Below are positions 1-64,000 of a stretch of DNA of 64,000 nt, piece by piece. Both the position numbers and the translations under genes were made by a program. The stretch comes from a virus. The notes beneath the pieces were generated by a model. The model was given only the letters and a program-made list of their open reading frames with translations, was not told where the DNA came from and did no database searches. Position 1 is the stretch's first letter, and each line of letters starts with the position of its first letter. The stretch is taken from positions 57,178 through 121,177 of the IMG/VR virus record IMGVR_UViG_3300009419_000009. One strand, written 5' to 3'.

Positions 1-3000
1 TTGCGCACACCGCCTGCAACGATATTGCCAGATGCAATAATGTCGCGAGTTATGTTTACGTTACCAGTTACATCTACGTTGGCACCAAATGTTGCGGCAC
101 CAATCACACCCAAAGTTGGTAGGCTTGGCAAGCCACCATTGTTGATAACTAGTCCGCCAATTGTGGCTGTTGTACCAGTGGCAACTACATTACCATTTGT
201 TACGCTGATACCACCTGCAGAAAAATATGTGCCAGAGCTGGTGATATTACCAACTGCTGTTAGTTTGTTTACATTGGTGTCACCAATTACCTGCAAGGTT
301 GTTGTCTGCAGGTTGTTGTTTGCTAGAATATTGCCAGCAGTTAAATTGCCACCAAAGTCAGCAATACCAGTGGTATAGATATTGCCAATTAAACCAATAC
401 CACCTTGGACTCGAACAGCACCTGTTGTTGTGCTTGTGCTTTGAGTATCAGTTGTGATAACAATATCGTAGGCAATTTGATCGCTTGTGATAGACGCATT
501 AGAAACTGTAGCACCAGCAACGTCAACCCAATATTTGGTTGTGCCATCGTTGATGTATTGGTACAGTGTATCAGTATCTGACTTGTACCACTGATCACCC
601 ACAACAGGGTTGACTGGTGCAGATGCACTGGTGGTCTTGCGAATACCGCCACCAGTAACATTGCCAGTGATTGTGACATCACCACCAATGGTGGCTCCAC
701 CAATCACATTCAAATTTGCAAGCGAACCAATGCCACCTGCTTCAATTATCACGCCGCCAATGTTGGCAGATGCGGTTTTCAAGTTACCTGCGGTAACTGT
801 CATACCAGCTGTGCTCAAGAAGCCATCGCTGATGGTTGTGGTACGAGCTGTTAGGTAAGCAGTGACATTGGCGTTGGAGTACGTGCCTTCATTGCCAACC
901 AGGATACTTACACCATTTGCATAAGTGAATCCTGTACCAACAACAACTCCAGATGAATTCACTGTTGTGGCTGTTATTGTACCTGTTGTTACATTTCCTG
1001 CATTGACATTGCCAGAAATGCCTGCGCCGCCAGTTACTTGTAATGCACCGCTTGTGGTGTTTGTGCTTGGTGTACCAGAAACAATTTGTAAATCCTGCAA
1101 GCTCTGTGGACTTGTGGGATTTGCATTAGAAACTGTGGCACTGGTGTAATCAATCCAGTACTTGCTAGTACCGTCATCAACGTATTGATAAAATACATCG
1201 GTGTCTGTTTTGTACCAAACGTCACCAACTATTGGGTTGGCAGGGGCTCCTGGTTGAGCATACTTGCGAAGGCCACCTGCGCTAATATTGCCAGTAATAG
1301 CAACATCACCAGTAATAGCAACATTGCCACCAATTGTTGCTGCACCCAACACGCCCAAACTTGCCAGCTGACCAATACCACCTGACTCAATAACAACACC
1401 ACCAATGTTGGCAGATGTAGTTTTTAGATTGCCTGCTGTGACAGTCATGCCTGCTGAAGACAGGAAGCCATCACTTATAGTTGTTGTACGTGCTGTTAGA
1501 TATGCTGTTACATTTGCGTTGGAGTATGTGCCTTCGTTACCAACCAGGATACTTACACCATTGGCATAGGTAAAGTTACCAGCAGATACTGTGGCAGTGG
1601 ATAGGTTGCCAACAAATACATTTCCGCTTGCGCCAATTCCGCCTTGTACAACCAATGCACCAGTTGATGTACTTGTGCTTGGTGTGCCGCTTACGATCTG
1701 TAGGTCTTGCAGGCTTTGTGATGTGGTTGGACTTGCATTAGAAACTGTGGCACTTGAGTAGTCAACCCAGTACTTGTTTGTGCCATCATTGATGTATTGA
1801 TAGTACACATCTGTGTCTGTCTTGTACCACACATCGCCCACAACAGGGTTAGTAGGTGCGCCTGCCTGGGCATACTTGCGCAGTCCGCCACCTGTTATGT
1901 TGCCTGTAACAGCTAGGTCAGCACCAATAGTGGCAGCACCCAACACACCCAAACTTCCAGCTGACCAATGCCGCCTGACTCAATGATAACACCGCCAATG
2001 TTGGCAGATGTTGTGCGAATGTTACCTGCTGTGGCTATGAAACCACCTGCGGCCAGATAGCCGCCGGTTGCTGTGATGTTGCCGTCAGCAATGGTGACAC
2101 TGCGAGCAGTTAGGTAAGCAGTGACATTGGCGTTGGAGTACGTGCCTTCGTTGCCGGTCAAAATGCTCACACCATTGGCATAAGTGAATTGATCTGCGGC
2201 AATGGTTGCTGTTGTTAGGTTACCTGTGAATACGTTGCCTGTTACTGCGGCACCGCCTGTTACTTGTAATGCGCCTGTGCCAGAACCTGTTGAGGGTGTG
2301 CCCGAAACAATTTGTAAATCTTGTAAACTTTGTGGGCTGGTTGGGCTGGCGTTAGAAACTGTGGCACTGGTATAATCAATCCAATACTTGTTGGTTCCAT
2401 CGTTGACATATTGATAGAATACGTCAGTATCCGTTTTGTACCAAACGTCACCCACTATTGGGTTGGCAGGTGCTCCTACTTGTGCGTATTTTCTTAAGCC
2501 GCCAGCGGTAATGTTACCAGTGATTGCAAAGTCGCCACCTAAGGTGCCTGAACCAATGACATTTAGACTTGCAAGGCTGCTAATACCGCCGTTCTCGATG
2601 GTCAAACCACCAATAACTGCCCTGGCTCCTGTTGCTAGTATATTGCCCGCTGTAACGCTTAATCCACCTGCAGAAAAGAATGATCCGCTGGCAGTTAGGT
2701 TACCAGTTGCCAAAATGCTTCCGCCAACACTGATGTTGCTTGCGGCCAAATATGCCGTAACGTTGGCGTTTGAATAAGTGCCTTGATTGCCTTCTAAAAT
2801 ACTTACGCCGTTTGCATAAGTGAAGTTGGTTGCAGAAACGGTTGCTGTGTTTAGATTTCCAGTAAACACGTTACCAGTAATACCTGCTCCGCCTTGTACT
2901 TGTAAGGCACCACTTGTTGTATCTGTTGCAGGAGTACCACTTACAATTACAATATCGCTAAGTGTCTGATTTGTTTGTGGACTGATGTTGGCCACAGTGG

Positions 3001-4936
3001 CGCCTGCATAGTCAACCCAGTATTTGTTTGTGCCATCATTGATGTATTGATAAAATACGTCTGTGTCTGTTTTGTACCAAACATCGCCCACAACTGGATT
3101 GGTAGGAGTATTAATTTGTGCGTACTTGCGAAGTCCACCACCTGCAATGTTGCCACTTGTACTGATATCACCAGTTGCAATCAGTGCGCCGCCAAGTGTA
3201 ATGTTGCCGGTTACACCAAGATTGGTAAGTCCGCTGATTGCACCTGCGGTAATTGTTAGCCCACCAATTTGTGCTGTTGTTCCACTGGCAACTACGTTGC
3301 CGTTGGTTACACTGAGTCCACCACCAGTAAAGTATGTGCCACTTGAAATCAAGTTAGCAGAAATGATTACGTTTTGTAGGAAACTGGCAGTTTGTGCAAC
3401 ACTTAGGTTACCGCCAACGTTGATATTGCCACCAACGCCAACACCACCTTGCCCAGTAACAACCATTGATCCTGTGGTAGTGTCAATGCTGGTAACATTT
3501 TGATTGGCAACAATATTACCGCTGGTAATATTAAATCCACCTTGTAGATTCAAGTTGCCTTGAATCCCAACACCACCGCTGACTGTTAGTGCGCCTGTGC
3601 TGGCGCTGGTACTTGGAGTACCACTCACAATTTGTATGTCAGTTAAACTTTGTTGGCTTTGTGCAGAAATGTTTGCAACTGTTGCACCAGCAATGTCAAC
3701 CCAATAGCTACCAGTACCATCACTCACATACTGATATAAAATATCTGTGCCCAGCTGGTACCATTGGTCACCAACCACAGGATTTGCAGGAGCACCAGAA
3801 CTGATAGTTTGACGTACACTGCCACCAGTGATATTTCCAGCTACATTTAAGTTTTGGCCAACAAACACATTGCCGCCAACGCCCAATCCACCTATGCCAG
3901 GAACAACAATTGCACCAGTTGTGATACTGGTACTTGGAATTCTACTATTGGCAACAATGGCGCCGCCAGCCCAGATGTTACCACCCACACCCAGCCCGCC
4001 TGGACTGGCAATACGAATGGCACCTGTTGTTTCGCTAGTGCTGGTTGTGTTTGATGATATTACTAGATCGCTGCCTAGCTGACCGCCACCAAAAGATACT
4101 GACCCACCCACATTTAGATTGCCAGTAATACCAACACCACCAACAACTTGTAGAGCACCTGTGGTTGTGCTTGTGCTTTCGTCACCACTGTTGACTACCA
4201 GTGTGCCAACGTTTTGCCCAGTGATTGGATTGATGTTGGCAATGGTTGCACCGCTGATGTCAATCCAGTATGCTGTTGCGCCGTCTTGCAACCATTCGTA
4301 TAAAATGTCTGTGCCAACCTGATACCATTGGTCGCCCACTGCCGGAGTAGACGGAGGTGTTGCACTGGTAAACACCTGCGGCACACGTTTGCCGTTTTGA
4401 TACAGTAGCGTGGTGTTTACATTGCCTGTTAGAACCAAGTTGCCTGTTACATAATCGTAGCTGGTGGTTGTTGCACCACCAATCACGTTGTTGACGTTGG
4501 CAAACTGTAGCTGTCCTGTTGCGCCCGCTGGTTCTGCGGCTTGTATTCCAAAACTTAAATTTGTTGTGCCAAGATCAATATTACCTGTTGTGGTTAACTT
4601 GAAGGTACGATTTTTATTAACAGTACCTTCTTCAACTTGAGTAACAATAGAAGGAGTAACTGCACCCAGTGCGCCACCAGAACTGGCATCTTTGGTACGT
4701 TCCCAAATGCCGTTGACACCTGTGCCCACTGCTTTGACATAGTAGATACCATTCTGTGCCGCATTGGCCTGTGACGTTAGAAGAACACGATCGTAGAAAT
4801 TAAGTGTAACGCCATCAACTGAGTTTGGCATTGCTGCCAACATCACGTTACCTACATCGGCAGTCGTGGCCACCCGGACACTTTGTTTCCAATCGGTGTC
4901 AGGTATCTGACTATAGCGCGGTCTTGTTAATGCCAT
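1..4936 (-). CDS. Repetitive tail-fibre-like virion protein, partial at left edge and broken by a one-base frameshift
   Basis: The gene starts at an ATG at 4934-4936 and runs leftwards out of the window, so the intact product would exceed about 1,640 residues. As written, the frame stops at 1913 after 1,007 residues. The next frame continues the same protein without a stop to base 1, and comparison with the repeat copy at 1351-1373 shows one G missing between 1956 and 1957. The protein is built of about seven long repeats. Each has a VGDxWYxxxTD segment, a YWVDxxxATV segment, an S-T-rich TGALxVxGGxGxxGN segment, a YANGVSI segment and an IGGxxIExGGI segment. Such Gly/Asn/Thr beta repeats are typical of trimeric phage fibres. 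A CATAAATA late promoter lies just upstream. Virion location is inferred; the receptor is unknown. Confidence in the fibre class is good, in the exact role low. Confidence 0.8.
585..4345 (-). repeat. Seven tandem ~560-680 bp repeats inside the fibre gene
   Basis: The VGDxWY segment recurs near 585-608, 1210-1234, 1834-1857, 2437-2461, 3074-3097, 3757-3782 and 4321-4345, a spacing of roughly 560-680 bp. The copies near 1210, 1834 and 2437 are the most alike at DNA level and the two at the right end the most diverged. This is a protein-coding repeat, not an intergenic array. Confidence 0.85.
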
Positions 4937-4957
4937 GGGAATCTATCTCGTTTGTAC

Positions 4958-4965
4958 TATTTATG
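4958..4965 (-). promoter_or_regulatory. Late promoter motif CATAAATA
   Basis: This octamer matches the T4 late consensus TATAAATA at seven of eight positions and lies 22 bases before the ATG of the fibre gene (4936). Initiation would fall near 4951, just after the terminator of the preceding large gene. Confidence 0.6.
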
Positions 4966-4998
4966 GAAAAGCGTCCAAATGAAAAACAGCCCAAAGAA

Positions 4999-5018
4999 AA
5001 AGGCCCTTGCGGGCCTTT
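4999..5018 (-). terminator. Intrinsic terminator after the 1,355-aa virion gene
   Basis: An 8-bp perfect stem (AAAGGCCC/GGGCCTTT) with a GCAA loop on the minus strand is followed by a T run. It lies 19 bases beyond the stop codon of the gene ending at 5037 and separates it from the fibre-gene promoter. Confidence 0.8.
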
Positions 5019-5036
5019 CTCTCGAGTGGCTTTGGA

Positions 5037-8000
5037 TTAAGCCTGTGATTCAACGTATGTAACTTGAATGTCAACGTTAGCTTGTGAGCCCTGAGCAGGC
5101 ACAATGTTAAACGCAACAATTTCGTTACCGTTTGGATAGAAGCCAGTTCCTGGAAGAATAGCACCACCAATTTCCTTAACGTTGGTCAAGTCAATGAAGC
5201 CAGAGTTCTGAGCTGACACTGGAATGGAGAACAACTGCTCACCACCCTGTGCATATGGCTGACCGTTGTGCTGGCCGCTTGCACGTGTGTCAAACAACAC
5301 GTTGTTAACACCATGTAGTGTTGTTGGCTTGTCACTGGCTGGATACACGTTAGCAACGAACTGTGTAAACGATGGTTGGTTGAAACCACCAGTTTGGTTG
5401 GTACCACCAATTGAACCACCTACGTTGAAACGTTGATTCAACGGTGCCCAGTTACATGACAATACGTTGGTTGGATTCAAAATCGCTTGCAACAAGAAGC
5501 GTGGCTTCAAGCTGGCTGATGTGTCAGCAACGTTGATGTACATGTTCTGCAACAACATCTGTGCGCGGTTGATAATGTCTTTGGATCCCAAGTCGCCTGT
5601 GATAGCGTTTGTAATACTTGGTGCCAAGCGCATCATGAACAGAGTCTGCACTGCTGTTCCAAGCACGTTAACGTTGGCCAGGTTGTATGTGAACTGGTAT
5701 GAACGGTCCTTGGTAAATCCACCGTCTAGAATAACAGCAGAGCCCCAGTGATTCAAGTCTGGTGAAGCTGTTACACTGAACAAGCGAACTGCAACACCTA
5801 CTGCATGCTGAACACCCGAACCTTGTGGCTGCACACCTATACTCAATGAACGATTTTGACCAAGGTTGTAGTTGGAGATAACTGCACTACGTGTTAGAGT
5901 ACAAATGTTACCGTTGGCTGCAAATGGACCTGCGCTGTAGGTAATCAATTCATCTGTGTCAGTTCCAAATCCAGAAACAAGTACTGTTGCTGGGTAGGTC
6001 ACGTTGGCTGTTGGGAATCCAACAATGCTGGCTAGGTTGATGTTGCCTGTTTCGTTTGGTGCCAGGCCAAGATTCAAACGTGTGTACGCTGTGTTATTAG
6101 CTGTCTTATAACGAGCTGGCAAGTTACCAGAACGCATAAAAGCTTCATCGTTTGTGTTGTTGTTTTTGCTACGATGTGCCCAGATCATTTGACCGTCTGT
6201 GGCTCTCATGCCCCAGTCAATAAAACCAGCACCGTACCAGGTGTACTGAATGGCCACCATCTGCATCTTGGTCTTGTCCATTACATAGCCGCTTGGGCCT
6301 GTACCGTCCAGTCGATCTTTGTTGAACTGGTCTTGTGGAATCAAGAACTCGTCAACCACAACCATACGTGCATCTTCTGCGTTTACCACACCACGATATG
6401 CTGGTGAAACGTACATGGTGTTTTGACTTTCAATGCGACTCACAGTGTGACTCATACCGCGGATAACAATTTGATCACCTGCTAGCACTTGATCCTGGAA
6501 GCGAGTGAATTGGTTACCGTTCACACGATATGTGTTGGTACCAATGTTCACACGGCCTAGAATTTCACGTGTTGAAGTACGACGACCTGCGTAGACCTTT
6601 TGACCATCATAGTGCCAGAACACACCGTTTTGGTCATCAAACATACCCACACGCACTTTACCACCGTGCCAGTTGAGCACTGCGAATTTAGGGAATGTGC
6701 CATATTGTGGTGTTGTTGCACCCAATGTAGCTGTGGCTAGAACTGTGAATGAGTTCTGTGACACCACAGTGGCCACACGATAGAATGTGTTGTAACCTGA
6801 AGTTGTAACGCCTGTAATCTGAACGTTGGCACCAACTTGTAAACCATGGTCTAGTTCTGTAACAATAGTAATTGCACTGCCAACGCTGGTGCCAGCGGCT
6901 GCAATGTTGGTCACAGTAAATTGTGGACACATGCTGATACCAGTTGTGAACATCATGCCTTTACCAGACTGGTAGCGGAAGTATTTCTTGGTTTGACGAG
7001 CAACTTCGTAACCAAACGCTGGAGCATTAACACCAATGTTTGTACCGCCGTCAATTGGACGGTGACGTACCAAGCTGGTTGGGAACATCACAATGTTACC
7101 AAACAATGTTGATTGTGTGCCTAGTGCGGCAACCAATGCGTTTGGTTGTGTGATAGTTGCACCTGGTTTTGCAATAAACGTAAACTGGTTCAAATACGGA
7201 ACACTGTTAACTGTGAAAATACCAGAAGCGTGTGTGTTGGCATTTACTGCACCATACATCACTGTTTGTATCAACTGTCCTGGGAACACACCATGTGGCT
7301 CGTTTGTGGTCACTGTGATTGAACTTGGTGAACCACCGTTGGACACAAAGCTGATGTACTGAATGTTGGCACCAGTAAACACGCCGCCTTTGCGGATTGT
7401 CACGTCAGTTTGATTGCTGACTGGATTCAACTGCTGACCAATTTCACGATTTGGCCATACTTTTGGATAGTAGGCTGCGTAGTGAATGTCATTGATTTGG
7501 TTGAAGTAAACACCTTCTACGTTGGCGTTGTTTAGACCCAAGGTAGAAACATAAGCGTTGGCGTTGCCTGTACCAGCAACTGCGGCACTTAGACCAAATG
7601 GGCCTGCGCCTTGTACAGCACTGGCAATACCGTGTGAGTTGGCGTTGATACCAATGACCGGAACGTTAATGTTACCTGCTACGAACACACCTGCGGCAGT
7701 CACAACCAATGATCCTGCAGTAATTGAGCTCAATGCTGTGGTACCCAGTGCGCCACGAACAACAGTTTGTGAACCGTTTAGGCCAACTGCTGGAGTTGTA
7801 ACACGAACAATTTCAATGTTACCTGTAGCGCCTGTACCAACTGCGGCAGGGCCATTGCCCATGCCAGGACCACGATCGTTGAACATGTTAACACGTACGA
7901 TAGCAGAACCTGGATTGAACTGTGGTGCGGCATTGGTGTTCATGAAGCCACGAGTGACTGTTAGTGAGTTTGTGCCTTGATCCACTGAGTCAACGCGAAC

Positions 8001-9104
8001 AATTTCAATGTTGGATGCGTCAGCGGCTGTGGCAGTTGGAATCAAACGCTTCAAACGTGCGCCTGCTGAAAGATTAGCGGCTCTTTGGTTTGTGCCAAGC
8101 ACTTGGCGAACCACTGTCAATGAACTTGTGCCGCCACCTGATGTGACGCTCATCAATTCATATTCACCTGGATCAACAGTTTCAACAGCAATAATATCAC
8201 CGTTGAGCACAGCAGTACCACTAATGGCCACTGTGGTAGTACCAGTACTGGTCAGACCAGCTGTGATTGTTGTTGTGTCTGTGGTTGGAATACCAATCAA
8301 GGCTGCAACGTCACCTGCGTTCCACGATGTGATATCACGTGTCACAGTGAAAGTACGTTGGCTAGGGCCACCGTTGGCAGTAGTAATACTTCTTGCACCT
8401 GCTATAACAGCAGAGTTGGCCAAAGAAGTAGTACCACGTGGTGCTGTTGCGCCTGTGCCTGTGCCTTGGTTGATAACAATTTTGTAATCGCCAGTGAAGT
8501 GTATTGGTGCAGTGTTACCACCGTAACCAGCTGCTGGTGTAAAACCTTGATTCAACAAGGTCATTGATGTTGTGGTTGCGGCAGAAATTGCAGTGGTAAG
8601 CAATGTGGCATAACCAAACACGTTGGCTTGAACGTCTGTACCAGGAACTTCAAAAGTGGTTGGGTAGTTGAACACTGTGGTCCAGCTGGCCCATTTGGTT
8701 TGTTGTAGACCGTATTCAAAGTCAGCGTCAATCAATGATTCTGGCTGAGCAACACGTTGGCGTTCAACCGCATCAATACCAAAGTCATGAGTGCGAACAC
8801 GCATTTCGGTGGCTTCAACATAGATCATCAGCTTGTCATTGGCGCTCATGGCGCTGGTGTCAAGATCCAAAGTCAGTGTTGTTACACCGTTTTGATAGTT
8901 AGGGAATGTGGTTGTATCATTCTCGTTGTACGAGAATGCAAACGCACCGCGAGTGGCGTCGCTGAAGTTGTAGATCACCGTGTTTGTGGTCACGTTTGTG
9001 ATCATTAGGATGTCTTTTAATTGATAAACATCTGGAATTTTCACTGTTCCGGTGTTAGCGGCTCCAGGTGTGAAAATATAGTATTGTATGCTCTTTCTTG
9101 CCAT
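5037..9104 (-). CDS. Large virion structural protein, 1,355 aa
   Basis: A single open frame starts at ATG 9102-9104 and ends just before a strong terminator. The product is rich in Thr, Asn, Gly and Val and lacks a signal peptide or clear membrane segment, as expected for a cytoplasmically assembled virion part. The central third (about residues 700-1000) is more globular, with segments such as YFRYQSGKGMMFTTG, GMFDDQNGVFWHYDG and WYGAGFIDWGMRATDGQM, which I recall from large structural proteins of aquatic T4-like phages. The flanks have repeated short beta segments of the type VxxGSLTVTRGxxGT. It sits in the fibre/surface block and has its own TATAAATA late promoter. A baseplate-peripheral or fibre-attachment protein is plausible, but no T4 counterpart can be assigned. 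Confidence 0.75.
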   Translation of the reverse strand: MARKSIQYYIFTPGAANTGTVKIPDVYQLKDILMITNVTTNTVIYNFSDATRGAFAFSYNENDTTTFPNYQNGVTTLTLDLDTSAMSANDKLMIYVEATEMRVRTHDFGIDAVERQRVAQPESLIDADFEYGLQQTKWASWTTVFNYPTTFEVPGTDVQANVFGYATLLTTAISAATTTSMTLLNQGFTPAAGYGGNTAPIHFTGDYKIVINQGTGTGATAPRGTTSLANSAVIAGARSITTANGGPSQRTFTVTRDITSWNAGDVAALIGIPTTDTTTITAGLTSTGTTTVAISGTAVLNGDIIAVETVDPGEYELMSVTSGGGTSSLTVVRQVLGTNQRAANLSAGARLKRLIPTATAADASNIEIVRVDSVDQGTNSLTVTRGFMNTNAAPQFNPGSAIVRVNMFNDRGPGMGNGPAAVGTGATGNIEIVRVTTPAVGLNGSQTVVRGALGTTALSSITAGSLVVTAAGVFVAGNINVPVIGINANSHGIASAVQGAGPFGLSAAVAGTGNANAYVSTLGLNNANVEGVYFNQINDIHYAAYYPKVWPNREIGQQLNPVSNQTDVTIRKGGVFTGANIQYISFVSNGGSPSSITVTTNEPHGVFPGQLIQTVMYGAVNANTHASGIFTVNSVPYLNQFTFIAKPGATITQPNALVAALGTQSTLFGNIVMFPTSLVRHRPIDGGTNIGVNAPAFGYEVARQTKKYFRYQSGKGMMFTTGISMCPQFTVTNIAAAGTSVGSAITIVTELDHGLQVGANVQITGVTTSGYNTFYRVATVVSQNSFTVLATATLGATTPQYGTFPKFAVLNWHGGKVRVGMFDDQNGVFWHYDGQKVYAGRRTSTREILGRVNIGTNTYRVNGNQFTRFQDQVLAGDQIVIRGMSHTVSRIESQNTMYVSPAYRGVVNAEDARMVVVDEFLIPQDQFNKDRLDGTGPSGYVMDKTKMQMVAIQYTWYGAGFIDWGMRATDGQMIWAHRSKNNNTNDEAFMRSGNLPARYKTANNTAYTRLNLGLAPNETGNINLASIVGFPTANVTYPATVLVSGFGTDTDELITYSAGPFAANGNICTLTRSAVISNYNLGQNRSLSIGVQPQGSGVQHAVGVAVRLFSVTASPDLNHWGSAVILDGGFTKDRSYQFTYNLANVNVLGTAVQTLFMMRLAPSITNAITGDLGSKDIINRAQMLLQNMYINVADTSASLKPRFLLQAILNPTNVLSCNWAPLNQRFNVGGSIGGTNQTGGFNQPSFTQFVANVYPASDKPTTLHGVNNVLFDTRASGQHNGQPYAQGGEQLFSIPVSAQNSGFIDLTNVKEIGGAILPGTGFYPNGNEIVAFNIVPAQGSQANVDIQVTYVESQA

Positions 9105-9136
9105 TTTGGTCTACCTTATGGTTAATATGCTTCTTT

Positions 9137-9144
9137 TATTTATA
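9137..9144 (-). promoter_or_regulatory. Late promoter motif TATAAATA overlapping a stop codon
   Basis: An exact T4 late consensus lies 33 bases before the ATG at 9104. The TAA stop codon of the upstream gene (9140-9142) forms part of the motif. Confidence 0.7.
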
Positions 9145-9511
9145 CACCGAACACAATTCCAATGGAATCCACGTAACTTTTAGGCACAATTGAATTGGCC
9201 GTAGTTGAGAAGGTTCCAAGGGTTGGATTGTTAAAAGTTGCGGCGGTGAAAGTTTCTACACCACTGAAAGTTGCAGTTCCTGCAAAAGTCGTATTGTTTA
9301 GTGTAGCACTATTGATCGTAGGGCTGGTCAGTGTCTTGTTGGTCAGCGTTTGGTTGGCAGTTAGTCCAACCATTTGTTGACCACCTGCCGCGGAGCCGTC
9401 ATGCACACGCAGTACTTTTAGCGTGGTGTCAACGGTAACTTCACCGACAGCGCCGGTAAAACTGTTGTTTTGGGTCGTTGTCCCTCTTCGGAACTGTACT
9501 TGTGTTGGCAT
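9140..9511 (-). CDS. Short fibre-type protein with an Mtd-like N-terminus, 123 aa
   Basis: The start is the ATG at 9509-9511. Residues 1-45 carry the pattern QFRRGTTTQNNSFTGAVGEV followed by TVDTTLKVLRVHDG, which resembles the N-terminal domain of the major tropism determinant family and of many short phage fibres. The middle (about 50-100) is a Thr/Asn/Leu repeat (TLTNKTLTSPTINSATLNN), and the end has a KSYVDS segment common in fibre proteins. It probably forms a small trimeric surface or adaptor protein. It lies between other fibre genes and has tandem late promoters. The family resemblance is from memory of motifs; no search was run. Confidence 0.7.
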   Translation of the reverse strand: MPTQVQFRRGTTTQNNSFTGAVGEVTVDTTLKVLRVHDGSAAGGQQMVGLTANQTLTNKTLTSPTINSATLNNTTFAGTATFSGVETFTAATFNNPTLGTFSTTANSIVPKSYVDSIGIVFGV

Positions 9512-9533
9512 TTGTTAACCGACTCCTGATTCG

Positions 9534-9541
9534 TATTTATA
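9534..9541 (-). promoter_or_regulatory. Late promoter motif TATAAATA
   Basis: An exact late consensus 23 bases upstream of the ATG at 9511. A second, weaker copy lies 11 bases further upstream. Confidence 0.65.
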
Positions 9542-9544
9542 TGG

Positions 9545-9552
9545 TATTTATG
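9545..9552 (-). promoter_or_regulatory. Second tandem late motif CATAAATA, overlapping a stop codon
   Basis: This is the second of two tandem motifs before the 123-aa fibre gene. The TAA stop of the 132-aa gene (9548-9550) lies inside the motif. Confidence 0.5.
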
Positions 9553-9946
9553 CGAGCTCGCCTAGATCCACTGTTTCAATTGACCCAATGGGCTCCATGC
9601 AATCATAAATGTCTGTTGCGCCGCCGGCGCTTTCTGCGGTAACAACGCCAAATGCATCTGTTACAGCTATTAAAGTTGCTAGCCCTGCCACTGTTTCGTC
9701 AACGGTTGTTGCTACTCCGTCAACTGTTGTGGTAGTTTGGGCATAATCTGTTGACCCGCCTTGCACGCCTGGAAAATACAAAGTGGTTGAATTGACAAAT
9801 CCAGTGCTGGGGGATGTAATTGAAGTATCTGGGCCACTTTGTGTGTAAACAATATTGCCGCTGGTTCGTATATCGCCGTTTGAGGCAAAGATTGTCAATG
9901 GTCCTACCACTAACCCAGTGTCAACTACAAATTTACTGTTAGCCAT
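9548..9946 (-). CDS. Small virion/fibre-associated protein, 132 aa
   Basis: The start is the ATG at 9944-9946, with an AGGA ribosome-binding sequence about 9 bases before it. The N-terminus MANSKFVVDTGLVVGPLTI and the following IRTSGNI segment resemble the first beta strands of the neighbouring large fibre proteins. The rest is Thr/Val/Gly-rich and ends in an acidic tail (ETVDLGELA). It has no catalytic motif, signal peptide or membrane segment. Lying between two fibre-type genes with its own late promoter, it is probably a small fibre or adaptor component. No family was recognised. Confidence 0.6.
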   Translation of the reverse strand: MANSKFVVDTGLVVGPLTIFASNGDIRTSGNIVYTQSGPDTSITSPSTGFVNSTTLYFPGVQGGSTDYAQTTTTVDGVATTVDETVAGLATLIAVTDAFGVVTAESAGGATDIYDCMEPIGSIETVDLGELA

Positions 9947-9964
9947 TTTTATTCCTGTCCATCT

Positions 9965-9972
9965 TATTTATT
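9965..9972 (-). promoter_or_regulatory. Late promoter motif AATAAATA
   Basis: A TAAATA core 19 bases upstream of the ATG at 9946, giving a very short leader that still includes the AGGA ribosome-binding site. Confidence 0.55.
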
Positions 9973-9980
9973 CATTTAGA

Positions 9981-12900
9981 TCAGAACGGCTCCCATGGTT
10001 GGTCATTGCTGATCATGTCTGCACGAAGTTTTATTGTGCAGTTGCTGGTAACTGCTGATGTATAATACAAGCTGACATTTCCAGCACTGAGTGCCGCAGT
10101 AATTGACCCAAGAGCTGCCGCATTGGCAAATGTACTGATCATGTTGTATTGTGTTCTGTATGCATAGGTGCCATTGTGAATTACCATCACATCACTGACT
10201 TCATATGCATTAACTGTGTCATTTTCAACCTGCACAACATATTTTGCACTGCGATATCGTCCAGCATCAAATGTGTGAATCAGTGTTGGTGTGTTGTATG
10301 CAACAGGAATTTGTGGTGTTCCATTCCACCCAACTGTGCCGTCATGTTTGAACAATATGGTGTTGGCAGTGAGAGTACCGTTGGCTCCGGTGACTAGTAC
10401 ACCTTCGTCAATTGATTGTACAGTTACCAAACCTTGTGCAGCCGACATACCTGCTGTGACTGACAACGCCAGGTATCTACTGCTAATCACATCGCCCGGA
10501 GCAGGTGGCTCAGTGAATGTAATCACATTTCCGGTCACACTGTAGGCAGTAACTGGTTGTTGTAGTGTACCGTTAATGGCAATAAATGTGGCGGCTGTGG
10601 TTGCTTCACGAGAAGTTGTGAACTGTGTTGTTAAGCCGTCACCGCTGAATGTTTCTGCCACAATGGTTGCTGTTTGGCCGCTTTGTGGTTGATACCATTT
10701 GCCGCCATCCCAATATTCCATGTCATTGACAATGGTATTGAAACGCATCATACCAGCACTTGGCGAACCGTATCCTGCAAAGCCTGGACGTTGTGCTTCT
10801 GTACCACGTGGTATTAGAATTGCATCAGTTGAGTTGATTTGTAACTTTGCACCGGTTACCAGGTTGGCACCAATTGCTGAATTACCAATTATTACTTGAT
10901 TGTATGCACTTGATGTGCTGGCCCAGATCAGTGTTGCATCATTGCCACCACGAACATAAAAATCTCTGTTGTGGTTCTGTTGATCGTTAAAACGTGCGCC
11001 TTGGCTGACGTTTAGGTTACCACCAATTGCTGTGCCACCCTGTACATAGAATGCGCCACTTGAAGTGGTTGTGCTTGCGGTACTGTTGGCAATAGACACT
11101 TGACCGTAGAAGGTGGCTTTCTGATTGTTGTCCACACGCAGAGCAAGAGTAGTTGACGCTAGGCCATCTGTCTTGGTCCAAAGTTGAGCTTCACCGCCGA
11201 GGCCGTTGCTGACAACTGTGGTGCCTTGTGCCACATGGCGCCAACCAGACAGTTCTCTATATGCACCAGCACTGTATCCGTATGCGCCAACCACACCAGT
11301 GAAATCACCGTCTTGTAAGTTGGCAGGAGCATGGCCTGTGCCACGACTTGATGATGTGGTCCATCCAGGTGCTTGTCCCACAGTGTTTGCAGAGATTGCG
11401 CTCTGTGGCAAGTAAGCATCACCTTGATAGTAGATGTTTAGCGTGTCAGTACCAGTGAAGTCGCCATTGGTACCAATGCTCAGGCTCACAGTAGAAATTG
11501 TGTTGCCAGTTGCACGTTGGTAATTGAAGTTTTCGTTGTTTTGATCAACTGCTAGATTGCCGCTTGGACTCATGAACAAAATAGAGTTTGCTTCAAATGA
11601 TCCTAGTAGGAAATCGTATTGTACATTGGCAGTGGTGAATGTTGCACCACGTGGAGTACTGTTACCAATGTAGATATTGTTCATATCACCTGGCAGTGTT
11701 GGATTCAATACCAAGTTACCAGATGGAGAAATGTTACCGCTACCGCTGCCACTGATAGTCAATGTATCAGTGATTGTGACGTTGGTAAAGGTTGCCCTAA
11801 CTGGCGTACTGCTGCCAATGATCATGTTGTCAATGGTGCCAGTGGTTGTTGGGTTAATTGTTACATAACCATTGGCAGTTGGAGCAAATGTAATAATAGC
11901 ATTTGATCCACTTGCTGTTAGATTGTTGTCAACAACAGCGTTGTTGGCAGTTAGTCTGCCTTCAATACCAACTCCGCCCACAACTTGCAAGGCGCCGGTT
12001 GTTTGACTTGTGCTGGGATTTACATTGCTGAGTTTCAGCTGACCAAACTGTACGCTGCCATATGTGCCTGTGAACACGTTACCAGCACTTTCAACTGCGG
12101 CTTGCAGGTAAACCAAGTTGCTGGTGGTATTTTGCCAACCCAGGAAGGTACTGCGATCAGCACCTTCATAATAGTGCATGCGCAGGCCACGGTCTTTGCC
12201 ATCATTGGTTGTTAGTACGCTGGCATTGGCTAGTCCACCCATTTCAATAACAGGATCAACCACAGTCATGAACGTGGAATTGATTGTGCTTACTGTGCCA
12301 ATCACATTCAAGTTGCCTGTAACTGTTAGGTTGCCACCAATGCGTGTGTTCTTGTAAACACTCAGTCCACCGTCAACAATCAATGCACCTGTGCCAATTG
12401 AATCAGTTTCGACTGTGCTGGTGATTTCTGTAGAACCTGTGTTGGTGATGTTGATTCTGGCAATGCCTTGACCATCAGCAATGATAATTTGGTTGCTCAA
12501 CGTGTCAATTGTGCTGCCAGTGTTACCACCAAGAATCACATTGTTGTTGCCTGTTGATATTTGGCTACCAGCACGATAACCAAAAAATTGATTCTGTAGT
12601 GCTGTGCTTTGTAGACTCAAGCCAGCTTGTGATCCAATGGCAGTTGTGTTTTGTCCAGGACCTGCGGTACCAGTACGATAACCAACCAGGGTTATCTCAG
12701 CGCCGTTTGTGTTTGTTGCGGCTGCTTCGCTACCAATGATAGTAGACTTGGCGCCAAAATTTGTGCCACTGCCAATCTTCTGACCAATAATAACTGAGTC
12801 TGTTGATAGGTATGATGTGGCAGTGTTGCCTGCTAGTACAATAGAAGTTTGAGTTGCTTCAAGAACAGCTCTGCCGCTTGATACACCAATCACTCCACCA

Positions 12901-14297
12901 ACATTTAAGTTGCCACCAATACCAGTGCCACCTTGAACAACAAACGCACCAGTGTTGGCAGTTGTGGAATTTACACCGCTGACAACAAATGTGTTGCCAG
13001 TGGCATCAATGCGAATACGTGGAGCACCGCTACCATCTGCCACAACCACTTGATTGTTCAAGTCAGCAATTACATTGCCGTCATACGAGCCAAGGATTAC
13101 GTTAAATGATCCGCTGGTGATCAGTCGCCCGGAGTTGTGACCAAAGAATTGATTGTCTGTGCCTGTGACAATGTTGCCAGAGCTTTTACCAACCAAGGTA
13201 GAGTTTGCGCCAGGAGCACCTGCGCCTGCACCCATACCAATGATGGTTGTGTTTTCGCCAATGCTGGTTATGCCTTGTGCGGCGCCCAGTGCTGTTACAT
13301 TTGCACCAATGCCTATCTTGAGTTGATCTTTACCAATTACAACGTCATTGGTCTTGTTGCTTTGAACATAAACATTTTTGCTTTCAAAGCTGGCGCTGGT
13401 ACCAATATTCAAATTGCCGCCAATGCCTGCGCCGCCTGATCCAGTCACTACCAGTGCGCCAATGTTTGCACTTGAACTGTTGAGACCGTTGTCTACCAGT
13501 ACACTGGCATTGCCTGCGGGCAACCAGATGCTCTTTTTACGATCTGGCTGTATGTATATGTCGTTGTTGGTTCCACCAAATGTGTGTATCTCTGCGCCAG
13601 AGCCTGTACTTGTTTTGACAGCAAGCGCACCAGCATTGCTGGTATCTGTTATCATCAGACCATAACGTGTGCTTGACTCTTGTGTGATTTGCACAACAGG
13701 TATGTTGCCGTTGATTGCAACTGCACCTGTGTTGGCTCCAAATACTGATCCGCTGCCACCAACCTGCAAATTTTGTGTAAAACTTGCTCCGCCTTTTACC
13801 TGCAGAGCACCTGTGTTGGTGTCAGTTGCTTCGACCACGCTGGAGTCTGTTCCAGCTGTTCTAATTGTGGTATTGCCAATTATCAAATTGGCATAGGCTG
13901 TTCTGTTGATTACACCCTGTGTGGTTCCTGTTTCTGTTGTTAGCAGGCCTTGAAAACTGCCATCTGCTTCGCGCCAGACCCAGGCTGAATTCAGTGGGCC
14001 ATAATTGGTTGGTGTAACTGGTTGAAGGTTTCTATCTATTAGAATACCCACATCATAGCTGGGAGTGCCTGCGTATCCATTGTTGAATATCACCAGCGGA
14101 TCATTGACCAGTGTGTTTGTGCTGTTGATTGTGTTGGTGTTTCCAGAAACCGTAAGGTTTCCAACAATAGCAATATTAGAATTGATTGTTACATCTGGGT
14201 TAAACAAAGACCCAACGATTGTACCTGGAGCAATTTTTACGTTAGCAAAAATAGTTGCATCAGTGATCTGATTATTTTTAATCCGCGTTACGGCCAT
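9981..14297 (-). CDS. Giant modular tail-fibre-like protein, 1,438 aa
   Basis: The start is the ATG at 14295-14297, preceded by AGGAACC. The first 150 residues have the fibre module NGN/TVSGNTNTINS and DVGILIDR. TGALxVxGGxGxGGNLNVG repeats recur through the protein. Two blocks at about residues 339-430 and 499-612 contain IIGMGAG, TLVGKSSGN, FFGHNSG and NVILGS-type repeats, resembling the left-handed beta-roll head of YadA-like trimeric adhesins. Around residues 1180-1300 is a module with IPRGTEAQRP, GMMRFNT and EYWDGGKWY, followed by a beta module (INGTLQQPVTAYSVTGNVI). The last ~100 residues (YRSAKYVVQVENDTVNAYEV) are shared with the 645-aa neighbour. It is probably a trimeric receptor-binding fibre; orientation and receptor are unknown. 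Confidence 0.8.
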   Translation of the reverse strand: MAVTRIKNNQITDATIFANVKIAPGTIVGSLFNPDVTINSNIAIVGNLTVSGNTNTINSTNTLVNDPLVIFNNGYAGTPSYDVGILIDRNLQPVTPTNYGPLNSAWVWREADGSFQGLLTTETGTTQGVINRTAYANLIIGNTTIRTAGTDSSVVEATDTNTGALQVKGGASFTQNLQVGGSGSVFGANTGAVAINGNIPVVQITQESSTRYGLMITDTSNAGALAVKTSTGSGAEIHTFGGTNNDIYIQPDRKKSIWLPAGNASVLVDNGLNSSSANIGALVVTGSGGAGIGGNLNIGTSASFESKNVYVQSNKTNDVVIGKDQLKIGIGANVTALGAAQGITSIGENTTIIGMGAGAGAPGANSTLVGKSSGNIVTGTDNQFFGHNSGRLITSGSFNVILGSYDGNVIADLNNQVVVADGSGAPRIRIDATGNTFVVSGVNSTTANTGAFVVQGGTGIGGNLNVGGVIGVSSGRAVLEATQTSIVLAGNTATSYLSTDSVIIGQKIGSGTNFGAKSTIIGSEAAATNTNGAEITLVGYRTGTAGPGQNTTAIGSQAGLSLQSTALQNQFFGYRAGSQISTGNNNVILGGNTGSTIDTLSNQIIIADGQGIARINITNTGSTEITSTVETDSIGTGALIVDGGLSVYKNTRIGGNLTVTGNLNVIGTVSTINSTFMTVVDPVIEMGGLANASVLTTNDGKDRGLRMHYYEGADRSTFLGWQNTTSNLVYLQAAVESAGNVFTGTYGSVQFGQLKLSNVNPSTSQTTGALQVVGGVGIEGRLTANNAVVDNNLTASGSNAIITFAPTANGYVTINPTTTGTIDNMIIGSSTPVRATFTNVTITDTLTISGSGSGNISPSGNLVLNPTLPGDMNNIYIGNSTPRGATFTTANVQYDFLLGSFEANSILFMSPSGNLAVDQNNENFNYQRATGNTISTVSLSIGTNGDFTGTDTLNIYYQGDAYLPQSAISANTVGQAPGWTTSSSRGTGHAPANLQDGDFTGVVGAYGYSAGAYRELSGWRHVAQGTTVVSNGLGGEAQLWTKTDGLASTTLALRVDNNQKATFYGQVSIANSTASTTTSSGAFYVQGGTAIGGNLNVSQGARFNDQQNHNRDFYVRGGNDATLIWASTSSAYNQVIIGNSAIGANLVTGAKLQINSTDAILIPRGTEAQRPGFAGYGSPSAGMMRFNTIVNDMEYWDGGKWYQPQSGQTATIVAETFSGDGLTTQFTTSREATTAATFIAINGTLQQPVTAYSVTGNVITFTEPPAPGDVISSRYLALSVTAGMSAAQGLVTVQSIDEGVLVTGANGTLTANTILFKHDGTVGWNGTPQIPVAYNTPTLIHTFDAGRYRSAKYVVQVENDTVNAYEVSDVMVIHNGTYAYRTQYNMISTFANAAALGSITAALSAGNVSLYYTSAVTSNCTIKLRADMISNDQPWEPF

Positions 14298-14324
14298 TAT
14301 TCTGGTTCCTAGAGCATCGGTTAT

Positions 14325-14348
14325 AGCTATTTAGCAGACCAAATAGCT
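14325..14348. repeat. Perfect 8-bp inverted repeat over a late promoter
   Basis: AGCTATTT and AAATAGCT are separated by 8 bases; the minus-strand late motif GCTAAATA overlaps one arm. There is no T run on the minus strand after it, so it is a poor terminator for the gene ending at 14392. Confidence 0.6.
14328..14335 (-). promoter_or_regulatory. Late promoter motif GCTAAATA
   Basis: A TAAATA core 31 bases upstream of the ATG at 14297, in the only sizeable gap (94 bases) between the two large fibre genes. Confidence 0.55.
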
Positions 14349-14391
14349 TTTGATTCTAGCTTGGTTTTGACGCAAAATTTGTAAATTTTGG

Positions 14392-16329
14392 TTAGATAAC
14401 TGGGTCTGTGATGTACATCGCGTGATATTTTATCTGCGTGTCTGCATTGGTGCCCTGTGCTTTGATATTCATTATAGCAGTAAAGCTAACTTCAGTGCTC
14501 CAGGTTAGCATGGACGACCCAGTCTTGCTCACAAACGTGCTGGTGTGAAATCCTGCCAGGTCATCATGCACAACATACAATTCACCTATTTCGTAATTGT
14601 CACCTGTTACAGTTTTGGCTGTGTAGGTATATTTGGCAGCACGGTATAAATGAATGTCCCAAGTGTCAACAGTAAAAGTAGAAACACCTACATTGGCATA
14701 CGCTGTGTCCACCACAATTGGATTTGTTGCAACCGATATTCCAGCTGAAAGAGAACGTATTTCAATAATGTCTGTGGTCAACGGAACTGTGGAAAAAGTA
14801 ATTATGTTTCCTGCCACAGAGTATGTGGTGCTTGGTCGCTGTATCACACCGTTGAAATTGACCAGTACAGATGTTGTGGTACTTTCTTGTGCCAGGCTAA
14901 ACGATGCTGATGTTCCGTCTGGAACTATAGTTTCGCTAGTGATTACATTGGTTGTGGGATTGATCCAGCCAGCACCATCGTACCATTCAATTGATCCTAG
15001 ATCTGTGCTGAATCTAAGATCGCCCACTTGTTCCAGTCCTGGAGTTGGACGTTGTGCTTCTGTGCCAACTGGCAATCTCAAAACACTGCTGGTATCAATT
15101 ACCACACGATCATTGTTGAAGCCAGTTAGTCTTAGTTCACCTGCAACAGTGCTAACAGTGTTGTCAGCGATGGTTATGTCCTGCCAGGTTATTTTGCCAT
15201 CTTCAATCCTGCCCTGTTCCACACCTCTCACGCTAAAAATCACGTTGCCTGCAAAGATTCCGCCTGCGTCACTGTTGTCGTTTACAATAACTCTACTGCG
15301 TCCCAATGGACCATCAAAAATACTTCTAGTAGATGCCGCGCTAACACTGATAAGAGAATCAACATATGATTTGGTTGCCGCATCACTGGCCAGCGTTGGC
15401 ACACCAACATCTGTTACTCTGTGGTTGTTAACAGTGATTACGCCATTGCCGTTGGGATCTAAAATCAAGTCTTGATTGGTAGTAGCAGTTCTTATTCTGT
15501 TGTTGAGAACTTCAACATCACCCATTCTGGTAATACCGTTGGCTCGTAAATTTTGCCCGTCATAGGTTAAAAAGCTGGTTCCTTTGATCTTGCTATTTTC
15601 AGCTGCATCAGCAAACAACACCTGATTGGTGTTGACGTTGTCCAATCTTATATTGCCAGTTCTTAATAAACTGTTGCTGTTAAAGAAGGTCAAGTTGGTA
15701 GTGGTCACTACCCAGTTGTTTGCCGCAATGTATGCAATACTGGTTGGATTGCTGTTTTGTATCACTAGGTTAGCAGGTGCTAGTGTGTCAAATGTTTGAG
15801 AACCTGTGACAGTGAGATTGGCCAAAACCATGGCACTGTTGGCATTAAAAAATTTAAGGCCAGGGTTGTCAATCAATATGTTGTTGTTGGCAGCAACAAA
15901 GGGAATGCGATCAGCTGATAAATTACTGATGTTGGCTGTGGCAAATGTTCCTAGTACATTTGCATTCAAATATGTAAAAGTAGCTGGACGAGGATCTAGT
16001 CCACCAATAACAGTTCCGTCCACACGACCACTGATAACATTTGCATTGATAACTGTTACGTTGGCAATACCATTGGCTTGTAGCGTAAGATTTTGATTTA
16101 GTCCTTGGGTAGTAACTAGAGCACCTGCGTCTAGCACCACGTTGCCTATTGCGGCATTGCCGCCAACGTTGAAAACATATGGACCACCGCTGCCACCTCG
16201 CAACGCCATTATGAACTCTGAGAAATTCAAAGTAACCAACTCAAACGAATTGGTCGTAAAAGTCAGATCTATGCCTTGCCGGTCTAATTCCTGCAATAGC
16301 ATGGGTCCTGCAACTCTTCCAATGGCCAT
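14392..16329 (-). CDS. Modular tail-fibre-like protein, 645 aa
   Basis: The start is the ATG at 16327-16329, with a strong AGGAGGAAG ribosome-binding site. The N-terminal ~50 residues (MAIGRVAGPMLLQELDRQG) differ from the neighbours and may be the virion-attachment end. The middle is made of beta segments rich in Asn, Ala and Thr with several NANVxG and LTVTGSQTF units and an SDAATKSYVDSLIS segment. From about residue 415 it has LPVGTEAQRP, GDLRFST and IEWYDGAGW, then a beta module (VNFNGVIQRPSTTYSVAGN) and a C-terminal ~100-residue domain starting YRAAKYTYTAKT. The last three modules are paralogous to the end of the 1,438-aa protein, and part of them to the 138-aa protein next door. It is probably another fibre or baseplate-edge subunit. 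Confidence 0.78.
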   Translation of the reverse strand: MAIGRVAGPMLLQELDRQGIDLTFTTNSFELVTLNFSEFIMALRGGSGGPYVFNVGGNAAIGNVVLDAGALVTTQGLNQNLTLQANGIANVTVINANVISGRVDGTVIGGLDPRPATFTYLNANVLGTFATANISNLSADRIPFVAANNNILIDNPGLKFFNANSAMVLANLTVTGSQTFDTLAPANLVIQNSNPTSIAYIAANNWVVTTTNLTFFNSNSLLRTGNIRLDNVNTNQVLFADAAENSKIKGTSFLTYDGQNLRANGITRMGDVEVLNNRIRTATTNQDLILDPNGNGVITVNNHRVTDVGVPTLASDAATKSYVDSLISVSAASTRSIFDGPLGRSRVIVNDNSDAGGIFAGNVIFSVRGVEQGRIEDGKITWQDITIADNTVSTVAGELRLTGFNNDRVVIDTSSVLRLPVGTEAQRPTPGLEQVGDLRFSTDLGSIEWYDGAGWINPTTNVITSETIVPDGTSASFSLAQESTTTSVLVNFNGVIQRPSTTYSVAGNIITFSTVPLTTDIIEIRSLSAGISVATNPIVVDTAYANVGVSTFTVDTWDIHLYRAAKYTYTAKTVTGDNYEIGELYVVHDDLAGFHTSTFVSKTGSSMLTWSTEVSFTAIMNIKAQGTNADTQIKYHAMYITDPVI

Positions 16330-16347
16330 TTGCTTCCTCCTACTCTG

Positions 16348-16355
16348 TATTTACC
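16348..16355 (-). promoter_or_regulatory. Late promoter motif GGTAAATA
   Basis: This motif lies 19 bases upstream of the ATG at 16329. GGTAAATA is the commonest form of the motif in this window (five copies). Confidence 0.6.
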
Positions 16356-16362
16356 GAGTAGA

Positions 16363-16779
16363 TTATGCCGCTACTGTGCTGGCGTATCCGTGCAAAACTA
16401 TTACAGTTTGTCCAAACGGAGGTGCTGAAGTAAATGTAATTGTTGTACCGCTGACTGTGTATGCCACACCAGGATTTTGAAAAATGTTACCAACAACCAC
16501 AATAATACGAGTTTCTTGTCCTGCAGAATAACTCTGACTCATTGTAAATGGTGTGGTGAATCCATCGCCAGTGAATGTGTCTTTAGTAACGTTAACCGGA
16601 CCTTCACGTGTGAGCGTGTTCCATTGAGCACTGTAGTATACTTCTACCAAGTTGGTATCTGTGTTGAATCTAAAGTCACCTGAAATTGGTGTGAGTGGAC
16701 GTAGACTTGTTGGGCCAAATGGCATGACTGCGCCACTGCCAGCTGTTCTAATCCTGTCGTTTTTAAGATGTCGTCCCAT
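16363..16779 (-). CDS. Small virion protein sharing the fibre C-terminal module, 138 aa
   Basis: The start is the ATG at 16777-16779, one base after the stop of the upstream gene, so translation is probably coupled. The protein is almost entirely the module seen near the ends of the two larger fibre proteins: a LRPLTPISGDFRFNTDTN segment, then VEVYYSAQWN, TFTGDGFTTPFTMS, and IFQNPGVAYTVSGTTITF. It may be a free-standing copy of that module, perhaps a chaperone, cap or exchangeable tip. No signal peptide or catalytic motif is visible. Confidence 0.68.
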   Translation of the reverse strand: MGRHLKNDRIRTAGSGAVMPFGPTSLRPLTPISGDFRFNTDTNLVEVYYSAQWNTLTREGPVNVTKDTFTGDGFTTPFTMSQSYSAGQETRIIVVVGNIFQNPGVAYTVSGTTITFTSAPPFGQTVIVLHGYASTVAA

Positions 16780-16780
16780 A

Positions 16781-17107
16781 TTAGATATTTGTAAAGCTCA
16801 CTGTGGCAATGAGCAAATTGTCAGTTAGATTATCCACCCCCACGTTGCCTTGAATTGAATCGCCTGTGTCTAATAGAATACGTTCATTTTCTAAAATGTA
16901 TGTATCACCGCCTGCAATTCGCAAGTTATGGTAAATGACTGTGTTTGCATAATCTGTACTGCCGCTTGGCATTAAAAATATATTGCAAGTCAAAGTGTTT
17001 GCAGATTTATTACACAAGTACATGGTGGTAACCGCAACATTGCTGTTTGCAGTCAAGATAGGCAATGCTGTTGCCGAGTACTTCATTGGAGAATTGGTAA
17101 TTGCCAT
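16781..17107 (-). CDS. Small beta-rich virion protein, 108 aa
   Basis: The start is the ATG at 17105-17107, 12 bases after the stop of the 222-aa gene. The sequence is short, beta-rich and without charged runs: MYLCNKSANTLTCNIFL, then a GGDTYILENERILLDTGDSI segment and a hydrophobic end (LLIATVSFTNI). This pattern of evenly spaced strands suits a single Ig-like or jelly-roll domain. It is sandwiched between fibre-type genes in one transcription unit. I recall similar small proteins in aquatic T4-like phages annotated only as structural. The function is unknown. Confidence 0.65.
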   Translation of the reverse strand: MAITNSPMKYSATALPILTANSNVAVTTMYLCNKSANTLTCNIFLMPSGSTDYANTVIYHNLRIAGGDTYILENERILLDTGDSIQGNVGVDNLTDNLLIATVSFTNI

Positions 17108-17119
17108 TCTTTATTTTTC

Positions 17120-17788
17120 CTAAAATATAATTGAGTAAACGATTGCTCTTTTTTTGCTAATAAGTTCTTCGCCAACCACTGTGCCATCACCGGTGGTAAC
17201 ATACACACCTGTTCCACCAGCGGCAACATTGCCACCGTGAACGGTATTTCTGTCGCTGACCACGGCAGGAGCACTTGGATATATTTGCAAAGCTAGATTG
17301 CTGTTTACTTTTATATACTGAGTGGTAACTCCTTCTGCGGCAATGCTCACATTGGTATTACTGGTCACCCAGTTTGGTCCTACATTCAAGTTGGCGCTCA
17401 ACTCTGGTGCAAGATCTTCGTTTAATTTTGTTAGGCCTGTGCTGGTGGCAACAATGTTAGATTCAAGTCCGCTAGGGTCTTTTACTGTCCACGAATCAAA
17501 ATCTTCATTCCACAACAAATATGTGTTTGGAGAGCTGCCACGATTGACTTCAATACCAGCACTTAATGAAGGTGCCGCATCTGGCGCCAAATTTGCAGTA
17601 AGTGTAATCTGGTTGTCAGTTATGTAAGTGTTTTGGATGTTTGCGGCAGTGTAGTTCAACAGGTATGTATCGCCATTGATACGCAGATTTCCGTTGATAA
17701 TTACCACATTTGAATCCAAAGTGATAGGATCACTTCTATTGACTGTGTTAATTGTGTATGGACCGCTAACGTTTTTAATAATGCTCAT
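17120..17788 (-). CDS. Fibre-module protein, 222 aa
   Basis: The start is the ATG at 17786-17788. Residues 1-60 hold the fibre unit DSNVVIINGNLRINGDTYLL, followed by IQNTYITDNQITLTANL. At about 75-105 is an SAGIEVNRGSSPNTYLLWNE segment of the kind seen in tail-fibre spacer modules, then VKDPSGLE. Later segments (GPNWVTSNTNVSI, YIKVNSNLALQIYPSAP) continue the beta pattern. It shares the INGNL/ITDN unit with the N-terminus of the 1,438-aa fibre. It heads a three-gene unit (222, 108 and 138 aa) with its own late promoter. It is probably a small fibre or surface component. Confidence 0.68.
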   Translation of the reverse strand: MSIIKNVSGPYTINTVNRSDPITLDSNVVIINGNLRINGDTYLLNYTAANIQNTYITDNQITLTANLAPDAAPSLSAGIEVNRGSSPNTYLLWNEDFDSWTVKDPSGLESNIVATSTGLTKLNEDLAPELSANLNVGPNWVTSNTNVSIAAEGVTTQYIKVNSNLALQIYPSAPAVVSDRNTVHGGNVAAGGTGVYVTTGDGTVVGEELISKKRAIVYSIIF

Positions 17789-17807
17789 ATGAATTCGCCA
17801 TTTGCTT

Positions 17808-17815
17808 TATTTATG
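17808..17815 (-). promoter_or_regulatory. Late promoter motif CATAAATA
   Basis: This motif lies 20 bases upstream of the ATG at 17788 and just downstream of the terminator at 17835-17856. Confidence 0.6.
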
Positions 17816-17834
17816 CGGTAAGGAGCTCAAACAA

Positions 17835-17856
17835 AAAGAGGGCCGAAGCCCTCTTT
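17835..17856 (-). terminator. Intrinsic terminator with UUCG tetraloop
   Basis: A 9-bp perfect stem (AAAGAGGGC/GCCCTCTTT) is closed on the minus strand by TTCG and followed by a T-rich tract. It lies about 24 bases beyond the stop codon at 17880. Confidence 0.85.
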
Positions 17857-17879
17857 AGGATCCACTGCAAACGAGGATA

Positions 17880-18608
17880 TTAAGCGTTGGCTAACACAAC
17901 AGTAGGTAGTTCTACTACTGATGGGCCGTCTGCGGCTGATGGGTTTCCACCGCTGGTGCCTGCTTCTGCAGATCCAGTAATGGTCCATTTTGCAGTATCA
18001 CCATCAGGAACATCAAATCCTGTGCCGCCGTCGGTGTTTTGTACCAATTCAACTTTGTTCTTGTTGATCTTCTTGACCCAGTATGTGCTGCTTTGGCTGT
18101 CTGTAGCAACAATGGCCATTTCGCCAGCGGCGCTTGGTGTAGCGGCCACTAGCTTGCAAACTGCGGTGCCGTCTTGCGATCTAACTCTAAAACGCTTGCT
18201 ACCAACTTGTTTCAAAATGTCGTTGCCAGTGGTGCGGTTTGTGGAACTGATACGCACTTGCGGTGCCAGTGCATTAGCACGAGCAGTTGCAGCCGATACG
18301 GAAGTTAATACTGCTGTCAAAGTTAGTGTACCTTGTGTGCCTGTGTCTGCAGAGATAGTTGCTGATGTGTAGCCAGAACCAACTGTGCTAATGGACACGT
18401 TGCCAATTACACCGTTTGCAAAAGCATTGACAGTACCAACTGCTTGTGTACTACCTGCAATCTGCGGTGCAGAAATTGTTAGTGCATCACCTGTTGTGTA
18501 GCCAGATGAATTGTTAGTGCCACCTAATGTGACACTGGAGATACCTTCACCGCCAATGTTGTCGGGGTTTGATTCACCAAAGAATTTTTTATTTAGAGGA
18601 CGTCCCAT
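17880..18608 (-). CDS. Virion protein next to the capsid gene, 242 aa
   Basis: I place the start at the ATG 18606-18608 rather than at 18662, because AGGAGAAAAC sits directly before it and the protein then begins MGRPLNKKFFG. Residues 20-100 contain two VxxGSGYTxxxI-type units (SSGYTTGDALTISAP, VSISTVGSGYTSATIS), the same unit that recurs in the giant protein at the right end of the window. The C-terminal half is globular: FRVRSQDGTAVCKLV, GEMAIVATDSQSSTYWVKKI. It lies directly downstream of gp23 on the same strand but has a separate promoter. A head decoration or head-surface role is a guess from position; the family is not recognised. Confidence 0.65.
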   Translation of the reverse strand: MGRPLNKKFFGESNPDNIGGEGISSVTLGGTNNSSGYTTGDALTISAPQIAGSTQAVGTVNAFANGVIGNVSISTVGSGYTSATISADTGTQGTLTLTAVLTSVSAATARANALAPQVRISSTNRTTGNDILKQVGSKRFRVRSQDGTAVCKLVAATPSAAGEMAIVATDSQSSTYWVKKINKNKVELVQNTDGGTGFDVPDGDTAKWTITGSAEAGTSGGNPSAADGPSVVELPTVVLANA

Positions 18609-18667
18609 TTGTTTTCTCCTTAATATGATTAGCGTTCTAGGCCTACGCGGTGGGTACCGCATAAGTT

Positions 18668-18682
18668 ACTTGAGTGTCAAGT
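18668..18682 (-). other. Hairpin at the predicted 5' end of the late mRNA for the 242-aa gene
   Basis: ACTTGA-GTG-TCAAGT is a perfect 6-bp stem with a 3-base loop. It starts within a few bases of the initiation point predicted from the late motif at 18691-18698. A second inverted repeat, GCGGT/ACCGC, lies at about 18640-18653 in the same leader. Confidence 0.5.
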
Positions 18683-18690
18683 GAACATTA

Positions 18691-18698
18691 TATTTACC
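18691..18698 (-). promoter_or_regulatory. Late promoter motif GGTAAATA
   Basis: The motif lies 83 bases upstream of the ATG at 18608, giving the longest late leader in the window. It is back to back with the plus-strand sigma70-like promoter at 18706-18734. Confidence 0.55.
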
Positions 18699-18705
18699 TA
18701 ATAGT

Positions 18706-18734
18706 TTGCTTTGTAGTTGTGTCTGCTATATAAT
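18706..18734 (+). promoter_or_regulatory. Sigma70-like promoter TTGCTT-N17-TATAAT
   Basis: A perfect -10 hexamer (18729-18734) lies 17 bases after a TTGCTT -35 (18706-18711). The same -35 and spacing recur before gp55. It faces right, against the head genes, and is followed within 75 bases by an intrinsic terminator. Confidence 0.55.
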
Positions 18735-18740
18735 AGCTAC

Positions 18741-18808
18741 AGGTGCTAGTCAGACAGCATCCTGTTTAGTTGGTACCCGAGTGTAGAAATATGCTCGGGT
18801 ATTTTTTT
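18741..18808 (+). ncRNA. Candidate 68-nt small RNA between capsid and surface genes
   Basis: No gene occupies 18609-18877. On the plus strand a sigma70-like promoter is followed by a hairpin (18742-18747 with 18756-18761, one G-U pair, 8-base loop), and then by a perfect 8-bp stem TACCCGAG/CTCGGGTA (18774-18781 with 18794-18801) and seven T residues. The layout of promoter, 5' hairpin and terminator hairpin within 70 bases is that of a small regulatory RNA. It contains no ATG-initiated frame and I do not recognise a known RNA family. It is transcribed opposite to the flanking virion genes but ends before gp23, so it is not antisense to the capsid frame. Confidence 0.5.
18774..18808 (+). terminator. 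Intrinsic terminator of the small RNA
   Basis: An 8-bp perfect stem with a 12-base loop is followed by T7 on the plus strand only. It would also protect the gp23 region from rightward antisense transcription. Confidence 0.75.
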
Positions 18809-18818
18809 AGCCAACAAA

Positions 18819-18838
18819 AAAGCGCCTTGCGGCGCTTT
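18819..18838 (-). terminator. Intrinsic terminator after gp23
   Basis: An 8-bp perfect stem AAAGCGCC/GGCGCTTT with a GCAA loop on the minus strand and a following T run lies 40 bases past the capsid stop codon. It has the same architecture as the terminator at 4999-5018. Confidence 0.85.
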
Positions 18839-18877
18839 CTTGCTCTTCCCATCCCTGAGTCGATTTTACTTTTGTGA

Positions 18878-20059
18878 TTACTGGAAAGACAAAGTACCAG
18901 AAGTGATACCAATCTTGCCCAGGTAGTCGCCAGCATTGCCAAGAGACGATGCTGTGTTGGTCAATTCTACATAACCATAACGTGTCATAAAGCCCACGAC
19001 TGGTTCGAATGTAGCTGGATCCAGCACAACGCCAGAGCTCATTAGCGGTACGTATGGGCAATAGAACGCGGCAGCATCTGCCTCGCTAGAACCTTTGTAA
19101 CCGATAAGAACTGCTGTGCCTGTGTTAGCATAGCTGTCAACGTAAACACGCATTGCGCCGTTCAATGTACCAACAAACTTGGTGTTTGTAGGTGCTTCGA
19201 AAGTGCCTTCTGTAGTGCGAGCAAAAGCAGAAGTTGTAGCAGACTGAAGAACTGTTAGAGCCTCAGCAGATACAACTGCCCAGTTTGCCGCGCCACGACG
19301 TGTACGCTGAGCGATCAAGTTAGCAGTACGGTTGATTAGAACTGCCAATGCGGCATGCTCGTCACCAACGAATGTAGCTGTACCAGAAACGCTTGACTGG
19401 TCATATGTGAATTCAGTTGCGGCCAAAGAACGTAGGCTAGCTAGGATTTCTTGGTCAATTTCAACTGTGATTTCTTGTGCAAGTGCGGCCATGATTTCTG
19501 CCTCAACATCCAAACCATGCATGGCTTGTGCGTCTTGAGCAGCTTCAAATGTCCAACGTGCTGACAACTTACGAGTCTTAGCTTCAACAACTTGTTTCAA
19601 GATTTGAACATTGATACGATTACCTGGTACGCCTTCTAGTGTAGCTGTGTTGCTAGCTCTAGAAGTTGCGCTGTTACCGGAGTAAGCAGTAGCAATACGG
19701 AATGGGCTTAGAGCCTCATCACCGGCTGTTGCGCCATCACCGCTTGTGGTTGCGCTAACTGTGTCAGCGTAACGTACACGTAGTGTATGGATTTGTGCAA
19801 CTGGACCTGTCATAGGTTGTACACCAACGATTTCGTTAGCAATAACGGTTGGCATAACGCGACGGATCACTGGCAGAATCACGCGATTCAATGTAGCTAC
19901 GTTGCTTGAAGCTGTAGCGCCACCTGTTGCATTTTCTGACAGATACTTGCGGGTGTTCTCTAGGATTACACCCATTGTAGTTCTTTTAGAACCATTTAGG
20001 CCTTCTAACAGGGCATCTTTTGTTTCGCCCCAACGGCTCTCTAGTAGTGCGGTTGTCAT
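18878..20059 (-). CDS. gp23: Major capsid protein gp23
   Basis: The 393-aa product forms the icosahedral head shell. T4 gp23 is 521 aa, so this is a short version typical of distant T4 relatives. Residues 43-95 carry the T4-family region: NATGGATASSN, VILPVIRRVMPTVIANEIVG, VQPMTGPVAQIHTLRVRYA. The C-terminal region has FYCPYVPLMSSGVVLDP and FEPVVGFMTRYGYV, also characteristic. The N-terminal ~42 residues are probably a propeptide removed by the prohead protease: the motif LSE ends at residue 42, fitting the L/I-x-E cleavage rule. The ATG at 20057-20059 has AGGAGAAGG upstream. It follows gp22 after 27 bases and has no late motif of its own, so it probably depends on transcription from further upstream. 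Confidence 0.95.
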   Translation of the reverse strand: MTTALLESRWGETKDALLEGLNGSKRTTMGVILENTRKYLSENATGGATASSNVATLNRVILPVIRRVMPTVIANEIVGVQPMTGPVAQIHTLRVRYADTVSATTSGDGATAGDEALSPFRIATAYSGNSATSRASNTATLEGVPGNRINVQILKQVVEAKTRKLSARWTFEAAQDAQAMHGLDVEAEIMAALAQEITVEIDQEILASLRSLAATEFTYDQSSVSGTATFVGDEHAALAVLINRTANLIAQRTRRGAANWAVVSAEALTVLQSATTSAFARTTEGTFEAPTNTKFVGTLNGAMRVYVDSYANTGTAVLIGYKGSSEADAAAFYCPYVPLMSSGVVLDPATFEPVVGFMTRYGYVELTNTASSLGNAGDYLGKIGITSGTLSFQ

Positions 20060-20086
20060 TTCTTTTTCCTTCTCCTGTTTAGGGTT

Positions 20087-21184
20087 TTACTTTAGCCCTG
20101 CTAAACGCTTGATTTCAATCACGTTAGTGAAATCTTCAGTGGCGCTGACCTTAGCAGTCTTATCACCAGTTACTGCCGAACGACCTTCGCTGAGCATAGC
20201 TTTTGGCTGCGCTTTAACTGGGGTGTTGTTCAACACGGCTGGAAGATACTTATCAAATGCTTGCTGAAGTTTGTCAGCTTGCACTGATTCAAGAAGTTCG
20301 CTCATGATTGAAGCTTTCTCCTTGTTCAAAGGCTTCAACAAGTTTACAAGGATTTCCTTGCGAGTTGTTGACTCTTTGATAATCTTAATTTCTTTTTCTT
20401 TACTTTCCACCAGTGCGGTTTTTTCTTCTGCCGCACGTGTAGCTTCTGCTAACTTCTGTGACTGAGTGTTCATTTCTACACGTAGTTTAGCAATCTCACG
20501 ATTCTCATTGAGGTGTGTGACTGCAAACTCACTAGCAAAAGCTTCAAACAAACGACGACCAAACATGTTCTCGCGAGCAACTTGGATGTCTTCTTTGAGC
20601 TGAACCATTTCAGTTTGTAGATTATTAGCAATAGCTTCCTTTACCAACTTGGCGCTACGTGTAACAAACTGACCTTTTAACTTGGTCAATTCTTGCTTGG
20701 CTTCTGACACCAAACGAACACGAGCTTCTACCACTGCTCTCTTATCTGTTTCAAATTCTTGAATTTCTTCGGCCAGAGCAGAAACAACAAACTTCTCAAG
20801 ACGGCTTACGCTTTCTTGATAGTTTTTGCGATCTGCACGTAGTTCTTTCAATTCTTCGGCTAGCTTGCTAACCATGAACTGATCAAACTTGTTTGCGTTC
20901 TCAACCATGCGAGTTTGGAACTTCACACGATCTTCAGCAAGGGCACGTTTTTCTTCTGCGAACTCTTTAATTTCAGTAGAGAGAGCTTCGGTAACCATGT
21001 TGTCTAAGGCATCAACCATTACACTTTTATCATGCTCGTAGCGTTGCGCAAATTCTTCACGCAACTCTGCACGTATAGTTTCACGTGCTTCGTGAAGCTT
21101 GGTTTCCCATGCTTCTGAAATAGCTTGATGGGTGTCTTCGTTAACAATACCGGCGTCAACCAGCGGTTTGATAGCATCAAACAT
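20087..21184 (-). CDS. gp22: Prohead core scaffold protein gp22
   Basis: The 365-aa product is highly charged and almost entirely predicted alpha-helix or coiled coil, with repeated EELKELRADRK, EEIQEFETDKRAV and EIKEFAEEKRAL segments. This is the make-up of a scaffold core. It lies between the protease gp21 and the capsid gp23, exactly the T4 order 21-22-23. T4 gp22 is 269 aa; the longer coiled coil here may reflect a different core. The N-terminus MFDAIKPLVDAGIVNEDTH resembles T4-family gp22 starts. AGGAGATAGG precedes the ATG. It is expected to be degraded by gp21 during head maturation, and several L/I-x-E sites are present. Confidence 0.9.
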   Translation of the reverse strand: MFDAIKPLVDAGIVNEDTHQAISEAWETKLHEARETIRAELREEFAQRYEHDKSVMVDALDNMVTEALSTEIKEFAEEKRALAEDRVKFQTRMVENANKFDQFMVSKLAEELKELRADRKNYQESVSRLEKFVVSALAEEIQEFETDKRAVVEARVRLVSEAKQELTKLKGQFVTRSAKLVKEAIANNLQTEMVQLKEDIQVARENMFGRRLFEAFASEFAVTHLNENREIAKLRVEMNTQSQKLAEATRAAEEKTALVESKEKEIKIIKESTTRKEILVNLLKPLNKEKASIMSELLESVQADKLQQAFDKYLPAVLNNTPVKAQPKAMLSEGRSAVTGDKTAKVSATEDFTNVIEIKRLAGLK

Positions 21185-21194
21185 TACCTATCTC

Positions 21195-21830
21195 CTATAG
21201 TTTCAAATCATTGATCAGGCGCACAACTGCCTCTTTCAGATACTTCTGAACTTTTTGATTATGTACTGCATCACCTGCTACCTCCATCACTCTATGACCG
21301 CCTCTCATGTTGAGTAGACCTTCATAAATTGCTTTTGGATATGCGTGAGGTGCAGATGGTTGTGCTACAATGTCCACAGTGATTATTTCAAAATCACTGA
21401 CATGACCAGAGCCTTCGTTTACGTTTCCGCTTCCACGACTGCTCACTCCTAACTTAACACCACTAGTTAACATGGCTTTCACCAGTTCACCCATTGGGGT
21501 TGGTAGAATCTTTAGTTTACCTATGCCCGCATGTCCGTCCATGTACATTTCTGTAATCATGTGGCTCACGCGGTCAAGGTTAATTTTTAAGTCATCTGGA
21601 TGATCAACTTCACCCAGTACACTTTTTCCGCTTCTTAGTTGCTCGTTGATTTGGCCTACAGCTTTTTCAATCTCAGGAATTGGATAGATACGTTTGTTCT
21701 CGTTTCTAATTCCACCCTCGATGCATGTACCCTTAAGATACCAGTTTTTCTTGCCGTCTGGAGCTTCTTCGTTGAGAAGCTCCAGCTTGGCTGCATCAAA
21801 GGTAAGATTTTCTTTTAAGTACACTGCCAT
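21195..21830 (-). CDS. gp21: Prohead core protease gp21
   Basis: The 211-aa product (T4: 212 aa) is the serine protease that cleaves head proteins at L/I-x-E sites. The family signature is visible: NENKRIYPIPEIEKAV, then GEVDHPDDLKINLDRVSHMI with the putative catalytic His, and GVKLGVSSRGSGNV with the putative nucleophilic Ser. The region FEIITVDIVAQPSAPHAYP is typical of the family C-terminal part. The first residues (MAVYLKENLTFDAAKLELL) may be a short propeptide. Its neighbours are the T4 head genes in T4 order. The start at 21830 lacks a strong ribosome-binding site, and it begins 13 bases after the acidic core gene. Confidence 0.95.
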   Translation of the reverse strand: MAVYLKENLTFDAAKLELLNEEAPDGKKNWYLKGTCIEGGIRNENKRIYPIPEIEKAVGQINEQLRSGKSVLGEVDHPDDLKINLDRVSHMITEMYMDGHAGIGKLKILPTPMGELVKAMLTSGVKLGVSSRGSGNVNEGSGHVSDFEIITVDIVAQPSAPHAYPKAIYEGLLNMRGGHRVMEVAGDAVHNQKVQKYLKEAVVRLINDLKL

Positions 21831-21843
21831 ATAATTTGCCTAA

Positions 21844-22836
21844 TTACTTTGCGCGGCCAGGTGCGCCATTTAGTGGGCTGTTAGCATTTACGCTTTGCTC
21901 ACCAGTTTTAGCACTTGCTTTGCTGTTGTAATAGTCTTGAGCACCCTTGTTGCCGCCTGGTTTGTTGACATTGCGCTTGGCAACATCAATCTCTTGTGGG
22001 CTCTTTAGAAAACCGCCTGCTTTGCCTTTTGGTGATGTACCGCTTGGATCAGCTTCGCTGCCTTGACGCATCATGTTAGCACTTGTGCCGCCCATGTCGT
22101 TTTTGCCAGCTACTGGGCTTTTGGTGTTCTTTTCACCTTGGTTTTCGCTTTTGTTGCCGGTACCGACGTTTTCGCCTTTAGGACCCTTGTAGGCTCCTTT
22201 GTCCCAGTCTGTACCAACTTTTTCTACGTATTCACGAATACGCTCTGCTTCTGTCATTGTGCTAGCATTACGCTTTGCACGGCTTTCAGCAACAGGCTTT
22301 TCTTCTTCTTCATCATCAGCAGGTTCGTCGCCTTCTTCGTCGTCGGCGCTAGCAAATGGATTTTCACCACCTTCGTCGTCGCCGCCTTCGTCGTCGCCTT
22401 CTTCACCGTCCATGTCCATTTCGTCATCAGCTGAACCACCTTCGTCGCTCATCAAACGATCAAATTCTGCTTTGAGTTCGTCAATTGCTGACTCTAGGTC
22501 CATGATGTCGTCTTTGGTAGCAGGAGCACTGCTATCGCCGCCCATGTCGTCACCAGGCATATCGCCCATGTCACCGCCCATGTCGTCAGGCTCACCACCC
22601 ATGTCGTCGCCAGGCATGCCTAGCTCATCGTCGGCTTCGTGCATGCCAGTTTCGTCCATCTCAATTTCGTTTTCGAGATTACCGACTGCATTGTTGCTCA
22701 CTGCTGGTTGTTCTTCGTCCATCAATGATTCATAGATTTCGCGACTGCGCTCAATTACAATTTGGTGGAAAAGAGCGCGAGCTTTGGACTCGTCATCATT
22801 GATAATGTGTTCTATAAGCTGTTCATATTTGTTCAT
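21844..22836 (-). CDS. Acidic prohead core protein (gp68-like position), 330 aa
   Basis: The ATG at 22834-22836 has an AGAGGAG ribosome-binding site. The N-terminal ~42 residues (MNKYEQLIEHIINDDESKAR, REIYESLMDEE) look like the helical start of T4-family prohead core proteins. Residues 50-190 are extremely acidic, with low-complexity repeats of GDDMGG, DDEGGDDEGG and ADDEEEE. The C-terminal third is basic, Gly/Asn/Lys/Ser-rich and probably disordered (GPKGENVGTGNKSENQGEKN). It occupies the slot of T4 genes 67/68 between portal and protease. I infer an internal core or scaffold role, possibly packaged or cleaved by gp21. The assignment rests on position and the N-terminus, not on a search. Confidence 0.7.
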   Translation of the reverse strand: MNKYEQLIEHIINDDESKARALFHQIVIERSREIYESLMDEEQPAVSNNAVGNLENEIEMDETGMHEADDELGMPGDDMGGEPDDMGGDMGDMPGDDMGGDSSAPATKDDIMDLESAIDELKAEFDRLMSDEGGSADDEMDMDGEEGDDEGGDDEGGENPFASADDEEGDEPADDEEEEKPVAESRAKRNASTMTEAERIREYVEKVGTDWDKGAYKGPKGENVGTGNKSENQGEKNTKSPVAGKNDMGGTSANMMRQGSEADPSGTSPKGKAGGFLKSPQEIDVAKRNVNKPGGNKGAQDYYNSKASAKTGEQSVNANSPLNGAPGRAK

Positions 22837-22867
22837 GAGAACTCCTCTTGGTATATGGCTGTTAAGT

Positions 22868-22875
22868 TATTTAAG
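22868..22875 (-). promoter_or_regulatory. Late promoter motif CTTAAATA
   Basis: The motif lies 32 bases upstream of the ATG at 22836. It is the nearest candidate late promoter for the gp21-gp22-gp23 run, which has no closer copy. Confidence 0.5.
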
Positions 22876-22901
22876 ATAACGGCTAAGATTTAGCCAGTTA
22901 T
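22876..22901. repeat. 11-bp hairpin with one bulged base in the gap before the head genes
   Basis: ATAACGGCTAA pairs with TTAGCC-A-GTTAT around a GAT loop. It lies in the 94-base gap between the small core gene and the acidic core gene, immediately upstream of the late motif at 22868-22875. Neither side has a clear T run, so it may be an RNA-processing or protective structure rather than a terminator. Confidence 0.5.
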
Positions 22902-22930
22902 GTGGATGTTTTTGAATAATTTGCAACTTT

Positions 22931-23176
22931 TTATAGGCTTGCAGGTGCTCCAGCGCCTGCCGCACCTTCTTCTGACGGTGCTTTGTACTGTTTACTCACT
23001 CGTTTAAGTTGCTGTTCGTGTTCCACTTTGCGCACATCATTCATCATGCGCAAGCGGTTAATTTGTGCTAGGGTCAGGCGTGTTTTACGTCTGTCGTCTA
23101 TTTTGATCGTGGAATTGTCTTGAGACGGATCTTCTCTTCCGGGAATGGCTGCATCAAAAAATTCATAAATCAACAT
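22931..23176 (-). CDS. Small prohead core protein (gp67-like position), 81 aa
   Basis: The 81-aa product, helical and highly charged in its middle (RRKTRLTLAQINRLRMMNDV, RKVEHEQQLKRVSKQYK), is in the slot of T4 gene 67 (80 aa) between portal and protease. I recall similar small proteins with the same TLxQINRLRxM segment next to gp20 in aquatic T4-like phages. The C-terminus is a flexible Gly/Ala tail. The start codon lies in an inverted repeat (see findings). The gp67 assignment is positional and by size only. Confidence 0.65.
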   Translation of the reverse strand: MLIYEFFDAAIPGREDPSQDNSTIKIDDRRKTRLTLAQINRLRMMNDVRKVEHEQQLKRVSKQYKAPSEEGAAGAGAPASL

Positions 23177-23200
23177 GGTATTGATATTTACCTAATGTTG
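23171..23200. repeat. Inverted repeat enclosing the start codon of the 81-aa gene
   Basis: CAACAT plus GGTA (23171-23180) pair with TACC plus ATGTTG (23189-23192 and 23195-23200), with a two-base TA bulge. The minus-strand AUG lies in one arm and the late motif GGTAAATA spans the loop and the other arm. Confidence 0.5.
23185..23192 (-). promoter_or_regulatory. Late promoter motif GGTAAATA
   Basis: The motif is only 9 bases from the ATG at 23176, so a late transcript would be leaderless or nearly so. Confidence 0.45.
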
Positions 23201-23203
23201 AGT

Positions 23204-24937
23204 TTATACTGGTGCTGGCATGCCGCCAGCTGGTGCCGCGCCTGCTACAGGACTGGCTAATCCTGTGGCGCCTGTTGCATCTACCGGAGCACCAGGGTCT
23301 CCTTCTGCACCTGGCTCTGGTGGTGTAGCGGCATCTAGATCACCTTGAATGCCACCTGGTGTCACGCCCACACTGCGCAAGCCTGCTGGATCTGCTGGAG
23401 CAGATTCTACATCTCCTTGCTCTTGTGCCCACATGGTTTCGTTTTCTGTCATTTCTTGTTCTGTTAGGCCCAAGAAACGTTGCATCAAGAAACGTTTGGA
23501 GAAGTAAGGATATTGTTCTAGCTGTGAAAATGTGTTGATACGTGCCATATCAACGTCAGCTTGACGGTACTGTGCAAAGTTCTGTGGCGGATTAAACTTC
23601 AAATCAAACAGTTGTCCGTCAATGCTAATGCCGCGCCAGCGCATGTACAGCTTGAATTCTTTGTCCAGGTATTCGCCCACAATCTTTTGCAGTCGCAAAC
23701 AATACTGGTTAAAGCGCCATTCTTGAATCAGTGCTGTGCCTACTTTGCCGTCTGTAAAACTGCCGGCTGCACCGTCATCAAGCCCTGTAGGCAAGTAGCT
23801 GGATGGAATACGCAAGCCTCTAAACAGCTTGTTAGTGAAAAAGTGCAAGTCAGTTATTTCACCTAGATTCTGTCCGCCCTGTAGTGTTTCCACACTAGAA
23901 CCACGTCCATCAGCTGTGGTTGGAAAAAAGAAGTCTTCGTTTTGACTCAATGGATTGTATGTGGCATCCATCATGTTGGTACCACCACCTGTTTGTGTGG
24001 GTATCCTACGCTGATGCACTTCGTTCTTGATACGTTCCACAAACGCCATGGCCATGTGGCTGGGCATGTTGCCCACGTCAATCTTGAAGATTCTGCGCTC
24101 TGGAGCACGTTGCACACGATAGATAATAATAGCATCTTCCAGCAGTTCTTTTTGCTTGAACACTTTGAAAATGTTTTCTAGTACTGAGTTGCCAAAGGGC
24201 CAGTACACATCCAGGCCTTCTGTTAGACTCATGTGCAACACATGTTCTGCGTTGACTGCCAGTTCATTTTGTGCTTGTTGGAATCTACTGCCACCAGCAA
24301 AAGGTGCGGCTGGCTGTATGTAGCTGCCACTAGGACCACCCACCTGTGGGTGATTCAAGAATGTGTCTGTTGCGGCCACAGCAGTCACTGAGAGATTCTG
24401 CAGATTTGGATTCAAATCTTTAATAATATACTGCTCAGGTTCTTTGCCCTTGGCTTCATTCACAATGATCTTTACAACCTTGCTCATTTCCACCCAGTAC
24501 ATTTTGAATGTTTCTGGATCACGTACAAACACTTGGTCGCCGTATTTGATCACTGAACGGAAAATTCTAAAGATACGTTTGTTTAATTCGTTCAGCTTGA
24601 CCCACTGCTGTAGCTGTTCTTTGATGATTTTGATTTCGTTCTCTGTGGGTTGCTCTTTGAAATCAAGTTGAAAAGCAGTACCGTTTTCGTCATTGTCCTG
24701 TGTTGAAAATTCTGCTAGAATATCCAGTGCGGCATTGACTTCTGAGTCCATGTCCATTTGTTCATACTGGTTGTAGCGTTCCACACGGTTTGGATGTCCA
24801 ACGTAGATCTCTGGCAGATTGCTTTGCCAGTTACGATAACCAGGTGCGGCCATTTGACTGTTGAAAGTAAATGGGCTGACTGCTCCCCCCATGTTCTGGG
24901 GAATGTTACTGCTCTTAAAATATTTTTTCCAAGACAT
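23204..24937 (-). CDS. gp20: Portal protein gp20
   Basis: The 577-aa product (T4: 524 aa) forms the dodecameric portal at the head vertex through which DNA is packaged and to which the tail attaches. Family segments are visible along the length: DMDSEVNAALDILAEFSTQ near residue 60, FRIFRSVIKYGDQVFVRD near 120, a HVLHMSLTEGLDVYWPFGNS block near 230, AIIIYRVQRAPERRIFKIDV, then DFFFPTTADGRGSSVETLQG and GLRIPSSYLPTGLDDGA. The last ~70 residues are a Pro/Gly/Ala-rich tail that T4 lacks. The gene ends 27 bases before the small core gene. In T4 it follows the tail tube gene 19; here it follows the tape measure. Confidence 0.96.
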   Translation of the reverse strand: MSWKKYFKSSNIPQNMGGAVSPFTFNSQMAAPGYRNWQSNLPEIYVGHPNRVERYNQYEQMDMDSEVNAALDILAEFSTQDNDENGTAFQLDFKEQPTENEIKIIKEQLQQWVKLNELNKRIFRIFRSVIKYGDQVFVRDPETFKMYWVEMSKVVKIIVNEAKGKEPEQYIIKDLNPNLQNLSVTAVAATDTFLNHPQVGGPSGSYIQPAAPFAGGSRFQQAQNELAVNAEHVLHMSLTEGLDVYWPFGNSVLENIFKVFKQKELLEDAIIIYRVQRAPERRIFKIDVGNMPSHMAMAFVERIKNEVHQRRIPTQTGGGTNMMDATYNPLSQNEDFFFPTTADGRGSSVETLQGGQNLGEITDLHFFTNKLFRGLRIPSSYLPTGLDDGAAGSFTDGKVGTALIQEWRFNQYCLRLQKIVGEYLDKEFKLYMRWRGISIDGQLFDLKFNPPQNFAQYRQADVDMARINTFSQLEQYPYFSKRFLMQRFLGLTEQEMTENETMWAQEQGDVESAPADPAGLRSVGVTPGGIQGDLDAATPPEPGAEGDPGAPVDATGATGLASPVAGAAPAGGMPAPV

Positions 24938-24959
24938 TGAGAATATGTTCCGTGTTGTG

Positions 24960-24967
24960 TATTTACG
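24960..24967 (-). promoter_or_regulatory. Late promoter motif CGTAAATA
   Basis: This motif lies 23 bases before the gp20 ATG and abuts the stop codon of the tape measure gene (24968-24970). Confidence 0.6.
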
Positions 24968-27900
24968 TTATCTAAAGGCGTTGGTCATGTTTCTGAGGTA
25001 ACGTTTGGAATCGCCTTGTGTTTCCAAAGATGCACCCATCTTCTGTGCCAGACTACGCATGTCAACAGCTGATTCGGCAGCAATTTTTGTCAGTTTACCA
25101 ATTGCATATACCACTGGGTCACCTTTGCCTAGTTCAGCAAAGTCTGCTTCTGTCACTACAGCACCTTTTGGATTCAGTTTGGGTTTATAGAATCCTGTGC
25201 TAGGGCTCGTGGTGCCCAGTGAACCAGCACCGCCTTGAGCACTTTTCAATGCGGTAGTAAACGCTTCTGCAAATGCTATTTTGCCTTGTGCATCCAATGA
25301 TACAAAATTACCATCTTTCATTAAACTCACACCAAGCCCGCCGGCATACATTGCAAGTCCTTTTGGTAATGCTGTGGTAACTTGTGTTGACACCGGTACA
25401 GGTGCTGGTGGCTGTGAAGACGATGCCTGTTGAGCAGGTGTAGGTGGTTGCTTGGGTTTGTCTCCAAAGTTAAACCATCCGGTGACTGTTTTATAAGCAC
25501 CATCTGCCCAGTCACTGACCACAGTCATGGCACTGCCAAGTCCTTTACCAATGCTGTCCCATATGCCTTTGAAGGTCCAGCTCTGCCACCATTTGGAAAA
25601 TCCTTCACCAATTTTCTTTGTCCAGGTCTGTAAAGGTGAAAGATAATACAACAAACCGCCACCAATGGCGCCTAGTATACCACCAATGATAGCGCCCGGG
25701 CCTGCACCCACACCACCAAACCACACACCAATGCTAGCACCCATGATAGCGCCAATTTTACCGCCGGCGGCTGAACTGCCAAGTGCGCCTGCAAAGTCAA
25801 ATGCTTCGGCTGTGACTTTGGCATTGGCGTCTGTTGCACTAATTTTGCCTTCTCTCTCTTGTTGACGAATGTCAGCCGCATTTGAAATGTTTGTAACACC
25901 TTGCACTGCTACACCTAACGCACCAGCACCTTTTATGTACTTGCCATACTTGGCTGTTATTCTGGCTGTTCTTGCGGCTTCAATCTCAGCAGGAGTCGCA
26001 TTGCCACTCAGCCCAAGTTGCATTCGTGCAATATCTAATTGGGCACCGCTTGGGGCCTTGGGTTTGACTTTTTCTGCTAATTTTGACAGTCTGCTTTGTT
26101 CTTGCGCTTTGGCTGTTTCTGTTTTAGCTGTTTCAGTTGTTGTGGTGGTAGTGCCAGTGGGTTTACCGCCAGGTAATATGGCCCTGATAGCGCCATATGC
26201 TTTGGACACTATCAGTGCGGCCGCTGCCAGGCCTGTTAATATCGTAGCTAGATCCGTTACTTTATCCAACGGCCCTGTGTTGACAGTGGGACCTGTCTTT
26301 AATAATTTTTCAGCGTCTTCCAGAGCCTTTTTCAACAACTTGGCAATCTGTGGAATCCTTGTAATAATTTCATCTTGAAACTTGGCAGAGAATTCTTCAC
26401 CAATGCTTTTCATTGACAACAACACCGAAGTCAAGTCGCTACCATCTAGTTGGGCGTTTTTACCTTTTGCAAATTGCTCATCTACTATCTTTTTTTGCCC
26501 CTCTACTGTTTTGCCAGCTGATGCCAAGGTTGAATCTATTATTTTTGTAAATGCGTCAAGAGGTGCTTTGAATTTAGTGTTAGCTGCCGCAAGAATAGTC
26601 AACATCTCGTCGTTCTTTAATGCGTATTCCAGCTGAGGTGCTAGTTTGGCTCTGAGATCTAATTCTTTTTGCCTGTCAACATTGCCCTCTTTGAACAAAA
26701 TAGCCATGTCGGTTAGATAACTTTTATACGCAGGTATCACCTCTGCTAATTTGCGAGTTTCTTCATCACTGATATATCCTAGATTGGCAATGTCTACAAT
26801 AGCGCGGCGAACTGTGGCATCCAGGTCATCCATGGTGCCTTTTTGTTCTTTGTTGGCTTTTTCACCCAGTCGTGCCATAGAAGATCTGTAGGCATAATCA
26901 CTTTGTGCCGCGGCTCTGTTGGCCAGTAGATCTTTTACTGTTTTACCTGACAGGCTGGCCATCAATGCAAGATTTTTAGCATACACTACAGTCTGTTGTT
27001 CAACTTCTACTTGTCCAGGTGTTCGGCCTTGTTGTGCAATGTCTCGCATGACAGTGGCAATGATAGTTCCTGTTTCTTCAAAGCCAATACCCAGGGCCTG
27101 CAGACCTTTATCTATGCCCTGCGACTTGAGTTTGGCTGCTACTTTGCCCAACAACTCTGATGCCTGGGCCATTCCCATCCTGGAGTTGGCCAATAGTTCT
27201 GTGTTGCCTGCTATCATTTTTTCAAATGTTTGAAAACTGATCTGCATGGTACCATTAACTGCTAGTGACCTTCTTATTTGATCTGCACCACCGGCCAGTA
27301 CCACACCACTTCTGGTCAAGTTTTCAAAAGATTTAAGCAACTGGTCGCCACCTGCCATCAGCAGGTTGTTGAACATTTTCTTGGCGTCTGTTTGCAGTTG
27401 ACTGGATGATTTTTTAGCTTCAGCACCTATGATCAAACCAAATCCTACCAGCTTGCTGGCAATACCAGGTATCATGGCAATAGCACCACCAGCGGCCTGT
27501 GTGGCACCGGCTAGTTGTTGCACATGCACATTGGCCACATCCAGTTGCATGGCCATTTGAGCATTGGCAATAGCAAATCCACTACCACCTGCTTGCACTG
27601 TGCTGAGTACTTGTCCTATGCCTTGCAGTGTGGCCTGTTGAACAGCAGTATAGTAACCAATCAAGAACTTGGCACCGTCTTGCAATTTGTTCACAAACGT
27701 TTGTGCTGCCGTACTCTGTTGTGTCATGCTCTCCAGTTCTTTGCGTCTGGCTTCAACAGATTTTAATTGAGCATCAGTCAATAGATTGGTGCCTCGACGA
27801 TGCTTGGTCAGTGCTAGTTCTAGTTCATACAACTCATCGTTGGCTTCTTTCATGGCCATGCGATGTTCATACTGTGCCCGACTGGTTAATTTGAGTCCAC

Positions 27901-28075
27901 CGTTTAGTTTGTTAAAACTGTCACCTGCTTGTTTTGAACTTTTGATCAGATCGTCCATGCGCTCTTTATAAGAACGGTTGTCTGTGTTGCCCGCACCAGC
28001 TGAGCCAGCAGACGGGTTACGCCCTTCGGACATGAGCTCTCTGAGCATTCGTTTTAGATCTTCAGTATCAGACAT
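24968..28075 (-). CDS. Tail tape measure protein (gp29-like)
   Basis: The 1,035-aa product has the profile of a tape measure: charged helical N-terminal region (residues ~1-125), long Ala/Gln/Lys-rich helices, a low-complexity Thr run near residue 640, and a hydrophobic Gly/Ala segment at about 770-812 (IGAIMGASIGVWFGGVGAGP, IIGGILGAIGGGLLYYL). Such a segment is expected in tape measures that insert into the host membrane. The C-terminal 200 residues are Pro/Gly/Ser-rich. T4 gp29 is 590 aa, so a longer tail is implied if this is the length ruler. The adjacent divergent gp26 pair, with a likely -1 frameshift, fits the tape-measure/tail-chaperone neighbourhood of other tailed phages. No peptidase motif was seen. 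Confidence 0.8.
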   Translation of the reverse strand: MSDTEDLKRMLRELMSEGRNPSAGSAGAGNTDNRSYKERMDDLIKSSKQAGDSFNKLNGGLKLTSRAQYEHRMAMKEANDELYELELALTKHRRGTNLLTDAQLKSVEARRKELESMTQQSTAAQTFVNKLQDGAKFLIGYYTAVQQATLQGIGQVLSTVQAGGSGFAIANAQMAMQLDVANVHVQQLAGATQAAGGAIAMIPGIASKLVGFGLIIGAEAKKSSSQLQTDAKKMFNNLLMAGGDQLLKSFENLTRSGVVLAGGADQIRRSLAVNGTMQISFQTFEKMIAGNTELLANSRMGMAQASELLGKVAAKLKSQGIDKGLQALGIGFEETGTIIATVMRDIAQQGRTPGQVEVEQQTVVYAKNLALMASLSGKTVKDLLANRAAAQSDYAYRSSMARLGEKANKEQKGTMDDLDATVRRAIVDIANLGYISDEETRKLAEVIPAYKSYLTDMAILFKEGNVDRQKELDLRAKLAPQLEYALKNDEMLTILAAANTKFKAPLDAFTKIIDSTLASAGKTVEGQKKIVDEQFAKGKNAQLDGSDLTSVLLSMKSIGEEFSAKFQDEIITRIPQIAKLLKKALEDAEKLLKTGPTVNTGPLDKVTDLATILTGLAAAALIVSKAYGAIRAILPGGKPTGTTTTTTETAKTETAKAQEQSRLSKLAEKVKPKAPSGAQLDIARMQLGLSGNATPAEIEAARTARITAKYGKYIKGAGALGVAVQGVTNISNAADIRQQEREGKISATDANAKVTAEAFDFAGALGSSAAGGKIGAIMGASIGVWFGGVGAGPGAIIGGILGAIGGGLLYYLSPLQTWTKKIGEGFSKWWQSWTFKGIWDSIGKGLGSAMTVVSDWADGAYKTVTGWFNFGDKPKQPPTPAQQASSSQPPAPVPVSTQVTTALPKGLAMYAGGLGVSLMKDGNFVSLDAQGKIAFAEAFTTALKSAQGGAGSLGTTSPSTGFYKPKLNPKGAVVTEADFAELGKGDPVVYAIGKLTKIAAESAVDMRSLAQKMGASLETQGDSKRYLRNMTNAFR

Positions 28076-28091
28076 GGTGGAGTTTTTTGCC

Positions 28092-28099
28092 TATAAATA
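28092..28099 (+). promoter_or_regulatory. Late promoter motif TATAAATA for gp26
   Basis: An exact T4 late consensus on the plus strand, 33 bases before the gp26 ATG at 28133. It faces a minus-strand late motif 14 bases away. Confidence 0.75.
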
Positions 28100-28113
28100 A
28101 GTGTGTATTTCAA

Positions 28114-28121
28114 TATTTATG
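28114..28121 (-). promoter_or_regulatory. Late promoter motif CATAAATA for the tape measure
   Basis: The motif lies 38 bases upstream of the tape measure ATG at 28075. Its predicted start point (~28107) nearly coincides with that of the plus-strand promoter at 28092-28099 (~28106). Confidence 0.6.
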
Positions 28122-28132
28122 AGGATCAAAAT

Positions 28133-29008
28133 ATGAGCACAGAACCAAACGCAACAGCCAGCGTAAACCCACTGAGTAAATTTTTCCGTACTCCGGCCAT
28201 TTACTTTTCGCTGCCATCTGGTGGAAAATGGTGGCCAGAGGGCAGTTTGGACCTGCCCGAATCCAACGAAATTGCAGTTTACCCAATGACCAACAAAGAC
28301 GAAATTTTAATTCGTACTCCAGATGCGCTGATCAACGGGCAGGGTGTGGTAGAAGTCATACAAAGTTGCATTCCCAACATCAAAGATGCATGGAAAATGC
28401 CAGCTACCGATGTGGATGCGGCTCTTATTGCCATGCGCATTGCCAGCTACGGACACAAAATGGATTTTTCCAATCAGTGCCCACACTGCAAAGAAGAGCA
28501 TGATTATGCTCTAGATCTACGACACATGCTGGAAACTATCACTGCACCAGACTATGAAACCAAACATCTAGACCTAGAAGTGATAAAAATTCGATTTAGA
28601 CCGCAAAAGTACTGGGAAGTAAATCACGCTAACAAAACAGCATTTGAAGTGCGCAAGCTACAGATGGCCTTGGAAAACTTGCCGGTTACCGAAGAAGACG
28701 AAGAAAAAACTCGTGCAGTAACACAACAACTCAAACGTGTTAACGAAATCAATCACAACATCATGGCCAAAAGCACAGAGTACATTGAAATCATTGACTC
28801 TGGGGAGAGGGTTGAAAGTCCTGAGCAGATTGAAGAATTCTACGGACAGATTGGTAGAATAATGTTTGACAAGATTCAAGACGAAATCACAAAGATACAA
28901 AAAGAAGGTTCAGTTAAACCTGTGTCTGTCAACTGCTTGAGTTGCCAAAAGCCCATGGAAATAACCATACTGTTTGACTACGCTAATTTTTTCGTAGTCG
29001 GCTCTTGA
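28133..29008 (+). CDS. gp26: Baseplate/tail assembly protein gp26, with zinc-ribbon cysteines
   Basis: I start at the ATG 28133 (GAGG 9 bases upstream) rather than at 28103, giving 291 aa. The segment IRTPDALINGQGVVEVIQSC with NIKDAWKMPATDVDA and AMRIASYGHKM is the signature of T4 gp26 and its relatives (T4 base-plate family). Two CxxC pairs, C116/C119 (CPHC) and C268/C271 (CLSC), probably bind one zinc ion. T4 gp26 is a hub assembly factor of 208 aa. The last codons include a TTTTTTC slippery site in a hairpin loop, so a fraction of ribosomes may continue into the overlapping frame and make a ~363-aa product. It is transcribed divergently from the tape measure. Confidence 0.85.
   Translation: MSTEPNATASVNPLSKFFRTPAIYFSLPSGGKWWPEGSLDLPESNEIAVYPMTNKDEILIRTPDALINGQGVVEVIQSCIPNIKDAWKMPATDVDAALIAMRIASYGHKMDFSNQCPHCKEEHDYALDLRHMLETITAPDYETKHLDLEVIKIRFRPQKYWEVNHANKTAFEVRKLQMALENLPVTEEDEEKTRAVTQQLKRVNEINHNIMAKSTEYIEIIDSGERVESPEQIEEFYGQIGRIMFDKIQDEITKIQKEGSVKPVSVNCLSCQKPMEITILFDYANFFVVGS
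28976..28999 (+). promoter_or_regulatory. Candidate programmed -1 frameshift site
   Basis: The heptamer T-TTT-TTC (28987-28993) is in the correct gp26 frame for an X-XXY-YYZ -1 slip. It is framed by a perfect 7-bp inverted repeat, GACTACG (28976-28982) and CGTAGTC (28993-28999). After a -1 slip the frame is open from CGT 28993 through to the stop at 29223. The zero frame ends five codons later at 29006-29008. Confidence 0.6.
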
Positions 29009-29223
29009 CTCTCGACGATGATGAAATTGGTCTACTCCTAGAAGAGTACGATCAGCAGTCAAGGGCCATACGAGAAGAGATGTTGCGATTTACCTGGTGG
29101 ATGCGTGGAGGATTGAGTTATGATGATGCTTATTCATTAAGCTCAGACGAGAACGATATCATTCGCAAGATCATCAAAGAGAATATGGAAGCAACAAAAA
29201 CTTCAGGTATGCCATTCTTTTAA
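29005..29223 (+). CDS. Overlapping small tail-assembly frame after gp26 (possible -1 fusion), 72 aa
   Basis: The frame can be read either from a TTG at 29005, overlapping the gp26 stop, or as a -1 frameshift extension of gp26 from 28993 (about 76 residues added). The product is acidic and helical: DDEIGLLLEEYDQQSRAIRE, WWMRGGLSYDDAYSLS, DIIRKIIKENMEATKTSGMPFF (ending in FF). The last pattern is what I remember from short frames following gp26-type genes in other T4-like phages. Size, order and slippery site resemble the lambda G/T tail-chaperone arrangement next to a tape measure. No ATG is available and no Shine-Dalgarno precedes the TTG, which favours frameshifting. A T4 gp51 counterpart is an alternative. 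Confidence 0.7.
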   Translation: MTLDDDEIGLLLEEYDQQSRAIREEMLRFTWWMRGGLSYDDAYSLSSDENDIIRKIIKENMEATKTSGMPFF

Positions 29224-29276
29224 GATCGCTTGCGCGATCTATTGATTTCGCTATCGCTCATCAATATTGTTTTTTT
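29223..29276 (+). terminator. Terminator region after the gp26 pair
   Basis: Two hairpins follow the stop: AGATCGC/GCGATCT (29223-29240, loop TTGC) and ATTGAT/ATCAAT (29241-29265, 13-base loop), followed by a T7 tract at 29270-29276. The direction of the T tract fits termination of plus-strand transcription. Confidence 0.65.
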
Positions 29277-29659
29277 CTTTACGCTCAAGCGAATTAAGTT
29301 TCATCTAGATTCTATGGTCACACTTCGCCCTGGCCGGGCAAAGGTTAGCTTCATCTGAGTTCTGATAGCCACATAGCGTTACAACATTACAGAGGCGGTT
29401 GTCCGGTACCTCGAGTTGCGTCTTTATTACAACGGCGGGCTTGTACACATACGCTAACATACATACAAACCGTGTGCTATCGCTAGCACGTCTTTTTGCC
29501 TTTATTATCTTCAAACAATCAAACCACAGCAATTTGCGATCTTCGTCCTGTAAAGGATAGTGATTGAGTACTCTGTACAGCGCAGAGAATTCCGTCCCTG
29601 TGATCCGAGATCCAGGTTTAGAGCACACGATGTTGGCCTGTGCTAGCCTTAACTGTTGA
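29277..29659. other. Convergent gap between the gp26 unit and the nuclease operon
   Basis: The two flanking units converge here. Apart from the terminator hairpins at its left side and one doubtful minus-strand frame (29305-29628), I see no tRNA, promoter of the late type or repeat array. Confidence 0.5.
29305..29628 (-). CDS. Doubtful hypothetical protein, cysteine-rich, up to 107 aa
   Basis: This frame lies 31 bases downstream of the nuclease stop on the same strand and is open upstream into the nuclease gene, but the only standard initiator is a GTG at 29626-29628 with no ribosome-binding site. The translation looks protein-like in its first two thirds (TEFSALYRVLNHYPLQDEDR, KLLWFDCLKIIKAKRRASD) and has several cysteines near the end (LCNVVTLCGYQNSDEANLC). 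It could be the last gene of the leftward operon, the remnant of a longer gene, or non-coding. No family was recognised. Confidence 0.3.
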   Translation of the reverse strand: MCSKPGSRITGTEFSALYRVLNHYPLQDEDRKLLWFDCLKIIKAKRRASDSTRFVCMLAYVYKPAVVIKTQLEVPDNRLCNVVTLCGYQNSDEANLCPARAKCDHRI

Positions 29660-30175
29660 TTATTTGCAGAGTTGCTTGACAGCGTCTGCGTTTATTTCCC
29701 AAAACGTATCATAGTCCATGATGAACCAATGACCGTGTTTGGCGGAGCCATAATTAAAATGCCGTGTAAAAGTAAGGGGAGTTGAGTTGGGCTGTGCTTG
29801 TACTGCTACAAACATTCCTTTGCGATTGAACTTCATGAACAAAATGTTGAAATCGCCTTCGTCGGCTACATCCATGGTTTGTTCAATCCATTCGTCTAGT
29901 TGCTTACATGAGCCTTGAAAGAGTTGATGAAATGGAAAGTCTTTGTAACTTTTGCACTCAGCGTTGAACTTCGGAAAACTCTGTCCAGGGATAATGTCCC
30001 CTTTGAAGCTTCGAATCTGTCCTTCGTGCAATACCTCTTTGCGTGAGGCATTTGACCCACCAATATAAGCGCCAGAGTGCGGAACGCGGATAAAGCGTTC
30101 TCCGTAGGTTACTGTAAGGTGATCTGCTACCCTACGTTCCCATGCGTTGCCTTTGGCTTTTTGTGGTGATGTCAT
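29660..30175 (-). CDS. PD-(D/E)XK nuclease, Holliday-junction-resolvase-like, 171 aa
   Basis: The product has the core of the PD-(D/E)XK fold: an early GNAWERRVADHL helix with E13, VPHSGAYIGG, then FKGDII with D60 and FNAECKSYKDF with E73 and K75. Spacing and the GD...ExK pattern resemble archaeal-type Holliday junction resolvases and other small phage nucleases. The C-terminal half has aromatic strands (FNILFMKFNRKGMFVAVQAQ, HGHWFIMDYDTFWEI). It is the last confident gene of the operon containing gp46 and gp47, so a role in resolving recombination or packaging intermediates, in place of T4 gp49, is a fair inference. The substrate is not shown. It starts at the ATG 30173-30175. Confidence 0.75.
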   Translation of the reverse strand: MTSPQKAKGNAWERRVADHLTVTYGERFIRVPHSGAYIGGSNASRKEVLHEGQIRSFKGDIIPGQSFPKFNAECKSYKDFPFHQLFQGSCKQLDEWIEQTMDVADEGDFNILFMKFNRKGMFVAVQAQPNSTPLTFTRHFNYGSAKHGHWFIMDYDTFWEINADAVKQLCK

Positions 30176-30227
30176 AATGCTAAGTTAGTTATGTTAAAAT
30201 TGTGCCATGATAAAATTTCATATTTTG

Positions 30228-31244
30228 CTACCATTCGGTAGCATATTCTTTGTTTACAACCTGTTTAGAACACTTGGTTTTGCACTCTTGCCAGCGGAAA
30301 GTTTGGAATTCTGTAGTCCAAAAAACATCATCTAACACGTCTTTCAACGTGCGCTGAGTGAGGTCAAAGTAGCGACCTCGTTCCTGCCATTCTGCGTTAT
30401 GTTCGTATCTATTTGCCACCCAACAGCAAGGAAACAAGTGACCCTGCGAGTTTATATACACGCCCTTGTTGCCTACTGCACACAGTGGAATCACTGGTTT
30501 ATCACGATATTCTGCTTGTGTTTTGTGCCACGCGGCAGTGTTTTCTGCATGCACACTCGCTGGCACACGATCGCGCAGTTGTTTAATAGTTCGCTCAAAA
30601 CGTTGATTTTGAGCTATGTGTTCAGCTCGAGGTTGCAACACATCTGTTGGCCCGTATATTGGGTATACCTGTGCAAACTTGGTTGAACGTGTGATTTGTA
30701 AAAAATCAAATCCACGACTTGTGGCATGACGTTCAATTTTGTCCAAATGATCTTGATTGAATTCAAATGCTATAGCGGCCCAGGTCATTTGCACTGAACT
30801 GTGAGCTCTAAGCACATCAATACCTTCCATGATACTGTCCCAATCAGAATTAGCCCTGTACTGGTTGTTGCTGATGTTGTCGTAGCCATCAATGCTAAAG
30901 TGTACATGATCACGATGTGTCAACACATGAGCTAGACCGCGCCACCAGTCGGTGCTTTTGTAACTGCCATTGGTAATAATGACAATTTCAACATCAGCCA
31001 GGCTTTTCAAATAAGCAATGATAGATATCAAGTCATGTGCATAGATAGGGTCACCGTCGTCACCGCAGAATGTAATTTTACGCACTTGCTGTTCGACAAA
31101 CTGCTGTGTGAAGTTTCGTTTGAAAAACTCTAGATCTAATTCTGTATTCACAAGTCCGTTGGGAACTTCTTGCCTGGCACAACGTGGGCAATGTAACGTA
31201 CACTTGCTGGACACTTCAATGTGCCAATGCCACGTGGCTAGCAT
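30228..31244 (-). CDS. Radical SAM protein with SPASM-like tail (fourth of four), 338 aa
   Basis: The CX3CX2C motif CTLHCPRC (C15, C19, C22) would bind the 4Fe-4S cluster that cleaves S-adenosylmethionine. An EIVIITNGS strand and HFSIDGYD strand fit the partial TIM barrel. The C-terminal part has PLCAVGNKGVYINSQGHLFP followed by CC, and later ECKTKCSK, a SPASM/twitch-like set of cysteines for an auxiliary cluster. It is paralogous to the two other C-tailed proteins in this operon. Its start (ATG 31242-31244) overlaps the previous stop by 7 bases, so translation is coupled. The substrate is unknown: SPASM proteins usually modify peptides or proteins, but no precursor peptide is obvious here. 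Confidence 0.85.
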   Translation of the reverse strand: MLATWHWHIEVSSKCTLHCPRCARQEVPNGLVNTELDLEFFKRNFTQQFVEQQVRKITFCGDDGDPIYAHDLISIIAYLKSLADVEIVIITNGSYKSTDWWRGLAHVLTHRDHVHFSIDGYDNISNNQYRANSDWDSIMEGIDVLRAHSSVQMTWAAIAFEFNQDHLDKIERHATSRGFDFLQITRSTKFAQVYPIYGPTDVLQPRAEHIAQNQRFERTIKQLRDRVPASVHAENTAAWHKTQAEYRDKPVIPLCAVGNKGVYINSQGHLFPCCWVANRYEHNAEWQERGRYFDLTQRTLKDVLDDVFWTTEFQTFRWQECKTKCSKQVVNKEYATEW

Positions 31245-32143
31245 AATGCGGTGTCCTCTTGAAACTGACTTTCAAATCTTGTTTGGTCATTTGTGGTTGC
31301 ACAAAACTTGGTGCATACAGGGTGTGGATTGTCTTTCCAGCTAGCAATCAGTGTAACAGGATCTGCTACTAATTGCTTGAGTCTTTTGTCCATGCGAAAA
31401 ACTTCACTGCCTATAAAACAACAAGGCAGTATCTCGCCTGTGGCGGCCATGTAGATACTTTGTTCGCGCATGGCATGACAGTCCACAGGACCATCTGCTG
31501 TTACCGGCACAAAGTCCTTGGGTGGAGCAAGAAATTTAATTGGTCGCTCTTGAAAGCGTGAACTGACTTTGGTACGGAAACGCACAAAGCCCATCTTTCT
31601 AGCATGCTCTCTGCAGGTGTCAACATGATGTTGATTGTGTTGGAACACCAGCATGTCCCAGTGTGCTCTACCGCCAGCTGAAATAAATGTTTCTGCATTG
31701 AGCATGATTCGATGCCACATCACACCTTGGCGATATATGTCATTGGTGCTGGCCATGCCGTCAATGCTGAATACACAGTAGTCTAGCTCACGGCTTAATA
31801 GCTTGCCCATGTCTAACCAAAACAGTGTGTCACGTAGCGCACCATTGGTATTGAGTCCGATCACAATGTCAGGATTGACTTCACGGAACCACTGAAATAT
31901 CTGCAGACATTCTCGCGCCGCACATGGATCACCAAAGTTACCACATGCAAATACCTTGCTTAGATTACGTACAAATTGTTCAGGAAATGTACGTTTAATA
32001 AGTGCAAGACCAACATCGTGATCCGTAGTGTACCCTGACTCGGGATCCATTCTAGCACATTGAGGACAGCTGGCTTGACAGCGAGTGGTTAGCTCAAGAT
32101 GCAGAACTTGGATGTCTTCAAACAATGTCGGTGTCTGTACCAT
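31238..32143 (-). CDS. Radical SAM protein with SPASM-like tail (third of four), 301 aa
   Basis: The CX3CX2C motif RCQASCPQC gives C22, C26 and C29 for the SAM-cleaving cluster. A GLNTNGALRDTLFW segment and CVFSIDGMAST follow in the barrel, then RAHWDMLVFQHNQHHVDTC, closely matching the second protein of the set. The C-terminal cluster region is VDCHAMREQSIYMAATGEIL, then PCC, and VCTKFC near the end. It overlaps gp46 by 26 bases upstream and the fourth radical SAM gene by 7 bases downstream. It is cytoplasmic with no signal peptide. Its place directly after gp46 suggests co-expression with recombination functions; the reaction is unknown. Confidence 0.85.
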   Translation of the reverse strand: MVQTPTLFEDIQVLHLELTTRCQASCPQCARMDPESGYTTDHDVGLALIKRTFPEQFVRNLSKVFACGNFGDPCAARECLQIFQWFREVNPDIVIGLNTNGALRDTLFWLDMGKLLSRELDYCVFSIDGMASTNDIYRQGVMWHRIMLNAETFISAGGRAHWDMLVFQHNQHHVDTCREHARKMGFVRFRTKVSSRFQERPIKFLAPPKDFVPVTADGPVDCHAMREQSIYMAATGEILPCCFIGSEVFRMDKRLKQLVADPVTLIASWKDNPHPVCTKFCATTNDQTRFESQFQEDTALC

Positions 32144-33887
32144 AACTTGTGAATCCGTTTTCTTTTGTGACTGTTAGCACGTTGTTTACTCGACTGGTCA
32201 GTTCGTCTTTGTGTGATACCAACCAAACAGATTTATTACGATCACGTGACATCTTCTTGAGAATAGACAAGGCGGCTTCTACACCTGAACTGTCCATACC
32301 TGAGTCAACCACTTCGTCAATAAACATCAAATTGATAGGCTGATACAAACTTTCCCACACATCACGGAACGCCCAGGACAATGACAGGATCAAACGATTG
32401 CGTTCGCCTCGGCTCAAGTTATCAAAGTCCAGCTCACGTCCTAGCTCTGTGATGTTCACTGTGAGATCGTTTTGGAATATCACAGTGTGCGGTAGTCCAA
32501 TCTTGTCCAAGTAGTGACTCAGTCGTTGATTTAGATAAGTTAAATTTTGATCAATGATGCGTTTGCGCACATAACTGTCTTTGCTGGTCAAGAGCTTGAG
32601 CAAGAAGTCTTGATGATCACGCAAACTTACCAAGCGGTTCATTTCATCGTAATCAATTTCTTCTACTGCTTTGTTTTCCATTTCTGTAATTTGTTCAGCA
32701 TAAGGATCTGCTTCGTCCTGTTTGGCTGTGATTTGACTCAATATATTGCCCAAGCTCGCACGATGTTCAAATGCATCTGCTTCTTTGTCGTAGAATGTTT
32801 CTGGAACTGGTCCAAGCTCGCCTAGTGCCTGTAGTGCATCAGTATGCTCCATCCACTGAGTATTTGTTGCCAGTGCTTGTAGTGCGGCTTCTTGCAGACT
32901 TTTACGTTTGTCAGCCAACACCTGCTCATGCTTTTCATCATGCATTTCCTGTCCACAAGCATAGCACTTGTGTTCTTCCAGTTGAGCAATTTCTGCTTTG
33001 AGCTTGGCAATGGTCTTGTTTTCTTTGGCTTCGTCAACTTCGCAACGTGCAATATATTTTTGTAAATCAGCACGATCCTTGACCAATTGAGTGTGCCGCA
33101 CCAGATCTTGATGTGCTAGCAGTTCGGCTTCGATGTCAATCTTGCCCAGCTCGTCATAGGCTATTGCTAGCTTGTCAAGATCTTCTTGCTTTTTACGTAG
33201 CCACAAAGTTTGTCGTCGACGCAGATTTTCAATTTGATCTTCCATGCGTTTGTTGGCATCACGCACAGCATTGATACGATATTCTTCCTTGGTTATAGAT
33301 TCTTTGCCAAGTTTGATTTGTTCTTTGAGATTTTCTGCTTTTTCACTCAGTTGTGTAACACCCAACAGTTGCTCAATCAACACACGCTGATCCGCGGCTC
33401 TTAGACTCAGGAAAGGTTCAGTGTAGGTGTTCAGTGCAACAATATGTTTGAACATTTCATGGCTCATGCCCAACAGTTGTTCAATTGCATGCTGTGTTTC
33501 GCGACTGTCACCTTGGCTTTCGTCTTTGACTTCTTGTTCTTGGTCGCCAATAAAAAACTTCATGATGTTGGGCTTGCGTCCACGTTCAACTCTATAGGTT
33601 TGTCCGTTGTTTTCAAACTCAAGATTGACTATCATGGCTTTGCCATTGGTCTTGTTAATCAAGTTTTCTTTGCGAATACGAGTAAGAGCTTCACCGTACA
33701 TGGCATAACTCAGGGCATTGATAATTGTAGTTTTGCCTGTGCCATTACGTGCGCCAGTATCATCTCCGCCTAGATCCAAGTTTTGTCCTAGTACCAAGGT
33801 CAAATCATTTCTATTGAAATTCACAGCCTGAGTTACATTACCCACGCTCATGAAGTTTTTAACAGTTAGAGTTTTTATTTTGAGCAT
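32118..33887 (-). CDS. gp46: Recombination nuclease ATPase subunit gp46 (Rad50/SbcC-like)
   Basis: The 589-aa product (T4: 560 aa) has the SMC/Rad50 layout. The Walker A motif GARNGTGKT spans residues 45-53. Long charged coiled coils run from about 180 to 420, and a zinc hook CYAC lies near residues 308-311. The ABC signature LSRGERNRL is near 494 and Walker B LMFIDEVVDSGMD near 519. With gp47 it processes DNA ends for recombination-dependent replication and host DNA breakdown. In T4 genes 47 and 46 are close together; here two radical SAM genes lie between them. The start overlaps the preceding stop by 13 bases and the end overlaps the next gene by 26. Confidence 0.95.
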   Translation of the reverse strand: MLKIKTLTVKNFMSVGNVTQAVNFNRNDLTLVLGQNLDLGGDDTGARNGTGKTTIINALSYAMYGEALTRIRKENLINKTNGKAMIVNLEFENNGQTYRVERGRKPNIMKFFIGDQEQEVKDESQGDSRETQHAIEQLLGMSHEMFKHIVALNTYTEPFLSLRAADQRVLIEQLLGVTQLSEKAENLKEQIKLGKESITKEEYRINAVRDANKRMEDQIENLRRRQTLWLRKKQEDLDKLAIAYDELGKIDIEAELLAHQDLVRHTQLVKDRADLQKYIARCEVDEAKENKTIAKLKAEIAQLEEHKCYACGQEMHDEKHEQVLADKRKSLQEAALQALATNTQWMEHTDALQALGELGPVPETFYDKEADAFEHRASLGNILSQITAKQDEADPYAEQITEMENKAVEEIDYDEMNRLVSLRDHQDFLLKLLTSKDSYVRKRIIDQNLTYLNQRLSHYLDKIGLPHTVIFQNDLTVNITELGRELDFDNLSRGERNRLILSLSWAFRDVWESLYQPINLMFIDEVVDSGMDSSGVEAALSILKKMSRDRNKSVWLVSHKDELTSRVNNVLTVTKENGFTSYGTDTDIV

Positions 33888-34834
33888 TTTTGTGTACAGA
33901 TTAAATTAGGTGATTGATTGAAACTTGCCGGATATCTTTTTTGCCACAGGTCACCATTGATTATGTCCTCTAATGTGCTAGTGTAGAGATTTATTTGGTC
34001 AAAGTCAATAGCCAGCGTGTTCCTAAAATGATAGTTGACCACTTCATAGGTTAGTTTTTGTTGTGTGGCCTTGTGCCACCCCATGAGATAACAGCAGGGC
34101 CATACTGTGCCATCAGCATAGATAGATATCCATCCTTCGCGCTGACTTTCGCATGAAATTTTTCCAGTTGTGGGTTTTATGAAATCTTTTTCAACAAAAG
34201 TCACTGTGGCTGGCACAAGTTCTAGATTGGCAGGCTGTAGGTGTGCCTGCGACTGGTCTTTCAAGTTGAATCTATCTTGCCGCAGTACAAAAAACTTTTC
34301 AAAATTCAGTTGCTCACTCAACTGCTTACAAGACTCTATTTGATGTGCATTGTGTTCAAACAAAATAAACTGCCAATGTGCATGGCCACCACCTTGCACA
34401 AATGCCTGGGCATTGTCAATAATCTTTTGCCAATTGGTATTGGTTCTGTAGATTTCGTGTGTATCTTCAAGTCCGTCAATGCCAAATACCACACTGTGAT
34501 TGTGTTTGCTCAATAGTTTGCCCAGTTGTTGCCACCAGCTGGTACTGCGCAAACTGCCATTGGTGTGTATGTTGATCTCAGCGGTGGTATTGCAAACAAC
34601 CCACTCAATGATATTGAAAATATCTGGGTGCATGATGTTGTCACCCGTGGTACCATTAAAATTGATTGTTTTGAGATTTTGCCATACATGCAACGGAACC
34701 TGTTTGACAACGTGATGCCAGTCCAGCGTGTCATTGGTACGCATGCCCGGGTGTCGCAAACACTGGACACATCCTGCATTGCAGTTGTTTATGGTTTCAA
34801 CGTCTAACACAACTATGTCGTTAACAGTCAGCAT
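33875..34834 (-). CDS. Radical SAM protein with SPASM-like tail (second of four), 319 aa
   Basis: The CX3CX2C motif CNAGCVQC (C18, C22, C25) is close to the N-terminus, as in the third and fourth proteins. Barrel segments include INIHTNGSLRSTSWWQQLGK, VVFGIDGLEDTHEIYRTN and AHWQFILFEHNAHQIESC. The tail has KISCESQREGWISIYADGTV with WPCC, and ICTQKCSK at the very end, giving five cysteines for an auxiliary cluster. The start overlaps the first radical SAM gene by 14 bases and the end overlaps gp46 by 13. The paralogy with the third protein is obvious by eye over at least 90 residues. Confidence 0.85.
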   Translation of the reverse strand: MLTVNDIVVLDVETINNCNAGCVQCLRHPGMRTNDTLDWHHVVKQVPLHVWQNLKTINFNGTTGDNIMHPDIFNIIEWVVCNTTAEINIHTNGSLRSTSWWQQLGKLLSKHNHSVVFGIDGLEDTHEIYRTNTNWQKIIDNAQAFVQGGGHAHWQFILFEHNAHQIESCKQLSEQLNFEKFFVLRQDRFNLKDQSQAHLQPANLELVPATVTFVEKDFIKPTTGKISCESQREGWISIYADGTVWPCCYLMGWHKATQQKLTYEVVNYHFRNTLAIDFDQINLYTSTLEDIINGDLWQKRYPASFNQSPNLICTQKCSK

Positions 34835-35945
34835 TTAGTCGTTCAACCAGTTCTGGAAAAGACTCTGCAACACTGTTGCCACGACGGAGGTCTAGTTTTT
34901 GGCAATAGTCAAGTATGTCCTGCGCGGCACTGTAATGCGGCGTGTGCAGTTGTGTTTGTATTTGTTTGATTGAAGGATTATCAATGCCGTTGAGTCGACT
35001 GTGTATCCAGGCTCGAGTTTTTACCGGAGCTCGATGCATGTTAAGAATCAATGGATCCTGCAACTTGTTGTAGAACACTTCAAGATCATTTGTTTTGCAA
35101 AATTCTTCTACTTCTGCAAGATAACCCACATTGAATATACTGGTCGTGTGCAAGATCAGCAGTCTAACTTTTTGTAGCTTTTTATATTGTTGAATATTTT
35201 TAACCAAAGTATCCCAACTGGCCGGAAATCTTAAATATTCAAATCTACTACCAATGCCATCCATGCTGATGTTTATATCAACTCGTTTGAAGTGCTGCCA
35301 GTATTCCAATTGCTCATCAGGCATGCGTGTACCATTGGTGGTGTACAACAAGGTAATGTGTTTGGAATGTCCAGATTCAACCAAGTACTTGAATAAATCA
35401 GCTTGTTCTTGTTCCAACATCATGAACGGTTCACCGCCAATAAATTCTATCATACCAATACCTGCGGCACGGTCTCTCAAACTCTGCCAGACTGGATCAG
35501 TTTTTTTCAGCATGATAGGACGACTGGCTGGATCACCAAACTTTTTGTTTTCGCTAATCCAGCCAGTACTTACATCATCATTACAGGTAACACAGCGAAG
35601 ATTGCAGTGATTTCCCAATCTTACATAGTAACGAACAAACTCATCCTGTACAACATCCAATGCTGGCTTGTACTTGTAGTCAAACACTTGACTGTAGAGT
35701 TGATTGTCTCGCAATCGCTTACTGGAATATCCTTGTGATTCTTCCTCCCAGCAATGCACACAATCTTTGACAGGAACTCCGTCTAGTAATTGTTTTTTAA
35801 GCGTGGCAAGTTCAGTACTGTTGGCATATTCATTGATACTTGCAAATCCGTGGGACGAGGCGTAGACACAACAAGGGCTATAACCTTGCCCAAATTGATA
35901 GTTTATAGAAATCCATGGATTAACGCAAAAGGTTTTTTCATTCAT
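34821..35945 (-). CDS. Radical SAM protein with N-terminal SPASM/twitch-like cysteines (first of four), 374 aa
   Basis: This member has a different order from the other three. The N-terminal ~70 residues carry C7, C25, C26, C62 and C65 (FCVNPWISINYQFGQGYSP then CC; DCVHCWEEESQG), like a SPASM/twitch module placed in front. The SAM motif CNLRCVTC follows at C114, C118 and C121. Barrel strands MIEFIGGEPFMM and VDINISMDGIG are typical. I recall twitch-type radical SAM proteins with this N-terminal pattern in environmental phage genomes. The ATGA overlap with the gp47 stop (35942-35945) shows tight coupling. The substrate is unknown. Confidence 0.85.
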   Translation of the reverse strand: MNEKTFCVNPWISINYQFGQGYSPCCVYASSHGFASINEYANSTELATLKKQLLDGVPVKDCVHCWEEESQGYSSKRLRDNQLYSQVFDYKYKPALDVVQDEFVRYYVRLGNHCNLRCVTCNDDVSTGWISENKKFGDPASRPIMLKKTDPVWQSLRDRAAGIGMIEFIGGEPFMMLEQEQADLFKYLVESGHSKHITLLYTTNGTRMPDEQLEYWQHFKRVDINISMDGIGSRFEYLRFPASWDTLVKNIQQYKKLQKVRLLILHTTSIFNVGYLAEVEEFCKTNDLEVFYNKLQDPLILNMHRAPVKTRAWIHSRLNGIDNPSIKQIQTQLHTPHYSAAQDILDYCQKLDLRRGNSVAESFPELVERLNADC

Positions 35946-36954
35946 AGATGTTTGTAGATATCCAGCAATAGATTTCTATCATAATGCTCACTGGATATTG
36001 CGTTTAACTGATTTTGCACTATGGTATCAACGCTTTCAAATTTGATTTCACCTTGTGTTCCGTCCACCATTTCTACTTCTTTTTTAGGAATCAAACTGAG
36101 TTCTCTCAACTGATACGTTTCAATGAAAGTTTCTTTGATAAAGTTTGCTTCTTCGTAGCTGAGATCAATGTCAATGTTCACTCGAGCATGCATTCGAGGT
36201 TTGAATACCTTTTCTGCATCAGTGACCACACTGCTCAAACTCAGCACACGATAGGTAGGCTGATCTGGCCATGCGTGATACTCCGGCTCTTTGTCCCATT
36301 CCAGGATCATCATGCCGCGATCTTCGTCACCGTCATCTGCATAGTTGTGCGGAAAACAGTTGCCAATGTATGTGATGTTGTTGGCAGTTTGGCGCTTGTG
36401 GAAATGTCCAGTGAATACTTTTTCAAAGCCCACAAAGTCTTCTCTACGAGCTTCGCCCACATCGGGCATTTGAATCATGGCGTTCATAAAGTAGCCTGGT
36501 AATTCAAAGTGTCCAAAGCAGTACTTGCCTTTTTTCTTCAGAAGCTTTTTGTGATCATCACCCACTAGCCACGGAGCAATGGTCACATCTCCTTGGCTGA
36601 ACCAGTCATTGCAAATGTGAATGTTAGGAAGATGTCGAGCCCATTCTACACTCTGCACATCACGTTTGTCTCTGTAGTACAAGTCATGATTGCCAGGGAT
36701 AAAATACACAGCATCAAAATTGTCATTCATATGCTCCAGTGCTTTGAGACTGTAGTTCAAAGTCAGAATGTTCAACGCAGATCTGTTGTTGTGCCAGTCG
36801 CCAAGAAACAAGCAGGTTTCAAACCTTCTTCTTTGGCTTTGGCGGTGGCCCATTTGACAAACGCCAAACAGTCTTCGTTGTGCGTGATACTGTTGGATTT
36901 CAATCCAAAATGGATATCAGTCCATACTGCGGCTTTTTTGAATAGATTAGGCAT
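35942..36954 (-). CDS. gp47: Recombination nuclease subunit gp47 (Mre11/SbcD-like), frame broken by one base
   Basis: The calcineurin-like phosphoesterase motifs are present but split between two frames. The ATG at 36952-36954 opens a frame with VWTDIHFG (D13, H15) that stops after 60 residues. The next frame supplies FLGDWHNNR, FIPGNHD, FGHFE and FTGHFHKRQ through to the stop at 35942. Adding one A-T pair to the AAA run at 36821-36823 restores a single frame of about 337 residues, matching T4 gp47 (339 aa). With gp46 it forms the Mre11-Rad50-type nuclease. A one-base loss in a homopolymer suggests a sequencing error, but a real mutation cannot be excluded. The gene overlaps the first radical SAM gene by 4 bases. 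Confidence 0.9.
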
Positions 36955-36962
36955 AGTAACTT

Positions 36963-36991
36963 ATTATAGACACAATTCGTTTGAAATGCAA
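36963..36991 (-). promoter_or_regulatory. Possible sigma70-like promoter TTGCAT-N17-TATAAT before gp47
   Basis: A perfect -10 (36963-36968) lies 17 bases from TTGCAT (36986-36991). Transcription would start only about 2-3 bases before the gp47 ATG, giving a nearly leaderless message. It may be fortuitous. Confidence 0.35.
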
Positions 36992-37004
36992 CTAAGTTGG
37001 CAAT

Positions 37005-37892
37005 CTACTCTTCGTGACCGCCGCCTCCACTGCTGGCCATTTGACGTGTGTAACTTGGGTTCAAGTTGTTCATTTGCAAGATGTCGTCCCTTAGATTCTG
37101 GTTGCGTTTTTCAATGTTAAGCACACGAGTGAATGAGTTGGTAATAGCTGCCGTGTAATAAGCAAATGGATTTTGACTCTTGCTTTCATCAAACTGCAAA
37201 CCAATCTGACTCAACTGTAGCAGAGCTTGTGAGCGCATTTCATCATTGTATGTGTAGCCACGCCAGTTAGATCTTGTGGCATAGCGTTCACACAGTTTCA
37301 TAAACATGTGAGCCAGCTTGTTGGTCATTGCTCCGTGGTCTCTAGAATAGCATCCTGTGTCTGGATCGCCTTTCCAATGACTGATGCCCACTACCACTTG
37401 CAACAGGTTGTCTTCTGTGTCACGAGCAAGTTTTATGTGCTTGAACGGCGGAAAATTAACCTTGACAAATTTGGTAGGCTTGGCCGGCTCGTCAGCATCG
37501 TACTCGGTGTCTGCGGAGTCTTCATCTTCTTCAATCACAGGTTCAGCTTTGCCACGTTTTTTGCTGACTTTTACAATTTCTTGTGTGGGCACATGTTCCC
37601 ATGTCATGACACGAAACACTACTTCGTCTTCGGGAATCTTGGTATGCTTGATCAAAAAATCTTCTAGTTTGGCCTTGGTTCCGCCCAGCAAGGCTTCTTC
37701 TTGGGCAATTTTAGCCAGGCGCTCGGCACGATTTTTCTTTGCTTCGGTTATGTCTTTTTTAGTAATTTTTCGCCCGTCAGTGATGATCATGTCGTAATCA
37801 GCATCCAGTGGGTTTTTATACCAGCAGTAGGTGTTCTTACTCTTGTGTATCTCTTTCAAGATATCTTTATTGTTGAGATAATTGTGCTTCAT
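37005..37892 (-). CDS. gp55: Late-transcription sigma factor gp55
   Basis: I choose the ATG at 37890-37892 (AAGGA upstream, protein starting MKHNYLNNKDIL), giving 295 aa. The region from about residue 195 has the gp55 signature: RYATRSNWRGYTYNDEMRSQ, ALLQLSQIGLQFD, and NPFAYYTAAITNSFTRVLNI. This is the highly diverged sigma-2-like part that reads the late -10 element. T4 gp55 is 185 aa; the extra N-terminal half here contains a Lys-rich helix and an acidic EEDEDSADTEYDADEP stretch. It heads the leftward recombination/radical SAM operon, and a sigma70-like promoter lies upstream. Its presence agrees with the TAAATA motifs before the virion genes. Confidence 0.9.
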   Translation of the reverse strand: MKHNYLNNKDILKEIHKSKNTYCWYKNPLDADYDMIITDGRKITKKDITEAKKNRAERLAKIAQEEALLGGTKAKLEDFLIKHTKIPEDEVVFRVMTWEHVPTQEIVKVSKKRGKAEPVIEEDEDSADTEYDADEPAKPTKFVKVNFPPFKHIKLARDTEDNLLQVVVGISHWKGDPDTGCYSRDHGAMTNKLAHMFMKLCERYATRSNWRGYTYNDEMRSQALLQLSQIGLQFDESKSQNPFAYYTAAITNSFTRVLNIEKRNQNLRDDILQMNNLNPSYTRQMASSGGGGHEE

Positions 37893-37923
37893 GTTTAGCA
37901 GTATCCTTATAAAACTACCACTT

Positions 37924-37952
37924 ATTTTAGCAGGTAAATAGTACAAAAGCAA
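37924..37952 (-). promoter_or_regulatory. Sigma70-like promoter TTGCTT-N17-TAAAAT for gp55
   Basis: The -35 TTGCTT (37947-37952) and extended -10 TGC-TAAAAT (37924-37929) are 17 bases apart. Predicted initiation is near 37917, leaving a 25-base leader with AAGGA. The spacer contains, on the other strand, the late promoter of the baseplate operon. Confidence 0.5.
37933..37940 (+). promoter_or_regulatory. Late promoter motif GGTAAATA for the baseplate operon
   Basis: It lies 24 bases upstream of the ATG at 37965, with AAGAGG as ribosome-binding site in between. Confidence 0.65.
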
Positions 37953-37964
37953 GAGGTTTTTACC

Positions 37965-38801
37965 ATGCCAGACAGATTAAAAAATGCGTTACCCGGAGGC
38001 CTGCCCAAATATGTGGACATTGGCCAGACCAAACTTCCTAACAACAGCGCAATTCTGAATGCGCAAACTGCTCTTCAACGCAAAACTGAAAAACTTGACA
38101 AAACAAAAGACTGGCGAGTTCGTATCAGTCTTCCTCCAGGTAGCAAATTTGCCTTTAGAGGCCAAAGCGGCCAACCAAATGGCAATACCAGAGACAACGG
38201 AGAAGGCGGAACTTATAGCACACTAGGCTTTATGTATCCTCTCTCTGACGCTGCTGGCCCAGACGGAGTAGTGTTTCCACAAACACCTTCAATTACTGTT
38301 ACTCATAATGCAAGATATCAAGAACAAGCTCTAACGCATAGCAACTATAAAAGTTACTTTTACGAAGGTAGCGATGTTGCGGCAATTCAGATAGCTGGAG
38401 TATTTACCTGTCAAAATGCCGCAGAAGCAGAATATGTCATGGCCTGCGTACAGTTCTTGAGAGCTTGTACCAAGATGTTTTTTGGAAAAACTCAATCTGG
38501 CAGTAGCCACCCATCGGGTACTCCTCCTACACTGGTAAGACTCAGTGGGTACGGAGATTTTTATCTGCCCGACCTAACCTGTGTGGTCACTTCAGTTGCA
38601 CACACCATGCCTGACGATTGCGACTACATTAAATTTAGAACTGTTGACGGCGAAAACTATGGTTGGATGCCAACAGTAAGCACTCTCACAGTTACCCTAC
38701 AACCAGTAGTCAGCCGCAAACGACAAGCCGAAGAAATAAGTTTAGACAAATTTGTAAACGCAGAATACATATCTAGAAATGGCAGTGGAGGACTTATCTA
38801 A
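37965..38801 (+). CDS. Tail tube cap/initiator protein, gp48/gp54-like, 278 aa
   Basis: The region from about residue 45 (DWRVRISLPPGSKFAF) to 235 resembles the related T4 proteins gp48 and gp54, which cap the hub and start tail-tube assembly. The best match is YKSYFYEGSDVAAIQIAGVF with TCQNAAEAEYVMACVQFLRA and CTKMFFGK, the family helix-strand signature. T4 gp48 is 364 aa and gp54 320 aa; only one such gene is visible here and I cannot decide which it is. It is the first gene of the plus-strand baseplate operon, and its stop overlaps the next start (TAATG). Confidence 0.75.
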   Translation: MPDRLKNALPGGLPKYVDIGQTKLPNNSAILNAQTALQRKTEKLDKTKDWRVRISLPPGSKFAFRGQSGQPNGNTRDNGEGGTYSTLGFMYPLSDAAGPDGVVFPQTPSITVTHNARYQEQALTHSNYKSYFYEGSDVAAIQIAGVFTCQNAAEAEYVMACVQFLRACTKMFFGKTQSGSSHPSGTPPTLVRLSGYGDFYLPDLTCVVTSVAHTMPDDCDYIKFRTVDGENYGWMPTVSTLTVTLQPVVSRKRQAEEISLDKFVNAEYISRNGSGGLI

Positions 38802-39100
38802 TGGCCACCTATGGTAAAAACAGTCCCTACTATAACACTCCGCAGTATGGTACTTTCCTAGACATACTTGAAAAACGTTCTATTCCTTTTAGAAAAGACG
38901 ACACAATATATGTGATTGAACGTGCATATCAATATCGTCCTGATCTGCTGGCATATGATTTATATGGTGATGCAGGCTTGTGGTGGGTGTTTATCGTGCG
39001 CAACCCAAATATCATCACAGATCCAATTGGCGATTTTGTGCCCGGGCTTTCAATCAGACTGCCCAAGCAACAGGATTTGATCACAGCATTGGGATTGTAA
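38801..39100 (+). CDS. gp53: Baseplate wedge protein gp53
   Basis: The 99-aa product has the gp53 core: YVIERAYQYRPDLLAYDLYG, then GLWWVFIVRNPN, and PGLSIRLPKQQDLITALGL, the last forming a LysM-like end. T4 gp53 is 196 aa, so this is a minimal form. In T4 it joins gp6, gp7 and gp25 in the wedge. It overlaps the preceding stop by one base and ends 4 bases before the hub gene, so translation is probably coupled. Confidence 0.88.
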   Translation: MATYGKNSPYYNTPQYGTFLDILEKRSIPFRKDDTIYVIERAYQYRPDLLAYDLYGDAGLWWVFIVRNPNIITDPIGDFVPGLSIRLPKQQDLITALGL

Positions 39101-39104
39101 GTCA

Positions 39105-42100
39105 ATGTCTAATCGTAAATTTTTCAAAGACCTCACACCGGGTGAACTACAATATCTCCGGAGCAATGCTGCCGCGATAGGACTATCAGATCCAACTATT
39201 CTATTACGACGTGATGATGGTACAACTAAATTTGATGAATATCTCAGTCCGCAACAGAGAGACAATCTTTTTAATCTGTTGGATCGACCATCTGTTCGAG
39301 AAGCTACCATCAGATTTGATCAGGCCTGGAACAATGTCCCCACACTAGATCGCGGAAATCTTACCAATGCTGATCTCAACATCAGTATTGCCAATGGTGG
39401 TGTTTTTGTAGCACCAACAGTGTTGACTGCAGATCAAGCTCGAGCACGAGGCATTGCAGGCTATGATGCCATAAAAGAAGTTGTAACATCAAGGCCACCT
39501 GTGGCCAGCGTTGAAGTGACCGCAGCCGTATCACGGTCTGGTGATTATTTTAGATTGTCACAAAAACAAACTATTGCCGAACAAAGTGCCGCAGAAACTG
39601 CAATACGCGGTCGCAATGGTGGTGCGCCAGTTACTGGTGTACGTACTGATGCCACCACGGGTGTTGTAACTGTTAGAGATAACAAAGGTGATCAGTATGT
39701 TCTAAATCGAGACGAGCAAGAAGTGTTTGTCAAGCAGAGACAAACGCAGTTTTCTGTTGTGGAACAAGAAGAAAACGAACTACGATATTTTAGAAGCTGG
39801 GCCGAAGAACGAGGTGTTGATCGAGCAGAAATAGATGCTGCTTTTAATTACAGAGTACTGAATCCCGCCACTAACACCTTACAGTTGCCAACAACAGTCA
39901 ATTCAGATTTTCAAAATCACCTGGCAGAATACAAAGCCGCAAACGGTCGTTTGCCTTTTGCTACACCTGCAACAAATCTTGAACAATTTGGAATAGTGTC
40001 TCAGCAAACCCTTATTGCAGAAGCAGATAGCAGGAGCAGACCACCAGGCAGTGGTGCTGGCGACAAACTTGAATCAACAAACAGTGTGGACACTGCTGTA
40101 ACGCTGACCGAAGCTGAACGTGCTCGCTTGGCTGCAAACGCTGCCAATGATTCTCTAAAACGTGAAATAATCACAAACGGAACAGCACCAGTGGTTGCTC
40201 CCACAAAGGTTGTTTCATCGCAATCGGCTGTGGTTGAGGTAACAGCCGACAGTAGCGTTGCCGCAAATAGCGTTCAAGTTGACGGATCAGGTACAATCAA
40301 GACAACAACAGATTCAGCTGGTAATGCGGGCAATAACACAGCGGCAATACAAAACAATCCACTGGACGAATACGAAAGTTATACCTATGGAATTGCATTG
40401 CATGTGCTAAAAAAAGATGAATACGACAGACTAGCACAAAATTCCAAACAATGGACTCCGCAACACACCCTGATTGCCAGCGCCGGTCGTTGGAATGAGT
40501 CAGGGGATCCCGACAACTCAAGCTATACTGGCGGCAATTTCAAAAGAGCAAAAGGTTGGGAAGATAACTTTTATTTTGACAACTTAAAAATGACTCAGTT
40601 GCAGTCGCCCAGTATTATTGGACGCGGAACCAACACACTGGACATGGAATTTACCATTATTGAACCATATGGGTTAACACTGTTGGATCGCATGATACGA
40701 ACTGCAAATGACCTCAAACAATCAAGTTACATGCACCTGTGCTACATGTTGCAGATAGATTTTTTTGATTCAGTAAAAGGTCTACTGATTGATCATAGAA
40801 AATACATACCAATACAACTAATTGGTATGAATATTAAAGTAAGTGGGAAAGGCTCACAGTATGTTGTCAATGCCGCACCGTTTCATCACAAGGCATTGAT
40901 GAACACAATTACTACCACACCGCAACACATGGATGTGATGTCTGGAACTCTTCGTGAAGTTTTTGCCGACACCAATGCCAGCAGTGAGTCGGCAGGCGGC
41001 GAAGCAGCCACCATCAACTTTAGAGAACAACAAGATAATACTGGTCCTAGTAATACCTCGTCTTACACTGGTACCGGTAATGCTAATGGAACAAGGGTAG
41101 CAACTGCTGAAGGAAATCCCAGCGACAAAGTATACCAAGTAAACAGTTATGTTGCAATGTACAACGGCTGGTGGAAAAAAATGAAAGAGCTAAATGCAAC
41201 TGATCCCCAGTGGGAACCACAGAATATAAAAGTTAGGTTCGCAGACGAAATTATCAAATTTGAAAAACTTACTAAACCAGCAAACGCGGTAGTTGCTAAA
41301 GGCCCAATGGCCAGGTCTGATGCCAAGCAAGGTGTTGCTGTGCCTGAAACTACTAAATTTGAAGGGTTTCATTTCAAAGCAGGATCTAACATTATTGAAG
41401 TAATTAATACTGTCATGCTGTCAAGTGAATACATTCGCAGGCAGGTGTTGATATCCAACAAAAACGAAAGCAAGACAGGTCCTATACTCAACACAGTAGA
41501 CTGGTGGAAAGTTTTGCCACAGGTGAAACTAAATGGGTTTGACAACGTGCTCAATCGCTGGAGCTATTCTATAACGTATTTTGTTGTACCTTATACAGTC
41601 TGGAATACTAAACATCCTAATTTGCCCAAAAAAAGTCCTGTTCGCGCCAACTGTGTAAAACAATACAATTATCTCTACACAGGTGATAATAGATCAGTTA
41701 TTGATTTTCAGGTTGAATTTGACATGTTGTATTTTACTACCGTGGCAGGACTCAAACAATACAATATTGATAATACTGGTCGTAAAGAATCTGGTGGCAA
41801 AGAAGGCGCAGATCAAACTAACCCTCAAATAATTTCAGACTCTCGCGGAGCCAACAGCAACACTCTCACACCAGTCACACACAATCTAATACCACATGAT
41901 GCTAGAAATGCAGGCAACAATCTTCAGCAGGATCCTATAGCAGTGGCGCTGGGCACAATACAAGACAGTATCTACAGTGGTCCCAATGGGGAGATGCTGA
42001 CAGTTAATATGAAAATCATTGGAGATCCGACATTGGTCAAACAAGATGATTTGTTTATTAACATTGGTGAATACTATGATCCAAACGGCAGAAGTCAAAG

Positions 42101-42659
42101 TTCAGATGGTATAAAACTAAACAGTTCAAATCTTAAAGATGCTTCTCTAAATAATAATAGTATTATTACAGATGCAGGCGAAGTGCTTGCATGGGTGCAA
42201 GTTCTTGTGCCACCCGATATTGATGAAAACACTGGCGGCCTACGGCTTGGCGCCAGCGCAAGTAGCGTAAACAGTTTTACTGGTGTTTATAAAATCATGG
42301 AAGTGCAAAATGAATTCAGTCAAGGTAAATTTGTACAAACACTGATTCTCATACGTTACCAAGAACAAGAAGCTGACAAGGCCTATAGAGACGCATTGGC
42401 TGCGGAAAGTCAAAGAACAACTGGCGCTGGATCAAATGATCAATCCAATCTTGCAAGAAGTTCAGACACTGTAGCTGATGCAGTTAGTTCTGTAGTTTCC
42501 GTAGATCAATCATCACAGGTGGCAACTTTGTCAAATGGCACAAATGAAGAGCCAACTATTCCACAACCAACATCAGTAAATCAGCCACCAACGCAACTTG
42601 CTCTATTGAACACAGGCGACTTTCCTGAGTCAGTGATAGAACAAACAGATCTAGCTTAA
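39105..42659 (+). CDS. Large baseplate hub protein (gp27-like region), 1,184 aa
   Basis: The N-terminal ~410 residues are rich in Ala, Thr, Arg and Glu and have no clear family (RKFFKDLTPGELQYLRSNAA near the start). From about 416 (DEYESYTYGIALHVLKKDEY) the protein is globular, with TNTLDMEFTIIEPYGLTLLD, LCYMLQIDFFD, and KYIPIQLIGMNIKVSGKGSQ, consistent with a hub subunit of gp27 type. Two further low-complexity stretches occur near 630-670 and 1100-1184. Position between gp53 and gp5 supports a hub role. T4 gp27 is 391 aa, so most of this protein is extra. The gp27 link is inference from position and general appearance. Confidence 0.65.
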   Translation: MSNRKFFKDLTPGELQYLRSNAAAIGLSDPTILLRRDDGTTKFDEYLSPQQRDNLFNLLDRPSVREATIRFDQAWNNVPTLDRGNLTNADLNISIANGGVFVAPTVLTADQARARGIAGYDAIKEVVTSRPPVASVEVTAAVSRSGDYFRLSQKQTIAEQSAAETAIRGRNGGAPVTGVRTDATTGVVTVRDNKGDQYVLNRDEQEVFVKQRQTQFSVVEQEENELRYFRSWAEERGVDRAEIDAAFNYRVLNPATNTLQLPTTVNSDFQNHLAEYKAANGRLPFATPATNLEQFGIVSQQTLIAEADSRSRPPGSGAGDKLESTNSVDTAVTLTEAERARLAANAANDSLKREIITNGTAPVVAPTKVVSSQSAVVEVTADSSVAANSVQVDGSGTIKTTTDSAGNAGNNTAAIQNNPLDEYESYTYGIALHVLKKDEYDRLAQNSKQWTPQHTLIASAGRWNESGDPDNSSYTGGNFKRAKGWEDNFYFDNLKMTQLQSPSIIGRGTNTLDMEFTIIEPYGLTLLDRMIRTANDLKQSSYMHLCYMLQIDFFDSVKGLLIDHRKYIPIQLIGMNIKVSGKGSQYVVNAAPFHHKALMNTITTTPQHMDVMSGTLREVFADTNASSESAGGEAATINFREQQDNTGPSNTSSYTGTGNANGTRVATAEGNPSDKVYQVNSYVAMYNGWWKKMKELNATDPQWEPQNIKVRFADEIIKFEKLTKPANAVVAKGPMARSDAKQGVAVPETTKFEGFHFKAGSNIIEVINTVMLSSEYIRRQVLISNKNESKTGPILNTVDWWKVLPQVKLNGFDNVLNRWSYSITYFVVPYTVWNTKHPNLPKKSPVRANCVKQYNYLYTGDNRSVIDFQVEFDMLYFTTVAGLKQYNIDNTGRKESGGKEGADQTNPQIISDSRGANSNTLTPVTHNLIPHDARNAGNNLQQDPIAVALGTIQDSIYSGPNGEMLTVNMKIIGDPTLVKQDDLFINIGEYYDPNGRSQSSDGIKLNSSNLKDASLNNNSIITDAGEVLAWVQVLVPPDIDENTGGLRLGASASSVNSFTGVYKIMEVQNEFSQGKFVQTLILIRYQEQEADKAYRDALAAESQRTTGAGSNDQSNLARSSDTVADAVSSVVSVDQSSQVATLSNGTNEEPTIPQPTSVNQPPTQLALLNTGDFPESVIEQTDLA

Positions 42660-42672
42660 CTCAAGGTAAAAA

Positions 42673-44865
42673 ATGTCAGACAAATTATTTGGAAAAGCAC
42701 CACCAAAAGAATTTGATAGAAATCAAAGCAGTACTCCTGTGGACACAGGAACCTATATTGGTGTAGTAAAAAATGTAAATGATCCCAAACGCAATGGACG
42801 ATTGAGTGTGTGGGTGCCAGAACTAGGTGGCGCTGAAAATGATTCAAAAAGCTGGATCACAGTACGTTATGCCAGTCCTTTTTTGGGCAGTACAGACAAT
42901 CCCGGAGTACCAGGAAAATACAACAAGGACAACACCTATAGAAGCAGTAGTCAAACCTACGGATTCTGGGCAGTGCCGCCAGACGTTGGCAATCAAGTGT
43001 TGATAACTTTTGTTAATGGTCAGCGCGACAAAGGCTTTTGGTTTGCTTGTGTGTTTGATAGAGATGGTCATCACATGGTTCCTGGCAATCCAGGTGGCGC
43101 ACCCGGTAAGGATTTTGACGCATCCAGTGTGTCCGATCCTGATCTCAAAAGCATTATTAATTCTACCAAGGGCGATGTTAATACTCCACTAAGCGAAACC
43201 AATCAATACGCTTCCAGTGACAATCCGTTGTTGTATCGAAAGAAAACTGTGCATGAGGTACAGGCATTTACCTACATCAATCAAGGACTTGACAGAGACA
43301 TCACACGAGGTCCTGGTAGAAGCAGCAGTCAACGAGATATGCCTAGCAATGTTTATGGGTGGAGCACCCCGGGCCGAGGAAAGAATGATCCTGGCAAAGG
43401 TGACGGCGATGCAACCAAGCCCATATATGAACGCAAAGGTGGACACACGTTTGTAATGGATGATGGCGACTTTTACGGACAAAATCAACAGATACGTTTG
43501 CGCAGTTCTACTGGGCATCAAATACTCATGGACGACACCACTGGCGTCATGCACATTATAAATGCAGCCGGCAGTTCGTGGGTTGAAATGACACCAAGCG
43601 GACACATAAGCGTGTACGCCGGCGGCGGAATAAATTTACGGTCTCGTGGAGATTTTAATATTCACAGTGACAGTTATGTAAAAATATATGGTGATGCCGG
43701 AATTCAAATGTACACCGACGGAAAGTTTATTATTGAAGGCAAAAAAGAAGTTGGTATTACCGGCGGTGGTTCTCTTACACTTCATGGCTATCAAAAACTT
43801 GCAATGTTCAGTCAAAATGGGCCAGTACAAATTGATGCTTCGGGAAAAGTTACAATCAAAGGCAAAGGAGAAGTCTTGGTTGATTCTGGTAAAGAGGTAG
43901 CTTTACAAACCGGTACAACACCAGCTCCTCCTAAGGCAACAGAAGGTATTAGCATTTATGATCACGACGACACATTCAACAATGGTCGTGGATGGAACAG
44001 CATCAAACGAAGCAGTAAAAGCATTGTGTCAATATTCCCAACACATGAACCCTGGAATCGTGCTGGGTACGATGCAATATCTGGGGCACCAGTTCAAATT
44101 GACAAACAGCCTATTCCTGCACAGACCTATGTGGGCGGCGAAGCATCGTCTAGTAGAAACGTAATTGGAAATATACCTCGTGTGGGCACTCCGTTGCCGG
44201 CAGACTTTTTGAGCAAGTTTCCAGGCGTTGATCGAGCAATACTGGAAAATATTGGTCTTGATCTTTTGCCCAAAACAAATAGTTTTACCGCACTGACTGC
44301 TCCTCGCGCTAGCCAGGCTATTGGTACACTGAATGTTGAACAAATGAGTTCTGCATTGATTGGTATAGCATTCACCGAAACACGTGGCGATTCAGCCAGG
44401 GATGGTAGTGATTATCAAGTGATTAATCCCAGCACACGACAACTAGGCCGCTACCAACACAGTCCGCAAACCCTGGAAACTCTTGGATACATCAAAGCAG
44501 GAAGTACATCGTTATACGGCTCACAAGCAGTGGACAGGTCAGATGTCTGGACTTCTCGTGCTCGCAGTGAAGGAGTGACCACTGGCAGAGATTATTTACA
44601 AAGTCCAGGACTACAAGAAAAAGCACAAATGGAATATATGAATCTTGCACACAAAACAATGACTGCGTCAGGTGTGATCACCGCCACTAGTCCTCCGGAA
44701 CATGTAGCAGGCATGTTGTCTGTAGCGCAAGCAATTGGACCAACAAATGCAGTAAAATGGGCACGAGGTGATTCTAGCGTGACAGATAGAAACCCAAGCG
44801 GAGTTACCGCAACCAGTTATTATGCAGTCGGGCGCAACTCTATTCTAAGCAACTACAAGTACTAA
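42673..44865 (+). CDS. gp5: Baseplate hub spike gp5 with C-terminal lytic-transglycosylase-like domain
   Basis: Residues ~17-140 form the gp5 OB-fold domain (GTYIGVVKNVNDPKRNGRLS, GFWAVPPDVGNQVLITFVNG, GFWFACVFD). Residues ~255-420 are short beta repeats (IRLRSSTGHQILMDDTTG, GHISVYAGGGINLRSRGD, FIIEGKKEVGITGGG) forming a VgrG/gp5-type beta-helix needle. The last ~190 residues are a separate domain with E569 in AFTETRGD and a G-x-Y-Q motif at 592-595 (GRYQHS), the pattern of soluble lytic transglycosylases. T4 gp5 instead has an internal T4-lysozyme domain before the needle. The product would pierce the outer membrane and cut peptidoglycan. It lies 13 bases after the hub gene. Confidence 0.85.
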   Translation: MSDKLFGKAPPKEFDRNQSSTPVDTGTYIGVVKNVNDPKRNGRLSVWVPELGGAENDSKSWITVRYASPFLGSTDNPGVPGKYNKDNTYRSSSQTYGFWAVPPDVGNQVLITFVNGQRDKGFWFACVFDRDGHHMVPGNPGGAPGKDFDASSVSDPDLKSIINSTKGDVNTPLSETNQYASSDNPLLYRKKTVHEVQAFTYINQGLDRDITRGPGRSSSQRDMPSNVYGWSTPGRGKNDPGKGDGDATKPIYERKGGHTFVMDDGDFYGQNQQIRLRSSTGHQILMDDTTGVMHIINAAGSSWVEMTPSGHISVYAGGGINLRSRGDFNIHSDSYVKIYGDAGIQMYTDGKFIIEGKKEVGITGGGSLTLHGYQKLAMFSQNGPVQIDASGKVTIKGKGEVLVDSGKEVALQTGTTPAPPKATEGISIYDHDDTFNNGRGWNSIKRSSKSIVSIFPTHEPWNRAGYDAISGAPVQIDKQPIPAQTYVGGEASSSRNVIGNIPRVGTPLPADFLSKFPGVDRAILENIGLDLLPKTNSFTALTAPRASQAIGTLNVEQMSSALIGIAFTETRGDSARDGSDYQVINPSTRQLGRYQHSPQTLETLGYIKAGSTSLYGSQAVDRSDVWTSRARSEGVTTGRDYLQSPGLQEKAQMEYMNLAHKTMTASGVITATSPPEHVAGMLSVAQAIGPTNAVKWARGDSSVTDRNPSGVTATSYYAVGRNSILSNYKY

Positions 44866-44874
44866 GGAGCAAAC

Positions 44875-45252
44875 ATGACAGTATTCAAAGGATTTAGCAC
44901 TTACAATCGTACCAAGCGATACACACTGACTGACTTTGATTTGGTCAAACAAGATATCTTTAATCATTTCAACATTCGCAAAGGCGAAAAGCTCATGCGT
45001 CCTGAATTTGGCACAAGCCTGTGGGATTTATTGTTTGAGCCTTTTGGCAACGAAATATCTTCAGCAATTGAACAAGAAGTTAGACAAATTGTTTCCGTTG
45101 ACCCTCGTGTGCGCCTAGAAAAAGTCATTGTTGACACCTATGACAACGGCATCAATATAGCAATTAGCCTGGTGTTTGTACCGTTGAACCTTGGAGATGT
45201 TCTTTATTTGAAGTTTGATTTAGAAAACAAAGCTGTTAGCCTAGCCCAATAA
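44875..45252 (+). CDS. gp25: Baseplate wedge protein gp25
   Basis: The 125-aa product (T4: 132 aa) is the sheath-initiating wedge protein. The conserved block RKGEKLMRPEFGTSLWDLLF with EPFGNE is the EPR-type motif of gp25/lysozyme-like baseplate proteins found in contractile systems. The start has AAGGAGC 6 bases upstream. It is 9 bases downstream of gp5 and, after a 47-base gap containing a late motif, is followed by gp6. The T4 order 5-6 with gp25 elsewhere is thus changed. Confidence 0.95.
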   Translation: MTVFKGFSTYNRTKRYTLTDFDLVKQDIFNHFNIRKGEKLMRPEFGTSLWDLLFEPFGNEISSAIEQEVRQIVSVDPRVRLEKVIVDTYDNGINIAISLVFVPLNLGDVLYLKFDLENKAVSLAQ

Positions 45253-45271
45253 AGTACCAGATTTACTCAAC

Positions 45272-45279
45272 GGTAAATA
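45272..45279 (+). promoter_or_regulatory. Late promoter motif GGTAAATA for gp6
   Basis: The motif lies 20 bases before the gp6 ATG at 45300 in the 47-base gap after gp25. Confidence 0.6.
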
Positions 45280-45299
45280 CACAATACAGGAATTAACAG

Positions 45300-48200
45300 A
45301 TGGCCGCCACGACAAGACAAACTAACCTGCTGGTGCAACAGGATTGGAAAAAAGTATATCAGAGTTTCCAGAACGCTGATTTCCAAAGCTATGATTTTGA
45401 AACATTGCGCAAGACAATGATTGACTACTTGCGCACGTACTATCCTGAAGATTTCAACGACTTTATTGAATCCAGTGAATACATAGCCCTGATTGACTTG
45501 ATTGCGTTTTTAGGGCAGAGTCTTGCATTCCGTGCTGATCTAAATGCTAGGGAAAACTTTATTGACACAGCAGAGCGCCGTGACAGTGTGTTGAAACTGG
45601 CTCGTTTGGTAAGTTATGTACCTAAGAGAAATGTAAGTTCCAGTGGTTTGTTGCGCATTGAAGCAATCAGCACCACAGAAGACATTGTGGACAGCAACGG
45701 AATAAACCTTGCAAACTTCCCAATCAACTGGAATGATCCTGGCAACGACAACTGGCTTGAACAGTTTAATCTGTTGCTAAACTCCGCTTTGGTAGATAGT
45801 CAGGTGGTTGGAAATCCTGGAAACAATCAAATAATTGGCGGCATTGCCACAGACGAATACAGTCTCAACATATTAAACAATGTGATTCCTACTTTTAATT
45901 TTGAAAGTCAGGTCAATGGTACTGTGATGCGCTTTGAAGTAGTAAGCCCTACCAGCGTGAATCAAGAATATTTGTACGAAGCAGAGCCAAGACCACGCAG
46001 TTTGTTTAACTTGTTGTATCGCAATGATAACCTAGGAAACGACAGCACCAACAGCGGCTGGTTCTTGCACTTCAAGCAAGGTGAACTACGTAACTTAGAC
46101 TTTACACTGGATCAAAAACTGCCCAACCGGGTGGTCAACGTGCAAGTTGACAACATCAACAATGATGATGTTTGGTTGTACCAATTGGACGATGCAGGCA
46201 ATTACACACAGCTATGGGAAAAAGTAGACAGCGTAAATGGAGTCAACGTGGTATACAATACCAGCGCCACTCGCACATTGTATCAGGTCAACACACGTGT
46301 TGGCGATCAAATTGATCTAGTGTTTGGCGATGGTGCATTTGCAGATATTCCAAGTGGAAGATTCCGTTTGTTTTATCGAGTAAGCAATGCACTAGACTAC
46401 AAAATTTCTCCAAGCGAAATGCAAAACATATTGATTCCCTTTACCTATGTGAGTCGTCAGAATCGCAGTGAATCGCTGACCGTACGTGCTAGTTTGTACT
46501 ATACGGTAAACAATGCCAGTGGTCGCGAATCTCTAGCAGAAATTAAAAACAAAGCACCACAGCAGTACTACACACAAAATCGCATGATAACTGGCGAGGA
46601 CTACAACATCCTGCCATTTACAAAATTTAATAGTATTCTTAAAATAAAGAGTACCAATCGTTCTAGTTCTGGTATCAGTCGTTATTTGGACACAGTTGAC
46701 GTAACTGGAAAATATTCCAGCACCAATATCTTTGCTGAAGACGGTATTTTATATCGTAACGAAACCATTGACAGCGTGGAATTTATTCCACGCACCAGCG
46801 GTGATATTATTGGACAAATCAATGAGGTATTGAACAACCAACTGTTGGTTGATAACTACGTGGCATTTAGTCAGTTTATCTATGCCAAGCTACGCAGATT
46901 CACCACAACTGACGTTGAAATCAACGGCAGTATCTTTACGTCAGCCTGGCAGCAAATGACAGTGAGCACCAATCAAAGCACAGGATTTCTAACGTTGAAT
47001 TCATCGTACCTTGCTACAATTAATCCTGCCACTGGCAATCAGTCTGCAAATACTCTTGCACTGCCTGCACTCAAAGTAGGACAAGCCAGCTCCAATAGTC
47101 TACGTTATGTCAAGCCTGGATCAATTATCAAGTTCCGTGCCAGTGGTAGTAATTCTCTTGTGGCCAAGTATTTCAACGCGGCAAATGAAATAGTCACTGG
47201 CTTTCCAAGCGTAACAGGTGACAAGTTATTTTTGTATGCCACTGTTGTCAACGTTGCTGGTGACGGCACTGGCAACGGCGTGCTAACAGTCAGTGACAGC
47301 GGTCCAATTACATTGAGTACCTTTGTGCCAACTGGTGCATACATTGAGGAAATTATTCCTAAGATATATAATATTATTCCGCAAGATGTTTTGCGTAGTG
47401 CAGTGACATTGATTTCTAGTAAGAAAAACTTTGGACTCAGACTTGACCAAGTGCTAGGCACCTGGAATATTATACAACCACAGAACTTAAAGTTAAAACA
47501 GGATGACTCAGTGCTGATTAATACTGATGGATACACCGCTGAATATTCAGATACCAATTCTGGTGATGTGTCTAGCGCAAGTCTTGACAGTTCGTGGATC
47601 ATTTCGTTCGTGAGTGGAACTTTTGGTTACAATATCTATTATCGCCAAATCAATTATATTTTTGAAAGTGCGCAGGAAACTAAATTTTATTTTGATCCCA
47701 GGGTGCGTGTGTACGACAGCAAGAGTGCAACCACATTGAGCGATCAAATCAAAGTGCTTCGTTCTAATAGTGTGCCTGATGGTAACACAGCGTTGTACGA
47801 AGACAAAACTTGGTTTATTTACAAGATGATTGTGGATCCAGATGGTCGTGAAAACACCAGTAAGATTCTAGTTAAATTTGCAGACAGCAACAGAGACGGC
47901 GTACCCGACAACCCAGACATTTTTGAAGAGTTGGTAAATCCTGCGGTCAACCCAACCAACAAGTATGTGTACTTTGAACGCACTTTCAACACCAACAGTT
48001 TTGTTCAATACAAACCAATTGACAGCATTTTGGTATCCACACTGTATGGATCGCAGGGCGAAATTGTGCAGGCTTATAATTTGTACGAAGATGGACAAAT
48101 TTTTTATGCCACTGACGAAAACAAATTCTATGATTTGACCGTGACTTCTGTTAGGGGAATTGAAACACGCAGTCTCACACAAAGCAACAACGGTGACAAG

Positions 48201-48833
48201 TATCTTTGGTTGTTTGGCCGTACAAATGTGTATTTCCAATACCGCCATTTAAGCCCAGCCAATCGCAGAATTGATCCAAGCCCCAACAACATTGTGGACT
48301 TGTATATTCTAACCAAACAATATGCAGATGATTATTCAATTTGGATTAGAGACACCAGTGGTAAAATTGCTGAGCCTGAAAAAACTGATGTTGAACAACT
48401 TCGTCTTGCATATGGAGAATTGGAAAATTTCAAAACTATCAGTGATACAATTATCTACAATCCTGCAAGATTCAAGCCAGTGTTTGGCGCCAAGGCAAAC
48501 GAAAGCCTGCGGGCAAAGTTCAAAGTTGTAAAAAACAGTGAAGCTGTTATAAGTGACAACGACATAAAGGTAGCAGTAATTACTGCAATCAACAAGTATT
48601 TTGATACTGCCAACTGGGACTTTGGTGAAAGTTTTTATTTTAGTGAACTTAGCGCATATCTACATGCCGAGCTCAACACAAGGATTAGTAGTATTATTAT
48701 TGTTCCTAAAAACACACAACAAAGTTTTGGTAATCTTTATCAAATCAACGCAGAACCAGATGAAATTATTATCAGCTGTGCAACGCCGGATGACGTTGAA
48801 ATTATCACAGCTATCACAGCAGTACAACTATAA
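45300..48833 (+). CDS. gp6: Baseplate wedge protein gp6, enlarged
   Basis: The 1,177-aa product begins with a region typical of gp6/baseplate J proteins: FETLRKTMIDYLRTYYPEDF, NDFIESSEYIALIDLIAFLG, QSLAFRADLNARENFIDTAE, and LARLVSYVPKRNVSSSG. Further T4-like segments are NKAPQQYYTQNRMITGEDYN near residue 420 and AKANESLRAKFKVVKNSEAV with INKYFDTANWDFGESFYFSE close to the C-terminus. T4 gp6 is 660 aa, so about 500 residues are inserted, apparently between the J-like core and the end. In T4 gp6 forms the iris-like ring of the wedge. It is followed after 9 bases by the giant gene. Confidence 0.88.
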   Translation: MAATTRQTNLLVQQDWKKVYQSFQNADFQSYDFETLRKTMIDYLRTYYPEDFNDFIESSEYIALIDLIAFLGQSLAFRADLNARENFIDTAERRDSVLKLARLVSYVPKRNVSSSGLLRIEAISTTEDIVDSNGINLANFPINWNDPGNDNWLEQFNLLLNSALVDSQVVGNPGNNQIIGGIATDEYSLNILNNVIPTFNFESQVNGTVMRFEVVSPTSVNQEYLYEAEPRPRSLFNLLYRNDNLGNDSTNSGWFLHFKQGELRNLDFTLDQKLPNRVVNVQVDNINNDDVWLYQLDDAGNYTQLWEKVDSVNGVNVVYNTSATRTLYQVNTRVGDQIDLVFGDGAFADIPSGRFRLFYRVSNALDYKISPSEMQNILIPFTYVSRQNRSESLTVRASLYYTVNNASGRESLAEIKNKAPQQYYTQNRMITGEDYNILPFTKFNSILKIKSTNRSSSGISRYLDTVDVTGKYSSTNIFAEDGILYRNETIDSVEFIPRTSGDIIGQINEVLNNQLLVDNYVAFSQFIYAKLRRFTTTDVEINGSIFTSAWQQMTVSTNQSTGFLTLNSSYLATINPATGNQSANTLALPALKVGQASSNSLRYVKPGSIIKFRASGSNSLVAKYFNAANEIVTGFPSVTGDKLFLYATVVNVAGDGTGNGVLTVSDSGPITLSTFVPTGAYIEEIIPKIYNIIPQDVLRSAVTLISSKKNFGLRLDQVLGTWNIIQPQNLKLKQDDSVLINTDGYTAEYSDTNSGDVSSASLDSSWIISFVSGTFGYNIYYRQINYIFESAQETKFYFDPRVRVYDSKSATTLSDQIKVLRSNSVPDGNTALYEDKTWFIYKMIVDPDGRENTSKILVKFADSNRDGVPDNPDIFEELVNPAVNPTNKYVYFERTFNTNSFVQYKPIDSILVSTLYGSQGEIVQAYNLYEDGQIFYATDENKFYDLTVTSVRGIETRSLTQSNNGDKYLWLFGRTNVYFQYRHLSPANRRIDPSPNNIVDLYILTKQYADDYSIWIRDTSGKIAEPEKTDVEQLRLAYGELENFKTISDTIIYNPARFKPVFGAKANESLRAKFKVVKNSEAVISDNDIKVAVITAINKYFDTANWDFGESFYFSELSAYLHAELNTRISSIIIVPKNTQQSFGNLYQINAEPDEIIISCATPDDVEIITAITAVQL

Positions 48834-48842
48834 AATGACCGT

Positions 48843-51800
48843 ATGAGCATCAAAAGCATAAATCTTTTACCCGAAGTATTTCGTACAGAGCCTAACCGCA
48901 AGTTTCTGGCAGCAACCATTGATCAGTTGATCAGTGAAGGCGATCAAAGTGTAAGATTAGATTCCTACATTGGTCGTAAAAATGCTCCCACTTGGAAAAC
49001 TGGTGACACCTATGTGAAAGAAACCAATAGCGATAGACAAAATTATCAGCTTGAAACATCAGTCATTGTTGATGGTGGACAAGGCCGCACAGATTTTTAC
49101 AGCAGTTATCTAGACCTATTGCAACAAATTGCATACTATGGTGGTATTACCACAGACCATAGCAGATTATTTGCCAATCAGAGTTATACATTTGATGGAT
49201 GTTTTGATGTTGATAAATTTGTAAACTTCAACAATTATCTATGGCTTCCAAATGGCCCACCAGAGATTACTATCACGGCTGGCAATCAAGACATTGCATT
49301 AGAATACAGTGTTGTTCGCAATCTCAATGCACGTGGATATCAGTTTACCGAGTATGGAGACAACAGAAATCCCATTATTACATTGGTAAAAGGTCAGTCT
49401 TACAAATTCTTAATCAACCAAACAGGAAATCCTTTTTGGATTCAAACAGCCGCTGGTGTATCAGGCACACTAGGGCCTGTTGCTGAACAGTTGAACAGAC
49501 AGATACTGGGACTAAGCAATAACGGAATTGATTCAGGCATACTTGAATTCAATGTGCCACTAGGTGATGCACAAGACGTACAGGTCACTGCTGTGTCTGC
49601 AGCCACAGTGGACTTTGCTACCACTGCCAGCTACAGCAAAATTCAAAGTTATTTGGTAAATCAACTGGCCAAACAAGGCGGCATTGACGGAGTAAGTCAA
49701 GGACTGAATGGAAAAACCCTTGTGTTTGCAAATGCAGATGTGGACAACGAACTGTGGAAAGATGCCGGCAATTTTGATTTTGACAAGTTTGACGAAACAC
49801 CATTTGAATATGGCGAACTGGTGCCAGGCGAAAAACGTCGCTGGGTGTTCCGCATTCGTACAATTGATGTAGGAAACAATCGCCAAATTATAAAACTTGA
49901 TCCTATCACTGAAGTATTACCTGGCCAGAAAGTCTATGTAAAAGCCGGACAAAGATATTCCAACGTTGAATTATTGTTAAACAACAGTGGGTTCTATGAA
50001 ACTATAGATCCTATCACTGCACCGTTGGACACACTGTACTATCAAGACAATTCAGAGCCTGGCTTCTTTGGCATCATACGTTTGGTCAATCCAGGCACAG
50101 AAACCATCAACATTGACAATGACATCATTGGAACAGAAAACTATACCAGCCCTAATCAAGTTGTATTGACCAATGGCATGCATATCAAGTTTGATAACAC
50201 TGCTACTCCAGCAAGATATGCAAACAACAACTATATTGTTGAAGGTGTTGGCACAGCAATTAAACTAATCAACGTTGGTAATTTCACTGTGCCAGAACAA
50301 TACGCAGTTGACAGCGGATTAGCGACTCCGGACTACATCACTATCAATCGTGCCAGCAAAGATCTCAATGCATGGAGCCGTAGCAATCGCTGGTTCCATA
50401 TAAGCACCATTGAAGACGCCGCCAAATATAGAGAAGATCCAACACTGTTGGATCTATCAATGGTTCAGCGTGGCAAACGCCCAATTATTGAGTTTGATCC
50501 AAACATCTATTTGTTTGACTATGGCCGTACATCCAAGAGCCCAGTGGACATTATTGATTTTACAATAACCAATGCTTTCCAAGACGTTGAAGGTCAAGAG
50601 TACTATACAGTACGCATGCCTAACGGAATTGTTCGTCAGCTGACACCAGGTGTTCGAGTAATTTTTGCAGCCGACGATGATCTTGAAGTGCGCCGTAGAA
50701 TATATCGAGTGGATTTTATCACAACATCAACTGGTAACAGAATTCACTTGGTAAGCCAAAACACACAAGATTTACCTGCATACGAAGTTGCTGGTGTAAC
50801 TATTACCAGCAACTTGTCTTATAATTTTATACCAACTGTTACTTTTGCCAAGCCATTGCCAGGTATCGGCACACGAGTTGCACAAGGCAATGTGGTACTT
50901 AAAAATAGTGGAATTGAAAGCATTGATATTGCTTACGGTGGTGTCAACTTTATTGCTGATCCCTATATTAAAATCAACAGCGACTACATTGATCAAGTTC
51001 AAACAGAAATTAACTATCGCACATTCAAACAGATAGATTATGTTAGAATTGATTCTGCTGGTACCGGCTATACAACTACAACTCCTAACATCAGCATTAG
51101 CAACCCAAATCAATATTGGGCAACAGTAACAAATGTGAGTCTTGGCACATCAGGTTTGACATTTGAAGTGGCAGCAGGTCCATTAATTAATCCTCCGACC
51201 ACTGGTGTGATTCAAGTTGACGGATCTGGCAATGTGGTTGCTACATTTGGCAATATTGGACTTGGGTATTACCAAGCAAACGTGAGTGCAAGCATCAGCG
51301 CCCCAACTGCACCTGCAGGCACAGTACCAGTTGTAAACAATGTTTATTTGTATGCAAATGGAGCAATTAAATCTATTAGATTAAGCAGTTATGGATCCGG
51401 ATACCTAACTGCGCCTACTATTACATTCACTGGCGCAAACACCTACACTGCTTCAGTAACTACAGTTGGTCGAGTTACAACATCTGCCACATTGTGGGAT
51501 TTCCTAACACCGGGATATCAAATTATTGCCAATGGTATCATTGGTGGCACAATCGTTTCTGCAATTGACAATGAAGCAAATTTAATTACAATCAATGCGC
51601 CAGCTGTGTCTGCAAATCTAGAAGCTGCCACTCCATTAACTGGAGTAAGCACAGTTTCAGTTGGTGATTTGTGGACCTTCAAAGCCAATGCAACTGCTGG
51701 CACATTTGCAACTGCCACAGCAACACAATTGGCCAGCAAATCAGTCAAAGTCAACGATACCAGCATGTTAGATGTTGGAATGGTTATAAGTGGCGGTATT

Positions 51801-54800
51801 GACCCAGTATTGATTTCTGATATTCGTATTGATGTTGTTCCAACAAGAATTATTACTGCGTCTAACCACGGATTTGTTGACAAAGACCTTGTCTACATAC
51901 GAAATATTGTAGGCACAGTAGAACTAAACTTTTCTCGATACTATGTCAAGCGCATTAGTGAAAATGCAATTGACTTGTATGCAAGCAGTGACTTGTCAGA
52001 CGCATCAGCGCAAGACTCTCGTAACTTTACAGATTATCTAAGTGGCGGACAGATAACTGCGTACACCATTGACTATGCAACTACTAGAGTAACAAAAGTA
52101 TTGAGCGAAACTGAATTTGAAGTTAATCGTGAAATTAGTATTCTTAACGGAACCAAACTAGTGTTTGGTGGTGTGCCAGCACAGTCTGTTGCTCGCAGTG
52201 ATGGTAACGCAATCTATAACATCAGCATTACGGAACCTGGCAGTGGATATACCACGGTTCCAAACGTAACAATTGAATCTAGCCTTGGCAATCAAGCAGT
52301 TGCATCCGCTATTACAAATGATAATATCATTAATTATATCCGTATTGTTGATCCTGGTACAGGATACACAGTGACGTCGGCTACCACAGCCGACATTATC
52401 AGTGAAGTAGAAGTTTTAACTTCGGCAGTTTCTACCTACGGATCAACAACATTGTATTTTGACAATGCCGACGATTTGCTTCCTGTACAAACAGGATGGT
52501 TGGCATTTTTAGTATCAACCATTAATGGAGAAGAAATTCTCACAGACTTTGGACAAGAGCCATATGCGGCAACTGATACCACAGGACCAAATACAAACAC
52601 GTTCCAGTCATTCATGGACGTGAGTAAAACTACTGCCATTGTTCGATCAGTTATCAATGTTGACAGTGATCAAATTATTCTAAGCGGTCCAATTAATGCT
52701 CAGGACAGCGACGGCGAGTTGATTGACCTCCCAGCTGGGTCACGTATCGTGTTCACTGCCCAGAATAGATTTTTTACCACAGAAGGTGTAGGAAGTAGCG
52801 CAAGATTTAACGGCCATACAAAAACTGGATTTATTAGTGTTAATGAATTGGTTGACGAAACTGTCATGGCACTAGATAATGTAAATGGTGTCCAGCCAGG
52901 CATGTTGGTTGGAGATCTGGCCGGGTTACTGCCTGCAGGTATTCAAGTCCGCACAGTTGATGCATATACCAGAAGAATTACACTAAACAATTCTGTTACC
53001 CTTCCGTCGCTGACGCAGGTAACATTCAGTGATTTTGTACAAGCAACACCAGCTGTGGCACCTGCAGAAATTAGCAGTATCACCATTACTGATCCAGGAC
53101 TGGGTTATGTGCATGCACCTGAGATAATCATACAGGCGCTGGTGCCTGTGGTAGAATTAATTGGTGCCTGCACCGGAAGTGATCAATTGGCCACGTACCT
53201 GGATCCAATCACATTAGATCCAGTGCTTTATCAATCTGGAAACGTAATTATTGTTGATAGCTATGATGGTGTAGTGATTGACAGCAAGTTGACCAGTAAC
53301 TATAATAATCAAGGCGTAGGTGTAACCACTGGTGCAGATCGACCAACAGTTGTGGCACTGGTATTAGAACAAACAGCCAGCGCAGTGTTTGAACCAAGAA
53401 TTGTAATTGATAAAAAACAGTCAGAGTTCAACGACATCATTATTACATTCACACAAGCCGCTGAAGGTGTGGCACAGATTGTTCAATTCAATAATGCAAT
53501 TGATTATCAAGATGACACACCAGAAACATATGATGTTGACGACACTGTTGTTGTCAACATTCCTGCCAATCAGGAACAAACAACAACAAATGTGATAGCA
53601 TACAATCAATTTTATTTTGATGGTATTGCTTGGTCACCAAGTCAACAAAAACAAGATACAAATCAAGAACCATTGTATGATGCATTTGATACCAATGGGG
53701 ATAGTGCCGGTGACACATCAGTGTACCAGGGAACTAAATTTATTGGAACTAGAATTTTTGGTTACAAGTTGGGTGCTGGAAAAAGCGACAATGTATTGAA
53801 TTTTCCATTGAGTTATAAGAATTTTGAAAACGTTGGTGATATTGAATTTAGTAATTATTTCCAGACTGACTCGTTCAACTTCTTGGACGGATTTGCTGAA
53901 ACAAATACTCCTATCAGTAACTTTGTTCTAAAACAACAAACAGAATCTGGCAATGTACAATTGAGAAATATTTGGACGCCAATTGGAACTGACAGCAAAC
54001 AGTACCAATTGATTTCTCATGAATTTAACGGAACTACCAATTACTTTGAATTGGATGTAAAAGAAGAGATCAGTCAAGAAATTCCTTACCTCAAAGTATA
54101 TGTAAACAACACTCGTTTATTAGAAACGCAATACACTGTTGAGCAATCTGGTGCAAGAACCGCAGTGGTGATTCCTGCTAGTTCGTTGGTCGTTGGACAG
54201 CAAATAACAATCAAAGTATACAGTAAACAGCAAAGTCTATTGGGTCATTATCAAACTCCGGTGAACCTAGATACCAATCCGCTGAATAGCAATTTTGAAA
54301 GCCTGACCCTAGGACAAATTAGAAATCATCTAGTAACCAAAGTAGACAATCATTATGGCATTGTTGGACCAGCTCTTGGCAAAAACAATCTACGAGATCT
54401 GTACAATAAAAATTGGCAAGGAAGTATTCTCCAACACGCAAGTCCAGTGAGTCTAGCAAGTTTGTTCTTGGTAGATCAAGACCTAAACATTATACAAGCC
54501 GTTGAGTTTGCACAAAAAGAATACACCAAGTTCAAGAACAAATTCATTGACATGACTTCTAGACTGCAAATTGATACATTGGATATTCCAGGAAGTGTAG
54601 ATCTAATATTGAAGTCATTGATGTCAGGCAAGAGTCCGGCAAGCCCATGGTATGACAGCGACATGGTGCCTTACGGTAACAAGTTCCGTAAAGTAACAAA
54701 ATTGCCAATCCTGAACATTAGACAACGAACATATCTAATTCCTAGTGCATTTGATTTGTCAACAATCTCTCGACAGTCGGTATTAATATACATTAGAGAC

Positions 54801-57800
54801 TCTGCAACTCGACAGCACCGCCAGTTACTTAATGAAATAGATTTTGATTTTTCACGTGAAACATCAAGCATTGTTCTCAACGCCAATGTGGATTTAACAT
54901 ACACTAGCGAATTGCAAATAGTAGAATATTCAACCACCGTTGAAAATTACATTCCTGAGACTCCAACCAAACTTGGAATGTATCCAAAATACACTCCTCG
55001 AATTTATGTAGACAACACCTATAGACAACCAACTTTAGTTGTTGAAGGGCATGATGGCAGTATCACACCTGCATTCAATGACTACAGAGATTTATTGTTA
55101 CTGGAACTTGAATCTCGCATCTATAATAACATCAAGGTTCGTTACGAAGATACCTTGCTTGAGATATACGATACGATTCCTGGCAAATACAGAGAAACTG
55201 ATTACTCTCGTCAAGAGTGGAATCAACTGTTGAGCAGATCTTTCTTGGGATGGATAGGGACCAACAGACTAGACTACAGTGCCAACGATTTCTTTAATGC
55301 TAACGATCCATGGACATGGAATTACGGAAAATTTGTTGATCGCACTGGCGAAAAACTGCCAGGACACTGGCGTGGAGTTTACAAGTACTACTACGACACA
55401 GACCGTCCACACACCCATCCGTGGGAAATGTTAGGCTTCAGCGAAAGACCTAGTTACTGGAATGATCGTTATGGCCCAGCACCATACACTAGTGGTAACA
55501 GAGTACTATGGGAAGATATTCAATCAGGCTACATCCATTCAGGTGCTAGAGCAGGTATTGACAAAAGATTTGCTCGCCCTGACCTAACAAAAATAATTCC
55601 GGTGGATGACACAGGTGAATTGCTTGATCCTTTGAGACTTGGACTGAGTAGTATCACTGCTCTTGAAACATCGTCACCATTCAGTATTGGTGACAATGGC
55701 CCAGTAGAAACTGCATGGAGGCGTAGCAGTGACTATACCTATGCAGTTCAGCTGGCATTGATACTAGCACGACCAGCATTCTATCTTGGAACGCAGTTTG
55801 ATAATAGTCGATATCGCTTTGACTCAGGCCTTGGGCAGATCACCGACAGGGAAACTCGTCAAAGATTAATACCAAGACTAATTAAAGTGCCAGAGTCTGG
55901 CCTTAAAGGTCAGGAAGTTGTACTAACTGCTGGTTACAGCAATTGGATAAGAGACTATCTTGCACAACAGGGTGTAGATGGTAGTGCCAAGATGCGTGAC
56001 TATTTCTTGCGTATGGACGTGAGATTAAGTTACAAGATGGGCGGCTTTACTGACAAGAAAATGTTAGAAGTGGTGGCCGAGCAAAGCAGTCCCGGCGGCA
56101 GCGGACGAAATATCATTGTGCCTGATGAAAACTATCGTGTGTACTTGCACAAGAGTACCCCTACCAAACGTTTGGCCTATAGTGCAGTTATCATTGAAGT
56201 CAGTGACAATGGTTGGAAAGTCAGCGGTTACAATAGCACAACTCCATATTTTACTATTATTCCTAGTCAGGTCAACAACAACGGTTACGCACTCAAGGAA
56301 CTAAAAGTTGGAGTAACGGTGTACAAGGATTACCAGCTACGAAAGCTGATAGTGCCGTACGGTTACGAATTTAATACTCATCAACAGTTGTCAGACTTTT
56401 TGACCAGTTACGGTAGATATCTGACATCACTTGGATTTGTATTTGATGAATTCAACAATGATCTTGAAGTTGTAAAAGACTGGGATCTAAGTATTAGAGA
56501 ATTCCTAACCTGGAGTCAGCAAGGCTGGAAACAGGGAAGCATTATTGTAGTAAGTCCAATTGGCGGTAAAATCAGTGTGGCGTCTGACTACGGTGTGGTT
56601 GATCAAGTGACCAATAAAAATACTGGCAATCGTTTACTTGATCAAAATTTCAGCTTGATTCGCCAAGGCAACTACAGCGTGAGTCGCGACGGTGGATTGT
56701 TCACTGCATCGGCAGCATTTGGAAAAATGATTGCGTTGGCAGACCTAAGTTTGGTCGAATACGAACATGTTCTAATTTTTGATAACCAAACAGTTTTTAG
56801 TGATGTTATCAATCAGCCCGAAATTGGCAATAGACAATACCGCTTGAAACTGACCGGCTACAAGAGTGGAGAATGGAATGGGCAACTCAATGCACCTGGT
56901 TATATCTACAACAATGACACTGTTAATGCATGGCAAGCTGGCAAATCCTACAATATAGGAAGCCTGGTAGAATACAAAAATCAATATTTTATTGCACTAC
57001 AAAAAGTACCAGAAACAACCACGTTTGACTTTAACTACTGGAAGCCAATTGATAGGAACAAGATAAAAACTGGTCTATTGACCAACTTCTCTAATTCTGC
57101 AAATCGTTTACGTCAGATCTATGATACTGATCAAATGAAACGCAATGAGGACTTTGACAACTATTCTACAGGACTGATTGGTTTTAGAAATCGTGAATTC
57201 CTGCAGGATCTAGGCATTGACAAAACTTCACAGGTAAAGTTTTACCAAGGCTACATCAAACAGAAAGGCACAAAAAATGCCATCAACAGTTTGACAGCAG
57301 GTCAATTTGATCGTGTGACCAGTGCAATTACACTTTATGAAGAGTGGGCATTGCGTGTGGGCGAGTACGGAGCAACTGGCAGTGATCAGTACATTGAAGT
57401 TGAGCTGGACGAACAATCCTTTACTGATGATCCAAGTACCATTAACTTCTTGAACTTTGGCGATGCTAATGCACCTGGTGCTATCAACTTTACACCTTAC
57501 ACAATCTATCGCGGCTCAGAAGAAGTGTACAACAAAAACATTGTTAAGGCTAGAAATGATCTATTGCCTCGCATTGGAGATAATGTAACAGCAGGATATC
57601 CTCGACTGGACGATGTTGATGGAACCATATACGATATTTCAAATTATCAAAATTATTTTGGACTGGTAGACACTCTTGGCTCAGGATACAAGCTCTGGGT
57701 TGGTGTTGACAATGACAAGAGTTGGAATGTGTATCGAGCAACAGAAACTGACGTGTTGCTACTCAGTATCACTAGAACAAACACAAGTCAGTTGTTGTTT

Positions 57801-60800
57801 GTGTTTGACAAACCTCACGGAACTGCCGCTAAAGAATTAATTGTTATTAAAAACTTTGACGACAATCAATTTGACGGATTTTATGTTGTAACATCTGTGC
57901 AAGACAACTTGAGTGCATTAGTTACTGGTTACAGAAATCTTGATACATTTGCGCAGATTCAAACTGTGGAAAGTTCGGGTGTGTACTTCCGAATGGTCAA
58001 TGTTCGCTTTGATCAAGTGAGTGAAATCATTGATTTTACTCCACCACATGGATGGAGAAATGAAGATCGTGTGTGGATTGACAATGACACCAGTGATAAT
58101 TATTGGGGCGTGTTCCAGAAAATAGACGGATGGGAATTCAATCAACTATTGCCACTTCGTCAGGGCGAAGATCGTTTTCTAGAAGGGTACGGTAAAGAAG
58201 TTAGACTCAGTGTTGACAATCAGATTATTCTTGCTGGTACACCAAACTACACAAATGGTTCGTTGAGCGGATTGAAAGTCCTTGATCCAGGTGCAAACTA
58301 TGATAGCCCTACGGTTAGAATTGGATCTCCAACAGGACTAAACGGTCAGCAAGCATTGTTCTCTGTAGTTAAAAGCAATGGGGCATTGACCAAAGCCAAT
58401 GTATTGGTTGCTGGATCAGGTTATACTATTGCACCAAATGTAACAATCATTGATGAATGGAATACTGTAACCACAGCAGAAACATTAAACACCGCCGAGA
58501 TTTATTTGTCCTCGGGTGATATGAGTAAAATATATGTTGGTGACTATGTGTCTGGCACTGGCATTCCGTTTGAAACTCAGGTTACTGAAATTGACGTACC
58601 CAATAATTTAATTGAAGTACAAGGTCCAAATTACAGCGGGTTGGTATCTGCGACCAGCATTACTGTGGCAACAGGTACAATATCATTTACCACTGGAATA
58701 ACAGCAACGTCAACTCCAATTGTGGCAGGCGATGGTATTCGAGCTTATGTATCAGGCGACCTAACCACGTATCTTGAAGGTTATGTTGAAAGTTTTGTGG
58801 GAACAGTATTGACAGCAAACATTCAAATCACAGCTGGATCTGGTACCCACAGCAGTTGGCTTATTGCAACATCATTGAGTGTTAGAAACAATACTCCTAT
58901 TCGATTCTATAGAGGTGCTGGCGGCCGCGCAATCGCCAGCCTCACACCCACTGGAGTTGATGCTATTCAGGTAATTGATGGCGGCAGCGGATTTGTACAA
59001 ACACCAGTGGTACAAATCATTGGCGGTGGCGGATTTGGCGCACAAGCAACTGCGGTACTGTCAGGAAACTTCATTGAAAAAATTACTGTTACCAATCCAG
59101 GCAGCGGATATACAGAAGCTCCTTCTGTGCTATTGCTTACCAATAACCCAACTCCTGTTAATTTAGTAGCACGGTTACAGTTAACCACAGTAAACAGCAT
59201 AGTGGTAACTGACAAAGGTGAAGACTATCGTGATCCTACAATTAATATTTCTACACATTCTTTAGACACAAGTTCTAGTGCTATTGGTACACTGGCATTT
59301 TATGGCAACGGTGGCGTACAAAGTATTACATTTGCCAGCAGTACTGATCGAGGTACCAGCTATGGCTCAGGCACTACCGTTACTATTGCCAACAGTGCAA
59401 CCGGAAGTGGATTTGTTGGAACTGTTGCAACATTTGCCAATGGTAAAGTAAATTCTATAACTGTATCAGTTCCAGGCAGCGGCTACGAAACTGCATTTGC
59501 TAAAGCTAACATTTTTTATGCTGGCGGCAGCGGCGCAACAGGAAATATTGGTAGAACTATTGATGGTATTAGTAACTTTACCGGAGCCACAGTTGTCAGC
59601 TACGGACAAGGCTACCTAGCGGCTCCTACTGTGGAAGTGATTGATCAAAGTGGTGCAGGCGCTGGAGCCATTGTAGAGCCAATTTTCCCAACTGGTCAAG
59701 TGAAAACATTCTTGCGCCCAGATCAAGGATCTTACACAATTGAAGAAACTCAGCTGATCAAGCCATTTAACAGTGATGCTCGAGAGTTTGGTTTCAGTAT
59801 TGATATTGGAACCATATTGGCTGCAATTGGTGCGCCAGGCACATATAAAGAACAAGGTGGTGTGTTTGTTTCACAAACACTAGGAAGTCAGTGGATCAGT
59901 TATCAAATGATTTTCCCTGGTGGACTAAGTGACGGCGATAGATTTGGCCACAGTGTGGCCATGAGCAATGATCAACAATGGATATACATTGGGGCACCGG
60001 GTGCAAACAAAGTGTATTGTTATGGTAAGAAAACTCAAACTTTTACACGAGTAACTCTTATTCCAGTAGTTGGACAAATCACATACGGCACAAATTTGCT
60101 TGGACTCAAGAGTGCAAACGAGATTAAAGTTCTAGGAGCCAATGGTAAATTATTTGAACCAAACTTTGACTACACTGTGGATAATGCAGGTGGTATTTTC
60201 TTTGCTGATTTTGATCGCATTGCATCACAAACGGCTGTTTATATCACACGTCAACGTTTACAAACCACAATAATTCCAACAGTTATACGTAACTTGACCA
60301 CACGTAGTTATGCACTTGAGTCAACTCCAGAAACCATTGACCAGTTACTGGTGTACGGTGCTACTGGTCGAGTGTTTGTACCAAACAAAGAATTTATAGT
60401 GGTTGGCAGTAATATTGTATTCTTAGATGATGAATTTTTAACAGAACCAAGCATTGTGGTTGTTCAACGAGATCTATTCTATCAGTTGGTTGATGTAATT
60501 GAGCCACCAGACGCTATCAACAGCGATGCCAACTTTGGGTGGGCAGTGCGTTGCGATCAAGGTGGTTATAGAATTATTGTTGGCGCACCCGACACAGATG
60601 ACCTGGATGAGGAAGACAACACAATTCCATCTGCTGGACGCACATATGTGTTTAGCCGCAGTTATGAAGTTATTCTAAGTCTAGGCGATAAGAAAGTCTT
60701 TACGTTTGATCAATTGCGAAATGTAGCATCATTTAGTATTGACAACACATTATTGACCAATTTGGTAGACTATACAATTGAAAACAATTCTGTCATCTTA

Positions 60801-63800
60801 ACTAATTTTCCGCGCAACGGCGCAACAATCACAGCCGATACAAACTTTTTTAACTTGATACAAACAATTCCATGTCCAACTGTTGTTAATCTAGGACGAT
60901 TTGGTGCATCAGTTGATATTGCTCCTGACAACAAGAGTCTGGCTGTTGGTAGTCCTGGTTATCGTGACGAGAATTATTACAACGGGCAAGTATACCGTTA
61001 TGTAAACAAAGGATTGTTCTATGGCACTGTGACCACAGACAAAACTTTCCTACAAACAAATGTTGAGCTGGGCCAAACAATCAGAATCAACAATAGACTT
61101 GCAACCTTTACTTCAGTGGTACCGGGCACTCAAACCAACGTAACAGCGGCGTATGGTTCAACCGGAACTGAAATTTCTCTAGTGAGCAATGTTGGCTTAG
61201 CCATTGGTGATAGAATCATCGGACCAGACATTGATGCTGGATTGGGTTTACAAATTGTTGGTTGGGGTCCTGCAACCCCTGGCATGTTTAGTAATATTGC
61301 AGTCAATACTCCAGTTACAGTCACTAGTGGTGATTCATTACAATTTACTAGATTTGGTGATAATATTTCTAAAATTAGACGCAACATTGAGTCTGCCAAT
61401 GCTGTGGCTGTGGAAACAGTGCAAAACGAAAACGGAACACTTACCATTAGAGTCAGCGAAGACAGCAATCTTCGAGTACTTGACATTTTACCAGGCAACA
61501 GCGGCACAGCACTTGACGGCATCGGATTACGTATCTATGAACTAACACAAACAATTGGTCACCCACGCTACGGTGTACCAGAAAAGTTTGGTACAAAAGT
61601 AAGCATTGACGACACAGGTCTAACTGTGGCAATTGCCAGTGAAGGCGGTAACACACTAAAGACCAGTACCTTTGACAAACAAACAACTGAGTTTGATACA
61701 GATACCACACGATTCATTGACAGTTTGAATGCATCTGGTGCTGTGTACCTTTATGATTATTTGAATCCTCCTGGCGAAACTTTAGAAAATCCAGGCAAAT
61801 TGCTATACAATCAAGTGTTACAAAATGCCTTTGTATTAACTGGTGATAATTTTGGTAGTTCAATTGATATCAATCGCGGATGGGCATTGGTCGGCGCAGA
61901 ATTCAGCAACTACCATAGCATCAAAGCAGGCGCAGTACACATGTTCATCAATGAAGGAAATGTCAAAGGATGGAGCAGATTACGCAGCCGCGGCGAAGAA
62001 GTTGATATTGATTACATTAACAGTATCATGCTTTATGATAAAGTTAAACAAGTTAATGTTCAAGACTTGGATTACTTTGATCCAGCAAAAGGAAAAATAC
62101 TTGGCATTGCAGACCAAGATTTAGATTACAAGAGCAGTTATGATCCTGCTGCCTACAACCGAGGAACTCGTTCTTCTGTGACTATTGCGACAGATTCATA
62201 CTGGACTTCGTTACAAGAAGGCCAAACCTGGTGGGATCTAAGCCTTTGCCGTTACGTCAACTATGAACAAGGCAGTTTGAATTATAGGACCACACACTGG
62301 GGAGAACTATTCCCAGACAGTAAAATTCAAGTTTGTGAATGGGTGTCAAGTTTAGTGTTGCCAAGCGAGTATGCAAGTACCACCGGCGACGGCGAAGCCA
62401 AGTACCCTGACAACAGTGCCTACACTGAACAAACCTATTACGACAGTTCTAGTAGTTTAATTAAAACCAGATACTACTTCTGGGTAATTAACAAACAGAT
62501 GTTTGACCGTACTAAGACTTCTCGAAACAACAGTATTGTCACACTTGAAAGTTTAATTCGAGATCCACAAGCTCAGGGTATTGCGTTTGCAGCCGCGATT
62601 GCCCCTAATGCATTCAATATCTACAATTTCAAACAATACTTGAAATCGTCTGACACTGTGTTCCGCGTGGATTATAGTCGCAGACTTGGTGACATTATTA
62701 GTCACAACGAATTTGAATTAATTCAACAAGGAAATAGAAATAGCAGTATTCCTAGCAAATTAATTAGCAAACTGATTGACAGTTTGTCTGGTGAAAATAG
62801 CACAGGCGCAGTGGTTCCTGATCTAAGACTAACTGATGCAGACGCTTATGGCATCAGTGATCTTCCTCGCCAGAGTATGATACGCAACAATCTTGACGCG
62901 GCAAAAGTTTTTGTGTCTTTTGTAAACAATGTGCTCAGTTCACAACTTGTGACCAATAGACGAAACTTTACCCGTTTACTTAAAGAAGAACCAATTCCGG
63001 CTGCTGGTGTAGGATTTTATGACGCCTCTGTAGACAGCGTTGACCAACTGTTGTATATTCCAGATAGTGAACTGTTTGTAGGATTCAAAGTTCTTGTCAC
63101 AAGTGACAGCGATTTTTACAATTACTGGACTGTGTATGAATACAGTCAGTTTGTTGGTTTCCGAATGATTCGCATTCAAAGCTATGATACCACACGTTGG
63201 TGGAATTATGTCAACTGGTATGCACCTGGCTATGATCAATATCTCAACATTGATTTTGTAGTTCCTCGCTATGTAGATGTCTATGCCTTGAGCCTGCAAG
63301 CAGGGCAAACAGTTAAAGTTTTAGACAGCGGCAAAGGCACGTACACAGTATATGAATATACCACTAGCGGTAACCTTGTTGAAGTTGCAGTTGAAAACGG
63401 AACAATACAACTAAGCACTGGTTTGTATGATCCTGCACAAAGTCGCATTGGATTTGACAACAGTGCGTTTGACCAAGTTGGATTCAGCACAACACAAAGT
63501 GTAGAACTGCGTAACATTTTTGAAGCCTTGGTCAATGACATCTTCATTGATGAGAATCTGGTAGAGCTAAACAACTTGTTCTTTACCTTGCTGAACTATA
63601 TCTTGAGCGAGCAAATTGTGGTTGATTGGGCTATCAAAACCAGCTTGATTACCATACTGCACAGAATTCGTAAACTAGAACAGTTTACAAACTACATCAA
63701 AGACAATCAGGACTACTACGAACAGTACATCAATGAAGTCAAGCCTTATCGTAGTCAGATACGTGAATATCTATTGGACTACGAAGGACTTGACGAACTA

Positions 63801-64000
63801 AATGCTGGTGTAAGTGATTTTGACTTCCCTAGCATCTACGACAAGGCCACCGGGACTTATCGTGTGTTGAATAAAAACAATCCAAGAGATTTAGTTTTTA
63901 TCAATGCCAGCAGTCGCAAAGACTGGTTAGAAAATTACACGTATCAAATTCAAAGCATTGCTTTGAATTACGGTGGTACTGGATACACAGTTGCACCACG
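48843..64000 (+). CDS. Giant virion protein, more than 5,050 codons, partial at right edge (gp7 position)
   Basis: An uninterrupted frame runs from the ATG at 48843 to the window edge (5,052 complete codons). The start (MSIKSINLLPEVFRTEPNRK, FLAATIDQLISEGDQSVR) and FVNFNNYLWLPNGPPEITI match giant structural proteins I recall from aquatic T4-like phages. At least 13 units of the form PGSGYTxxPxVxI occur at about residues 740-1420, 3150-3590 and 5043. FG-GAP-like units occur near 3694, 3894, 4016, 4249 and 4335. Helical segments such as NLVELNNLFFTLLNYILSEQ and YIKDNQDYYEQYINEVKPYR lie around 4910-4965. It follows gp6, where T4 has gp7 (1,032 aa), so a wedge or baseplate-periphery role is a positional inference. 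No strong ribosome-binding site precedes the start. Confidence 0.85.
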   Translation, partial: MSIKSINLLPEVFRTEPNRKFLAATIDQLISEGDQSVRLDSYIGRKNAPTWKTGDTYVKETNSDRQNYQLETSVIVDGGQGRTDFYSSYLDLLQQIAYYGGITTDHSRLFANQSYTFDGCFDVDKFVNFNNYLWLPNGPPEITITAGNQDIALEYSVVRNLNARGYQFTEYGDNRNPIITLVKGQSYKFLINQTGNPFWIQTAAGVSGTLGPVAEQLNRQILGLSNNGIDSGILEFNVPLGDAQDVQVTAVSAATVDFATTASYSKIQSYLVNQLAKQGGIDGVSQGLNGKTLVFANADVDNELWKDAGNFDFDKFDETPFEYGELVPGEKRRWVFRIRTIDVGNNRQIIKLDPITEVLPGQKVYVKAGQRYSNVELLLNNSGFYETIDPITAPLDTLYYQDNSEPGFFGIIRLVNPGTETINIDNDIIGTENYTSPNQVVLTNGMHIKFDNTATPARYANNNYIVEGVGTAIKLINVGNFTVPEQYAVDSGLATPDYITINRASKDLNAWSRSNRWFHISTIEDAAKYREDPTLLDLSMVQRGKRPIIEFDPNIYLFDYGRTSKSPVDIIDFTITNAFQDVEGQEYYTVRMPNGIVRQLTPGVRVIFAADDDLEVRRRIYRVDFITTSTGNRIHLVSQNTQDLPAYEVAGVTITSNLSYNFIPTVTFAKPLPGIGTRVAQGNVVLKNSGIESIDIAYGGVNFIADPYIKINSDYIDQVQTEINYRTFKQIDYVRIDSAGTGYTTTTPNISISNPNQYWATVTNVSLGTSGLTFEVAAGPLINPPTTGVIQVDGSGNVVATFGNIGLGYYQANVSASISAPTAPAGTVPVVNNVYLYANGAIKSIRLSSYGSGYLTAPTITFTGANTYTASVTTVGRVTTSATLWDFLTPGYQIIANGIIGGTIVSAIDNEANLITINAPAVSANLEAATPLTGVSTVSVGDLWTFKANATAGTFATATATQLASKSVKVNDTSMLDVGMVISGGIDPVLISDIRIDVVPTRIITASNHGFVDKDLVYIRNIVGTVELNFSRYYVKRISENAIDLYASSDLSDASAQDSRNFTDYLSGGQITAYTIDYATTRVTKVLSETEFEVNREISILNGTKLVFGGVPAQSVARSDGNAIYNISITEPGSGYTTVPNVTIESSLGNQAVASAITNDNIINYIRIVDPGTGYTVTSATTADIISEVEVLTSAVSTYGSTTLYFDNADDLLPVQTGWLAFLVSTINGEEILTDFGQEPYAATDTTGPNTNTFQSFMDVSKTTAIVRSVINVDSDQIILSGPINAQDSDGELIDLPAGSRIVFTAQNRFFTTEGVGSSARFNGHTKTGFISVNELVDETVMALDNVNGVQPGMLVGDLAGLLPAGIQVRTVDAYTRRITLNNSVTLPSLTQVTFSDFVQATPAVAPAEISSITITDPGLGYVHAPEIIIQALVPVVELIGACTGSDQLATYLDPITLDPVLYQSGNVIIVDSYDGVVIDSKLTSNYNNQGVGVTTGADRPTVVALVLEQTASAVFEPRIVIDKKQSEFNDIIITFTQAAEGVAQIVQFNNAIDYQDDTPETYDVDDTVVVNIPANQEQTTTNVIAYNQFYFDGIAWSPSQQKQDTNQEPLYDAFDTNGDSAGDTSVYQGTKFIGTRIFGYKLGAGKSDNVLNFPLSYKNFENVGDIEFSNYFQTDSFNFLDGFAETNTPISNFVLKQQTESGNVQLRNIWTPIGTDSKQYQLISHEFNGTTNYFELDVKEEISQEIPYLKVYVNNTRLLETQYTVEQSGARTAVVIPASSLVVGQQITIKVYSKQQSLLGHYQTPVNLDTNPLNSNFESLTLGQIRNHLVTKVDNHYGIVGPALGKNNLRDLYNKNWQGSILQHASPVSLASLFLVDQDLNIIQAVEFAQKEYTKFKNKFIDMTSRLQIDTLDIPGSVDLILKSLMSGKSPASPWYDSDMVPYGNKFRKVTKLPILNIRQRTYLIPSAFDLSTISRQSVLIYIRDSATRQHRQLLNEIDFDFSRETSSIVLNANVDLTYTSELQIVEYSTTVENYIPETPTKLGMYPKYTPRIYVDNTYRQPTLVVEGHDGSITPAFNDYRDLLLLELESRIYNNIKVRYEDTLLEIYDTIPGKYRETDYSRQEWNQLLSRSFLGWIGTNRLDYSANDFFNANDPWTWNYGKFVDRTGEKLPGHWRGVYKYYYDTDRPHTHPWEMLGFSERPSYWNDRYGPAPYTSGNRVLWEDIQSGYIHSGARAGIDKRFARPDLTKIIPVDDTGELLDPLRLGLSSITALETSSPFSIGDNGPVETAWRRSSDYTYAVQLALILARPAFYLGTQFDNSRYRFDSGLGQITDRETRQRLIPRLIKVPESGLKGQEVVLTAGYSNWIRDYLAQQGVDGSAKMRDYFLRMDVRLSYKMGGFTDKKMLEVVAEQSSPGGSGRNIIVPDENYRVYLHKSTPTKRLAYSAVIIEVSDNGWKVSGYNSTTPYFTIIPSQVNNNGYALKELKVGVTVYKDYQLRKLIVPYGYEFNTHQQLSDFLTSYGRYLTSLGFVFDEFNNDLEVVKDWDLSIREFLTWSQQGWKQGSIIVVSPIGGKISVASDYGVVDQVTNKNTGNRLLDQNFSLIRQGNYSVSRDGGLFTASAAFGKMIALADLSLVEYEHVLIFDNQTVFSDVINQPEIGNRQYRLKLTGYKSGEWNGQLNAPGYIYNNDTVNAWQAGKSYNIGSLVEYKNQYFIALQKVPETTTFDFNYWKPIDRNKIKTGLLTNFSNSANRLRQIYDTDQMKRNEDFDNYSTGLIGFRNREFLQDLGIDKTSQVKFYQGYIKQKGTKNAINSLTAGQFDRVTSAITLYEEWALRVGEYGATGSDQYIEVELDEQSFTDDPSTINFLNFGDANAPGAINFTPYTIYRGSEEVYNKNIVKARNDLLPRIGDNVTAGYPRLDDVDGTIYDISNYQNYFGLVDTLGSGYKLWVGVDNDKSWNVYRATETDVLLLSITRTNTSQLLFVFDKPHGTAAKELIVIKNFDDNQFDGFYVVTSVQDNLSALVTGYRNLDTFAQIQTVESSGVYFRMVNVRFDQVSEIIDFTPPHGWRNEDRVWIDNDTSDNYWGVFQKIDGWEFNQLLPLRQGEDRFLEGYGKEVRLSVDNQIILAGTPNYTNGSLSGLKVLDPGANYDSPTVRIGSPTGLNGQQALFSVVKSNGALTKANVLVAGSGYTIAPNVTIIDEWNTVTTAETLNTAEIYLSSGDMSKIYVGDYVSGTGIPFETQVTEIDVPNNLIEVQGPNYSGLVSATSITVATGTISFTTGITATSTPIVAGDGIRAYVSGDLTTYLEGYVESFVGTVLTANIQITAGSGTHSSWLIATSLSVRNNTPIRFYRGAGGRAIASLTPTGVDAIQVIDGGSGFVQTPVVQIIGGGGFGAQATAVLSGNFIEKITVTNPGSGYTEAPSVLLLTNNPTPVNLVARLQLTTVNSIVVTDKGEDYRDPTINISTHSLDTSSSAIGTLAFYGNGGVQSITFASSTDRGTSYGSGTTVTIANSATGSGFVGTVATFANGKVNSITVSVPGSGYETAFAKANIFYAGGSGATGNIGRTIDGISNFTGATVVSYGQGYLAAPTVEVIDQSGAGAGAIVEPIFPTGQVKTFLRPDQGSYTIEETQLIKPFNSDAREFGFSIDIGTILAAIGAPGTYKEQGGVFVSQTLGSQWISYQMIFPGGLSDGDRFGHSVAMSNDQQWIYIGAPGANKVYCYGKKTQTFTRVTLIPVVGQITYGTNLLGLKSANEIKVLGANGKLFEPNFDYTVDNAGGIFFADFDRIASQTAVYITRQRLQTTIIPTVIRNLTTRSYALESTPETIDQLLVYGATGRVFVPNKEFIVVGSNIVFLDDEFLTEPSIVVVQRDLFYQLVDVIEPPDAINSDANFGWAVRCDQGGYRIIVGAPDTDDLDEEDNTIPSAGRTYVFSRSYEVILSLGDKKVFTFDQLRNVASFSIDNTLLTNLVDYTIENNSVILTNFPRNGATITADTNFFNLIQTIPCPTVVNLGRFGASVDIAPDNKSLAVGSPGYRDENYYNGQVYRYVNKGLFYGTVTTDKTFLQTNVELGQTIRINNRLATFTSVVPGTQTNVTAAYGSTGTEISLVSNVGLAIGDRIIGPDIDAGLGLQIVGWGPATPGMFSNIAVNTPVTVTSGDSLQFTRFGDNISKIRRNIESANAVAVETVQNENGTLTIRVSEDSNLRVLDILPGNSGTALDGIGLRIYELTQTIGHPRYGVPEKFGTKVSIDDTGLTVAIASEGGNTLKTSTFDKQTTEFDTDTTRFIDSLNASGAVYLYDYLNPPGETLENPGKLLYNQVLQNAFVLTGDNFGSSIDINRGWALVGAEFSNYHSIKAGAVHMFINEGNVKGWSRLRSRGEEVDIDYINSIMLYDKVKQVNVQDLDYFDPAKGKILGIADQDLDYKSSYDPAAYNRGTRSSVTIATDSYWTSLQEGQTWWDLSLCRYVNYEQGSLNYRTTHWGELFPDSKIQVCEWVSSLVLPSEYASTTGDGEAKYPDNSAYTEQTYYDSSSSLIKTRYYFWVINKQMFDRTKTSRNNSIVTLESLIRDPQAQGIAFAAAIAPNAFNIYNFKQYLKSSDTVFRVDYSRRLGDIISHNEFELIQQGNRNSSIPSKLISKLIDSLSGENSTGAVVPDLRLTDADAYGISDLPRQSMIRNNLDAAKVFVSFVNNVLSSQLVTNRRNFTRLLKEEPIPAAGVGFYDASVDSVDQLLYIPDSELFVGFKVLVTSDSDFYNYWTVYEYSQFVGFRMIRIQSYDTTRWWNYVNWYAPGYDQYLNIDFVVPRYVDVYALSLQAGQTVKVLDSGKGTYTVYEYTTSGNLVEVAVENGTIQLSTGLYDPAQSRIGFDNSAFDQVGFSTTQSVELRNIFEALVNDIFIDENLVELNNLFFTLLNYILSEQIVVDWAIKTSLITILHRIRKLEQFTNYIKDNQDYYEQYINEVKPYRSQIREYLLDYEGLDELNAGVSDFDFPSIYDKATGTYRVLNKNNPRDLVFINASSRKDWLENYTYQIQSIALNYGGTGYTVAP
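59926..61960 (+). repeat. FG-GAP-like repeat region in the giant protein
   Basis: Five units with an FG-x-SV/A core and a G-A-P/S or equivalent turn are seen: DRFGHSVAMSN...YIGAPGANKVY, NFGWAVRCDQ...IVGAPDTDD, GRFGASVDIAPD...AVGSPGYRD, FGTKVSIDDTG...AIASEGGN and NFGSSIDINRG...LVGAEFSN. They are separated by other beta-rich inserts, so blade number cannot be fixed by eye. Confidence 0.65.

Follow-up and report, generated by a model that had tools for sequence, protein, structure and literature searches.

Radical SAM enzymes as recurrent cargo at the gp46/gp47 locus of uncultured T4-like phages, a candidate site of sugar and glycan tailoring

The gp55–gp47–gp46–baseplate interval is a cargo hotspot in a clade of uncultured T4-like phages, and in the window analyzed here (a 64-kb stretch of viral DNA) the cargo between gp47 and a nuclease gene consists exclusively of radical SAM enzymes (rSAM1–4). 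Reading the sequences and their neighborhoods, we put at about even the chance that this is a hotspot for sugar- or glycan-tailoring enzymes rather than a recombination-linked protein-modification system. The rSAMs would most likely carry out radical chemistry at C–H bonds, leading to oxidation, dehydration/deoxygenation or epimerization, and their substrates would most likely be sugars or sugar-derived metabolites. The target may be a glycan made or remodeled during infection, on the virion, on the host surface or as a soluble product.

Layout of the locus and its recurrence in related phages

The four rSAM genes and their order, as first described, are real. Overlapping genes on the minus strand run, 5' to 3', gp47–rSAM1–rSAM2–gp46–rSAM3–rSAM4 and are followed by a PDDEXK gene (Table 1), and the cluster cysteines of the rSAMs are intact. 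Spacings from gp47 to rSAM4 are -4, -14, -13, -26 and -7 bp, with the PDDEXK_15 gene set apart from rSAM4 by +52 bp and the gp55-like sigma gene from gp47 by +50 bp. The place of gp47 in this operon also holds, but its reading frame is not unbroken: compared with relatives, the gene of this contig has a one-base frameshift near 36810-36820 (ORFs 36772-36954 and 35942-36853), and related phages encode an intact gp47 of ~338 aa.

Table 1. Genes of the hotspot and its boundaries, in window coordinates
Feature	Position	Strand	Basis
gp55-like late sigma factor, bounding the hotspot upstream	37005..37952	-	phrog_12791 9.3e-77
gp47 (SbcD/Mre11-like), one frame break	35942..36954	-	phrog_100 1.1e-47
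rSAM1, N_Twi radical SAM	34821..35945	-	NF033640 3.9e-84, 283 bits
rSAM2, radical SAM, gp47-gp46 slot	33875..34834	-	PF04055 and PF13186 above cut-off; tree
gp46 (SbcC/Rad50-like)	32118..33887	-	phrog_77 1.9e-97
rSAM3, radical SAM and twitch-like domain, after gp46	31238..32143	-	phrog_21308 2.5e-13; TIGR04317 1.3e-10
rSAM4, radical SAM and twitch-like domain, after rSAM3	30228..31244	-	PF04055 3.1e-10; alignment A1
PDDEXK_15 / RusA-like nuclease	29660..30175	-	PF24608 1.9e-25; phrog_244 5.3e-19
Baseplate hub protein, bounding the hotspot downstream	28103..29008	+	PF12322 1.8e-19; phrog_150 1.5e-23

Among related uncultured T4-like phages, 31 of 39 complete gp55-to-baseplate loci carry at least one rSAM gene and eight carry none. 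The rSAM-bearing loci hold 1-4 such genes, which occupy slots upstream of gp47, in the gp47–gp46 interval and downstream of gp46. Locus sequence has 24 rSAM hits in 159 kb, versus 26 in 1836 kb for the rest of these genomes outside a second rSAM array, a density ~10.7-fold higher at the locus. Together with the invariant catalytic cysteines described below, these counts place the proximity of rSAM genes to gp46/gp47 beyond chance. Other cargo at related loci includes an AMP-ligase, a sulfotransferase-like gene and a SegE GIY-YIG gene, and the PDDEXK_15/RusA-like nuclease gene is also present in the loci of some of these phages. The conserved core genes hold their order, with the slots between them exchanging accessory genes.

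One reading of this arrangement is that the gp46/gp47 recombination nuclease is modified by the rSAMs or receives something from them. The overlapping genes and the ~10-fold enrichment at the locus are consistent with such coupling, as is the co-variation with gp46 of rSAM4 orthologues scoring >400 bits (rho 0.60, Mantel p 0.0005, n=15). Across all rSAM4-class proteins, however, the co-variation is nearly gone (rho 0.13, p 0.07), the types of cargo differ from locus to locus, and Campylobacter and Pelagibacter phages carry related rSAMs with gp46/47 absent from the stretch examined. Because the eight rSAM-free loci are joined by the cultured relative PAC2, which has gp55–gp47–gp46 without any rSAM, because T4 carries different inserts, and because most rSAMs of larger relatives lie elsewhere, coupling to the nuclease or to recombination-dependent replication is unsupported, and we consider it very improbable. 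The original prediction of a dedicated phage pathway thus survives in part: phage biosynthesis is plausible, but with 8/39 loci free of rSAMs its proposed timing to recombination is not upheld. Proximity to gp46/gp47 would be positional, involving at most shared transcription and no mechanistic tie.

The four radical SAM proteins and their candidate substrates

All four window proteins contain CX3CX2C and PCC motifs. The SAM-cluster cysteines are C114/118/121 in rSAM1, C18/22/25 in rSAM2, C22/26/29 in rSAM3 and C15/19/22 in rSAM4. Additional cysteines are C7, C25/26, C62 and C65 (N-terminal) in rSAM1; C228, C247/248, C313 and C317 in rSAM2; C222, C241/242, C277 and C281 in rSAM3; and C255, C273/274, C321 and C325 in rSAM4. 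The extra SPASM/twitch-like cysteines first noted are present; they lie C-terminally in rSAM2–4 but not in rSAM1, in which an N-terminal twitch-like cluster domain precedes the radical SAM core. In profile searches, rSAM1 belongs to the N_Twi_rSAM family NF033640 (283 bits over residues 4-368; curated cut-off, 170 bits), rSAM1, rSAM2 and rSAM4 exceed the PF04055 cut-off, and rSAM2 exceeds that of PF13186, marking a C-terminal SPASM/twitch-like domain. rSAM3 has no Pfam match but matches phrog_21308 at 2.5e-13, and its orthologues occupy the same place in other phages.

Degenerate cluster cysteines in relatives, named beforehand as an argument for chance co-location, were not what we found. The CX3CX2C motif of the radical SAM superfamily is kept throughout: 90/90 aligned rows of rSAM2/3/4-class proteins retain its three cysteines as well as the PC cysteine and both cysteines of the CX3C pair, CX3CX2C is invariant in 15 aligned N_Twi rows, and all four auxiliary ligand positions are invariant in rSAM4 alignment A1. 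Scanning viral contigs directly with rSAM1 turned up no relatives; its kin were recovered via gp46 loci instead. Recent tandem duplication of rSAM2–4 was rejected, as the tree places them in three separate deep lineages, each with positional orthologues from other phages.

The best PDB fold matches of the predicted structures are anSME and CteB, which act on peptides or proteins, for rSAM1 (pLDDT 85.8) and BlsE and viperin for rSAM4 (pLDDT 84.7), all at TM about 0.4-0.55. These models yield only generic radical SAM matches, and the comparison does not discriminate between substrates. Characterized SPASM enzymes act mostly on peptides or proteins, and by that precedent the target of the window enzymes might be a structural protein of the phage, a protein of the host or a small RiPP-like peptide. 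The nearest solved folds of rSAM1 fit this idea, as do sub-cut-off NCBIfam matches that include the maturases PapB, StsB and CcpM. By contrast, rSAM2–4 begin at the SAM motif (residues 15-29), and therefore have no N-terminal space for a peptide-recognition domain. Within the overlapping run we found neither the N-terminal extension nor the conserved small ORF of a RiPP maturase system, and no gene of precursor size; the 107-aa ORF at 29305-29628 is a singleton in insert clustering. Moreover, the recurrent partner of these enzymes is a short-chain dehydrogenase (SDR) and not a peptide, protease or transporter. Peptide or protein modification thus gains no positive support, since no precursor-like gene fits the run and the context favors sugars; we regard it as possible but unlikely.

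Hypermodification of nucleotides or DNA is suggested by analogy with T4, whose alpha-gt glucosylates DNA and occupies the identical 55–47 slot. The nearest folds of rSAM4, BlsE and viperin, act on a nucleoside and on CTP, respectively. Yet rSAM4 scores just 27.9 bits on the viperin model NF038283 (cut-off 180), the best score among the four rSAMs. Six related genomes each encode one PF00303 protein (349-361 bits), and the three of these that were read carry FNIASY, the motif expected of an ordinary thymidylate synthase, giving no sign of a pyrimidine (dCMP/dUMP) hydroxymethylase of the thymidylate synthase family; the window's incomplete contig encodes no PF00303 protein. Thymine or cytosine hypermodification was rejected on this PF00303 evidence, and we judge hypermodification in general to be improbable.

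Dehydrogenase partners, a second array and bacterial relatives

Sugar chemistry is favored because the context of these enzymes comprises SDRs, a carbamoyltransferase and, in bacteria, glycosyltransferases. An SDR gene adjoins or is fused to the rSAM gene in 11/11 tree rows of one lineage and in 5/5 rows of an rSAM4 sub-lineage, with three outright rSAM–SDR fusions (L004, L098 and L104). In these related lineages, the partner SDR may finish the reaction, much as the reductase AprD3 does for the radical SAM dehydratase AprD4. Related phages also carry a second conserved array, in which 5-6 N_Twi rSAMs accompany GDSL-like genes, and eight contigs with this array have a NodU-type carbamoyltransferase. 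In larger relatives, the majority of rSAMs lie outside the gp46/47 neighborhood, and many of these belong to the second array. Glycosyltransferase-like genes of the phage array have no Pfam match and were called only by eye. The window's own contig, a fragment, yielded no SDR, carbamoyltransferase or annotated glycosyltransferase. Window rSAM3 and rSAM4 fall in lineages where no dehydrogenase gene adjoins the rSAM gene, which makes what they catalyze the least certain element of the sugar-tailoring proposal.

Among cellular proteins, those nearest to rSAM3 and rSAM4 are encoded on chromosomes of Bdellovibrionota; they form sister clades of both phage groups in the tree, and several are encoded in glycosyltransferase clusters. 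Among the phyla sampled at the same cut-off, the one containing a Bdellovibrionales MAG has rSAM4 kin in 21/291 genomes, whereas those containing a Flavobacterium MAG and an uncultured proteobacterium MAG have them in 0/297 and 0/399, respectively. The nearest often adjoin an SDR gene (L118, L119, L155). Neighbors in L119 include a Wzx-type flippase, an epimerase and two GT1 genes; GT2 genes lie in L149, L155 and L157; and L159 holds GT1 and GT28 genes and a NodU-type carbamoyltransferase. No clear glycan cluster surrounds the rSAM4 kin in L153, L154 and L118. Two further candidates, L117 (Pacearchaeota MAG) and L120 (Flavobacterium MAG), resemble phage contigs binned into MAGs and were therefore left out of the cellular relatives. 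A search for gp46 in the sampled Bdellovibrionota-group genomes, made for host inference, gave no match. A more ambitious proposal, which we hold to be doubtful, is that the clade's modular radical-SAM/dehydrogenase/carbamoyltransferase pathway shares descent with that of Bdellovibrionota, would produce a new, radically remodeled glycan and would operate in Bdellovibrionota or related hosts.

Comparison with known systems

T4-like phages rich in radical SAM genes are already known; such genes have been recorded since 2010 and, to our knowledge, were never assigned a function. In the literature searched we found no matching description of radical SAM enzymes at the gp46/gp47 locus or in Bdellovibrio clusters, of their pairing with dehydrogenases, of a link to Bdellovibrionota, or of twitch domains with glycans, and no study of the function of the Bdellovibrionota rSAM/SDR clusters. 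The locus offers a defined, conserved set with repeated SDR partners, natural fusions, the recurrent enzyme of the second array and chromosomal counterparts, making the substrate question testable in vitro. Should the products prove to be glycans, phages would serve as a reservoir both of oxygen-sensitive chemistry for tailoring sugars and of a new means of altering virion or host surfaces.

In T4, genes 46, 47 and 55 are likewise separated by inserts in the same slots (alpha-gt, the homing endonuclease gene mobB and small ORFs), but the gp55–alpha-gt–gp47–gp46 region contains no rSAM. The T4-related Campylobacter myoviruses CP220 and CPt10 carry 11-12 rSAMs in interchangeable modules and a putative glycine amidinotransferase (PMC2853527). 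They encode distant homologues of rSAM2 and rSAM4 (22-28% identity), whereas their rSAMs are not at gp46/gp47 in the stretch examined and form separate lineages in the tree; tblastn found no N_Twi match in this comparison. In pelagimyophages, rSAM cassettes that differ from one close relative to the next sit in an island together with LPS-type glycosyltransferases (PMC7029224). Next to its MoaA-like genes, Pelagibacter phage Mosig also encodes a carbamoyltransferase, aminotransferases and oxygenases. That island, however, belongs to the host-recognition cluster between VrlC and gp14 rather than to gp46/gp47, and rSAM2 and rSAM4 match a Mosig protein at just 22-26% identity over part of their own length.

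In the apramycin pathway, a sugar is the substrate of AprD4 and AprD3, a radical SAM enzyme and its partner NADPH-dependent reductase (PMC5461906). The window enzymes bear no specific sequence relationship to AprD4 (for rSAM1, 6fd2 appears only at rank 47). The N-terminal domain of rSAM1 weakly matches the twitch domain of BtrN (E 0.0025). A pair of the AprD4/AprD3 type is absent from the window contig but present in sister phage lineages and in Bdellovibrionota, whose clusters are chromosomal and lack phage core genes yet contain the same mix of rSAM types, SDRs, N_Twi proteins and glycosyltransferases.

Radical SAM genes at the gp46/gp47 locus

In the window, the final 64 kb of a 121,177-bp IMG/VR contig from a T4-like phage, gene calls and profile searches confirm the noted order of gp47, rSAM1, rSAM2, gp46, rSAM3, rSAM4 and a PD-(D/E)XK nuclease gene, with overlaps of 4–26 bp between successive genes from gp47 through rSAM4. 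By profile search, rSAM1 is a full-length match to NF033640 (N_Twi_rSAM); rSAM2–rSAM4 have a short radical SAM core beginning at the SAM motif and then a C-terminal twitch-like domain with enough cysteines for one extra cluster. The break in gp47 reflects either an assembly error or a broken gene, and many relatives carry an intact gp47 of ~338 aa. The product of the long ORF at the contig end is giant and probably structural.

Positions of features in the window and in two other phage contigs
Feature	Positions	Strand	Basis or remark
sigma(gp55)-gp47-rSAM1-rSAM2-gp46-rSAM3-rSAM4-PDDEXK_15		minus	gene order; ORF, Pfam/PHROG/NCBIfam matches
gp47 ORFs, this contig	36772-36954 / 35942-36853	minus	frame broken by one-base frameshift near 36810-36820
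Long ORF	48843-64000		>=5052 aa, open at contig end
Phage contig L022, 33 tRNA genes	9335-18915 (contig positions)		within first 20 kb of contig
rSAM-rich viral contig L009, apparent HemE- and HemC-like genes	2817-5746	minus	by eye
L009 (same stretch), several apparent dioxygenase-like genes			

A gp46 scan yielded 80 same-clade loci (about 57–73% identity). Loci complete from sigma gene to baseplate gene number 39, a set that includes the window and three near-duplicate-looking pairs (L005/L006, L086/L087 and L092/L093). At least one rSAM gene occurs in 31 of the 39 and none in 8; the window's four are the joint maximum. Across all gp46 loci, incomplete ones included, 78 rSAM genes lie after gp46, 17 in the gp47–gp46 gap and 11 before gp47. 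On 19 contigs, PF04055, which alone underdetects rSAMs and missed two of the window's four in this search, matches at 0.151/kb in the locus versus 0.014/kb elsewhere outside a second rSAM array, a 10.7-fold difference (binomial p 7e-14). All 90 of the 90 proteins aligned retain the SAM-cluster cysteines, the PC cysteine and the CX3C pair unchanged. Recurrence, density and invariance in this synteny check thus uphold the prediction that the association of rSAMs with gp46/gp47 is not chance.

A variable slot among conserved genes

Other cargo in the gaps comprises SegE GIY-YIG endonucleases, an AMP-binding enzyme, sulfotransferase-like proteins, GDSL-like proteins (assigned at this locus by motif and eye) and short-chain dehydrogenases (SDRs). 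In the matching gaps, T4 carries 46.1/46.2, 47.1, alpha-gt, mobB and alpha-gt.2-.5. Pseudomonas phage PAC2 (Arenbergviridae), whose gp46 is the nearest cultured one among the matches listed (50% identity), has gp55-gp47-gp46 without any intervening gene. The locus is therefore a variable slot, with the nuclease genes as landmarks. Within the window's own rSAM4 sub-lineage (n=15), rSAM4 and gp46 co-vary (rho 0.60, p 0.0005). Across all rSAM4-class proteins the co-variation nearly vanishes (rho 0.13), indicating inheritance inside the sub-lineage and exchange above that level. Given this weak overall co-variation, the varied cargo, and the rSAM-free loci and PAC2, the suggested tie of the rSAMs to the recombination nuclease is not borne out.

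Dehydrogenase partners and bacterial relatives

At the gp46 locus, an SDR adjoins the rSAM in every row of two lineages: 11/11 rows of a 369–404-aa rSAM lineage, three of them fused as a single 568–578-aa protein, and 5/5 rows of a 364–373-aa rSAM4 sub-lineage, where it lies upstream. The SDRs upstream of some rSAM4 rows score weakly against the profile (17–29 bits), with SDR motifs seen by eye. Sampling was biased, as loci were fetched via rSAM or gp46; same-strand adjacency within 250 bp and the three fusions nevertheless go beyond what sampling explains. No SDR adjoins the rSAMs in the window's rSAM3 and rSAM4 lineages.

Of 291 genomes from the phylum to which a Bdellovibrionales MAG belongs, 21 have homologues of rSAM4 (E <1e-40), against 0/297 and 0/399 genomes of two other phyla; this empty result is weak alone, but the same query did give hits in the first group. 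Maximum-likelihood analysis groups the 24 phage rSAM4 rows, as a clade, with five bacterial rows (support 100/100), and likewise the clade of 22 phage rSAM3 rows with four bacterial ones (97/93). The window's rSAM2, rSAM3 and rSAM4 are three separate lineages, and we therefore reject their origin as recent copies. In several genomes the neighbours of the bacterial genes include SDRs, glycosyltransferases and more rSAMs belonging to the same types. At one locus (L119) the rSAM–SDR pair sits next to PhyH, two GT1 genes, an epimerase and a polysaccharide flippase, and another (L159) holds a carbamoyltransferase, GT1 and GT28. No clear cluster of this kind surrounds the bacterial rSAM in L118, L153 or L154.

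Five Bdellovibrionota-group chromosomal stretches (L149, L155, L156, L157 and L159) hold 3–9 rSAM genes per 14–20 kb, with SDRs and/or glycosyltransferases; we found no published description of such clusters. Phage-like contigs with an rSAM array and phage-like small genes also appear in a Pacearchaeota MAG (L117) and a Flavobacterium MAG (L120), probably through binning contamination.

A second array and candidate functions

In the long contigs from relatives, PF04055 matches reach 17 per contig. We took nine stretches of their second array (L108–L116) and examined five in detail, finding a conserved array of 5–6 N_Twi rSAMs flanked by proteins that resemble glycosyltransferases by eye, with no Pfam match. 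GDSL-like proteins (one DUF6071/Lipase_GDSL_2) and a NodU-type carbamoyltransferase, found in 8 contigs, accompany it. The array is not in the window's contig, which is incomplete and missing the corresponding part.

T4-like phages rich in rSAMs are already known: CP220 has eleven and CPt10 twelve, partly within an interchangeable module (PMC2853527), a TARA T4-like genome has twelve (PMC5332604), and a pelagimyophage island carries rSAM cassettes (PMC7029224). The gp46/gp47 hotspot, the phage rSAM–SDR pairs and the Bdellovibrionota relation are apparently new, as we found no description in the open-licence literature.

The phage rSAM–SDR pairs recall AprD4/AprD3, in which an rSAM works with an NADPH-dependent reductase to take a hydroxyl off an aminoglycoside sugar (PMC5461906), and could likewise act together on a sugar; carbamoylation and glycosyl transfer would be consistent with the same theme. 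On these parallels the family most likely tailors sugars or glycans, a reading that we give a roughly even chance. The main rival is protein modification by the rSAMs, and fold comparison does not separate the two. A tailored sugar could reside on the virion, on the host surface or in soluble form; the glycan genes of pelagimyophages have been read by others as effecting surface change or superinfection exclusion (PMC7029224).
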